DNA from: Crambe crambe
Lineage: Eukaryota; Porifera; Demospongiae; Poecilosclerida; Crambeidae
Reading direction: 5' to 3'
Length of the DNA stretch: 64,000 bases
Assembly: GCA_963924555.1 (NCBI GenBank)
Contig: OZ004598.1
Coordinates: 4,054,501 to 4,118,500, forward strand
Under the pieces are notes generated by a model, which worked only from the letters and a program-made list of their open reading frames with translations, ran no database searches and had not been told where the DNA came from. The first letter of the stretch is position 1. Each line of letters opens with the position of its first letter. Positions 1 through 64,000 of the stretch are shown here, piece by piece. The position numbers and the translations under genes are program-made.

Positions 1-1860
1 CAGAGCGCCGACGCAACAGAGAGAAGCGCCGAGGTAACCCATTTGGAGGATATCGGAGTAGCCATTGAAGTGTGCCGATAAGTAGCCACCCAGGAAAGCC
101 AATCCGGGGACAGCGTAGAGGTAGTTGTACTCTGGAGGATCGTCCGGTCTCTTGAACATATCCAACATTCGTTGGGTGATGAGAAATCCACCGAAGATAT
201 TGATGGAAGAAATGAGGGCTGCAGCAGCTGCTAACCCCTGAGCAGTGGTTGCTGGGAGAAGTCCTCCACCCATGCATAGGAGTCCTCCGACGCAGGTGAT
301 CCCAGAGACCGCATTTGTGACGGACATGAGAGGGGAGTGAAGGGCGGGAGTGACTCCCCATACAGTGTAGTAACCCACAATCCCAGAGAGAGAGAAAGTC
401 GTGATCATCGTGCTGAAAGCAGGAGTGGGTGTGGCCATCCCCAAGGCGAGGAGTGTGCCCATTCCACCAGTAATGTACACTGATTTACGCAAAGTCGTCT
501 TGAAAGGTGATTCAGGTTCTTCCACCACTTCAGCTTGTACGACTGGGACGGGTTGAGCTGCAGCTTCTGGCTGCTTTGGTGGAGGAGGTGGAGGCCACAA
601 GAGCTTTCCATCCTGGAGAATAATCGAACCTCTCACAACCTCATCCTCCAAATCAATGTGGAACTGCCCCTTGGGGCCCATGGAAAGAAGATATTTTGTC
701 AGATTGTTGGCATAAAGGGTACTTGATTGCGTTGGAAGGCGACTGGGAAGATCCGTGTATCCGATATGAGTAACTCCCTTGTAATTGTACATTTCCCCCG
801 GCTTTGTGGTCTCAAAGTTCCCCCCTGCTTCGGCTGCGAGATCAACTATCACAGACCCGTCCTTCATGGACTCGACCATCTCCCGTGTGAATAGTTTTGG
901 CGCCGGTTTCCCAGGAATCAGAGCAGTGGAGACAATGATGTCGACTTCTTTCGCCTGCTTGGCAAACAATGCCATTTCTGCTTCGATGAATTCCTTAGAC
1001 ATTACTTTAGCGTAACCTCCAGTGCCTTCACCCGATTCCTTCATATCCACCTCTAGAAACTCGGCCCCTAGAGATTGTACTTGTTCTTTGACTGCAGCAC
1101 GAGTATCAAAACCTCGCACGATGGCTCCCATATTCTTGGCTGTACCAATAGCCGAAAGCCCAGCCACACCTCCACCGATGACTAGTACCTTTGCTGGAGG
1201 GACCTTGCCAGCAGCCGTGATCTGCCCGGTGAAGAACCTGCCGAATTGGTTGGCAGACTCGACGATTGCCTTGTAGCCAGCAATGTTGGCCATAGAACTG
1301 AGAGCATCGAAGACCTGAGCACGACTGATCCTTGGTATCTGATCCACAGCAAAAACTGTGACCTTATTCTCTGCCAACTTCTCGATCAGGTCCTTGTTTT
1401 GGGCTGGATTAATGAAACTTATCAGATTAGACTTGCTCTTTAGCAAAGGAACTTCCTCGACTGACGGAGCACGGACTTTGAAGATGATGTCGGATCCAAA
1501 TGCATCATTCTTTCCAACGATCTTCGCTCCAGCTTCTTTGTATTCTGCATTTGAGAACTTTGCTTCCATTCCAGCTCCATCTTCAATCTGGATTCCAAAT
1601 CCCTCTTTTGTGAGGATTTTACAAGCAGCTGGAGTTATAGCTACCCTCCTTTCATTGGGGAATGTTTCCTTGGGAACTCCGATGGTCAGTTTGTTGTAAG
1701 GAGTGCCGGGGGGAGGGGGTTTCGGGGGCTCAGTTTTTGAGCAGAAGAGACGGTGACGAGGAAATCTGGTTCTGATGCTACGAGTCTCATGGAGAGAGAA
1801 TGTATGAAGACGAGAGAAGGCCGAAGAAGAAGTGAGACGGAGTTTCAGCAATGCAGACAT
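1..1860 (-). CDS. NNT: NAD(P) transhydrogenase, mitochondrial (5' part; runs off left edge)
   Basis: Proton-translocating transhydrogenase of the inner mitochondrial membrane, which couples hydride transfer between NADH and NADP+ to the proton gradient. One uninterrupted frame of 620 codons starts at ATG 1860 and is still open at base 1. Residues 1-50 are Arg/Ser-rich without acidic residues at the start, as in a mitochondrial presequence. Then comes the AlaDH/PNT N-terminal domain ([16 protein letters not shown]), the NAD-binding Rossmann segment ([22 protein letters not shown]) and the alpha-subunit transmembrane part, followed by the start of the beta-type membrane domain ([18 protein letters not shown]). 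Animal NNT is about 1080 residues, so the NADP-binding domain III lies outside the window. The coding part seen is intronless; a 55 bp intron in the 5'UTR (1876-1930) is suggested by GTGAGT and TTGCAG signals. Confidence 0.95.
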
Positions 1861-2384
1861 CTTTTTACTAAGAATCTGCAATTTTTTTTCAAGTTATCTA
1901 TAATTATAATCTCATCTTGCTTGAACTCACCACCTCCGATCAGATACCCAAGATCACAACGAATGCTGTCTCTCGCACCGACCTAGACCTGGCTTCTTGC
2001 TGGCTAGTTGGCCTGGCTTTATCACCACGTGTTCCCTGAAGAGGTAATCTGCCGCAAAATATTGAGATAAACAAAGATTTATCCCACAGCTACGAAATCT
2101 CCAACGTAGACCTCGCTCCCTTACCTTTTACCAATGTATTCTCCAACCAGACTACTCCTCTTCAAGGGAATGAGGAAAATGGTTATGTGCCCACAACCTT
2201 TGAGCACGCCCCCTTTTTCAATCCTTTCGGTTAAATAGATTGGACGTGGGTGTGGTTTGTGGGCGAATATGGAATATCATAGATAATCTATTATCTATGG
2301 GAATATCGAATGTGTGTATTGAAATTCCGTAGGAGTAAGTAGTGATCTAGCTTCAATAGTACTCTGTTCAGCTACCACGAGAAG
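1861..2384. promoter_or_regulatory. Divergent intergenic region between NNT and the tetraspan gene
   Basis: About 520 bp separate the two divergent start codons. On the minus side a probable 5'UTR intron of NNT occupies 1876-1930 (donor gtgagt, acceptor ttgcag in minus orientation). A CACGTG E-box core is visible near 2025. No other gene is seen, so both promoters must lie here; exact start sites cannot be read from sequence. Confidence 0.5.
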
Positions 2385-4849
<2,465 letters not shown>

Positions 4850-5712
4850 TTTGGCCGCCACAATAACAATAATTATAGTTCTTTCATCTAACTTTGACAG
4901 CATCAATTCTTTTTTCATACTACATACGTTTAAGAATTCCAAAATTCAATTACAAACATTTGCAGTTCACTATTAGAAAGACATTACTGATATTAATAGA
5001 GCAATCATATGATTTTTATACATTTTCTTTTATTCTTTCTTCTATTACAGTATTTCATTGATGATGTCCACGTAAAAGGTGTCTTGATTAGAGGGGTGTC
5101 CTCATTTCATTTTAGGAGTGTACTATAAACTGATACACATTTATACAGAGAGAGAGAGAGAGAGAGAGAGAATTTCAGGGAGAAAGGCAACCAAGTGACC
5201 AGCTATTATATAATAATAGCTAGAATCATTGATGACAATATTGAGGAATGCAGGGTGTACCAGAACATGACCCCGCCTCCTGAAGATTCAATCCCAGTGA
5301 GTAAAATGCCAAATGATCCAAAGATAATAAATAGGCTTATCCTGTCATCACTTACTGGCCATGGGGGAGGCTGTCTAGGACTGGTCATTGATTTCTCACT
5401 TATTAAAACTCAATTAAAACTCGATTAAACTCAAATTAATAAACAGAACATGATGTGACACAGAATGCTGATATCCTTGTGGCCAGGATTCTCTTGATAG
5501 AGTTATCCTTTTTGGAGGGCCATAGGTCATCCCTATGCATTCATGCTGGGGTCTGTAGGCTGTGATCACAAAAAAGTGTTCTGATTAGAGGGGTATCCTC
5601 ATTTTTGGTAAACTGATGCACAGAGAGAAAGAGGGCCTCATATTTCAGGGAGAAGGGCGACCAATCAACTCTGATGACCAGCTGTTGTAAACTGATATAA
5701 CACTGATGAATG

Positions 5713-5765
5713 TAGCCTCGTCCCCAGGCTCTCTGTGTGCGCACGAGAGCCTGGGGACGAGGCTA
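5713..5765. repeat. Perfect 21 bp hairpin
   Basis: Arms 5713-5733 and 5745-5765 are exact reverse complements (core cctcgtccccaggctctc) separated by 11 bp. GC-rich, very young looking, inside the duplicated block; the second copy of the block lacks it, so it was inserted after the duplication or lost from the other copy. Confidence 0.8.
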
Positions 5766-6567
5766 TGATGATGAATGTAGCTAATTATAATGACGTATGG
5801 TTTACCAATTGAATACATGCCTCCTATAATTATGCTTCCTGAAGATTAAATTATAACCCAAGTAAGCAAAACACCATATGATTTCAGGGTAATAAATAGC
5901 TTATCTTGTTACCATGCAAATGGCCATGAGGGGGAAGCGCAAGTCCCCTTGTGGCTAGGATCCTCTTGTTAAGAGTTATCCTTTTCACTTTTGTATCATT
6001 CAGTGATCACTAACCCATACATACCTTTCAGTATACTCTTAGCTAGACATTAAACAGCTGTCAAGAACTGGAACCAAGTGATGGGAGGGTCATTCAGCTA
6101 ACATGAGAAGAAGTAGTTAAGCTACCTTCATTAAATATTGTCATTCAATTAAGTAATTCAATATCTTTGGATATGTTCGGAAAGTGTTCCCTCCTCGCCA
6201 CAAGAGGCTTTCAAGAAATAATTTGGCCGCCACAATAACAACAATTATAGTTCTTTCATCTAACTTTGACAGCATCAATTCTTTTTTCATGCTACATTTA
6301 TAAATTCCAAAATTCAATTACAAACACTTGCAGTTCACTGACACTATTATAATTATTATTGATATAATAGAGTAATCATTACACTTTCTTTCTTTTATTC
6401 TTCCTTCTATTAGGCCACTATTGGTTGATTACAAGTTTCTCATACCCGCCCGCATTAGTTTACTATACCGCATCACTTCTGATTGTATCAACTCCTGTGG
6501 TTTTTCCAAGAAAAAACTATCAAAATAATGACATAATGGCTTATACTATGCCGCCCGCCTCAATAAA

Positions 6568-6602
<35 letters not shown>

Positions 6603-7304
6603 AGGGGAAAGGGCAACCATAATAATAGCTAACATGAATGTAGGGTTTACCAGAACATGACCCCGCGGCCCGCCTCCTGAAGACTCGATAACTGTATTCA
6701 TTACAATCCCAGTGAGTGAAATGCCAAATGATCTAAAGATAATAAATAGTTTATCCTGTCATCATTTTAATGGCCATGGGGGCTGATTAGAACTGGGTCA
6801 TTGATTTCTCAAAATTTATAAACCTTCAAATTCAAGTCATAAACAGATGCGACCCAGAATGCTGATTGATACTCTTGTGGCCAGGATTCTCTTGGTAGAG
6901 TTATCCTTCTTTTTTTTTGCTTTTTTTTTTTTTTTTTTGTGTAATTTTTTTTTCAGTTTTGGGTCATGGCTAGGTCATCCCTATACATAGAGAGCACTAT
7001 CTTATCAATAATCATGCTCTCTGATATTGTTCAAAATTGGGGTCTGTAGCTAATTGGATCACAAGATTAGATGGGTATCCTCATTTTAGGAGAAACTGAT
7101 ACACTTTTTGTACAGCATTTCAGGGTAAGTGAACTATCAGAATGACAACAATGATGAATGTAAGTACTGTATGTAGGGTTTACCAATTGCAAAGTACATG
7201 CCCCCTTTAGTGTATGCCTCCATTATAACTCCAGTAAGCAATGATTCAAGGGTAATAAATAGCTTATCTTGTTACCATACAAATCCTTTTCACTTTCATA
7301 TGTC

Positions 7305-7567
7305 CTCACCCCCTTAGGCTTTCAATGGGGCCTGGGAAAGAAGTAGTGACCTACGGCCTTTCCTATTAATGTGAAATATTTTGTACACTATGTCGTTCAT
7401 TTGATATCCCAAAATTTCATACTCTCTCCTGATTTCCTTTGTTGAAGTAGTGTTCTGGGAGGAGTTTTCCATAGCCTTTAGCCTTGTCATGGTGTCCCTG
7501 CATCACTGACATGGTCTTTCATGCACCACACATTGTGCATCTGGTGGTATAGGTCAAGTTGAGAAGA
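7305..7567 (-). pseudogene. Duplicated 3' fragment of the subtilisin-like protease gene
   Basis: This stretch matches 8093-8397, that is the 3' flank and the last 60 or so codons of the protease gene, with several substitutions and a short deletion (the codons for KTMSVM and neighbours are partly lost). No catalytic region is present. It is a tail-only duplicate lying next to the foldback element at 7724. Confidence 0.75.
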
Positions 7568-7723
7568 ACTGTTATTGCCAACATTAGGGACGAAATGATG
7601 ACGATGATGTACATAGATCCTTCTTTTTATTCTTCGTATTATAATTATGAAACTGGGGTCTGTAGCTAATAGGGATCATAAAAGGTGTCCTGATTAGAGG
7701 GGTATCTTCATTTTAGGAGTAAA

Positions 7724-7960
7724 CAAGTAAGGGAAAAAACACCCGTGAAATGAAAAAATGTAGGGATGACCATTTAATACTCAAAAAAGTAAAGAAATAA
7801 GGGTAGGGATGAAGGATGGAAATAGGATCAATCTTTGTTCTATATATATCCAGCCAACAATCCACGTTGGGTAGCTTCAGATTATATAGTGCAGTAACAT
7901 AGCTACATATATGTTGGCTGGATATACAGAACGAAGATTGATCCCATTTCCATCCTTCAG
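7724..7960. mobile_element. Foldback MITE, copy 1 (one arm truncated)
   Basis: Inverted arms around the motif ggatggaaatgggatcaatc flank a short centre; the left arm (from 7724) is longer than the right one, which stops near 7960. The same element is present intact at 61607-61915 and as half a copy at 59241-59362. No coding capacity; non-autonomous. Confidence 0.75.
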
Positions 7961-8204
7961 GGATCATGTAAACACACTCATCAGTATCAAACAGATGATT
8001 GGAGGCTCCAAATTTGATTGTGACCACTCCAGAGGTTGGCTACACCAGAGCCATGCTTTGAACTGTACAATCAGAAAAATATCATGCAAATTACCCCCTC
8101 AGGCTTTTTTCCCCCTTTTTAATAGAGGGTAAGTTGATCTCTGAACATAATATTCATACATGTAACACACTGTAAAATATTTTGTACACAATGTCATTCA
8201 ACTA

Positions 8205-9431
8205 TTAATGTGATATCCCCAATATTTCTTTGCAAATTCGTACTCTTTCCTGATTTCCTTTGTTGAAGTAGCGTTCTGGGAGGAGTTTTCCATAGCCTTT
8301 AGCCTTGTCATGGTGTCCCTGCATCACTGACATAGTCTTTAGCAGTTCCCTCATGCACCACACATTGTGCATCTGGTGGTATAGGTCAAGTTGACAAAAA
8401 TTGTCACGAGACAGTTTCTTCAAGTCTTGGAGGAGCCAGCAGATCAAACCTGCCACAGCTGGAGCTGAAATTGACGTACCATCTATTGCTGTGATGGCAT
8501 CATCTCTTCCAATCGTTGGTGCCCACACATCCTCTCCAAGTTCAACGAAATCAATCTCTCTTCCTTCAGAAGTGAATTTAGTAGCCTGACCATGCTTATC
8601 ACAGGCTCCTATGCAGAGGACATTGCCCAAACGACCGGGGTACGCAATGGGGTTAGGGATCTTACTACCACTGTTCGAAGCACAGCATACAACAATGATG
8701 TCCTTACTGACTGCTTCCTGTATCTTCAAAGCTTGTTCTTTATCAAAGTGATCGAATCCGAAGGAGATTGATATCACGTCTACTTTATTAGTGACATTTT
8801 GGGGGTCATTGTTGTACGAAATGATGTAATCCAGAGCTGCATTTAGAGCTTCATGGCTTGCACTCTCATCATCGTCGTCATTATGAGATATCTTACACAC
8901 CATCACTTTTGCACCCGGTGCAAACGAATTAAATGTAAGATTCTTCCAAACTCCATCTTCACTCAATTCATGTGTGAAAGTCAAGCCACACGCTACTCCA
9001 GCACACTGCGTACCATGACCAGCCATGTCCTCACAATCTTCATCAGGATAGATGAAGTTCTTACACTCGATAATCTTATCTTCAAAAGTAGAGGATGAAA
9101 AGGCTTTGTGGTGTTTGTTGATACCAGTATCAAGTAGGGCAATGACAGTGCCTGTTCCTGGAGGATCCTCTGCTAGCAGTGGATGCTTATCTTCACTGTC
9201 TAGAGCTGGTCCATCAGTCTCTTCCAGTTGTATCTTGGGTCGTTCAGCACTTCTTGTGGTGTTAGGTGCAGCAGAGTGCCAGATCTCTGGTCTACGGTGA
9301 TCATTCTGTGGGTAAGACCCTGAAGTTTTGTACCTGAAATTGGCAGGTTGGCTGTGAAATTGTGATGGTTTCGGTCCAGCCTCTGAAATAGAGCTATCAA
9401 ACAGTTTACTGCAGAAGGGAAGCACAGCCAT
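8205..9431 (-). CDS. Subtilisin-like serine protease (peptidase S8), intronless
   Basis: Single open frame; the first in-frame ATG is at 9431 (408 residues), with stops TGA TAG just upstream of 9455, so a 5' extension would need an upstream exon joined near 9463. The S8 triad is complete: Asp in VIALLDTGI (about residue 101), His in AGHGTQCAG (about 139), Ser in GTSISAPAVAG (about 320), plus the oxyanion Asn in CCASNSG (about 253). About 90 residues precede the catalytic Asp, too short and unconserved for a clear I9 prodomain. No convincing signal peptide is seen with this start, so secretion is unproven. An acidic run DDDDES lies in the catalytic core. Substrate unknown. A tail-only duplicate lies at 7305-7567. 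Confidence 0.85.
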   Translation of the reverse strand: MAVLPFCSKLFDSSISEAGPKPSQFHSQPANFRYKTSGSYPQNDHRRPEIWHSAAPNTTRSAERPKIQLEETDGPALDSEDKHPLLAEDPPGTGTVIALLDTGINKHHKAFSSSTFEDKIIECKNFIYPDEDCEDMAGHGTQCAGVACGLTFTHELSEDGVWKNLTFNSFAPGAKVMVCKISHNDDDDESASHEALNAALDYIISYNNDPQNVTNKVDVISISFGFDHFDKEQALKIQEAVSKDIIVVCCASNSGSKIPNPIAYPGRLGNVLCIGACDKHGQATKFTSEGREIDFVELGEDVWAPTIGRDDAITAIDGTSISAPAVAGLICWLLQDLKKLSRDNFCQLDLYHQMHNVWCMRELLKTMSVMQGHHDKAKGYGKLLPERYFNKGNQERVRICKEILGISH

Positions 9432-10177
9432 AACGATCAATACCCCAACATCCACTTCAACTAGCTATCATAGAATATTTCCATTTAAGGAAAAGCTTAT
9501 TTTATTGAAAGCTAACTAACTTCATGTAAACACAAAAGTGTCTGCCTGGAGGCTATGAACTTCAAATCTGCTATGATAATTATACACAAAGCTACTGTTA
9601 CACCAATCACATCTTAGGCTGAAATACTGCATAGATTGATAGCAGTAAGTCAAATCCCGCATCATGAATAATTGTTACTTGTACTGTCTATCTCCCTCAC
9701 AACACCGAATTGGTCAACCTTATCAGCTGTCCAGCCACAATTACACCCTCAAGCTCATGCATGATAACCAACCAAAATTTAATAGTTAACACCTGTTTAC
9801 GCCTGTAACCATAACAACGAACCCAAGCAGTAGCGTAACCATAATGACTAACAAATTTTAAATGTCTGTAACCATGGTGACAAACATAAGTTGAGCTCAA
9901 CTGATATTGAATGTCGAAGAATTTATCAGATCTGTGAGATAACATACAAGTGCAGGAAATTGGATGCTAAAAAGATTGTTTTCACATCACACAAAGCAGT
10001 AATAGGTAAGGTTATGATTCTGTGAACAGAGTAAGCCTCTGTGCAATAGAGAAGGTGCAAGAAAATTATAATACCAGTGTTGTCACACACATGAAAAAAC
10101 ATTATCCCTTATTGGCCAACTGTATACGTACTGGCTATCAAAGGGTCTTTGTGGGTGATAAGGTAATCTAAAATATC
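9432..10177. other. Intergenic region between protease and NHE8-like gene
   Basis: About 750 bp without a credible gene. It must hold the protease promoter and the 3' end of the exchanger gene. The only structure noted is the cluster of palindromic motifs at 9805-9881. Confidence 0.5.
9805..9881. promoter_or_regulatory. Cluster of three RFX X-box-like sites
   Basis: Three 14-mers begin with GTAACCAT: 9805-9818 (gtaaccataacaac), 9835-9848 (gtaaccataatgac) and 9868-9881 (gtaaccatggtgac). The third is close to the X-box consensus GTNRCC-N(0-3)-RGYAAC. Spacing is 30 and 33 bp. They lie 375-450 bp upstream of the protease ATG. Binding is an inference. Confidence 0.4.
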
Positions 10178-15462
<5,285 letters not shown>

Positions 15463-15607
15463 AAACTGCTTCTATGACAAAATCGGATACACAATGCATT
15501 CTCTAATAAAAGCGCATTCGTGATGTCATAAATTCATATGCATGCGTCATGCCATATATATGCGTACAAAAAAAAAAAACCCACGTGAAAAATTTACACT
15601 ATGCACA

Positions 15608-18600
15608 TCAGTCTACAGGCAAATGTTGGGTGTCACATTCCAGACTCCTTTCAGATTGTCTAGTAGAATGCTCTCTTGTTCCATGATGGAAATTAAAAGA
15701 GCCCTCTTCATTTCCCAGCGTTCTTTGAAGAGGTCTTGACCCAGCTTGTAAAATAGCATCCAATCTTCTTGCTCTTTCCTCATTTCTGGCTGCTATATTA
15801 TTATCATTGCTTTCCAAACGATATAAATGCACATTTGTATTTTGGGGGTGTTCTTCCCACATTTTCAATTGGTCTAGTGGTTTCTGTGCTGGTCTATCAC
15901 TTTCCAGTCTCAAATCTGTTTCATTATCGCTACAAAAAGGATGCCTTGAATTCACTGGAATTTGTACACTTTCAATATGATCATGATTGTGATGAGCTTT
16001 CTTCAGTTGATTTTGGTTGTGTCTAAAGAGAGCTCTTTGCTGCAACTCACTGGACGGTGAAGTGGAAACAAAGTTGTCATGGTTGGGATTCAATTCATTT
16101 GATTCACCCACTGCACCTGCCGTGTTAGTTTTTGCAACTTTCGGAGCAGCGATTTTTGGTTTTTGCTGTTTGGCTTTCTCGAAAATATCAGAGTGGCCCG
16201 CATGACTTTCCTGATGTTGCTTGGCTAATTCGGCTTGCAAAAGCAATCGCATAGCACCCAATTGATTCAAGAGTTTGGTTTGCTCAGATTCTGGTGAGGA
16301 TCTGACAGGTAAATTCACTACAAGCTTCTGCTGTTCAACAGGCTCGCTATTATCTTTAGTAGCAGCCTGGTTTACGACATCCTGGACCTGAATTTTAGGA
16401 GGTGGTTTGTTACGTAAGGCAGGAACAGGTGGTGACGATGATCGATAAATGCTCTGTCCAGAGGTATCTGGATTTTTAGAGGGTGGAGGATTTGAAAATT
16501 GTTTCATCTTATGCCGGAGTGCAGGAACAGGAGGTGAGTCTGATCTCTTTTCTGCATGATAACCAGACATATTCTCAGAGAGTCTTTTCAAGGCTAACGC
16601 TCTCCGCTCTGCCTCTTCCTTGCGTGCCTCCTCCTCTTGCTTCATGATTGCCATCTGTCGTTTTAGTTCAGCCTCTCGCTTAATAGCCTCATTCTTTTTA
16701 CGAGCAGCTTCCTCCTTCATCTTCTGGCGCTCCAATTCTTGCTGATACTGTTCCTGTAATCTCTTCCTATCCTTCTCCAACTGGTCTAGTTCCTTCTGTT
16801 CCTCTATCTTCTGTCTCTCTTTCTCTTTACGTTTCATCTCCTCTTTCTCCTTCACCTGCTGCCGTAAGAAGTCACGGTAATTATCCAGTGAAGCTCTCTT
16901 GACATTTTCATCATCTATCTTGTCATAGGTGAGAATGGTCCTTGGAGAAAGGTCAGTAGTATCAGTCTGATTCTCACCACTAGATCTGAGTTTGGGTGAG
17001 GTATTACTGAGACGATTTTCATTGATTTTCCTCATCTGCTTCAGATCGGCTACCAAGTTGCCAAACTGGTCTCTAACAGGTGCCCCGCATCCACCTTTCC
17101 CAAAAGGATCATAAATCTCAACTTCGTTCTGCTTACTGTACTCTTCCTCGGTCATCTTTTTCTTCCTTTCTTTTGCTTTCTTTTCTTCAATCTGCTTCTT
17201 CAGTTCTGCCCTGTAAGCCGATTTATCAGTTTTAGAAGCTTTTCGTTCTTCTGAGGAGTGAAAAGGTGACATTTCGGGTTCCATATTGCTGTGTCGCTTT
17301 GGTGGTGGGGATGACTCGATCCTCTTATATCGTCGTTCCTCTTCTCTGCTCACAAGGATTCTGGGATGCTTAGATTGAACACCCTCCCTCTCATCCCAGT
17401 GAGGCTTCTGTGGTGGGTGTGGTTCATGAAAAGGGTGTGACCCATGAGAAGGTGGAGGCATATTATAAGAATGAGGATAGCGAGGCTCCTGATAGTGTGG
17501 GTAATAACTTGAATAAGGGTCAGATTCATACCCAACACTATGGGGGGGAGGAGGTGGGTAATATCTCCAACCATGTGGCGGAGGCCCATACTCATGAAAT
17601 CTAGGTGGTGGTGGTGGTGGTATTCGAGTAGAGGAATCATGGTCATAATATCTCTCCTTTCGAGGCCCATTCATGGTATGTCGTCTCGGTTGACCATCTG
17701 GATCATCTTCATCCTCACTTCCATAGTGCTTATAAGGAGCACGATTCTCAACATCTGTGAAATGCGAATTATGTCTTCGTTGCGACGTCACATAGCTCTT
17801 TTTACTGTCTTCATCTCTACTACCGTTATGCTGATGAAGTGGGGCAAAACTTTCACCTAAAGATTATGGATTAAAATTGAGGTGTGGAGTTGTTTGATAA
17901 GACTTACACTATCACTCACCATTTTCTCTGTCTTTGACATGCTTGGATCTCCTCTTATGTAGAAACATTCTATTTGGCTGTTCCTTGGATCCTTGCTTCT
18001 CTTCAATCTGAGTCCGTAGCTCTTCAGCATACCTCATCTGCCTCCTTCTCTTAGTCTGTACATCCTCTTCCCTGCGACCAAGACTAGCAATACCTGCACT
18101 GGCCACACTGGGAGCCGAGATGGATCTTATTGAGGTCTTAGAATCAACACCACTTGCATGTTGGGGATCAAAACTAGGTGGCGTTTGGGAGCGCCTATGA
18201 TTCCTCCGTGGGATGTGACTGGCAGAGGAATGAGCCTGGTTCCTTGTCCACTGCATCAATTCCCTCTCTTCTTCATCCCAAGTTGAACGATTCTGTCTTC
18301 TTTCACTGTGGTCTACATCTTCAAATCTCACTTTGGAATCATCATCATCATAGTCATTCCACTGCTTTCGTCTGTTACTACTTCTTTGTGACTGATCATC
18401 ATGTACCCGCCCTTGATACTGCTCTTCGACTCGCTTCTTGTCTTTGAATGAGGAATAATCATTATACTCGGGGTCTTTTCTCTGGTCAGATTTTGCTTCT
18501 TTATGGTTCAACTCTTTTTCTCTCTCATGTGCCAAGTCTTTTCGGATCTCTGCAACTGATCTGGTAGAAGAGTGCTTGTGTCTGAGGAATTCTTGATATT

Positions 18601-18825
18601 CTATCTGTCTCTCTCTGCGCATTTTATTAGTATTTTCCAAGGATAAACTGTCAGATGGGAGTATACCTTTCACTTTTCTGAACATGAAATGGAGAAAAAA
18701 AGCTAGCTAATAGAACGACTATGAACCGTTTTTTCTCACCTTGGATTCCTCTCTAATCTGGATTTCTCTTGTATGAGCTTAGCTCTTTGAGATGATACGA
18801 ACGCATCCACATCTAGCCCGTTCAT
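15608..18825 (-). CDS. CSPP1: Centrosome and spindle pole-associated protein 1-like (CSPP1-like)
   Basis: Three exons (18825-18740, 18677-17920, 17856-15608) join in frame to 1030 residues. The N-terminus (VDAFVSSQRAKLIQEKSRLE) fits the conserved CSPP1 start, and exon 2 opens with a second short conserved block (MRRERQIEYQEFLRHK). Three segments of the type Y-x3-L-x2-QI/V-x-EK lie near residues 225, 500 and 600. A Gly-rich motif (DPFGKGGCGAPVRDQFGNL) is near residue 530, and a long basic/acidic coiled coil spans about 600-715. A His/Pro/Tyr-rich stretch covers about 350-430. CSPP1 in vertebrates is a microtubule-binding protein of centrosomes, spindle poles and ciliary axonemes; a ciliary role here is inference. 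It shares a promoter with DAD1. Confidence 0.75.
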
Positions 18826-18997
18826 TTTCAAAGCTTGTAACTGTCTCGGCACCACCGCCAAAATTCATGAAAGGACAAAGTTTTCAATGAGGTTGCTTGG
18901 AAACCTTAATTAAGCGACCTTTAACCTTATCCAATTATGAGAATGAAGCACGTGTGGCCGTGGAGATAAAAATTTAAATACTAGGGTAACAACAAAG
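18826..18997. promoter_or_regulatory. Bidirectional promoter of CSPP1-like gene and DAD1
   Basis: Only 172 bp separate the two divergent ATG codons. The interval includes an X-box-like site at 18892-18905 and a CACGTG E-box at 18949-18954. There is no room for separate distant promoters. Confidence 0.7.
18892..18905. promoter_or_regulatory. RFX X-box-like motif upstream of CSPP1-like gene
   Basis: gttgcttggaaacc is an imperfect palindrome close to the X-box consensus (GTNRCC-N(0-3)-RGYAAC; one mismatch per half site), 67 bp upstream of the CSPP1-like ATG. RFX factors control ciliary genes in animals. Function not shown. Confidence 0.45.
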
Positions 18998-19499
18998 ATG
19001 AGCTCTGACAGTGTGTTTTCCGTTGTGAAGCGATTATTCACTGAATATAAAGAAAGGACACCGCAAAGATTGAAGCTAGTAGACGCTTATCTAGCCTACA
19101 TTATGGCAACTGGCATCGTACAATTCCTCTACTGTCTTCTTGTTGGAACATTTCCTTTCAATTCCTTCTTATCAGGGTTTATATCTAGTGTAGGATCCTT
19201 CATACTGGCAGGTAAGCACCAAGTGCTGTTTGAATGCATTGCTCATGGTTCAGTGCAATAGTGCGCAAATGAATTTTTCTCTAATTAAAGCACACCACCT
19301 TATCTGATGAAATCATTCATCTATGTAAGCTTCTTTGAAAGCTATATTTCTTTTTTCCCTCTATTTAGTGTGTCTTCGCATCCAATCTAACCCTCAGAAC
19401 AAGTCACAGTTTGCAAATATCAGTCCAGAGAGAGCATTTGGAGACTTCATCATAGCGAGCTTAGTGCTTCACCTTGTGGTCATCAACTTCATCGGGTGA
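18998..19499 (+). CDS. DAD1: Oligosaccharyltransferase subunit DAD1
   Basis: Two exons, 18998-19211 and 19369-19499, with a 157 bp GT-AG intron, encode 114 residues, essentially the family's length (113 in human). Three hydrophobic helices are visible ([54 protein letters not shown]), the last ending the protein, with the conserved internal [23 protein letters not shown]1 (Ost2 in yeast) is an essential subunit of the ER complex that N-glycosylates nascent proteins. Confidence 0.97.
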
Positions 19500-20694
19500 T
19501 AAGAAGGAAGGAACAATAGAGACAACTTATACAAACTGTTTGCTCTATTATAGCACATTTTACATGATTATACACTGGTATTGAAACATGGGACCAAAAA
19601 ATTGGTACTAACCACATGAGAATGAATGACAGTCACAAATTCAAATGTGGGATCACTTCGAAGCTCCAGAACTAAAATCTTAGCAGGTTTCTCAGTAGCC
19701 AAGCCACAACTTGCAAAATTGTGAATTTCCTCCTAGCACGATCTTGCACTGCTGGGTCAGCATTGTCACAAGTCCTGATTGTACCACCACACAGATAGCT
19801 TCAGAAAGGTAAAAACCTTACATAGAGGTGGGGGAGCTTGGTCAGCTCTTGAAATTGCCATGTATGATGTAGCTAGAAAAAAGTTTTGGTGCGCATGTAC
19901 GGATTATTACTGAATATGCGCAGTACCAGTTTTCTTTTTGTCTCCCGTCTCCGAGCAAAACAAAAAGTAAGATCTGTAGATACTCACTCATACTAGTTGG
20001 TGTGAATATTCTAGGGCTCGCTTGACTTGTTTAAAGTATTATTAGTGCCATGAGCTATAAATTTGTACTAACTATTCAAGCATCAGTTGGCTATGTTCAC
20101 ACAGAGTTAGCTATAATTATATCACCTGCTTTTTAGTTCTATGGAAATTTATATGGGAAAAATGGCAAATCTGTATAGCATCACCTGTCCCACAGCAGCG
20201 TGTTATAAGCTAGCTAGTGTGCCTGTGATTCTATAACCGTCGGGCTATGCAGCTCAGGCTGGGAAAAGTTCAGGGAAATTAATGTATGGCTTCCAGAATT
20301 GCTATACCCCTTGCCTGTCATGGGATCATGAAGGAACTTCAGGTTAATTAAGTGTGCAGGATAATTTTATTTCAAGCACATTTTTTGGCAAATGATGACT
20401 CACATACATTAATTTTAGTATAGAAATAGAGCAGCTGTACTGTGTATATACTTTGTACTTGGCTACACATGACGTCAGTTGGGCTTATAAGGCATTACCA
20501 AAATTGAATACAGTAATGATTGATACATAAAATTTTTCATTAGAGCTATATCAAAGAGATCTTGTTTTGAAAACACGCAGTCACGAGGGCCATGTACAGC
20601 CTTGTCAATTGAGCATATTATTCGTTATCCTAGAGTAGGAAGTGATGTGTCCTAGTATTACTGATAGCTCTGTTTATTGTCATATTCAATGCAG
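19500..20694. other. Intergenic / 5' region of the first Ig-TM-NHL gene
   Basis: No gene seen. The block ending at 20694 (acceptor attcaatgcag before the signal-peptide exon) resembles the sequence ending at 51276 before the second gene copy, and a short motif attctagggctcgc near 20010 recurs near 50148 (gttctagggctcgca). Both genes therefore probably have an upstream non-coding first exon here. Confidence 0.4.
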
Positions 20695-20700
20695 ATAGAA

Positions 20701-23700
20701 ATGTTTTCATGGATTTTTTTACTTCAAGGAGCTATTTTTTCTTGTGCTTGGGGATGTGGACTGAAAGATGTATGTGGAGCTGGTGGCTTTATATCAAGAA
20801 GTAAGATTATCTAAACAGGTCATAACAAGTTATCATCGAAAATTGGAAGTATGACAGATAGCTAGCTACGCAAAGTTTTCATGAACCTCTGCCAGAATGT
20901 TGGCAGAGCCAATCAGATCGTTGATTTATTAGCTAATTGTCACACACTAGATCACATGTGCATGACATCATCGTGCCAGAATTAGTTCTGCGTACTATTA
21001 TTAGGCCTTGGATGTGAAAGTTGAAGTTCTGTCTACAGTAAGTGCAGTAAAGTAAATCTTGTATGGCACAACTGTGCTATGATCTGAGGTCAGACCAAGA
21101 ACTAGTTATCAAGCATCATCCAAGAAAGAAGAAGGCAATCACAAACTTCAAGGTCTATCAAGCCCACATATTTGATTGGAATTTGTGGTTAAAGTCTGAT
21201 GTAATATGATATAGTCAACATTCCATTTGGATATGAAAACCCCCTCCCCTTTCTTCCGCAATACGTCTGGCTCGGAAGACTATGGTATGGGACCCAAAGA
21301 GCCCATAAATGGGAAAAGCCCATATCTGATAACATAAAGAAAAGGGGAATAATGGAAGTTGTTAGGCATGAAGTGAACATATCTAGCTATCTCTCTCCTC
21401 GCTTTGAGCAGCCAGTTGTCCAAAAGTATGAAGTGAAGAGGGTCTATGCTTCAGTGCAGTATCAAATGCTTCACAGGCTTGGGAGTGACATGCTTTGTCT
21501 AACTCTTCAAATTGTGGGTCCTGGGGGAATATCAGTTTGAACTTTGAACTAGCTAAAAATAATAATAGTAATGTATCACTCGCTTCACATGACTACCCTC
21601 CATATAAAGTCAAGGTTGACATTTGTACATTAAATATGGCACCATCATCATGAAGATACTAGACTACAAGTCAAGATTAGTACAGCTGCAACTTAGCTAC
21701 GCAATATCACAATGGTGACATTGTGAATGTGTCCATATTAAAGTCAGAAGACATTGAATTTGCTATTTACAGCACTTAACTTATTATATGTACCTTGTTT
21801 GAGTGACTCGACATACTTTTTCCTCACAGAAAAATTAATGCTTGGCTAGTTATGGGCTTTGCATGTCATAGGCATCATGCACAAAGAATTGAGTGTCGTT
21901 AATAATACAAGCACCTGCCTGTATTATTAAACAAATCATTCTCTTCTCCCCATTTCCCTCCAGCACATTATAATTATCATTATATGCCATTTTTAGCTGT
22001 AGACTCTTCTTCTGACCTTCAAGTATCAGCACGGTGCTCTGGTTCTTCTTCATCCTGGTACATACGGAGATACATGAATGAGAATGACTCACTGGATGGT
22101 TTAGGTGCACCTTTAAGGCTGAATGATTCATTTCGTCAAAGTGGAAATGAGTTGACCATACGTGAGGTCAATGGTTTTGCAGAAGGCACCTACCATTGTG
22201 GAGTGGATAATAATACTATACAACCAGCATCTTTGTGCTTGTTCATGCGAGGTAAAATATCACAGCTATTCATGGGTAATGGGGCAAGTGCAGGCTAATA
22301 TTTGTTAACACTGTAGCCTTATGATTATAGCTAGTGCATAAAAATAAACTTAGATAGCTAAGTTTCCATATAAAAATATAGTATGAAGAAGGAAATGATC
22401 TGAACCAACAGCATGGGTGTAGATCATACAAAGGTTTTTAGGGGGGAGCATTTGAAATGACTTGCTCCTCCCTTCGAATTTTAATTTCCTCCCCCCCCCC
22501 CCAAATAGATATTGTACACAAGAAATTTTTACCACTTTTCTCTAAGACTCTATACTAATTTATTATTATTGAAATACAAAGAGGCAATGCTTCTGCTGTG
22601 CTGGGGACTTATTAACTTTTTATGCTTATTCTCATTTAATCATAATTATTATTATCATCATAGCTAGTTTGTTTTGTTTACCTATTGAAATAAATATGTA
22701 GGAGAACCAGTTTTTACTTCATGTCCTGGCATAAATGGAGCATGTCCCTCAATCATGCAGATAAATGCTACAGAAAACAGTAATGTATCGATTGATACCA
22801 GAATCAACTTTGTGAATGGTGGATTTTGTAATATGACAAAAAAAAATCAGAATACTTACAGTCAGAAAGAATCAAGATGAACAACTGTACCTCTGTTCCA
22901 ACTTAACAGATTTCTCAAACCAACTGTGTGATGACACTGAAAAGTTCATAGTGGACCAGCAGCAGCCTTGTACTGGACCAGATATAACCCTCTGTAAATA
23001 TGACATGAAATTAATATTAGTGAACTTTGGTCCATCTGATGAAGGATTATATAATGTTGAAGTGCAATTTGAAAATGATGGCCGTGGAAGGGGAATGCTG
23101 ATGCTGCAATTCAATATAATACTATCAAATGAAGACACTCCAACTGAAATGCCAAATACTGGTAAGCTACATACAGTAATTAAGAATCTAGTTACTGAGC
23201 ACTTTATAAAAATTATGCATAACTTAAAGAAGAGATGTAGTAATCAATAGCTAATACAATCATGTATGTATACATAGTGTTTGTGGACAGCCTTAATTGC
23301 TGAAGTTTACCTATTAAATATTCATATTTCCCAACATTTCGTGGTTCTCACAGTAGTGTGCAAACAAACATGTGATCCTTGATCATCTCTTTTTTGGATT
23401 ATAATGACAGAGCTATGTAATTAAATTTCAGGTCCCTTCTCACTCCCTACAAGCTTCACCACTTCAACTATCTCAAGTAAGTCACACAATAAAGGACTGT
23501 TGCTACAACCAATTTGACACTTCACCTGTACACATTGTATATCAACCAAAGTTCCACTAACAAAAGAAAGCTCCTCCACAATATAGCTCTCAAATATCCC
23601 TACCTACGTATCTAGCTAGCTGTTTACCTTACTACTTCTGCTACTTCATTCACAAAAGTCGGGATTGCTTGCTCAAAAATGGAGTATAGCTAGGTTGCTA

Positions 23701-26700
23701 TTTCTAGCAGAAGTAGTAGGATAAGTATTGAAGATGAACAACTGGATGAATATCCTGGTTGTTTGGCATTTTGAGAGTGTTCTTTCTTTGCAGTTAGCTT
23801 TTCCAAGGATATTGTATCAAATCTTGCATAGGAATAATTATAGTATGTCAGGCGTGTGCGACCCCCCGGAAAAATCAGGAGGGTCTGGTGACCCATATAT
23901 ACACGTTTGGTGATCCTGGAATGTAATTACTACCACTTACTACGGTCTGGTTAGTTTACATTAGCAACTAAAACTTTGCGCGATGGAATGTTTGCGCAAT
24001 TGCTGCATACAGTGTGCACTGGCTACTCTTCTAGTTACAGTAGCTATAGGCTACAGGTTACCTTTGAGGCTAGGTCAGTTCCAGATTTGAAAGCAGTCAT
24101 CCATGAAGTAGTCTCTTCTCTAGGATTCAAGCTAAAGTTGCAGCTAATTTGCAGCAAGAAGAAAGCACACTTGCAGTTTCCACAGATCTGGCAGATGATG
24201 AAACGCAAAATGTCCTTTGGATCGGAATTCTACTTAAGTTGAATGAAGCGATCGCGATCCGCAACTATCGTTGCAGTTGCACTAGTCATGTGTACTAGTA
24301 AGTCCAGACCCTTAGGGTCATGTAGCCAAGGAGAGACAGAGCTCAATCTCCTGAAAGTATAGCCAAATTCTCTCTCTCTCTCTCTCTACCTCTCTACTAA
24401 CCTTTGTCCAGTACCAGCCTTGAATGCATCACGATTAAATGAAGTTTTGCTCTGAAATATTTTTAAAATCTATAATTAACGATCTCTGCTACAATCTAGC
24501 TAATGCAGCTAATGCACCAGATTGAGTTGGGACAATATCAAGATGGAAGACAAGTCTGGCAAAAGAGGCATGGCATTGAGACCCCTTAAGGTTTATGCGC
24601 CCTCTGCCATTATGAATTCCATACCAGTAATCAAACAAAATGGACACTTTATGTTTGACTCCTCTAAAAATTGTCTTTTTGAATGTTTCTTCATTCCATT
24701 GAACTTTGTTGAAATCGATGCAAACTGTTTTAATGATATGAAATCCTTTTGCTTTGAGATAAACATACCACTTTCTGCTTTTAAGAGCTTCAGATCGTAC
24801 ACACTTGTAATGGGATGAGGCATACATGATTTGCACATAAACAATATCTTTAGTTGCATGTTCTAAGAAAAACTCCTTCGTCACTAACTTGGAGGATTTG
24901 TACTTTGAACTCATGTGATTCCAATGACGAATATCAAACAAGTCGCTAAATGTTAGGTGGTTTTCTTCACTCGTTTCAAAGTGAAAAATATTAGCTCCTT
25001 CTTCTTTCACTGACGGCTCCACTACTTTGGAAATGTTCACAGAATGGGCCCAACATTGCAGATCACACAGGTTGTTGAGAGCATTTGCTGTTTGCTCCCA
25101 AATGCGTAGGCTGAGAGCCATTGGTTCTGATGGGAGATTTCTCAATGGAAGGTTTCCTATTCGTACTGGATCAGATGTATGACTTCTCAATCTGCCATGA
25201 GAAATTAATTCAGTTAGAGTAAATGATCAAAGATCGAACACCATGCATTATCGACACACTATATCTCAGGAACGACAGTATGTAGAACCAAGTTTAAACT
25301 ACCAAAGTGGAGTACAAACCTTCCTTATTCTGTCACCAAAAAAATGTTTTAGTACCTGTTGCTATTTCAAAGCAATAGCTAGAAATGTAGCTTCACTTAA
25401 ACCCTTTTCATTAATTGCATGGGCATTGATAAATGTTAGCGCAATGCAGCGCAAAGACGATCAGGAAGCAAACCCTGAGGCTGTGGGGAAACAAGCACAT
25501 CATTCCATCTTACAAAGTGAAGTATGTTTTCTCCTTGCAGCAACTTTAGCTTGAATCCTAGAGAAGAGACTACTTCATGGATGACTGCTTTCAAATCTGG
25601 AACTGACCTATAGCCTTGAAGGTAACCTGTAGCCTATAGCTACTGTAACTAGAAGAGTAGCTAGTGCACACTGTATGCAGCAATTGCGATTGCGCAAAGT
25701 TTTAGTTGCTAATGTAAACTAACCAGACCTAGTAGTCGTGCACGCCAGACTAGTTTGCTTCCTAATCGTCTTCGTGGGATTCGCGCTGCATTGCACTAAC
25801 AGTGCCCACGCAACCACAGTCATTTCATAAGCAGTACATAATTTATATGCATACCTATGAATCATGGGTAAGGTCACCAAACCTGTATGTATAATTATGG
25901 CCTCCCCACTCAAAGAATACTTTTTTTAACACATGTCTTACTTTTCTCTCCCTGCATGTCCAGATGCACTTTCTAGTGAAAGTATTGCCGGAATTGTGGT
26001 TGCAGCTATCGTCATTGGGGTAATCGTCATGATTGCTATTCTCATCATTTACTACAGATGTTGTAAAAAAGGTATGAATAGAACTGATGAATGCAAATAA
26101 GCTTAGCTTACAATGTTGCTGAGAATGAAAGATCGTGATCATGTGCAAATTAGCTTCCCACTATAGGACAAACAAACAAACAAACAAACAAATAAACAAA
26201 CAAACAAAAACAAAAACAACAGCAGACTGCACTCCAAATATCTCTGTAGACATGGTAGCCCCTCACCATTAATAGAAAAAGAACTTTCCTAGTCACCAAT
26301 TTATAGCAGCTGTGGTAAATTTAATTCCATCATGTCTTAAATTTACTTTTAAATATGGTATATATATCATTTCACCAGTTGTATTTGTAAGACCCGATAT
26401 GGTAGCAGTGATTGGTGATAGGATAGTCACAGTGGGAGATTCTGCTGAACATGTCAACATCTATTCTAAACAACTGAGGAAAATGAAATCCTTCAAACTG
26501 AGAGGAGGAAACGAACCACGTCCGAGAGGACTATCAACAGATGGTACACATCTCTTCATTTCAGATAAAGCAAATCAATCTATCACAAAGTACACAATTA
26601 AAGGTAAAAAAATTGTTGAAAGCAGAAATACATTTGGTGGTCGTTGTGGCACTGCAATTGACACAGACAAAGGAAGAGTATATGTAGCACATGAATCTGC

Positions 26701-27142
26701 TCATAAAATTGAAGTGCTGGACTTGGATCTTAACTCGGTCGGCCTCGAATTTGGTGAAGAAGGTGATCAAAGGAAACAGTTCAAGCAACCTTGTGATGTG
26801 GCAGTGGCCAGAGTTGATGACACTGTTTATGTATCAGATACTGGCAATAACCGTATACAAGTTTTCTCTGGTGATGGAGAATACATCAGAGAGTTTGGTA
26901 AGGACCACCTTAGCGAACCTGCAGGATTATGTGTCGATCATAATAATCGTGTATTGGTCACTGATCATGGTCATCACCGTGTATGTATCTTCAATGCCAT
27001 TGGAGAGTTACTTGATACATTTGGTCAAAATGAAGAAATAAAAGCAAACTTTGAAGACCTTTATGGTATAGCAGTTGACAGTGATGGAAAGATCTACACA
27101 GCGGACTATGCTGGTAACAACCTGCAAGTTCATTGTTCTTAA
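20701..27142 (+). CDS. Ig-like / transmembrane / NHL-propeller receptor, copy A (one frameshift)
   Basis: Exons 20701-20800 (signal peptide, MFSWIFLLQGAIFSCA), 21997-22251 (Ig-like: RCSG, SSWYIRR, LTIREV, GTYHCGV), 22702-23161 (second Ig-like, Cys-rich: SCPG, CTGPDITLCKYD, DEGLYNVEV), 23432-23476 (Ser/Thr stalk), 25964-26071 (TM helix AGIVVAAIVIGVIVMIAILI then RCCKK stop-transfer), 26379-27142 (six NHL-type blades, for example VYVSDTGNNRIQVFSGDG and VLVTDHGHHRVCIFNAIG). All introns are phase 1. Length about 576 residues. Exon 3 has one extra A in a nine-A run (22838-22846), which breaks the frame; either a sequencing error or a pseudogene. The NHL part resembles that of TRIM-NHL proteins, but no RING or B-box is seen. 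Predicted as a cell-surface receptor; ligand unknown. Confidence 0.8.
22838..22846 (+). other. Nine-A run carrying a +1 frameshift in copy A exon 3
   Basis: Exon 3 of copy A is 460 bp, one more than a multiple compatible with phase-1/phase-1 borders. Copy B (60159-60593) is 435 bp and fully open, and the fragment at 27874 has no homopolymer here. The extra base lies in this A run. Confidence 0.75.
23944..25729. mobile_element. 1.8 kb DNA element with about 200 bp terminal inverted repeats
   Basis: The left arm (23944 to about 24145) and the right arm (about 25535 to 25729) are near-perfect reverse complements (for example gtctggttagtttacattag inverted at the far end). It lies in intron 4 of copy A, before the TM exon. 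It contains an antisense open frame (24489-25190) but no recognisable transposase, so it is non-autonomous. Confidence 0.8.
24489..25190 (-). CDS. Open frame carried inside the 1.8 kb inverted-repeat element (possible captured host sequence)
   Basis: 233 codons without a stop; no ATG near the 5' end (the first Met is about residue 23, EPMALSLRIW), so it looks like an exon or fragment. Not recognised with confidence. Segments such as NLCDLQCWAH, FSDLFDIRHWNHM and LVTKEFFLEHATKDIVYVQ have the look of an animal Golgi-type O-fucosyltransferase-like protein, but this is an impression only. It runs opposite to the receptor gene that hosts the element. Confidence 0.4.
   Translation of the reverse strand: MRSHTSDPVRIGNLPLRNLPSEPMALSLRIWEQTANALNNLCDLQCWAHSVNISKVVEPSVKEEGANIFHFETSEENHLTFSDLFDIRHWNHMSSKYKSSKLVTKEFFLEHATKDIVYVQIMYASSHYKCVRSEALKSRKWYVYLKAKGFHIIKTVCIDFNKVQWNEETFKKTIFRGVKHKVSILFDYWYGIHNGRGRINLKGSQCHASFARLVFHLDIVPTQSGALAALARL
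26162..26221 (+). repeat. (ACAA)n microsatellite
   Basis: Runs of caaa units in intron 5 of copy A. Confidence 0.9.
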
Positions 27143-27873
27143 TATTTTTCTTTCTACACAACTTTATAGTGTACTGTAGTTACTGGTATTTTCTATTAAG
27201 TTAATTTTTTACTTATGACATGAAATTAAGACTGTATGTAATTTCTAGTGTATTATTTTCCTGTTTTTCTTTCTTATTTACTGTAAATTTTCAATTATGC
27301 TATTTCGTTGTACTGCTTACCTGTAGTTAATTTTTACATACGTCATGGTAATTAATAACTGTTTTCATGTGATTATTTTCATTGTTGAACTTCATTGTTG
27401 AATGTGACCACAAAAATGAATTATTTTTATGGTATTCAATTTTACAATACAATTATTGAGCAGCTGTTATTGCAGTGCTTCATCTGTTCTGAAATGTCTG
27501 GATGGTAGTCTGAAGTAGCAACTATGTCCCATGGCTATTATAGGGAACCTCCAAAATTCTAATGAACACACTTGGGGACCCAGCCTGTCCTCTGTTGAGG
27601 TTGTCCTTAGAAGTTATTTAGAGTGTATATAAGATTGTTGAGAGGTCCTCTTTATTTTACATGACTATACTCTCACATCCAAAAAATATATATATATCCT
27701 GCATATCGTGGTTTGGACAGTTTTCTACACCAGTCTCTTGTACTTTGAGTGTCTACTGCTGCTACTGCTTTTATGGTCACTGGTACACAAGAAAGTCAAC
27801 ATATTTTAACCAGTTATCTCTAAGACTCTTATATTTTGTGCTTGCATATATATTTTTTGAAATAAATATGTAG

Positions 27874-28242
27874 GAGAACCAGTTATTACTTCATGTCCTG
27901 GCATAAATGGAGCATGTTCCTCAGTCATGCGGATAAATGCCACAGAAAACAGTAATGTATCGATTCATACCAGAATCAACTTTGTGAATGGTGGATTTTG
28001 TAATATGACAAAAAGAATCAGAACACTTACAGTCATAAAGGATCAAGATGAACAACTGTACCTCTGTTCCAACTTAATTTTTTTCAAACCAACTGTGTGA
28101 TAGCACTGAAAAGATTAAAGTGGACCAGCAGCAACCTTGCACTGGACCAGATATCACCCTCTGTAAATATGACATGAAATTAATATTACTGAACTTTGGT
28201 CTATCTGATGAAGGATTATATAATGTTGAAGTGGAATTTGAA
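27874..28242 (+). pseudogene. Third, broken copy of the receptor's exon 3
   Basis: Begins with the same acceptor context (aaatatgtag) as exon 3 of copy A and translates EPVITSCPGINGACSS. A deletion near 28074 (aacttaatttttttc) shifts the frame, and homology stops near 28242 where a Penelope-like fragment begins. It lies 0.7 kb downstream of copy A. Confidence 0.8.
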
Positions 28243-28249
28243 AATAATT

Positions 28250-29062
28250 ATTGGTCGTTGATCATGCTTCTTAGATTGTTTATTAGAGGTGGGCAATGAT
28301 GGTAAAATTTTATCCACAGTATATAGGAAACAGACACACACGGATAGGTATTTAAATTATAGATCACACCATCCAATACATGTAAAAAGAGGAGTTATTA
28401 AAAGCTTGTATGACAGAGCCACAAGGGTTACTACGCATGAAGAGGACTTGGTTAAGGAGCATATGCATCTTAAAAATTTTTTTGTGAATAATGATTACCC
28501 AGAAGCCTTTCTCTCTGCAACTTTAAATCCCATAGCACCGAAACCTAGGGAAAATAGTAGTAATAGTGAAGAAAGACAGAAACAAATAGTAATTCCATAT
28601 GTTAAAGGCCTTAGTGAAGACATTAGGAGGGTTTGTAGAAAGTTTGATATTAGGGTTGTTTTTAGATCAGGGGTTAGTTTGAGATCCAAACTTTCTAAGA
28701 TTAAGGATAAGTTACCATCTGACCAAAATTCTAATGTTGTTTATAGGGTACCTTGTAGTTGTGGAAAATTTTACATTGGTGGAACGGTGAGAAGGCTGGA
28801 AACTAGGCTGAAGGAGCATAAGGAAGCTTGCCTACGAGGAGAACAAGAGAAATCTGCTGTTGCTGATCATGCCTGGAGTAATCATCATCCTATATTATGG
28901 AAGGAAGCTTCAGTTGTAGATCAAGCTAGGACTAGGAAGAAGCTGCTTCTAAAAGAAGCGCTTCATATTGGTTTAACTTCAGAAGAGCAGCGTTTTAATA
29001 GCGATGTAGGTCTAGAACTTCAAGGTTGCTGGGTTTCTACGCTTAAAGCCTTAGGGAAATAG
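28250..29062 (+). mobile_element. 5'-truncated Penelope-like element (RT tail plus GIY-YIG endonuclease)
   Basis: An open frame of about 257 codons ends at a stop at 29060. The start resembles the thumb region of Penelope-like reverse transcriptases (STVYRKQTHTDRYLNYRS, HPIHVKRGVIKSLY). The C-terminal part carries a GIY-YIG endonuclease variant (VPCSCGKFYIGGTVRRLE, then RLKEHKEACLRG and AVADHAWSNHHPI). The first Tyr of GIY is replaced in this copy (KFYIGGT). Catalytic RT motifs are absent: it was inserted truncated, breaking the receptor exon copy. Confidence 0.85.
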
Positions 29063-29112
29063 TGTTTATGACTTCAGGTATTGGCATGCTATAATATAAT
29101 ATCCATAGGCGT

Positions 29113-29376
29113 TTGCATGTGCGTTGTCTAGATAACGGGCGTAGCTATTATAAAGGACTGTCACGAAAATTTGGACCGGGGAAAAAAGTGGACCGCCTTT
29201 ACCAAAAGTTATCCGGGCATATCAGCTTATACATAACTGAGCAGCGCTACCCACCAGACTGTAGTCAAGACAAAAAGAGAGCTATTGGAGAGAAAGCAGC
29301 TATGTTCAATGTAAGAAAGGGAGTTCTTTTCATCAAGAAGAAAAAGAAGAGCGTGGTAAGACCTGATTTTTCATAG
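29113..29376 (+). pseudogene. Fragment resembling the N-terminal zinc-binding region of gypsy-type integrases
   Basis: The translation contains LYITEQRYPPDCSQDKKRA and KAAMFNVRKGVLFIKKKKK, like the segment just before the HHCC motif in Ty3/gypsy integrases (YP...KR..RR.A..F....G.L....K). No HHCC or DDE part follows in frame. It may be the 5' side of the same relic as 29676-30370. Confidence 0.5.
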
Positions 29377-29675
29377 GTGCTTATTATGCTTGTAGATAGC
29401 TAGCTTTTATGGCCTTACTGGCTACCAGCATAGATACTATATATCTACTGCACAGTATAATTATGGTATCTGTACCAGATTTTTGGCCTCTGTAAAAGAA
29501 GCTCATGAAATTTGCCTGTAGCTATAGCTAGCTATGTACCAAGTTACCCAGCTATTCTCTTCAAATAAATAATCAAATCAAATATCATTCTGATGACCTT
29601 GGGTTTTCCCTATCCCTGACCAAAAGGCTGTATGGTTTAATAGTAGACATACTGATGCTGAGATCATGTGTGTGG

Positions 29676-30370
29676 TGTTCCAGAAAGTCTACTATCGGAG
29701 AAGGGACCCAATCAGCTATCCTACCTGATGACCGATGTATGCAGTCTTCTTGGAATTACGAAATTGAATACTACAGCATACCATCTTCAGTGTGATGGCC
29801 TCACCGAGAGGTTTAATCGTACTCTCGTACTCTAAAGACGCTGATATGCAAGCATGTTGATGTCTATGGGAAGCAGTGGGACAAGTATTTACATGGGATG
29901 CCTATGAGGCAACAGGCGAGAAGCCATCTTACCTTCTTTATGGTAGCTATCCTATTGAAGCTGCATTTCTTCCTGCTAATGAGGTAGAAGGGGCTGACCT
30001 GACAGGCTACCGATGCGACAGGAACTCACTGAGATACTCAGTCAACCCAGAAAACCCAGAAGCATTGCAAAAAGTACTATAATAAGGTGAACAAATGTTC
30101 TCCTATGCAGTTCAAGATTGGCGGTCTAGTGCTATTTCGATTTCCTCAGGAAGAGTCCGGGAAGTTTCAGAAGTTATCTCGTCTGTGGCATGGACCCTAT
30201 ATATATTGAGTTTTTGAGGTGACTCCAACCGGCATTGCAGGAAAACGTGTCTACACTTCAAAAGATGATATTATTCATGTACACTTAAATCTGAGTTACC
30301 CTAGTTATCTGACCATCTCTCTACTATGGAAGAAAGTAAGCTCGGGGCAAGCTCTAACTGGAGGAGGGGG
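29676..30370 (+). pseudogene. Ty3/gypsy pol 3' relic (integrase core to chromodomain-side tail)
   Basis: Frames around 29690-29830 read TAYHLQCDGLTERFNRTL, the conserved end of the integrase core, then PSYLLYGSYPIEA (29920), then KIGGLVLFRFPQEESGKF and LWHGPYIY (30115-30210), as in the GPY/F region. Stops and shifts break it. A purine run followed by tgtgcgacgg at 30370 may be a PPT/LTR start; no second LTR was located. Confidence 0.7.
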
Positions 30371-30723
30371 TGTGCGACGGTAACATTAATTGTTACTTTT
30401 ATCATTACTAACTGTTATGTAATCATCATTGTGATTTCACTTATGACGTAATCTTGTATCACATGTTCACTCCTTGATTTGTGACCCTTGAGTAAAGTCT
30501 AATATCACTTGAGATGCTGCCTGGTGACATTACATGAATAACATATCTGATATAAAGTAGTCTTGTCCTACATGTAAATAATAACCAGATAGTCAACAAG
30601 TGAATTTTATATAGCATGCAGTTATATTCCTACATAGGTATCCTTTCAAGGAAAAAACAACTTGACAAACTTCAATAGACTTGATTAACTTATAATTATT
30701 GGGAGGAGGGTGGGTTAATCTTC

Positions 30724-31514
30724 AAAGCCAGGTCCACTGGACCTGCCTAAATTTCAGCAGCAAAACTGGACCAGGTCCACTGTTTTCCCCTGCCAAAAAT
30801 GGACCTGCTTGGATTTCGACAGCGAAACTGGAACCGGGTCCACTTTTTTCCCCTGCCAAAAATGGACCTGCCTGGATTTCGGCAGGAAACTGGACCGAGT
30901 CCACTTTTTTCCCCTGCCAAAAATGGACCTGCCTGGATTTCGGCAGGAAACTGGACCGGGTCCACTTTTTTCCCCTGCCAAAAATGGACCTGCCTGGATT
31001 TCGGCAGGAAACTGGACCGGGTCCACTTTTTTCCCCTGCCAAAAATGGACCTGCCTGGATTTCGGCAGGAAACTGGACCGGGTCCACTTTTTTCCCCTGC
31101 CAAAAATGGACCTGCCTGGATTTTGACAGCGAAACTGGACCGGGTCCACTTTTTTCCCCTGCCAAAAATGGACCTGCCTGGATTTTGACAGCGAAACTGG
31201 ACCGGGTCCACTTTTTTCCCCTGCCAAAAATGGACCTGCTTAGAATTTGACGGCGAAACTGGACCGGGTCCACTTTTTTCCCCTGCCAAAAACGGACCTG
31301 TTTGGACCAGGTCCACTTTTTTCCCCTGCCAAAACTGGACCGGGTCCACTTTTTTCTTGACAAAATGGACCAGGTCCACTTTTGGCAAGGCAGGTCCACT
31401 TTTGGCAGAAAAAAATGGACCCCCCACTTTTGGCAGAAAAAAGTGGACCCCCCGGTCCATTTTTTTCTGCCAAAAGTGGACCGGGGGGTCCACTTTTTTC
31501 CCGGTCCACTTTTG
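30724..31514. repeat. 61-62 bp satellite with palindromic core
   Basis: About eight regular units (tccacttttttcccctgcc, aaaatggacctgcctggatt, ggcaggaaactggaccggg) from 30770 to 31290, then shorter scrambled pieces to 31514 with inverted copies (ccaaaagtggaccggggggtcc). Unit length changes from 61 to 62 bp with the inner word (ttcggcaggaaac versus ttttgacagcgaaac). Long open frames on both strands are by-products of a stop-free unit. Confidence 0.9.
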
Positions 31515-31749
31515 GCATGACAGGACGTTTCTGTGTGGATTTTTTTTTGTTCACCCTGATGAAGGCTAGAGTATTCTGGTCGAAACGTTGGTGGTTTGTT
31601 TCATAAGCTAATTTTATGAGAACTAATTCTATTGAATTTTTATCATGTTAGCTGAGAATAATAAGACATTGAATAACATGCAGTAATAATTGTTGATACC
31701 AAAGGTTGCATTGCTAAAATTTCGTATAAAGCTGCCCTTGATTTTTTAG

Positions 31750-32284
31750 GTGGGGAAACACACCACAACTCCTGAAGGCATAGAAGCAGAACCACACTCA
31801 CTCTGGGAGTATCCTTCCTATGCACGAAGTAAAGTCCACAACTTGATGACTTTTGACTTTGCCTCTGTCATTTTGAGCAAGGCTGAGTTGAAGGAGAGTG
31901 GGGAGATGCTATTGGATGGAGAGGATTGTCATGGTGTAGTACTTTGGATGGACTATGCACTCACTGAGACAGTCACCACCAGCACTGGCCTCAAGCATGT
32001 GAGTTCAAATACTATTGTAAATTTATGCAAGCTAAGTATCTTTTGTTTGTTTTATTTTGTTTTTTAAAACCATGCCAATATATGCAAGCTATTTTCTTGA
32101 TCAACAACTATTCTAGGAACCAAGAGCCAAGTCTGAGAGGTTAGAATGGGACACTAGCTTCAAACAAGCAGTGTATTTCCTCTCTCCCAAGGACACAAAC
32201 CAAAGTTTAGTCAAGTTGAAATATCATGTTCAATTCTCTTCAGCATCAGGAAATATTGAAACAACAATTTTTGGTGTTCATTAA
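31750..32284 (+). CDS. PRMT7: Protein arginine methyltransferase 7, last two exons only
   Basis: Exons 31750-31998 and 32117-32284 join in frame to 138 residues ending at TAA 32282. The sequence fits the C-terminal methyltransferase repeat of PRMT7: SLWEYPSYA, LMTFDFASV, VVLWMDYALTETVTTSTGL, FKQAVYFLSP. These residues belong to the beta-barrel end, without the SAM-binding or double-E loop. Upstream, at 27143-31749, are only transposon relics and satellite; no other PRMT7 exon is seen, so this is a split gene, a duplicated tail or a rearranged locus. Confidence 0.85.
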
Positions 32285-32393
32285 GTGTTTTGGCTACAGT
32301 TGTTATTGTTATTAAATAACCTGCCAATATGTACTTACATTAATTTTGTGGGTATTTTAGGAGGAATTTGTGACTAGAGAGCCTGTGCACACG

Positions 32394-33125
32394 TAATAGT
32401 TATTAACCAAGCGCTAGGTTTGTAGTCGAATTATAAGCACGAGGCCCGAGGGCGAAGCCCGAGGGGCGAGTGCTTATAATTCACTACAAACCGCACGCGC
32501 GCGGTTAATAACTATTTTATAGCCCGCGCGAGTGTACTACGCATGCTCAGTGCTTCTGTCTCTATAGCGATGTAGCTACTTTTTGGCTGCTTACAAGAAT
32601 ATGGCCATCCCACTTCAACGTCGTGATTCATACGGTACCGAACTATCTTTCAGTCTATAACCCACCCACTCGCTGTGCTTTAACTTGCTCACGTAAGGTA
32701 GGGGCACAGTGTCATAATTATGGTTGGACGCTGAATGGCAAGTAGGGCAGCTAGTGCAGAATACCAGCCACGCTGTTACACAGCTCGCAAGTTCTGCCTT
32801 TTATGCTGGCTACTTTCTGAAAAGCTTGTTGGGTTTGAAATGTGGAATGTGGTCAATGAATATCATTATAGCGTGCGCACCGTGTTCAATGATAAAATTC
32901 TTTTCTGAGAGTAGTTAGTATAAGGACAGAACTCTATACTGTCACATACTCACCTTTCAGTCTAGTCACAACTCCTTAAAAGTGCAATATCAACTTTTCA
33001 GAATCTATATCTAACTTTTCCCTGTAAACACCACCCCAGGCTATGATTACATGCACTGTATCACATTTATAAATCCATGTAAATCGGTCCGTTACCATGG
33101 CAACGGGCTATAAAAATAGTTATAA
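32394..33125. mobile_element. Foldback / MITE structure between PRMT7 tail and exostosin
   Basis: Inner palindrome 32394-32517: taatagttattaacc and ggtttgtagt recur inverted (actacaaacc, ggttaataactatt) around a GC-rich centre. A further inverted match (ctattttatagcccg at 32510 versus cgggctataaaaatag at 33105) suggests a larger element ending near 33125. No coding sequence; the open frame at 32724 is unsupported. Confidence 0.55.
33091..33104. promoter_or_regulatory. Perfect RFX X-box palindrome
   Basis: gttaccatggcaac matches the X-box consensus exactly and lies at the end of the repeat element 32394-33125, 120 bp past the 3' end of the exostosin gene. Confidence 0.5.
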
Positions 33126-33230
33126 GTATGTTTTATAATGTGATCTCTTGGCCAAAGTCTCTAATTAAAAAATCATGTATAAGCCACCCTTTACTATAAC
33201 TAAACAACTTCCTAAGATCTATAATTATAG

Positions 33231-34511
33231 TTATAAGTATGTCCTATAAATGTGATGGTGTGGTTTCCTCTTGGCCAAAGCCTCTAAAATCATATAAGGG
33301 GCTAAGCCACCTTTACTATAACTAAACAACTTCCATACTTTCTCCATTTCCTTCTGCATCATTTTTACCTCGTTGGATTCCACTGATGTGAGTATAGTTT
33401 TCAGCTTGTTCACATCTTTTGGTCTGACTCGGATCATAAATTTTGAGTAATCAATGAAGTCTTCAAAGGCCAGCTCTATCTCTTCGCTCAGTAGGACAGG
33501 TATGCAGCCTAAAATCACAGCTTGGTAGGGACGGGGGTTCCAAGCATGCCAGCCTTCTGGACAGAGACAGAACGTTGAAGACATCATATCATGGATATAA
33601 GTATCAATTCTAGTTCCAGTTATTTTGAAATCAGGATCATGTGAGTAGTGCTTCTTGATGTACTGTCGCACACCCTTTGAGTAGAAGGAACCCCTTTCAT
33701 CTTTGACACTAAGTGAAACAACAGTGCCTCCAAAGTGACCCAGCCATCTCTTGACAGGACGATGCATTGGAGATAATTCATAGAAAGACGAGAAACCATA
33801 TCCAGAGAGATCAGGTGGTATTGTGATATCTTTATGGGGAGTAAACTCGTCCAGTGTAAACTGACCATTATGTACTAAGAAAATTCCATTATTGATCAGT
33901 TTCCAATTTCCAAACATTTTAGCTCCAAACCCTTGAGTGAAAGCCCAGATGTGGTCTCTCCCTTCAGACATATTGAAGTATGAATACTTAGTCCTTATGT
34001 AGTTGAAGAGTTTGTTGTGAAAAATTGCAGTTTTTGTGAGATTATTTGGGTGGTTGTTGATCAGGAAACAGCTGCTGTATGATGGGACGTAGAAAAAATC
34101 AGCAAGCCATGGATCGATAGTTCTGACTGAGCTTTTCAACAAGAAGTTGTGGAAAGAATATTCAGCACTATAGAAATTGCTAGTACAATTTGGATCCCTA
34201 ATTCTTGGAGGTTTATATCTGTTCAATACTAACTGTTCCTTATTAAAAATATCTGGAAGCTCATAAACGTAAATCTTCAAATTATTCAATCTTCCTTTAA
34301 TGAAATCCTTTTCGTTAAGTACTTCTAAATTTTCTCTCTTCATCTGCTCAATTTCATTTTTTGATTTCAGTTGTATTTTCTCAAAGAATCCCATCTGAAT
34401 CATAGTGAAATAGACAGTCACAACTGTTATGAAAAGTAGTAGAATAAAGCATCTTGCTATCCTTGTTCTTACGGACATAATCCAGCTGCAACTAGCCAAC
34501 CTAACAACCAT
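33231..34511 (-). CDS. Exostosin-family (GT47) glycosyltransferase, type II membrane, intronless
   Basis: 426 residues from ATG 34511 to TAA 33231, no intron. A short basic N-terminus and one signal anchor (CFILLLFITVVTVYFTMI, about residues 21-38) fit a Golgi type II enzyme, followed by a charged stem. The exostosin fold starts at LKIYVYELPDIFN, with DPWLADFFYVPSYSSC, HIWAFTQGFG and the C-terminal signature SSTFCLCPEGWHAWNPRPYQ, AVILGCIPVLLSEEIELAFE. N-glycosylation sites are present. The family transfers sugars in heparan sulfate or plant-type cell-wall synthesis; the substrate here is unknown. An alternative start 11 codons in (MSVRTR) is possible. Confidence 0.88.
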   Translation of the reverse strand: MVVRLASCSWIMSVRTRIARCFILLLFITVVTVYFTMIQMGFFEKIQLKSKNEIEQMKRENLEVLNEKDFIKGRLNNLKIYVYELPDIFNKEQLVLNRYKPPRIRDPNCTSNFYSAEYSFHNFLLKSSVRTIDPWLADFFYVPSYSSCFLINNHPNNLTKTAIFHNKLFNYIRTKYSYFNMSEGRDHIWAFTQGFGAKMFGNWKLINNGIFLVHNGQFTLDEFTPHKDITIPPDLSGYGFSSFYELSPMHRPVKRWLGHFGGTVVSLSVKDERGSFYSKGVRQYIKKHYSHDPDFKITGTRIDTYIHDMMSSTFCLCPEGWHAWNPRPYQAVILGCIPVLLSEEIELAFEDFIDYSKFMIRVRPKDVNKLKTILTSVESNEVKMMQKEMEKVWKLFSYSKGGLAPYMILEALAKRKPHHHIYRTYL

Positions 34512-35406
34512 CCGAGCATTCCAAATTTATTACTGATCCGCCCCTTTGTTTGTGCATAGATAGTATATTACCGCCCTGGGATTGCATAGGCTAATTGAAA
34601 ATTCCGCGGGCACTCCGTGTTATGGTTTGCGACCAAGAAACTTACCTAGTTACGTGGGTAGCAACGGGCTGCAGCGGTCCGCTAGGAGGCGTGTGGCTGC
34701 TCTTTCACAGGGAAACTGCAAGCGGCGGTTAGTATTTATAATTTGCATCCACAATTTCAATTATTCCTACTAGTATAATGGCTAAATTCCACACTTTAGC
34801 GATATAGAAAACTAGAAGAAAATTTGTCGGGGGAATGGTAGTCTTCATAACTTAGGTTTGTGCTTATTATCTAGTTTTGTGAGTAGAGTCATCCTTCTTT
34901 TATAGAATGAGTGGCATTAGATGCATGTTACTGCATTAATGGTGAAAATATAAACCAATTACTTAGAGCACTCATAGGAAGGAAGCATCGGCTATGTACA
35001 AGAAAGTAATGGTCATGTAACCTCCACTGCTGCACTCCATTCCAGATATCCTGGTCACTCCACAGTTCATGCCAGTATTAAATGATCAATAGTGTCAATA
35101 TCATTTATAGATTGCAACATGACCCTAAAAATTGTTCCGGCATTGCAGCTCCTGTGTCTCTCTAGTAACTGTGCTGGATTGATTCCAGCAAAATTGTGTT
35201 GGTAACTCTGATGACTGCATCTTGGCATTGAAGTTCATTGACAATTTTGATGGTATAATATTATACTCTGCATCAATTTTTGTGATCACTTACTTGTGCA
35301 TGCAAATCCAGAAAGTAATTATTATATTGTGTAGTATAATTATTGTGTAGTAGCCTCCTCGACTGATGAATAAGGAGAGGAAGAAGAGTCCATCACATCA
35401 CTAGTA
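34512..35406. other. Non-coding stretch before the LTR element
   Basis: A 190 bp open frame at 34582-34773 begins without an ATG and ends in a possible donor (cggcggttagt); it could be a first exon but has no recognisable homology. Nothing else seen. Confidence 0.3.
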
Positions 35407-35411
35407 GCATG
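35407..35411. repeat. Left target-site duplication (gcatg)
   Basis: gcatg directly before the left LTR and again at 46143-46147 after the right LTR: a 5 bp duplication as made by Ty3/gypsy integrases. Confidence 0.85.
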
Positions 35412-35760
35412 TGTAACGAGACTCTACATTATTCTTATTACATAATCATAATAATATGCACATTATACAAGTATTATTTGGATAAAAAATTAGGCTAGGA
35501 CCCATTTCTAAGGACCTAAATGACGTCATCTTTAATTGATTTAACCCCATACATTCGGATTAAACGAGCTACTTGCAGTGCTACTTGCAGCTACTCAATA
35601 AGCTACTGGACTAAAATCTAGCTAAGTGGCATGGATCCAGGCAAGTGTAATATATCTAATACATTGAGGAAGGAGTATGAAGTAACCTCAGAGCATCTCA
35701 CTTACTTCCATCAATGTAAAAGAGTAATATAATATTCAAGAAGAAGAATGGTCAAAAAAA

Positions 35761-38590
35761 ATTAAGGATCCATGGCCATTACTGTCCTAAACGATAAGGT
35801 GCATTCTGTTCCAATGGTCACCAGTATCCTCTATGCTAGTACAAACTATATATAATTTATATCACTATTCCTAGTTGAGGAACATTGTTTTCTAGAAGAG
35901 GAGTTGATTAAGGACCCATAGCCGTTACTCTCCAAATAGATAAGGTGCGTTCTGTTCCAATGGTCACCAGTATCCTCTATGCTAGTACTAACTATATCTG
36001 CACTTGATGATGTATATCTCTATTCCTAGTTGAGGAACATTGTTTACTAGAAGAGGGGCTGATTAAGGACCCATGGCTGTTACTCTTTGAAAAGATAAGG
36101 TGCATTCTGTTCCAATGGTCACCAGTATTCTCTATGCTAGTTAAAACTATATCTGCATTTGACGATTTATATCTCTATTCCTAGTTGAGGAACATTGTTT
36201 TCTAGAAGAGGGGTTGATTAAGGATCCATGGGCCGTTACTCTCCAAAAAGATAAGGTGTGTTCTGTTCAAATGGTCACCATTATCCTCTATGCTAGTACA
36301 AACTATATCTGCACTTGATGATCTATATCTCTATTCCTAGTTGAGGAACATTGTTTACTAGAAGAGGGGTTGATTAAGGACCCATGGCTGTTACTATTCG
36401 AAAAGATAAGGTGCGTTCTGTTCCAATCGTCACCAGTATTCTCTATGCTAGTTAAAACCATATCTGCACTTGACGATTTATATTTCTATTCCTAGTTGAG
36501 GAACATTGTTTTCTAGAAGAGGAGTTGATTAAGGACCCATAGCCGTTACTCTCCAAATAGATAAGGTGCGTTCTGTTCCAATGGTCACCAGTATCCTCTA
36601 TGCTAGTACTAACTATATCTGCACTTGATGATGTATATCTCTATTCCTAGTTGAGGAACATTGTTTACTAGAAGAGGGGCTGATTAAGGACCCATGGCTG
36701 TTACTCTTTGAAAAGATAAGGTGCATTCTGTTCCAATGGTCACCAGTATTCTCTATGCTAGTTAAAACTATATCTGCATTTGACGATTTATATCTCTATT
36801 CCTAGTTGAGGAACATTGTTTTCTAGAAGAGGGGTTGATTAAGGATCCATGGGCCGTTACTCTCCAAAAAGATAAGGTGTGTTCTGTTCAAATGGTCACC
36901 ATTATCCTCTATGCTAGTACAAACTATATCTGCACTTGATGATCTATATCTCTATTCCTAGTTGAGGAACATTGTTTACTAGAAGAGGGGTTGATTAAGG
37001 ACCCATGGCTGTTACTATTCGAAAAGATAAGGTGCGTTCTGTTCCAATCGTCACCAGTATTCTCTATGCTAGTTAAAACCATATCTGCACTTGACGATTT
37101 ATATTTCTATTCCTAGTTGAGGAACATTGTTTTCTAGAAGAGGAGTTGATTAAGGACAGATGGCCGTTACTCTCTAAAAAGATAAGGTGCGTTCTGTTCC
37201 AATGGTCAAACTATATCTGCATTTTAATGATCTATGATCTATATCTCTATTCCTAGTTGAGGAACATTGTTTTCTATAAGAGGGGTTGATTAAGGACCCA
37301 TGGCCGTTACTCTCCAAAAAGATAAGGTGTGTTTTGTTCAAATGGTCACCAGTACCGTCTTTGCTAGTACAAACTATATCTGCACTTGGTGATCTATATC
37401 TCTATTCCTAGTTGAGGAACATTGTTTTCTAGAAGAGGAGTTGATTAAGGACCCATGGCCGTTACTCTCCAAAAGGATAAGGTGTGTTCTGTTCAAATGG
37501 TCACCAGTATCCTCCATACCATATTTGCACTTGATGATCTATATCTCTATTCCTAGTTGAGGAACATTGTTTTCTAGAAGGAGTTGATTAAGGACCCATG
37601 GCCGTTACTCTCCAAAAAGATAAGGTATATTCTGTTTAAATGGTCACCAGTATCCTCTATGCTATATCTGCACTTGATGATCTATATTTCTATTCCTAGT
37701 TGAGGAACATTGTTTTCTAGAAGAGGAGTTGATTAAGGACCCATGGCCGTTACTCTCCAAAAAGATAAGGTCGTTCTGTTCAAATGGGCACCAGTACCCT
37801 CTATGCTAGTACAAACTATATCTGCACTTGATGATCTATATCTCTATTCCTAGTTGAGGAACATTGTTTTCTAGAAGGAGTTGATTAAGGACCCATGGCC
37901 GTTACTCTCCAAAAAGATAAGGTATATTCTGTTTAAATGGTCACCAGTATCCTCTATGCTATATCTGCACTTGATGATCTATATTTCTATTCCTAGTTGA
38001 GGAACATTGTTTTCTAGAAGAGGAGTTGATTAAGGACCCATGGCCGTTACTCTCCAAAAAGATAAGGTCGTTCTGTTCAAATGGGCACCAGTACCCTCTA
38101 TGCTAGTACAAACTATATCTGCACTTGATGATCTATATCTCTATTCCTAGTTGAGGAACATTGTTTTCTAGAAGGAGTTGATTAAGGACCCATGGCCGTT
38201 ACTCTCCAAAAAGATAAGGTATATTCTGTTTAAATGGTCACCAGTATCCTCTATGCTATATCTGCACTTGATGATCTATATTTCTATTCCTAGTTGAGGA
38301 ACATTGTTTTCTAGAAGAGGAGTTGATTAAGGACCCATGGCCGTTACTCTCCAAAAAGATAAGGTCGTTCTGTTCAAATGGGCACCAGTACCCTCTATGC
38401 TAGTACAAACTATATCTGCACTTGATGATCTATATCTCTATTCCTAGTTGAGGAACATTGTTTTCTAGAAGAGGGGTTGATTAAGGACCCATGACCGTTA
38501 TGTTCAGGTATGCTTGGTCACCAGTATCCTCTATGTTAGTACAAATCATCTGCACTTCATGATCTATCTTTCTATATATCTAGTTGAGGA
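35761..38590 (+). repeat. 155 bp tandem repeat, left arm, with higher-order structure
   Basis: About 18 units marked by attaaggacccatgg, gataaggtgcgttctgttcc and ctagttgaggaacattg. Start-to-start distances are 146-156 bp. Four-unit blocks repeat with a period of 621 bp (35907 and 36528), and two-unit blocks of about 296 bp repeat at 37578, 37874 and 38171. Confidence 0.92.
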
Positions 38591-38775
38591 ACTCATGGCT
38601 GTTTTACTACTGAGCAGTGAGATGAGTGAATTCTTTGCCGCCTGATTGAAAAACTTCTGCCACTTCTGTGAAACTGGATGCTGTTCATTTTTTTCTATGA
38701 TTACTTGCTAGCAAGCAAATTCTATATCATGACTTCTTATTAATTCATCATGAAATTTAAGGAGTGATGTACATC

Positions 38776-39376
38776 AAGTAATGGGGTGGAAACATGTATG
38801 GTATTCTGGTGCCCTGAACTCTGGTTGGTAGCATCCAACGTCCCTGAACTCTGGTTGGTAGCATCCAACGTTCAGCATGAAATGTGCAAGTAATGGGGTG
38901 GAAACGTGTATGGTAGTCTGGTGCCCTGAACTCTGGTTGGTAGCATCATGAAATGTAGCATTCAGCAGGTAATGGGGTGGAAACATGTATGGTAGTCTGG
39001 TGCCCTGAACTCTGGTTGGTAGCATCATGAAATGTAGCATTCAGCAGGTAATGGGGTGGAAACGTGTGGTGCCCTGAACTCTGGTTGGTAGCATCCAACG
39101 TTCAGCATGAAATGTAGCATTCAGCAGGTGATGGGGTGGAAACGTGTATGGTAGTCTGGTGCCCTGAACTCTGGTTGGTAGCATCCAACGTTCAGCATGA
39201 AATGTAGCATTCAGCAGGTAATGGGGTGGAAACGTGTATGGTAGTCTGGTGCCCTGAACTCTGGTTGGTAGCATCCAACGTTCAGCATGAAATGTAGCAT
39301 TCAGCAGGTAATGGGGTGGAAACGTGTATGGTAGTCTGGTGCCCTGAACTCTGGTTGGTAGCATCCAATGTAGTCA
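38776..39376. repeat. 90 bp tandem repeat at the centre of the foldback element
   Basis: Units such as ggtgccctgaactctggttg, gtagcatccaacgttcagca and ggtaatggggtggaaacg recur about seven times with a 90 bp period, some with deletions. Open frames (MLPTRVQGTRLPYTFPPHY) are repeat by-products. Confidence 0.9.
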
Positions 39377-39679
39377 GCATTCAAGTGCATGGGTACACCA
39401 TGTATTCATCAAAGGTATGTAATTAAGAGTACATTTCTGCTGTTAATTAACATAATCATTTTGTGTGTGTGTGTTTTTTTGTTGTTGTTTTTTTTGGAGT
39501 CAGATTTCTCAGTAGCTGGTGGTAGAGAAGTTCTCTTCAGGGATAATTTCTGAATCAGCAAGTCTTGATCATTGTAGCATTTTATATGATTGTACCTCCT
39601 CCTATTATTGCACATACAGGGAAGCTCAACTCCATCTGAGTGTCCTGGGCACGAGAAAGAGATATAGATCATCAAGTGC

Positions 39680-41455
39680 AGATATGGTTTGTACTAGCAT
39701 AGAGGATACTGGTGACCATTTGAACAGAACACACCTTATCTTTTTGGAGAGTAACGGCCATGGGTCCTTAATCTTTTAGAAAATAATGTTCCTCAACTAG
39801 AAATAGAGATATAGATCATCAAGTGCAGATATGGTTTGTACTAGCGTAGAGGATACTGGTGACCATTTGAACAGAACACACCTTATCTTTTTGGAGAGTA
39901 ACGGCCATGGGTCCTTAATCTTTTAGTAATAATGTTCCTCAACTAGAAATAGAGATATAGATCATCAAGTGCAGATATAGTTTGTACTAGCGTAGAGGAT
40001 ACTGGTGACCATTTGAACAGAACACACCTTATCTTTTTTGGAGAGTAACAGCCATGGGTCCTTAATCAACCCATCTTCTAGAAAACAATATTCCTCAACT
40101 AGGAATAGAGATATAGATCATCAAGTGCAGATATGGTTTTAACTAGCATAGAAAACACTGGTGACAATTGGAACATAACACACCTTATCTTTTTGGAGAG
40201 TAACGGCCATGGGTCCTTAATCTACCCCTCTTCTAGAAAATAATGTTCCTCAACTAGGAATAGAGATATAGATCATCAAGTGCAGATATAGTTTGTACTA
40301 GCATAGAGGGTACTGGTGACCATTGGAACAGAACACACCTTATCTTTTTGGAGAGTAACAACCATGGGTCCTTAATCAACCCTTCTTCTAGAAAACAATG
40401 TTCCTCAACTAGGAATAGAGATATAGATCATCAAGTGCAGATATACTTCGTACTAGCATAGAGGATAATGGTGACCATTGGAACAGAACGCACCTTATCT
40501 TTTTGGAGAGTAACGGCCATGGGTCCTTAATCAACTCCTCTTCTAGAAAACAATGTTCCTCAACTAGGAATAGAGATATAGATCATCAAGTGCAGATATG
40601 GTTTTAACTAGCATAGAAAACACTGGTGACAATTGGAACATAACACACCTTATCTTTTTGGAGAGTAACGGCCATGGGTCCTTAATCAACCCTTCTTCTA
40701 GAAAACAATGTTCCTCAACTAGGAATAGAGATATAGATCATCAAGTGCAGATATACTTCGTACTAGCATAGAGGATAATGGTGACCATTGGAACAGAACG
40801 CACCTTATCTTTTTGGAGAGTAACGGCCATGGGTCCTTAATCAACTCCTCTTCTAGAAAACAATGTTCCTCAACTAGGAATAGAGATATAGATCATCAAG
40901 TGTAGATATAGTTTGTACTAGCATAGAGGATACTGGTGACCATTGGAACAGAACACACCTTATCTTTTTGGAGAGTAACAACCATGGGTCCTTAATCAAC
41001 CCTTCTTCTAGAAAACAATGTTCCTCAACTAGGAATAGAGATATAGATCATCAAGTGCAGATATACTTCGTACTAGCATAGAGGATACTGGTGACAATTG
41101 GAACATAACGCACCTTATCGTTTTGGATAGTAATGGCCATGGGTCCTTAATCAACCCCTCTTCTAGAAAATAATGTTCCTCATAGAGATATAGATCATCA
41201 AGTGCAGATATAGCTTATACTAGCATAGAGGATACCGGTGACCATTTGAACAGAACACACCTTATCTATTTGGAGAGTAACGGCCATGGGTCCTTAATCA
41301 ACTCCTCTTTTAGAAAACAATGTTCCTCAACTAGAAATAGTGATATAAATTATCAAGTGCTGATATAGTTTGTACTAGCATAGATGATACTGGTGACCAT
41401 TGGAACAGAATGCACCTTATCGTTTAGGATAGTAATGGTCATGGGTCCTTAATTT
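39680..41455 (-). repeat. 155 bp tandem repeat, right arm (inverted)
   Basis: Same unit as the left array in opposite orientation (ccatgggtccttaatcaac, caatgttcctcaactagg). About 12 units, so the two arms differ in length by about 1 kb. Confidence 0.92.
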
Positions 41456-41858
41456 TTTTTGATCATTCCTCTTCTTGAATATTATATTACTCTTTTACAT
41501 TGATGGAAGTAAGTGAGATGCTCTGAGGTTACTTCATACTCCTTCCTCAATGTATTAGATATATTACACTTGCCTGGATCCATGCCACTTAGCTAGATTT
41601 TCATCCAGTAGCTTATTGAGTAGCTGTAAGTAGCACTGAGTAGCTGAGTAGCTCGTTTAATCCGAATGTATGGGGTTAAATCAATTAAAGATGACGTCAT
41701 TTAGGTCCTTAGAAATGGGTCCTAGCCTAAAATTCTATCAGTATAATACCTGACCGGTCAATTTGTGTCACGTGATTCAGACTTCCAGCTGTGATCATCT
41801 TTATTCATTGAGTTTGTAAGTCACTATCAAAAAGATTATACAACAAGAATTCGTTACA

Positions 41859-41875
41859 TGGTGGCAGCGGTGGGA
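41859..41875 (+). other. Primer-binding site of the LTR element
   Basis: tggtggcagcggtggga starts right after the left LTR with TGG, as expected for pairing with a tRNA CCA end. The tRNA was not identified. Confidence 0.65.
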
Positions 41876-44800
41876 TGGCCAGCAACTTGCTACCAGTGCC
41901 ACAGCCGCTCGAAATTCATGACTCTCAGGCAGCCGAGAAATGGAAGCGATTCAAGCGTGCCTGGAACAGCTATTCACTGGCTACAGGGCTCGATGCTAAG
42001 ACAGAAAAGGTGCAGGTCGCCACACTATTGACGGTGATAGGTGAGGAAGCTCGTGAAGTGTTCGCAACTTTCACCTGGGAGGAGGCGGAGGATAACTCCA
42101 AGATAAACAAGGTACTTACAAAATTTGAACAGTACTGTCAACCTCGTCGTAACGTACCCTTCGAGAGGTATCGCTTTAACAGACGCATGCAAGAGCCTGG
42201 AGAGTCTTATGACCAGTACCGTACGGCTTTACTAAAGCTAGCTGAGGGTTGTAGTTTTGAGACTATTACTTCTAAGGAAATCCTGCGTGATAGGCTAGTA
42301 TTTGGAATCAAGGACCAACATGCACGAGAGAAGCTCCTCCGTAAAGCCAACCTAACACTAGCTGATACAGATGATATTTGTCATTCACATGAGGCCACAG
42401 CAACACAGATGAAAATTGTGGAGGAGGTACCAGGAACTGTAAATGTTATTGACACCAGAAAGGAGCCACTATTAAAGGGCACACCCGGCACAGCCGAACT
42501 ACGTGAGTGCCGAAACTGTGGAAGAAAACACGAATTCAGCAAGCGTGAACTTTGCCCTGCATTTGGTAAGATGTGTAACAAGTGTCGTAAGCCAAATCAC
42601 TTTGCGGTGAAATGTCGAACCCGATCCTCAAAATTTATCAGAGCGGTCGAGGAGAATGATGCTGAAGAGGTATTCCAGACATCTGCTTCTGGAGTGAGTG
42701 TAGATGACTCACAGTGTGTTACTCTGCAGCTGGACAGTGGTCACTACCTGCGATTTCAGGTAGATACTGGGGCACAGTGCAATGTAGTACCTATAGACCT
42801 TTACAAGAAAGCCACTAAAGACTACAAACTGTCCCAAGTGAAGCCAGTCAGACAAAAAATCACAGCATACGGAGGGTCTGAGCTCCGAGTAGTTGGGAGA
42901 GTCCTACTGCGTGTGAGACGTGGAGACTTTAAGTGCCGTCTAGACTGCAAGCTAGTGGGTCAGCAAGGAATCCGACCTCTGCTTGGACGCAAGGCATGTA
43001 TTGGTATGAAAATTGTGGCCTACCTGGATAATGATCAACTGAACAAGCCAAGTACAAAGAATGCCGAAGTATACGCTGTCGGTGATGATGAGAGCTCTCA
43101 AGTAACGAAAGAGCAGTTGATTCAGAAGTATCCAAGTGTGTTCGCAAACGAAGTGGGTCTATTGGAGGGTGAGTACCACATTCGTCTGGATCCACAAGCT
43201 GACCCAATACAACATGCTCCACGGCGAGTGCCTGTGGCACGCAGGGAGGGTCTCCGAGAAACTCTAGATGACCTAGTGAAGCGGGAGGTGCTTGCTCCAG
43301 TAACCAGACCAACCCCATGGGTCAGCTCTATGGTAGCTGTGGACAAGCCGGACGGAAGGATGCGCATCTGTCTAGATCCTAAGGAATTGAATGAGGTAAT
43401 CCAACGGGAGCACTACCAATTACCCACCATCGAGGAAGTTGCAACTCGCCTCCATGGAGCCAAATTGTTCTCAGTTCTGGATGCTCGAAATGGATTCTGG
43501 CATATCATGTTGGATGAAGCATCATCTTTCCTTACCACATTCAACACTCCTTTCGGTAGATATCGTTGGAAGCGTATGCCCTTCGGCATCAGTTCAGCTC
43601 CGGAAGTGTTTCAACGCAGGATGTGTGAAGTGGTGGAAGGCCTCAAGGGAGTGGAAATAGTTGCAGATGACCTTGTGATGGTGGGGTTTGGAGACACACC
43701 GGAGGAGGCCATGCGAGACCACAATCAGAATTTGCATGCTGTTCTCCAGCGTTGCAAGGAGGAGAATCTCAAGCTAAATGATAGGAAGCTCAGGCTCTGC
43801 CTAAAGGAGGTGCCTTTCATTGGCCATCTGCTGACCCCAGAAGGTCTCTGTGTAGACCCCAATAAAGTCAAAGCTATACTGGACATGCCACCTCCAAGCG
43901 ATGTGGCAGCAGTACAACGCCTCTTGGGCCTTGCTCAATATCTCAGCAAGTTTTTGCCTCACCTGTCAGACATAATGAAACCGCTGAGAGAATTGACTAA
44001 GAAAGAAGTAGCATGGATGTGGGATCCTATACAACAACAAGCCCTCGAGAACCTCAAGAAAGCCGTATCAAGCACACCAGTTTTGCGATATTACAACCTG
44101 CAGGAAGAGGTTACGCTGCAGTGCGATGCTTCACAGTCAGGTTTAGGAGCTACTCTAATGCAAAATGGTCAGCCTGTTGCATATGCCTCAAGGGCACTTA
44201 CTCCCACAGAGACACGCTATGCTCAAATCGAAAAAGAGTTACTGGCTATTGTGTTTGGGTGTGAGCATTTTGAAGCATATACATATGGACGAGATGTAGT
44301 CCAAGTTGAAACAGATCACCAGCCATTGGAGTCCATTATGCGGAAACCACTCCACAGTGCTCCAAGTCGACTACAGCGTATGCTACTCCGGCTACAGAAG
44401 TTCAATCTCAAAGTCAAATACAAGAAGGGCAAAGAAATGTTTCTGGCTGACACGCTCAGTAGGGCACACCTGACCAGTGTACATGCGTGCAGTTTTGCAC
44501 AGGAGTTACAAGAGGTTGATCACACCACCTCACTTGCAATGCCGGCAGCCCAGTTACAACGAGTCAAGGATATTGCCACGACTGATTCAGTTATAACTGC
44601 CTTGAGGGACATAATACAAAGAGGCTGGCCAAACACTAAGTCAGGAATCTCCGAGAATCTGTATCCCTATTTTGACATCCGAGATGAGCTCATTGTCCAA
44701 GATAATCTCATCTTCAAGGGGTCACAGCTAGTCATTCCTGCAACCATGAGGAGAGAGATGATGTCACTCACGCATGCCTCTCATATTGGCATAGAAGGCT

Positions 44801-45900
44801 GCATCAGAAGAGCTCGTGAAACAATGTATTGGCCTCGCATGTCATCAGAATTGAAAGAGTACATTTCCAAGTGTGACATCTGTATGGCACATCGTAGTAT
44901 GCCTGGAAAGGAGCCATTGAAACAGCACGAATTTGCGGCACGACCCTGGGCAAAGGTGGGAGCTGACCTCTGTGATTATTCTGGCCGAATTTTACTTGTC
45001 GTCTGTGACTACTATAGCAACTTTATTGAGGTTGAACACCTGAACAGGGCTACCACAAACACTGTCAGTAAAGCTCTCAGGACTATGTTTGCTAGATATG
45101 GAGTGCCAGATGTACTGATATCCGACAATGGGCCCCAATTTGCTTCGGAAGAGTTCGACAAGTTTGCGAAAAAATGGGGTTTCGAACATGTTACTTCTTC
45201 ACCACATTACCCCCAGTCAAATGGGAAAGCAGAGAATGCTGTCAAGACAGTAAAGCGTCTGTTTTCAAAGTGCAGGGAGTCTAACTGCTCTGAATTTTTG
45301 GCTCTATTGGACTGGCGCAACACACCAACAGAGGGGTTTGACTCCAGTCCAGCTCAACGATTTTTTGGTCGCCGGTGCAAGACCCTTTTGCCAACACATG
45401 GAACCTTGCTGGCTCCACAGTACTCCACAAAGGGTGACACCCAGGCAATCAACAGGCAGAAGCAGCGCCAGCAGCACTACTATGATCACCACACCAAGCC
45501 CCTAAAACCTCTCACACCTGGAGAGAGTGTGAGAATGCGTCTTCCTGGAGAGAAGACATGGAGTCCAGGGGTATGTGAAGGACTAGTGGGTCCTAGGAGC
45601 TATGAGGTGAAAGTAGGAGACAGGATATTTGTGCGTAATCGCCGTCATCTCATCAAGTCTGATGATCTGGTTGCAAAGGACGTGCCGGAAGTAGAGGAAG
45701 CCACACAACCGGAGAGTGGAGAGACTCTCCATCCGCAGGAGTCTGCTCCAAACCCAGTTGAAGAAATACCTCCACCCCAACCCAGTGGTATGACTCCTGC
45801 ACGTATAACACCTACAACCCCATCCACAGGACCACGAAGATCAAGCAGGACCAACTGTGGGAAACGCCCAGACTATTTTGGTAACTATGTGTATAACTAG
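41875..45900 (+). CDS. Gag-pol polyprotein of the Ty3/gypsy element
   Basis: One frame of 1341 codons. Gag occupies about residues 1-260, with a double Cys-His zinc segment (CRNCGRKHEFSKRELC, CNKCRKPNHFAVKC, about 210-245). Protease near 298 (QVDTGAQCNVVP). Reverse transcriptase about 450-700: MRICLDPKELN, FSVLDARNGFWHI, RMPFGISSAPEVFQR and the catalytic VADDLV, a variant of YxDD. RNase H about 745-870 (LQCDASQSGLGATL, YAQIEKELLAIVFG, ETDHQPLE). Integrase: HHCC (HASHIGIEGC, CDIC) and DDE core (GADLCDYS, ISDNGPQFASEEF, HYPQSNGKAENAVK). Gag and Pol are fused without a shift. It looks competent, but expression is unknown. Confidence 0.95.
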   Translation: MASNLLPVPQPLEIHDSQAAEKWKRFKRAWNSYSLATGLDAKTEKVQVATLLTVIGEEAREVFATFTWEEAEDNSKINKVLTKFEQYCQPRRNVPFERYRFNRRMQEPGESYDQYRTALLKLAEGCSFETITSKEILRDRLVFGIKDQHAREKLLRKANLTLADTDDICHSHEATATQMKIVEEVPGTVNVIDTRKEPLLKGTPGTAELRECRNCGRKHEFSKRELCPAFGKMCNKCRKPNHFAVKCRTRSSKFIRAVEENDAEEVFQTSASGVSVDDSQCVTLQLDSGHYLRFQVDTGAQCNVVPIDLYKKATKDYKLSQVKPVRQKITAYGGSELRVVGRVLLRVRRGDFKCRLDCKLVGQQGIRPLLGRKACIGMKIVAYLDNDQLNKPSTKNAEVYAVGDDESSQVTKEQLIQKYPSVFANEVGLLEGEYHIRLDPQADPIQHAPRRVPVARREGLRETLDDLVKREVLAPVTRPTPWVSSMVAVDKPDGRMRICLDPKELNEVIQREHYQLPTIEEVATRLHGAKLFSVLDARNGFWHIMLDEASSFLTTFNTPFGRYRWKRMPFGISSAPEVFQRRMCEVVEGLKGVEIVADDLVMVGFGDTPEEAMRDHNQNLHAVLQRCKEENLKLNDRKLRLCLKEVPFIGHLLTPEGLCVDPNKVKAILDMPPPSDVAAVQRLLGLAQYLSKFLPHLSDIMKPLRELTKKEVAWMWDPIQQQALENLKKAVSSTPVLRYYNLQEEVTLQCDASQSGLGATLMQNGQPVAYASRALTPTETRYAQIEKELLAIVFGCEHFEAYTYGRDVVQVETDHQPLESIMRKPLHSAPSRLQRMLLRLQKFNLKVKYKKGKEMFLADTLSRAHLTSVHACSFAQELQEVDHTTSLAMPAAQLQRVKDIATTDSVITALRDIIQRGWPNTKSGISENLYPYFDIRDELIVQDNLIFKGSQLVIPATMRREMMSLTHASHIGIEGCIRRARETMYWPRMSSELKEYISKCDICMAHRSMPGKEPLKQHEFAARPWAKVGADLCDYSGRILLVVCDYYSNFIEVEHLNRATTNTVSKALRTMFARYGVPDVLISDNGPQFASEEFDKFAKKWGFEHVTSSPHYPQSNGKAENAVKTVKRLFSKCRESNCSEFLALLDWRNTPTEGFDSSPAQRFFGRRCKTLLPTHGTLLAPQYSTKGDTQAINRQKQRQQHYYDHHTKPLKPLTPGESVRMRLPGEKTWSPGVCEGLVGPRSYEVKVGDRIFVRNRRHLIKSDDLVAKDVPEVEEATQPESGETLHPQESAPNPVEEIPPPQPSGMTPARITPTTPSTGPRRSSRTNCGKRPDYFGNYVYN

Positions 45901-45968
45901 TAGTTATGTTCAGTTTGTTCTCACACTCTTTATCATGGGGACTTTATCATTATTTGTGTTGTACGTAT

Positions 45969-45979
45969 AAAAGGGGAGA
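45969..45979 (+). other. Polypurine tract
   Basis: aaaaggggaga directly before the right LTR; primes plus-strand synthesis in LTR elements. Confidence 0.75.
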
Positions 45980-46142
45980 TGTAACGAGACTCTACATTAT
46001 TCTTATTACATAATCATAATATTATGCACATTATACGGTTGTCAATTTGTGTCACGTGATTCAGACTTCCAGCTGTGATCATCTTTATTCATTGAGTTTG
46101 TAAGTCACTATCAAAAAGATTATACAACAAGAATTCGTTACA
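45980..46142 (+). repeat. Right LTR (163 bp)
   Basis: TGTAACG...TTACA, followed by the gcatg target duplication at 46143-46147. Unusually short for a gypsy LTR. Confidence 0.92.
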
Positions 46143-46284
46143 GCATGCACTGTATGTATTGCACATTATCACTGTATGTTCTGTAATAATTATTAGATTT
46201 AAGCGCGCGCGCGTTGACTTCATAACACGGATTGCCTGTGGAATTGGTTTCGTTTCCAATCCCGGGGCGGTAATATACTATCTA

Positions 46285-47415
46285 TGCTACTGCATAGATA
46301 TAAGAGGTTTTACGGGATTGGAAACGCCCAATGAACTGCACAACCGAGGCGCGTTGACAGATGCGCACGCGCATGCGGCATTAATTATAATGGCCGTGAA
46401 AGGAGATCAATATTCACTCCTTTCAAGGCAGTTAAAGTGATTTTCTGCCCCTATAGCTCACAGAATAGTACAAGTAAGCTAAGGGGAAGGTATTGAAGAA
46501 GTGAAGAGTCAGAGAGTTGAAGTTGGAGAGTCTGAGGAAGGAAGTTATTAATTATTCATAACTTTTTTTCCTTGTAATTATAACTATGAGTACCTATCAT
46601 TGCTCATTATACATTAATTTTATGTGATTGATTTGAAAGAAAGGCCAGAACGACTTTTGGTATTAAAATTAGACATAAATTCATTATTATTATAGCTAGA
46701 TAATTTTGCCCCAAAGTTATCCGCCAGTTTCTGCACAGTTCTCCCTCATCAGCATTATTGCAATACTTCCAGCTTTTGGCTGTTGGATTTTGACACCATC
46801 CATCTCAAGAATTCGGCTCAGTCAGCTGTCCTGTGGACCCTATGGATATTAGGGAGGAAATATAGTAAGCTTGCCATCTCCATAGGATGACTATTGTATA
46901 GAAAACGAATGCACCAATTCCATTTACTGTTCTATCCTTTCCCTGAAACTACTAATACAGTTGCAATATTGTTAATCTATTTCTTGGGAGAGGGATTACA
47001 GTTTTAACACCACTTGCAAATGCTAGAGACAATATACGTCAGCTAATACAAAAACTAACATTACTATTCCATGTAGCTAAAGTTTACATGCCTTTTGATC
47101 AGAAAATGAGCAACAGCAATTGATTCCATCAAGCGTGAGAGGGATTACAGTCCCATTAACCACCACAGTAGTATTTGTAGGAATAAACTTGAAAATCTGA
47201 GCTAAAATTTATTTCATACAGTAAATCTATGCCCTAGTGTATTATAGTATCATTGGCATAAGTCTTACCTCACGGATCTTGTCAGAACAGCAACTTTGAC
47301 AAAAGTGCTATGTCATTCAGCTGTCAACGCGCCTCGGTTGTTAGTTGCTAACGAGAGCACGTGATCCGTTTCCAATCCCGTAAACCTCTTATATCTATGG
47401 CTACTGCTACCGCTA
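46285..47415. mobile_element. Non-autonomous DNA element, about 1.1 kb, with inverted ends
   Basis: Left end (agatataagaggttttacgg, gattggaaacg, caaccgaggcgcgttgacag) recurs inverted at 47320-47410 (ctgtcaacgcgcctcggttg, cgtttccaatcccgtaaacc, tcttatatctatgg). The middle, 46440-47300, shows no gene. Confidence 0.7.
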
Positions 47416-47512
47416 CAGAGCAGGTACCAGTAACCTATAATTCGGCCGTGGGGTTGCTAGCTATGCCTAGGGTATAAATCGTTGACGGGCTCTAATTAGA
47501 ATTATTATTATA

Positions 47513-48312
47513 CAGAAATTTTCATACAAAGTGAAGATTTATAATCCTGCTCGCAGAAGTAAGTTTATCTGGAGGGAGCTGCACAACATTTCCCATAAGT
47601 TTGATAGTGTTGAAGCTGTTAAATCTGCATTGTATCATGAACTTGAAGAGGACATTCCTGATAATGGAGACTATAGCCTTGGGTACTTTGAAGGAAAGCA
47701 GCAAAAAAAAAGTGGTTGATTTCACAATCTGATTTACAAGCTATGTATGCTATTTATCATGGGAAAACACAAATTTCTTTGTGGTGCGATGGAAAGGATC
47801 TGGCAGATGTATCTAGTGATGAAGATCAATCTAATCCCCCCAGAAAACGGAAGAGGAAAGATACTACTCAGTCTGACAAAGAACTTAAAGAAGATAAACT
47901 GGAGAGTGTGTTTCAACAATTGAAAGCGAAACATGAAAATAAGTATTCTGGACCACAGCTTAGATTATGGGCTTGAATGATAGTGGCTAAAACACATGAC
48001 CAGGATAATCCTCCCAAGGTCCCCATGCTAACTGGAGTCCAAAAGAGCAAACAGAAAGAATCTTTATCTGATGCATTAACCAGTGCAGCTTTTGCAGTAG
48101 CAAAAGTCTTCTCTCCATCCCAGCCTTCATTATCTGAGAATGTACCTGCTAATCAAGGCACTTTTTCACCGAGTAAAAAGATTGATTTACAGATGAAGAA
48201 TTTAGAGCAATTACGCCAATTGCAACAACTTAAGGAGGATGGGATTTTGAGCCAGGATGAGTTTCAGTCACAAAAGAAAATTGTTCTTATGGCACTAAAT
48301 AGTTTGGTGTGA
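47513..48312 (+). pseudogene. Broken gene of unknown family with SHOCT-like C-terminus
   Basis: Three consecutive pieces: 47513-47719 (YNPARRSKFIWRELHNI), then after a shift in an A run at 47705 a second frame to a TGA at 47974 (LISQSDLQAMYAIYHGKTQI, basic NPPRKRKRKDTT), then a third piece to 48312. The last 40 residues (LEQLRQLQQLKEDGILSQDE) resemble the SHOCT domain, a short helical oligomerisation module. No intron is needed, so it may be a retrocopy or transposon-borne gene. Not recognised otherwise. Confidence 0.55.
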
Positions 48313-48389
48313 TCAGATGATAGTTATATGATTATATTGTAGTATGTCAATTACATGTAAATACCAGCATTTTCTATCCACTGTTGGCA

Positions 48390-49342
48390 GTCATGGGTAG
48401 TTAATAGAGAGAAAGCTGACAAAACTAAGCTGCTGTGGTCAGCAAACATATAATCTGCTTTTCTATCCATCAATTTGAGGCTTGCCTTTACCTTAGAGAA
48501 TGGGATTGTAGTCGGGAGAATATGGGGGGAGGAAAAGTACCAGGGCTCCAACTTCATGTCTCATTGCAACAATTTCGTGTATGTGGTGAATACTACAGTT
48601 GTCCATCACCACCACACTGTGAGGGTTGGTGCCATTGAATGGCATTAAATGAGGAAGGAGAGAGGTCTGTACGAAGTCATAAAATACTTTACCATTAACT
48701 TTACCAACGATGGTTTTACAATCTAGCATGCCATTCATGGACATGCAGGCAATAGCAGATACCCTCTTTCCACGCACGAGGAGCTTCTCACATACAAGTG
48801 GTTTCCCACGAAGGCTATAACCATAGCGTCTAATTGAAGCACGTCTGTCACTGCCAGTTTCATCAATGAAGATCAGCATAGCCGGATCGTAAATGGACAC
48901 CTCAAGAGCAAATAATGATCTTAAGAAATCATCTCTCTATTGTGCTATCACCCTCAGTTTTTGCCTGGTAAACCTCATTCTTTTGAGGAATCTACAGATG
49001 CTTGATAGAGGTATAGTAGTTCCTGTGCTCTCTAGCACATCGTAAGCAATCTCGTGTAAGTATATTCCAGGACGCTCCAAAACAAGATGAAAAATTATGA
49101 ATTCAATCTGTTCTGTGAGCTTAGTATTGGTATTGTGGATATGGGACTTCTTCTGTACTCAACCAGTCTCCCTGAAACGAGCCACTACTCTAGAGACAGT
49201 GGCTGCATCAACACCCAGGTTGGAAGCCACTCTCTTGATCTTAAAGCCCTTAACTTCTTTCTGCCATACCATCCTCCATCTTAGATCTTCACTGTAGGGG
49301 CTTGTCCTATGTGGCTCGCATGAAGTACATGTACCAGCCATA
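48390..49342 (-). pseudogene. Tc1/mariner (IS630-type) transposase relic
   Basis: Minus strand, several frames. The N-terminal helix-turn-helix at 49342-49165 (SPYSEDLRWRMVWQKE, IKRVASNLGVDAATVSRVVA) is followed by a broken middle. The DDE core at 48900-48493 has LIFIDETGSDRR, VVVMDNCSIHH and FLPPYSPDYNPIL. A shift follows, and the tail (FSKVKASLK) is in another frame to about 48354. Inactive. Confidence 0.85.
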
Positions 49343-49421
49343 TAAATTTGAATTTTCCGCCTTTTAAACCATTGAGCATGCGCGAGCTCTCGCTTCACCT
49401 TTTTTGCATTGCAAACCGCTG

Positions 49422-49689
49422 TACAGTGGTTTTACTCAATCTTGCAAAAATTGGTCGTCAGGCGTCATCCGTATACGCATGCGCACTGCTTGAATTTTGA
49501 AATTGCGCTCAGATTTGGAAAGAACTTTAGAGAAGTAAGCTTTGAAGAGCTAGCTAGTGACTGTTGTAGTATAGTTCTAACCTACTAGCATGCCACTCAC
49601 CTTCTCCGGTAAGATTTTCGAGGTTCAAAAGTCGAGCATGCGCGAGAATGCACACTCAGCATTTTGCAAGATTGAGTAAAACCACTGTA
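49422..49689. mobile_element. Tc1/mariner-type MITE 1
   Basis: 28 bp perfect inverted ends including the TA target (tacagtggttttactcaatc at 49422, inverted at 49662-49689). 268 bp, no coding sequence. Confidence 0.9.
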
Positions 49690-49963
49690 CTGCGGTTTTA
49701 GGAAATCTTGGAACACGAGAAAGTGCGCATGCTCAAGCACATTGGTAACTAAGGCTCCAGATCGTTTCTCAGCTTACAATGGCCAGTGAACCAGGTAGGA
49801 GAAGCCCTTATAGTAAGGATATTCGTTGGAGAATAACTAACACCCGTCCTAACTGAGCCATCATCGATTGTTTTGGTAACTATGCACAATTGCGCATGCG
49901 CTGACTACGGTTTAATGTTTATTGCCGGCCGTCTTTGTTCCAAGATTCCCTAAAACCGCAGTA
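49688..49963. mobile_element. Tc1/mariner-type MITE 2 with transposase remnant
   Basis: 25 bp ends (ctgcggttttaggaaatctt at 49690, inverted and ending 49961, one mismatch) with TA on both sides; the left TA is shared with MITE 1. At 49779-49838 it still encodes MASEPGRRSPYSKDIRWRI, matching the N-terminus of the neighbouring transposase relic (SPYSEDLRWRM), so it is an internal-deletion derivative. Confidence 0.85.
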
Positions 49964-50553
49964 TTGTCTTTTTTTCTTAATTGTATTAATTAATGCGGGC
50001 ATGCGCAATAAGGAGTGGCCGGGCAGTTCATATTGTCCAATCCCGGTTACGCAGTTACACAATCTATGACCAGTACGGTCGAAGCAAACCTTGCGGTTCT
50101 CGAGCTATGGTAAGACCTGTAGCTAGCTACTATTTGGTATGAACGTTCTAGGGCTCGCATAATAGAGCTGATAGTTCACTGGCCCAGCGGAATGTGGCAG
50201 ACTCTAAGAATATTATTACAGTGGTGTGAACCGCAGGGGTTAGTTAAGTGTACAATTCCTGGATAGTCCGGGTGACTCGGTCAGGTTTTTGTGTGCTGGT
50301 GTCAGACTAGAAATATATGACGTATTCAAATCAACGGCAAAATTAACCTCTGAGCAAATAACAATCATAGTTCAACTCTAGTGACTCTATTGACTGAAGC
50401 TATGCAGAGAATCTTGGCTACACAAGCCGGAGCCAGCTCATTAGTAGTGGTACGGCCATAGCTACCATCTGGGGGGTCTGGGGAAAGTTATTGATTAGGC
50501 AATGCCTGATTTATACTGTAAGTCATTGTTATTGTTATTATTCACTGTAAAAA

Positions 50554-50650
50554 TGAAAGTGTGTACTACACACTAAATTGTCCCAATACACACACTAAAA
50601 AAAAACCAGTGTGTGTATTGGGACAAAATGGTGTGCAGTAAACACTTTCA
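50554..50650. repeat. Palindromic element, about 43 bp arms
   Basis: tgaaagtgtgtactacacac and attgtcccaatacacacact are mirrored by agtgtgtgtattgggacaaa and gtgtgcagtaaacactttca around a 12 bp A-rich loop. Confidence 0.8.
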
Positions 50651-51276
50651 GTGTATACATACACATTATACACACACAAAACAAAACAAAACAAGAACTC
50701 ATGGCCATTCCAGCTGTAGCAGTGCCTCCTGCCATGAGACTGCATGGTAACCAGGAGTATGATTCGATCGTGTGCGTTTCTACAAGTAGTTGACTATCAC
50801 ATGTCCATGCAGGTTTCATGTATTTGAATAAGAGGCTAGCTGTGGTGGTTTAAGTTCCTTATAAGCTCATCATTACATACACGTTAGAGTGAAACCTGCC
50901 TTAAAGACCATCTTGTGTTGATTGTGTTCCTTTACAATTGATATTTAATTGTGGCAGAGGTGGTCGCCACCTCTGGGCCACTCTTAATCAGGAGGTGGTC
51001 TCTGACAGCTGCAACCTGAAGCATGCTCTTGTGTTCATCATTTGTTACTTATTGAGAGTTCCCATGCTACAGTCGAGTCCAGTTGTTGCTCCTACACATA
51101 GGTGTAGGCTGAGGGGGCAATAATTATTAAGCTATGCGCATGTGCACACTAACTAGCTAGCTATATAGCACTTTCAAAGAGATCAAATCTGAGAATTTGA
51201 CCCCATGTAGCCTTGGAAGTGATGTGTCACATGTCCGAACTTTTGATAACTCTATTTATTGTTCTATTCAATGCAG

Positions 51277-54200
51277 ATGGAGATATTTTCATTATTACTC
51301 CAAGGAGCTATTTTTTCTTGTGCTTGGGGATGTGGACTGAAAGATGTATGTAGAGCTGGAGGTTTTATATCAAAAAGTAAGATTATCTAACATCAAAAAT
51401 TGGAAGTGTGATAGATAGCAATACACATGGGAAGAGTTGTCATGCTGATTCGCTTCCACACCCTCTTATTGAGGCTCTATTCTATGGACCCATTATACAC
51501 AATACTTTTGTACTATGTACTGTGGTATCTGTAGTAAACTAATGTGACGTCATGTTGTATCACGGGATTTGAGTTGTATACTATAATTATGCTGCGTGTG
51601 CTTTCCCTATTATAATAATTAATCTACTGAGTAGCGTAAGCAACCAGCATCTATTATTGATCGGGTTTCCTAACTGAGAGTACTGAAACAATCCACGTAG
51701 GAAACCGGAAATGCACGGAAGTATGCGGAGAAAGGTGCATGCAACAAGAGTCGGTGTGTTTTTAGTTAGCTCTATTTCTTCAATCTCTCTCTCTCTGTGT
51801 GTTTAAGATCTGCAGTGCAGGTAAAGTTTTCTTCTTATTCATTTTTATCAAGTTAAAGTCACTAAAGTATCAGCGAGTCCATACTAACTACTTAACAATA
51901 ATAATCTTGCTTGCTATAAAGTATCTATACCACACGTAAAGGAGTAAGAATAAGGCTGTCTACTAAACGTAAAAGGTCTCGTTCCATCTCTCCGCCAGTT
52001 CCAAAGTCGAGACCATCAGTAAAGAGGAAGACGTGGACTCCAGAGAGTATGGCAGCAGCACTGAAGACAGTGGCAGAAGGAACAGGAGTTAATAAAGCAG
52101 CAAGACCATGGCGTGCCGGCTACTACACTGTAAAAACAAAAATGTGTAAAAACATCCCATTTTTAGGTTATCTGAGTTGCAATTGTACCTTGTGTCAGTG
52201 GTAAGGTGACAGGGGCGGATCTAGAATTCTGGAAAGGGGGAGACACAAGAGATTAGTATCCGCGCGGTGAAAATTTTATGACCACGCCCACTTTTGCTTA
52301 ACCACACCCTTTTTGTATATCCATTTGATGTTTTGCACAAATCATGAACCCTATATAGCAGTATAAAAGCAGTATTAAAATGCAATGATTCATATAGTTC
52401 TTGTTAATTATCAAGAGGATTTTGGAGAAGCAGTCTTCTTGGACGCTTGGCAGCAAAGGCACTAACAATAGCATCATAATCCAAAGAGATATCTTTGTGG
52501 ATATATAGTAGCATTAGAGCATTAAGACGACTTTGGCCCATTTTACTTCTGAAATCAGATTTAACATACTTCAAAGCAGAATTGCCTCTTTCCACAGTTG
52601 CTGCTGTTACTGGAATAATCATAAGTAAGTGCAAAATTGTGCAAATATTGGGATAAACTTTGCTGTCCACTTGTTCAAGTGTTTCACTGATGTTTTGAGG
52701 AAGAATTGAGGAGCAGCTCTTCCATCGTTGAGTCCACAACTTGAATTCTTGATTAAAACTTTCTGGTGCTGGTAAATCTTGCTTAAAATGTTCATATAAT
52801 TGCTTAACTCTCTCTTCATTGACACTATTGATAGTAATAGGCAAAAGCTGAAGACCTTCAATAGCTCGTTTGTTGTGTTCAGTGAATCTTGATGAGAGTT
52901 CTGACAATAAATGATCAAGAAATGGAAGAAAAACTGTGCGTCTCCAATATACTTGAGGAGTGTCTGCTTCAACATTAGAACGAAACGTCTGTCGACCACA
53001 TCTCCTAGGAATTGACAGCTCATTTTTATCATGAAGAGAAATTGTCTTAGACATAGATTTATACACCGTCTCAAATTCCTTCTCTACATCCTCTCGAATC
53101 TTCTTCAGCACATCCTTGACTACTTCCACTTCTTTGTATGCTGTCAACACATCTTGTGAAGATCCCTGTAGGAGACAGCTTAAAGCCTTGGTGTAACCAG
53201 AAAAGTAAAGATTGGTATGAAATGATGCTATGAATTCATCTGAGGCTATTGATCGAAGCAGTCCACTTGCTTCAGTAATACTTTTCGAATTCCAAGTACC
53301 ACTACAATTACTAGCAATTGCCTCCAAACACAGAACTGTAGGCTCATACATTTCTGCAAACTCTGCCAACACAGTGTGTCGTTCAACCCAACGTGTCTCA
53401 CACATGATCTTCACTTTGGTGGAAGAAACTTTCTTGACTCCTGCACTTTCTCTTCTTTCATTAACTTCCATGACTGCATCCTCTAATCTACGTTGTCTCT
53501 TTGGAGAATACTTGAAATATATACCCAAAGCTTTTAGATCTGCTAGCATATGCTGAATACCAGGAACTACACAAGCTTTTGAAAGTGCCAAGTTTAGCTG
53601 ATGACTGCTACAATGGTAGTATGAGGCTCTAGGAACAGATTCTTGAAACTTTGCTCTGCAGCCATTCAGATGACCTGACATGCTTCCAGCTCCATCATAA
53701 CCTTGAGCTCGACAGAGCTGAGGATCAATTCCAAAGTCAGCCAGAGCATCAAGTATTTTTTGCAGATATCAGCTCCACTAACACTTTCACAAGCAATGTA
53801 GTTCACTACTCTCTCCACAGGCTCATTGTTCTTTACATAGCGAAGGGCTAGCCCAAGTTGTTCCCAGCCACTGGTGTCAGTCACCTCATCAGCTTCCAGA
53901 CCAAAGAATTGGTTAGCTTTTACTTCTGTTATAATTTTTGTTAAAATAAATTCACCTATACAATCAAGGAGATCATTCTGGGATGTTTTTGAAAGATAGG
54001 TTGCATTTTTTGCACTATTCTTCTCCAAGAAATCCTTTAAAATAACATCTCCCGACTCAATTCGGAAATCAATTAGAGCACGAAATTTTCCTTTATTGAT
54101 ATCATCTGATGTTGAATCATCCCTGTGGCCTCTAAGTGCAATTCCTTGCCTACCACAATATTCCAGACATTTGATGATAGAAGTAAGGACAGTGCGATTT

Positions 54201-57200
54201 CTTGTTACTAGTTGCTGGCTCTCATTTGTCAGAGCCAGGTCTACCCTGAGACTGGGATTTTCCATGGTTGAGACAAATGCTTTTAGCTTGGCCTCAGAGT
54301 ACTGATGATAATGAAGGTTAGCGTGTGCTGCAAAGTGCGACTTTCCATCTTTCCAGTTTGTGTATGGTTTTGTTATTAGATATTGGGGTCTGGAGGCACC
54401 TTTATCTTCACAGCTAGTAGGAAAAAGGACACATGCTAGACAATACAGGCCCTCAGTAGATCTTGAGTAAGCCAAAAAAGGGAACATATCAAACCACTCA
54501 CGGTTGCATTGTCTTTGGTAAGTCCCACGACTTCTTGAAGAGTCATTATAGGATCTAGTAGGAATTTTAACTTGCAGGGAAGGCTTTCTTTCTTTGATGA
54601 TAGAATACTTTACCTGATCAGGTATAGCTGATGCTACCTTAGTAGTATAATTAGCAATATCTGGAGAAGCTGGTTCTTCAGTACCAGTTGGACTTACAGA
54701 CATTGCTTCCTGAAGATCTGTAGATGTTTCTTGATCAGACTCTTTCCTGCACTGCTTTGATACAGGTAAAAAGAAACTATGAAGTCGAAGCTGATCTTTC
54801 CTCTTAGCCATCTTCACGTAGGTTACAAGGTTCAGTTTAAAGTTTAATTCTTAGCGGTGGCAGCGCGCATGCATGCTAGCTATGCAGCGCTATGGTGCTA
54901 GGCTAGTAGCTGAGCTCTAGATGGGGAGGCATGTGCCCGGAGTGCCCATGCTTGGATCCGCTACTGGGTGAAGGTTGGATCAAAACTAGGACCTGAGCCT
55001 TACTTAGAGTCTGAGGAAGGAAAAGAACTTGGTTCCTTTTGAAGCAATGTGCCAATGTAGGCTATGGCTGAACTAGAAGTGATGTAATGCACATAGTGGA
55101 GTCCATTGCCCGAGAAAAAGGTGTGCTGAGGAAAATCATATCACACATGGCTGGTACCTTCAATGTCAGGGTGATTTATCACTCAGAAGAGGTGATAGTA
55201 CTGGCCATGTTCGAATGGATACAATCAACAATATACCAATATTTTGATCTACTAAACAATCTTCTCGATGAACATAATTTACTTGCAAGTCCTGAAGAGA
55301 AAGCACGAAAAATGTCGAGAAAAATCGAAAAAACAAACAGGAGAGTCTGCTCCAAAACAGGGAAAAATTAGTACCTCAGCAGCAGGGCCATCTGTTCTGA
55401 AACAGCGAAAAACTCGGGAAATAACGGCAGAATTGGACACAAATACATGCTGTATGTGTTGTGGCAATTATGATGATGATGTTCTTCAAGGATTAGGAGC
55501 AAATTAGATATGTTGTGCATGTGGCCGCTGGCTTCATGAGGATTGTGTGGAGGATTGTGAAAGAGATGATGAGGGCAATGATTGTATTTGTCCATTTTGT
55601 TTAGACGTCTTTACTGCTTGAAATATATTATTTTTGTGTTGTATTTTTGTGTGTTGTATGTTCGTTTTTTTTTGTGTGACAGTTTTTGTGAATATATAAT
55701 AATGTTCCTTATATGTTCTAGTATAGATCTGGTAATGGTGGAATAAACTACGGCCAGAGAAGAGAAGGGGAAAGTCCAAGTGGATGATAATTGGAATATT
55801 GATTTTAACAGAGAATCGATAATTGATGTCCATCGTCGATAAATGGTTGCTACTCAACATCGGATTGTAGCTGTAGTTTTGTAGTATATGATTCAATACA
55901 ATATTATTAAGACTAAATACAGACAAACTAGGAAAAACTGAACTCAAGACCTACTTTTATACAAAATCACAAAAACTGGAACAAACACGCACAAACCATA
56001 CTCTAACATGTTCAGACCTGCACAGAAAGAAACCACAGAAACAGACAGGCAAAAACCAGCACAGCAACAAAAACCACTGCCTCTACTCCACCCCACCCCC
56101 ACCCACTATATCCGGCAGGATGCCGAGTCTTTCTGTCCATGCGGTACTGCATGGACAGAAATCCAGAATCGAGTCTGGCCCGCGAGACTAGCAGACCTCC
56201 GGTACAAAGAGGTGTTGAGATCCAGACGAGTCCGAAGTGCAGTGTTGAAGAGAGAGCCAGATTCTCCCGAGTCTGGCCAGGATCAAGGCCGCCTCACCGT
56301 GAGATGAGCGATCACTCGACTAACAGTACCGCATGGACAGAAAGACTCGGCATCCTGCCGGATATAGTGGGTGGGGCTGGGGATATTATCTATAGAACAA
56401 TTATCAAAAAAAATGCAAGTACTACCTGTACAAAGTTGCATTCCTAACCTTTTTGTGGTTTTTCAGCTCGTTTTCCACAATCATGATCCTGTTATTAGTA
56501 CAGTGCTTATCCTTACTTGCGTGCACGCGTAGTCATGTCGGAGCCCCCTTAAGATTTCACACTCCAAGTTACTACAAGTTTGGATTCTAGTACTGGAATG
56601 AAACTGTTCTAGTGTAGTGATAAGTAACTCTGTCACTGAAATGAAGTTCTGAAGCCGTTCCATAACCGTCGGTACAAAAGTTGGTCGATCATTGGTTGCT
56701 TACGCTAATTCTAAACTCTTGGCATCTGCCACCCAGGTACACCGTAGCAAACCATACCCGTGCCATTCTCTTGTAAGCTTGGGGAAAGTTGATGGGGCCA
56801 CCACAATTAACTTACTCGTGTGAAATACCTCAAAAGAACTGACAGCAGTAGCAGAAAAACACTAGCAGTTTCAAGTGAGAGCCAAGTGATACTGTAGTGA
56901 CTTAGTGCGGGATTCACATGTACTGACTAGCGGCTAGTTCATTTTTGATATAGGGTAAACAAAATTACTCATGGATATGACTGTGCTGGCTTAATAGTGA
57001 AGTAAATCTAGTGGCTGGTAAAGGGGAAGGGTGGTGGGCAGGCAGCAAGGGAATAGGGAGTTTGGGGGAGGATGTCCAGGGGCCATCCTTTAATTGGGAG
57101 GATGCTGGGGCCCTCTTACTGCAAGCTAGATAGGCAGCGATTGCACTCACAGGGCAGAGCAAGTTCTTCCCAGGTAGATGGTCACTCTGAGTCTATGCTT

Positions 57201-60200
57201 AAGTTTATATGCACCTCTGCCTAGCCTTACATCACCCTTGGTGAGGTGTGCTTCCAGGTCATACTCCCTTATCGATGGCACAGTAACCTCCCCCAACTGC
57301 AGAAAGCCAAAGAAGTACATACAACAGGTAGCCTAGAGCATTATGTTGTCTCTGTTGCACTCATCTTTCTCTGAGGTGATTGGAGTCTCTTCTGCTGCCA
57401 CGACCCCATATAGTTCTTGTTTGCTTCAACTTAATACCATTAAGCGTGCATTCCAGCAGGGGGTTCCCTGTTTCCCACACTCTGTATCCAGTGTATCACC
57501 AATAAATATAGCCCTTGATTGACAAGTGCTTCCCCCACCAGCACTATCACAAAATGACAGGGCTGCTCCTCCTTCACTGGAGGGGAGTGTTACTTTTCAA
57601 GATTCCTGTGCTGGCCTGCTGCAAATACCTATTGATGTATCAATAAACTGGCCAACCATCTCATCCAGTCTTCGTGGCCTCTGGACCACCAGGCCTTGAT
57701 TGGATGTGGCATGGGAGGAGTGGCCACACTTCAGGGAGGCACCAATTGAACTCCTACCAATTTTGTAGCAGTGGTTGGGGTGCAAGGTACAGTCCTGTGT
57801 CACTGCAGCAGCTAGCTAGCTGGCCATGCAGGAACGAACATGCGCGATTGAGCGACGACCACGACCAATCACACCCACCTGATAGAAAATTTGGTCCAGC
57901 CAAAACCGGAGCAGCCGGACCAGTTCCGCCGCCCATGGTGTGTACTGACTGATTGTCACAGTGGCACAGGACTGTGGTAGTCGACCCTTTTTCTTGTGGT
58001 AAAAGGTCAGCACCGCCAGACTAGGACTGTGGCCCTTCTCCACCTTGCACCCCAAATTGCAACCACTGTTACTGCAATTGGTAGGAGTTCAATTGGTGCC
58101 TCCTTGAAGTGTGGCCACTCCTCCCATGCCACTTGGAACCACTCTCACATCCCCACATACCTATATGCATCGCTCCAGATTTCCACCCTGCCGTCTCTCC
58201 TTGATCCCTCAATATCATTGATACCCCATTCCACTCACCTAGGAACACGTACCACCATTAATAGTGCTCGACCCCTTTTTCTCATAAATGCCAGGGCAGA
58301 CCTCAACCCAAAGAGAGGGTCAAGTCCACATACAGCTGGTCCTCCCACAACAACCCACAGTCATCCGGATGCATCAGGACATTCCTATAAGCCGATTTCA
58401 AATCAATCGCCATCTGTGCTCCCCTCCCTATCTCCAGCACCCTTTCTGCAAGGGTCGTTTATAATCCATAAAACCATGTTCTAACTATTTTATATCCTGC
58501 TATAGCATACCTAGTTACCTTTGCCTTGACATTTTAGCGGCCGTGTTTTCTTGTCTCCATGGAGATCAAATGTTTCCATGGACAATGGGCAATATGACTC
58601 ATATTGTATATTTCTGCTACATGATCCACTGTTATAATTAATGTGAGGGAGCAGAGGCTTCTGTTGGTACCATCATCATACTGCTATACCTTGTGGGGAT
58701 GATGAGGTCCAGTATGAGTCTCCACTTGGCCATTGCTCACTCTTTGGTATCACCCCAAATGGGCTAATCTGAGCCTCCTTCCAGCTTTCCCATGGCATAG
58801 GCCCTATCGGGCAGCCTGCTTCCTCTCCTTGAGAATATATTCCTCCTCCACCTGCTAATTTCATATGGCACCTCCCCCCCTCCCCCCTTTAAACTAGCTA
58901 TCTACACAAATCTCCCCCTTTCCTTCCACCACATTATATTATGTTATATGTTACATAGCTTCTTCTGATGTTCAAGTATCAGCATGGTGCTCTGGTCCTG
59001 ATGCATCTTCTTCATCCTGGTACATACGGAGATACAGGAATGGGAATGACTCACTGGACGGTTTAGGTGCACCTTTAACGCTGAATGATTCATTTCATCA
59101 AAGTGGAAATGAGTTGACCATACATGAGGTCAATGGTTTTGCAGAAGGCACCTACCATTGTGGAGTGGATAATAATACTATACAACCAGCATCTTTGTGC
59201 TTGTTTGTACGAGGTAAAATTAATATCACACTGATGTATATGCTGGATATACAGAACAAAGAAGATTGATCCCATTTCCATCCTTCATCCCTAGGGTTGT
59301 TTTGAGCAATGGTCATCCCTACATTTTTTTATTTTTCATTTCATTTCCCCCTCACTTATCCCTGGTCTTTTTTTCTCTCTTTATGGTTTCATTAGCTATG
59401 TACGCATAAATGCAAGATTTCTATGTATAGATGAAAGAAGTTTCTTGAGTAGCTATGTACAGTTCTCCAATAGCATAGCAGCCCAATGATTATTTATCAG
59501 CAAGTCAAGGTTTGAAATGTTGAGCTATACTTCGAGGTTGAGGATGCAGATGAATAAAAATAGAGTCTACTGGTAGATGGATCGGTGAATCTAAATCCCA
59601 GAGTTGATCGTTGATAGCCAGTAAACAATCAAACTAAGCATGCATCTGCACCAGATAGAACAAATGATAACTTTTAAATCTCCCTTATGAAATCTAATGG
59701 TAGTTATTCGGCAGTTATTACATAGATGCCTCATGTAGAAGTGCTAAACTGGGGTTTATCTTTAGATAACGAAGAATCCAGCGACTTACTTGCTTGCCAT
59801 ATTCCTGAAATGATAAGCTCTCCCTGGTCCTGAAACTATGGATGCACGTGACAAGTTTCCAATCCTGTTCCGTGTCATATACGTATCTATGTCCCTACAT
59901 AGAGAGAGCGGTAATGCAAATCCATGGAAATGATTCCTTCTTTTTAATATTGCAGAACTAACATTTATGTACATTTATTTAGGGGGTGAGGCAAGAGGGC
60001 TTGTGGGGGGGGGGGGGGGGGGGGGGGGGGGGGAGCTGACCCAACCTAGGGATCTGGGGGCATGCTCAGTAGTTTCCTGAGCCTGCGGGATGGGGTCCTG
60101 CAGTATATTATTATCATCGTAGTTACTCATTTACTTGTATGCATTATTATTTTTATAGGACAACCAGTTTTTAGTTCATGTCCTGGAGTAGCATGTCCTT

Positions 60201-63200
60201 TGATTATGCAGATAAATGCTACAGAAAACAGTAATGTGTCAATCGATACCAGAATCAAGTTTGTAAATGGCGGATTTTGTAATTTAACCAAAGAAATCAG
60301 AATGCTTTATGTCAAAAAGGATCAAGAACAAGTGTACCACTGTTCCAACTTAACAACTTTCTCAAACCAACTGTGTGACAGCACTGATAAGATTAAAGTG
60401 GACCAGCAGCAGCCTTGCACTGGACCAGATATCACCCTCTGTAAATATGATATGAAGTTAATATTACTGAACTTTGGTCCATCTGATGAAGGATTATATA
60501 ATGTTGAAGTGAAGTTTGAAGATGATGGCAATGAAAGGGAAACGCTGATGCTGCAATTCAATATAACACTATCAAATGAAGATACTCCTAATGGTAATGA
60601 CTAGCTAATACTGAGCACTTCAATAATACTAGGGCAATGTTCAACATTCAGTTAACAGCGAGCGAGCAAGCAAATATTCTTTAGTGCTACAACTCTTTAA
60701 AAGATTTTGCTGTTGAGTTTATATGTAACAAAGCACTTAGATAAGCTTTTAGACTATAGCTAGTCACAATCAAGGAATCTCATTGGTCCATTTGGTGAAT
60801 TCTATTCACTTAGAATCACACCTTATGGCACTTAGAATCACGCCTTATAGCACTTAGAATTCACTTGCCCTAGGTAAACCCGGTAAAGATGGTCATTCCA
60901 ATTGGTCCAATTCTAGCAACGCATCACGGTGGCAACGGTTATTATTATTATTATTGTTTCTAGGTGTGCTCTGATTCATGTTTGTTGCATTTAAAAACCG
61001 TGGTTATTGTTTCCAAGTGCGTGTTGAAGTAAGTTAAACAACTCCAGTGATTGGCTATAGTCTAAATAAGTTAGACACCTCGACCAACGGGATCTACGGT
61101 CTGTTTAGAAACCTTCGGGCCCTTAGTAGCGCCCTCGCTGCGCTCGGGACGCTACAGCCCAGGGCTCTCAGGTTTCTAAATAGACCGTAGATCCCTTGGT
61201 CTCGTTGTCTAACTATTATGTAGAGCCTCTACAACTACTACTATAGCAATGTGCCTGATATTACTAAGAGTGGTGGTTCCAACCAGGAAGCTCCATGCAT
61301 AAAAAGCTGCCACAAGCACTTAGATAAGCCAAGGCCTACAATCCACTTAGATAAGCCAAGCCCCTCTATGATAAAAGGCTGTAGAAAACAATTTAGTTCG
61401 ATTACATGCACATCATGCACCCGCAGGGCGCTACTATTGCACAACACACGTACACATATACATACGCCTGGGGCATTTTGGAGTGTAGACATTATATAAT
61501 TATATCTACAATTTCAATGAGTCATGACCTGAGAGTCAGCTCACTCGCTGCAATAACTTTGATATAAAAGGAAAAGATGTGATAATAGATCAATTCTTTG
61601 AGTATACAAGTAAGGGAAAAAGTATTTCGTGAAATGAAAAAAGATGTAGGGATGACCACTGCTCAAAAAAGTAAGGAAACAAGAAGGATGGAAATGGGAT
61701 CAATCTTTGTTCTGTATATCCAGCCAACAATCCCTACATATACATCGGGTAGCTTCGGATTATAGTGTAGTAATGTACGTATATGTAGGGATTGTTGGCT
61801 GGATATACAGAACAAAGATTGATCCCATTTCCATCCTTCTTGTTTCCTTACTTTTTTGAGCAGTGGTCATCCCTACATCTTTTTTCATTTCACGAAATGC
61901 TTTTTCCCTTACTTGTTCCTGGTCTTTTTTTCCTCTCTTTTATGGTTTTAGCTATGTATAGAGTTCATTCTTCTATATGTATGCAGGGACAGATGAAAGA
62001 AGAATAGTTCTCCAATAGCACAGCAGCCCAATCATTATTAATTGTATCAACCAGTCAAGGTGTTGTGTCATTGTTGAGCTATACTTGGAGGTCGAAGATG
62101 CTGAAATAGAGTCTACCGGTAGATGGATTGGTGAATCTAAATCTCCGAGTTGATAGTAGTCTATCATCATTATCTAGAGCTAGTTAGCTAGCTAGCTAGA
62201 CAGCTGAGTAATATTATAATTTCGAATAATTGGATATCAAATTGTATGCGCATGCGTATTATAGAAAAGATGGCTTCCACTAATTGAATTAGTCGAGTGC
62301 TGTGCTCCGTAGTGTCTCCTTTTTCATCGACTCTTTCGAGGATCAACAGGTAGAAAAGATCGTAGTTTGTAGAATTTGGAGTGGATTTATCCAGAAATCA
62401 TAGCTGTAGCTTGAGTGGTCCGAGAGATATGGTTGTCTAAGAAGAATAATAATAAGAATAAGGCCACTATTTGTAGAATCCTAGTTTCCTGTCCAAGAAG
62501 ACATCCACAAGTGCTGCGGGCGGGCGGTTATTATAATTATTCTATTACTGGTTCGTTGTTTGTCTCAAGAGTCCTGTCTTTATTATTCACTAGTCTCGCG
62601 GGCCACGAGACTAGTCATTCACCACGGGCTTTCCCAAAAAGAGCTGCGTGAAGCCAGCTCTACTGCGCGCATGAGCAATGGCAGGCGCTAGGCAGTAATA
62701 ATATTTTTTGATGCGGTGACATTTTCAATACGCGGGCGATGGACAGGAAACAATCATTCTATTAATAGTGGCCTTAAAGGTCCTTTCTCACCTTCCACAA
62801 GAGCTATGTAGCTATTAAATTAATATTATTTTCATATTAAAGGTCCTTTCTCACCCCCCACAAACTCCACCACTTCAACTATCTCATGTAAGTCACAGTT
62901 GCTGAGTACAATAACCTATTGCTACAACCTATTTGAGCCTTTTCTACACCACACAACCAAAGTCTACTAACAAGAGAAACCTCAGCTCTACTTTTTAAAG
63001 TCAAATATCCCTAGCTACCTATTAAAAGTTTACATTAGTATGCATTACTGAAGTCCACTCCCCAATTTTAGCTGCCTCACCACATTTACCTTACTACTTC
63101 TGCTACTTCACTACTGAAGCCAGGATTATTTGCTCAAAAATGTGTTGGATGGGGTGGAGTGAAGTATTTCTAGTAGGGCTATGGGGTAGCAGGTAACAAC

Positions 63201-64000
63201 AGTATATAAAAGGGACTCATTGATACTACAGATACTGTAAAGTGCTTACCTGGCCATAGTTTAAGTTGGTTAATGCCCTCAGCTTCTGAGTTTAGAACCT
63301 TTCAGCTGTTGCTATAATGATGGCCCTCGGGTGGGCTGTGCCCTTGGTCATCATGATAGCAACAGCTCTCAGGTTCCTAAACTCCTTGACTTTGTGCAAT
63401 AACCTACACTTCTTTTACACATGTCTCTTGGTTTCCTCTCCCTGTCCAGATGCACTTTCTGGAACTCTGATCGCAGGGATTACCATGGTTAATGTCATCA
63501 TTCTACTGATACAGATTATCGTTTACTTGACGAAAGGTTAGTCAGTTGCCACGGAGATTAAACATTATTTTCCATGGACTATGGGCAGTATGACTTTTAT
63601 ACCGCCCACGCATGGGATATAAAATCCGCAGTACAATTTATAAATAGCACAGATTTATAAAACGTACCCAACAGCTACATATGAATTGCTTACTTTTTAA
63701 ATTTATCATTTTACCAGTTATACGTCCTGATATGGTGGTAGTGATTGGTGATATGATAGTCACAGTGGGAGATTCTGACAAACATGTCAACATCTATTCT
63801 AAAAAACTGTGGAGGAAAATAAGATCCTTCAAACTAGAGAAAAAAGGGGGAAAAGAACCATGTCCACGAGGAGTATCAACAGATGGTAAATATCTATTCA
63901 TTTCAGACAAAGCATATAAATCTATCACAAAGTACACAATTGAAGGTGAAAAAAAAGCTCAAACATTAAATTTTGATGGTTGTTGTGGCATTGCAATTGA
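51277..64000 (+). CDS. Ig-like / transmembrane / NHL-propeller receptor, copy B (open; runs off right edge)
   Basis: Exons 51277-51376 (signal peptide MEIFSLLLQGAIFSCA), 58959-59213 (Ig-like: WCSG, SSSSWYIRR, GTYHCGV), 60159-60593 (second Ig-like: SCPGVACPLIM, CTGPDITLCKYD), 62843-62887 (GPFSPPTNSTTSTIS stalk), 63450-63536 (TM: AGITMVNVIILLIQIIVYL), 63718 to the edge (start of the NHL propeller, DMVVVIGDMIVTVGDSDKHV). Every junction is phase 1 and no frame break is seen over 401 codons. The first intron is 7.6 kb because it holds a pogo relic, a hAT element, a MITE and a DIRS relic. Same architecture and order as copy A, 30 kb upstream, so this is a tandem paralogue. A surface receptor role is inferred from topology; signalling route and ligand are unknown. 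Confidence 0.85.
52210..54966 (-). mobile_element. hAT-family DNA transposon inserted in the pogo relic
   Basis: Ends caggggcggatctag (52210) and, inverted, cttggatccgctactg (ending 54966) match the usual hAT terminal pattern CAGNGGCGGATC. An 8 bp target duplication could not be confirmed. Contains one transposase gene with a single frame break. Confidence 0.82.
52404..54811 (-). pseudogene. hAT transposase (ZMYM/TTF-type zinc finger, DUF4371 region, hAT dimerisation), one frameshift
   Basis: About 800 residues from ATG 54811. N-terminus KRKDQLRLHSFFLPVSK, then a TTF/BED-like zinc region (REWFDMFPFLAYS, GLYCLACVLFP, SHFAAHA), the catalytic core with FFGLEADEVTDTSGWEQ and YDGAGSMSGHLNGC, HCSSHQLNLALSK, CETRWVERHTV, and the C-terminal dimerisation motif TVERGNSALKYVKSDFRSKM. 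The frame breaks at a six-T run (53756-53761; As on the coding strand), where one base appears lost. Otherwise intact, hence recent. Confidence 0.88.
56101..56372. mobile_element. MITE with 48 bp perfect inverted ends
   Basis: acccactatatccggcagga onward (56101-56148) is repeated exactly inverted at 56325-56372; each arm also contains a small hairpin (ccatgcggtactgcatgg on the left). In intron 1 of copy B. Confidence 0.88.
56965..58870 (-). mobile_element. DIRS-like retrotransposon relic (RT plus tyrosine recombinase)
   Basis: Minus strand pieces: 58864-58676 (ISPFGVIPKSEQWPSGDSYW, the start of a DIRS-type RT), 58430-58290 (MAIDLKSAYRNVLMHPDDCG, LYVDLTLSLG: RT finger/palm), then 57320-56965 with a tyrosine recombinase segment (FFGFLQLGEVTVPSIREYDL, LTKGDV, LCPVSAIAAYLACSKRAPAS, LKDGPWTSS). 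The catalytic His-x-x-Arg and Tyr part is missing. Many stops and shifts; inactive. Confidence 0.75.
57680..58143. repeat. Inverted repeat inside the DIRS-like relic
   Basis: catgggaggagtggccacac, accaattgaactcctaccaa (57708-57763) recurs inverted at 58075-58132 (ttggtaggagttcaattggt, gtgtggccactcctcccatg) around a 300 bp centre. Either a nested MITE or part of the DIRS structure. Confidence 0.65.
59241..59362. mobile_element. Half copy of the foldback MITE
   Basis: Matches only the right arm of 61607-61915 (gctggatatacagaacaaag, cccatttccatcc, ggtcatccctacat). In intron 2 of copy B. Confidence 0.7.
60005..60033 (+). repeat. Poly-G run (29)
   Basis: Uninterrupted G homopolymer in intron 2 of copy B; length may be unreliable. 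Confidence 0.85.
61071..61212. mobile_element. Small palindromic MITE
   Basis: ttagaca...gggatctacggtctgtttag (61071 on) is mirrored by ctaaatagaccgtagatccc...tgtctaa (to 61212) around a GC-rich centre with its own hairpin (gcgccctcgctgcgctcg). Confidence 0.75.
61607..61915. mobile_element. Foldback MITE, intact copy
   Basis: Arms of about 125 bp, almost perfectly complementary: caagtaagggaaaaagtatt at the left end, and its inverse aatgctttttcccttacttg at the right end. The centre is about 55 bp. Copies at 7724 and 59241. Confidence 0.88.
62460..62775. mobile_element. MITE with imperfect 35 bp ends
   Basis: aaggccactatttgtagaat and tagtttcctgtcc (62460-62496) recur inverted as ggacaggaaac and attaatagtggcctt (62741-62775). 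An inner palindrome actagtctcgcgggccacga lies at 62589. In intron 3 of copy B. Confidence 0.72.

Follow-up and report, generated by a model that had tools for sequence, protein, structure and literature searches.

A candidate family of sponge receptors joining Ig-like ectodomains to a TRIM-related NHL propeller

Analysis of a 64,000-nucleotide stretch of the Crambe crambe genome (the window) points to a family of single-pass type I receptors, in which two Ig-like domains would lie outside the cell and a TRIM-related NHL propeller, serving to dock proteins, would lie in the cytosol. We consider this reading quite probable. Two such genes, gene 1 (W1, 20701-27142) and gene 2 (W2), are found in the window (Table 1), and counting gene 1 the exon order Ig-Ig-TM-NHL, TM being the transmembrane exon, is present at eight loci on the contigs C8, C18 and C21.

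Two genes in the window

An earlier note on this DNA had described gene 1 as six exons in one spliced frame. The six exons are present in the given order on the plus strand, with GT-AG at all junctions; the single frame did not hold up, because one extra base in the A-run of exon 3 breaks it. This exon measures 460 nt, compared with 435, 441, 441, 417, 426 and 438 nt in the six paralogues with fixed ends, all of which are multiples of three. A splicing artefact as the source of the frameshift was considered and dropped, as exon 3 is one exon with a length divisible by three in six paralogues. The protein P0129, whose ENA contig is no longer than 29,142 nt, shows 93% identity over 113 aa and is open across the site of the A-run, and therefore an intact close copy or allele exists elsewhere. 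A stalk exon like that of gene 1 was unneeded in the six paralogues joined.

The TM helix with its basic stop-transfer, also claimed earlier, is confirmed by sequence and hydropathy: the segment is strong and the basic residues RCCKK follow it directly. Together with the signal peptide this gives a predicted single-pass protein with a basic cytosolic flank. The six NHL-type blades stand far above chance: PF01436 of Pfam scores 85.4 bits, its cut-off being 20, and the best PDB match is TRIM71 NHL (E 5e-35). For gene 1, the Pfam scan covered the frames of exon 2, the TM, the NHL and most of exon 3 and showed no RING, B-box or coiled coil; these are likewise absent from the joined paralogue frames, which read Ig-Ig-TM-NHL. 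No tyrosine kinase domain was found in either window gene.

Table 1. Features located in the window.
Feature	Position	Strand	Remarks
Gene 1 exon 1: start and signal peptide (MFSWIFLLQGAIFSCAWGCG...)	20701..20800	+	ends in phase 1; similar exon in gene 2, L016 and L024
Gene 1 exon 2: Ig-like (V-set-like) domain	21997..22251	+	phase-1 exon
Gene 1 exon 3: Cys-rich Ig-like domain (tentative), frame off by one base	22702..23161	+	460 nt; A-run 22838-22846
Gene 1 exon 4: short Ser/Thr stalk	23432..23476	+	GT-AG, 45 nt, phase 1
Gene 1 exon 5: TM helix and basic stop-transfer	25964..26071	+	paralogues have TM exons in the equivalent place
Gene 1 exon 6: six-bladed NHL propeller and stop codon	26379..27142	+	Pfam NHL, TRIM71 PDB match
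Gene 2 exon 1: signal peptide	51277..51376	+	
Gene 2 exon 2: Ig-like domain	58959..59213	+	90% identity to gene 1 exon 2
Gene 2 exon 3: Cys-rich Ig-like domain (tentative), intact	60159..60593	+	AlphaFold model pLDDT 72.1
Gene 2 TM exon	63450..63536	+	
Gene 2 NHL exon	63718..64000	+	continues 496 bases beyond the window to G000:C21:4118996
Partial duplicate of gene 1 exon 3	27868..28299	+	frame also broken (2 bases fewer than exon 3 further on)
Inverted-repeat element in gene 1 intron 4	23995..25688	.	arms 78 and 74 nt, 96-99% complementary

Gene 2, which is intact and lies in the same window, was overlooked by the earlier note. Its architecture is that of gene 1, in a single open frame of 551 aa from the ATG to the stop codon of the NHL exon. 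The partial duplicate of gene 1 exon 3 is seen from direct repeats (92-96%) with a spacing that shifts from 5172 to 5171 and 5169, and it fits into no gene that could be built.

The calls of the two Ig-like domains are weak at the sequence level. The V-set scores stay below the Pfam cut-off of 26 for gene 1 exon 2 (15.3 bits) and the paralogue L024 (20.7 bits), and gene 2 exon 3, which encodes domain 2, reaches 16.4 bits. On the other side, CD276 is the best PDB match of the exon 2 profile (E 1.8e-4), and the AlphaFold model of gene 2 exon 3 is mostly strand, at a modest confidence (best pLDDT 72.1, pTM 0.72; three of five models below 40). Domain 2 is thus tentatively called Ig-like. Exon 2 has 33 matches in the genome. 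The ectodomain region of L016 alone found no match among 5.8 billion proteins, and the exon-3 profile found 45 proteins, two from the window itself and 43 from ENA. Five of the latter equal loci of this genome; ten others, on contigs of 787-3,054 nt and 49-62% identical to loci of this genome, suggest by their sequences another assembly as their source.

A family of open frames

The family to which both genes belong in this genome had gone unnoticed in the earlier note. All six paralogues that were joined (W2, L014, L016, L019, L020 and L024) are open from the first Ig domain via the second and the TM to the stop of the NHL, and splice sites and phase agree across them; an eighth locus, L033/L023, has the same four exons in order. 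A receptor with the NHL directly behind a single TM, as proposed earlier, is therefore the best reading for the family, although the copy for which it was proposed is frameshifted. In the joined copies the internal exons are of phase 1 at both ends, and a phase-1 acceptor precedes the propeller in 7/7 copies examined. A pattern built from the TM exons on C8 hits six genome sites at no more than three mismatches, and all are TM exons of the family (five NHL-type, one ankyrin-type).

Pairwise Nei-Gojobori omega values with bootstrap are 0.3-1.9 for the receptor propellers versus 0.11-0.18 for TRIM-NHL copies of the same genome, with many wide intervals and with dS above 1.4 in three of the four TRIM pairs. 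The NHL interval excludes 1 in only one out of eight receptor-group pairs, which would fit a dying gene family, with many relic copies and open frames that are leftovers. The frameshift of gene 1, the truncated exon-3 duplicate, the NHLs of L015 and L021, which appear damaged, and the insertions in introns point the same way. However, the NHLs of W1/W2, L019/L020 and L016/L020 differ at 106, 112 and 147 places without any stop, where 4.5, 4.5 and 5.9 stops are expected without constraint (P 0.012, 0.012 and 0.003; the last two pairs share L020, and the copies were chosen from open ones). Omega intervals also lie below 1 in three of six exon-2 pairs and three of five exon-3 pairs, and we regard a dying family as unlikely.

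Origin and binding mode of the propeller

The nearest full-length relatives seen are TRIM-NHL genes of this genome, which the earlier note had missed. Two TRIM-NHL frames were scanned and show a B-box, a sub-threshold filamin domain and an NHL; their NHLs and those of two neighbours are 51-52% identical to that of gene 1. The best PDB match of the L016 NHL is Thin, and the teneurin model TEN_NHL gives 18.8 bits on gene 1, below its cut-off of 27.1. The spliced L016 protein had 269 matches among 5.8 billion proteins, which are taken to be matches of the NHL part, because those listed (120) have NHL/propeller Pfam domains and span 18-52% of the query. The probable source of the receptors' propeller exon is a TRIM-NHL gene, from whose NHL part it would descend. 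When 11 NHL copies labelled as receptor (among them L015 and L022, where no receptor exons were found) are set against four TRIM copies and L017, the receptor copies do not form one clade (two changes), a result compatible with one origin of the receptor NHL as well as with several.

TRIM71/LIN41 and Brat, the nearest solved relatives, bind RNA by this fold, and it had been proposed that the receptor, if expressed, would link surface recognition to an RNA- or protein-binding propeller. Control of mRNA by an RNA-binding propeller seems improbable to us. Within the two positions that follow the blade-end Asp, four of the six blades of zebrafish LIN41 have Arg or Lys, but at most one blade per receptor copy does so among the 5-6 located per copy, by a script that overlooked some blades (in L020, for instance, a basic blade) and included a few false ones. 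The net charge of the propeller is -3 to -10 in nine of 11 copies, compared with +1 in LIN41; the propellers of W2 (0) and L020 (+3) carry no net negative charge, which leaves the RNA-binding reading some room. As far as sequence can tell, a basic RNA-contact surface of the LIN41 type is not found in the receptor propellers. RNA binding of the LIN41 kind is thus unsupported, since most of the positions with which LIN41 holds its RNA have lost their basic character in these copies. According to PMC5908797 the RNA-contact residues vary between NHL subfamilies, and therefore a different RNA mode is conceivable. Of the two proposed roles we favour protein docking, as judged from the sequences.

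The joint between membrane helix and propeller

With the last intron retained, the frame of the TM exon would run into a stop almost immediately (...DES, stop) in L014, L016, L018 and L019, so that a short-tailed protein is possible. The loci could accordingly be read as two adjacent genes, a short-tailed Ig-TM receptor and a separate NHL gene behind it. Outside the C17 cluster there are 13 close NHL copies, and four of them (L015, L017, L021 and L022) would suit this: no Ig exon was found in their 10 kb loci and no TM within 7 kb upstream, at a threshold of 2.6 that also misses the helix of W2 (2.55). Against it speak the recurrence of order and strand at all eight loci and the matching phase and sites in the joined paralogues. 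Moreover, the TM-NHL intron can be as short as 181 nt (W2) or 186 nt (L019), and in six of seven NHL copies no start codon lies ahead of the first strand of the propeller, which argues against a separate NHL gene. Taken together, we give two adjacent genes only a slim chance.

The NHL domains of PAM and teneurins are extracellular or lumenal, but a reversed topology of this kind is highly improbable here, given the signal peptide and single TM with its basic flank on the NHL side, the scarcity of sequons in the NHL exons (0-3 per 250-279 aa, versus 2-6 per 84-146 aa in the ectodomain exons) and the TRIM relatives, which are cytosolic proteins. The Cys content is uninformative on inside versus outside because the NHL exons hold 3-10 Cys.

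In the type I receptor that we prefer, the signal peptide would direct both Ig-like domains to the cell surface, a single helix would span the membrane and the six-bladed propeller would sit in the cytosol. Binding of a ligand outside would most likely gather receptors, and the propeller could then dock cytosolic proteins, possibly partners or substrates of TRIM-NHL ligases.

The same ectodomain with other cytoplasmic modules

Kinase and ankyrin exons in the place of the NHL had also escaped the earlier note. Downstream of the same Ig-Ig ectodomain, L030 has kinase exons (PF07714, 7e-28) and L032 ankyrin exons (1.7e-59); L036 (kinase, by sequence) and L035 (ankyrin) resemble them, giving two loci of each kind, where the joins are given by order and strand of unspliced exons. 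None of the five TIR matches in the genome is near an exon-3 match, nor is any Death domain among the matches listed (150 of 965 candidates scored). At L029, L031, L034 and L037, four of the 18 exon-3 loci read, the 4.9-6.2 kb downstream showed neither a clear TM nor a clear cytoplasmic domain.

Because the internal exons of the joined copies are of phase 1 at both ends, ectodomain, TM and cytoplasmic exons are exchangeable without a break of the frame, and one and the same ectodomain seems to come with an NHL, a tyrosine-kinase or an ankyrin module. At synonymous sites, 27 of 62 differ between L014 and L016 in exon 2 but 5 of 163 in the NHL (Fisher p 4e-13), a pattern that exon exchange or conversion would produce; the other two pairs tested show it weakly or not at all (W1/W2, p 0.12; L016/L020, p 0.04). 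It is conceivable, though we lean slightly against it, that all this forms a plug-in recognition system: an Ig-Ig ectodomain and TM with tens of exon copies would receive alternative effectors (an NHL from TRIM, a tyrosine kinase, ankyrin) by phase-1 exon exchange, and the propeller, freed from TRIM-type constraint, would diversify with its frame kept.

Comparison with known systems

The TRIM-NHL proteins (TRIM71/LIN41, TRIM2/3, Brat, Thin) share the C-terminal six-bladed propeller. In contrast to them, the window receptors are predicted to be membrane-anchored, no RING, B-box, coiled coil or filamin was found in them, and their propeller evolves faster. Another PDB match, 1rwi, is bacterial PknD, which likewise has an NHL propeller near a single TM. 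In PknD the kinase is cytosolic and the NHL outside, whereas here the NHL would be inside and the Ig domains outside.

Among sponge receptors, the Geodia cydonium RTK has a single TM and a cytoplasmic signalling domain, and at L030 and L036 here kinase exons follow the ectodomain of this family; in the window genes an NHL propeller stands where the kinase would be. The likeness is one of description, the Ig-like ectodomain of the Geodia receptor being mentioned in PMC12018476. The Ig-TM-NHL receptor would be a kinase-less relative of Ig receptor kinases. Sponge Ig-TIR receptors ("non-canonical TLR") combine extracellular Ig domains with an intracellular signalling domain, according to PMC8242945; they differ in that no TIR adjoins the ectodomain described here. 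A figure legend of the same paper names NHL, and Halichondria may thus have an NHL-bearing immune gene. The statement that no receptor family with an NHL behind a single TM has been described agrees with the titles and abstract openings of the literature searched, which contain no Ig-TM-NHL receptor.

If expressed, these genes would encode receptors whose kinase or TIR domain is replaced by an NHL propeller, and a cytosolic ubiquitin-ligase module would have been captured by a surface receptor family via exon shuffling. They would also illustrate, at the genome level, the pairing of a single ectodomain with several signalling modules in an apparently early-branching animal. Should the plug-in system prove true, it would offer such an animal a candidate repertoire for recognizing self/non-self or microbes, with variation on the signalling side.

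Structure of the two window genes

The six exons of gene 1 (W1) were found where the earlier note had placed them, and its NHL propeller is certain (Pfam score 85.4 bits, cut-off 20; TRIM71 in the PDB, E 5e-35). Exon 2 looks V-set-like, but its 15.3 bits lie under the Pfam cut-off, as do the 20.7 bits of exon 2 from L024, a locus elsewhere in the genome. The best PDB match of the exon-2 profile is CD276 (E 1.8e-4), and the predicted model of this exon is weak (pLDDT 62.6). Exon 3 has conserved cysteines and a mostly strand predicted model (pLDDT 72.1, pTM 0.72), two of five models being near 70 and three below 40.

A single spliced frame, as proposed for gene 1, does not hold: exon 3 measures 460 nt, one base too many, so that this copy is frameshifted as assembled. 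The surplus base sits in an A-run. The ENA protein P0129, which shares 93% identity over 113 aa and comes from a contig no longer than 29,142 nt, has an open frame across this site. The joined exons of gene 2 (W2) encode 551 aa with no internal stop, in the order signal peptide, both Ig-like domains, TM and NHL; a stalk exon is unnecessary for the open frame. Neither RING nor B-box was found in the scanned frames of gene 1 (exon 2, most of exon 3, TM and NHL), and identification as a TRIM protein was therefore rejected.

Features of the window
Feature	Position	Strand	Remarks
Gene 1	20701-27142		six exons, GT-AG ends, phase 1 introns
Open frame	28262-29059		weak GIY-YIG match (17.5 bits, cut-off 22.6), directly 3' of exon-3 duplicate
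Tandem repeat	30738-31300		61-nt unit, about 9 copies
Satellite arrays	35761-38500, 39658-41453		155 bp, about 1.2 kb apart, consensus units mutually reverse-complementary
Retroelement	41812-45897		one open frame of 1362 aa; domains: reverse transcriptase, RNase H, integrase
DDE_3 transposase fragment	48496-48936	minus
Gene 2	from 51277		last exon runs over right window edge
hAT-type and DUF4371 open frames	52407-54850	minus	within gene 2 intron 1

The family across the genome

The genome (143 Mb, 119 contigs, window included), by its genes probably that of an animal and plausibly of a sponge, holds 33 matches to exon 2 and 41 to exon 3, some of the latter split, the majority on contig C8. Downstream exons were read for 18 exon-3 loci. 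At eight of them an NHL exon follows (W1, W2, L014, L016, L019, L020, L024, L033/L023), at two kinase exons (L030, L036), at two ankyrin exons (L032, L035) and at two a TM exon alone (L038, L039); at L029, L031, L034 and L037 nothing clear follows within 4.9-6.2 kb. Support for the kinase and ankyrin joins comes from order and strand; the TM exon of L032 is phase 1, and L030 offers just a candidate donor. No kinase occurs in the window genes, and among the matches listed neither TIR nor Death lies near an exon-3 match. Genome-wide, Death-domain matches are numerous (at least 150, with 150 of 965 candidates scored), whereas TIR matches number only five.

Outside the cluster on contig C17 there are 13 close NHL copies. 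Eight have Ig-Ig-TM upstream and L018 has TM alone, while the sequence examined upstream of L015, L017, L021 and L022 contained no Ig or TM. Since the TM scan, which extended over 7 kb, used a threshold too strict for the W2 helix, it may have missed helices. The L015 and L021 copies look damaged; retroelement open frames just upstream may have cut them off from receptor exons. On the minus strand of L017, an open frame matching ankyrin (Pfam 2.7e-36) lies some 1.2 kb ahead of the NHL frame, and the two may form an ankyrin-NHL combination; L022, also on the minus strand, has two long open frames upstream, the one scanned matching Roc (30.1 bits, cut-off 27) and, under the cut-off, COR-A.

One gene or two

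One gene is favoured over two: exon order and strand recur at eight loci, phase and splice sites agree in the six joined, and all six joined paralogues are open from Ig1 to the stop. W2 and L019 have TM-NHL introns of only 181 and 186 nt. A Met before the first strand of the propeller is absent in six of seven copies and present in W2. A TM pattern derived from C8 TM exons hit six genome sites, all TM exons of the Ig-Ig receptor family (one ankyrin-type); it did not match those of W1, W2, L024 and L018. Against one gene, retention of the last intron would give a short tail in L014, L016, L018 and L019, so that a short-tailed isoform may exist.

No Ig-TM-NHL receptor is known to us, nor did the literature searched, mostly outside subscription papers, yield one. 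Sponges are known to have Ig receptors whose tail is a kinase or a TIR domain (PMC12018476, PMC8242945), whereas the window genes carry an NHL tail; a figure legend of PMC8242945 names NHL.

Evolution of the propeller

Omega of NHL pairs
Group	Pair	Omega	dS
Receptor	W1/W2	0.81 (0.50-1.28)	0.18
Receptor	L019/L020	0.68 (0.44-1.06)	0.23
Receptor	L019/L018	0.92
Receptor	L016/L020	0.51 (sole receptor pair excluding 1)
Receptor	L014/L016	0.32
Receptor	L024/L023	0.76
Receptor	L024/L022	0.86
Receptor	L023/L022	1.87
TRIM	L004/L005	0.18 (0.10-0.31)	0.21

Omega of the four TRIM pairs is 0.11-0.18, but three of them approach saturation, so that L004/L005 is the one to set fairly against W1/W2 and L019/L020. 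The receptor rates fit relaxed constraint and diversifying selection alike, and either may apply. Omega is 0.23-0.72 for exon 2 and 0.33-1.15 for exon 3. Three NHL pairs, of copies chosen from open ones, have no stops despite many changes (4.5, 4.5 and 5.9 expected). Between L014 and L016 the NHL hardly differs, yet exon 2 diverges strongly (p 4e-13), and the L016 exon 2 resembles that of L020; for this one pair the discordance indicates exon exchange or conversion. It is slight in W1/W2 (p 0.12) and L016/L020 (p 0.04).

Contig C17 carries eight of the 21 closest NHL matches in the genome. Two of its frames, when scanned, showed B-box/NHL with sub-threshold filamin, and a third starts with RING and B-boxes. 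The NHL of gene 1 is 51-52% identical to four C17 NHLs over the domain. Separating the 11 receptor-labelled rows of a 16-row NHL tree from the other five needs two changes; these NHLs may have a single origin, which 12% of bootstraps recover.

RNA or protein partner

LIN41 grips an RNA loop by a basic ring, according to PMC5908797. In the sequence comparison, four of the six LIN41 blades have a basic residue in the two positions after the blade-end Asp. Among the blades located in the receptor copies, no copy has more than one with a basic residue there. Nine of 11 NHL copies carry a net charge of -3 to -10; W2 is at 0 and L020 at +3. By sequence, a LIN41-like grip is unlikely; the receptor NHL may bind RNA in other modes, and docking of a protein is the more likely guess.
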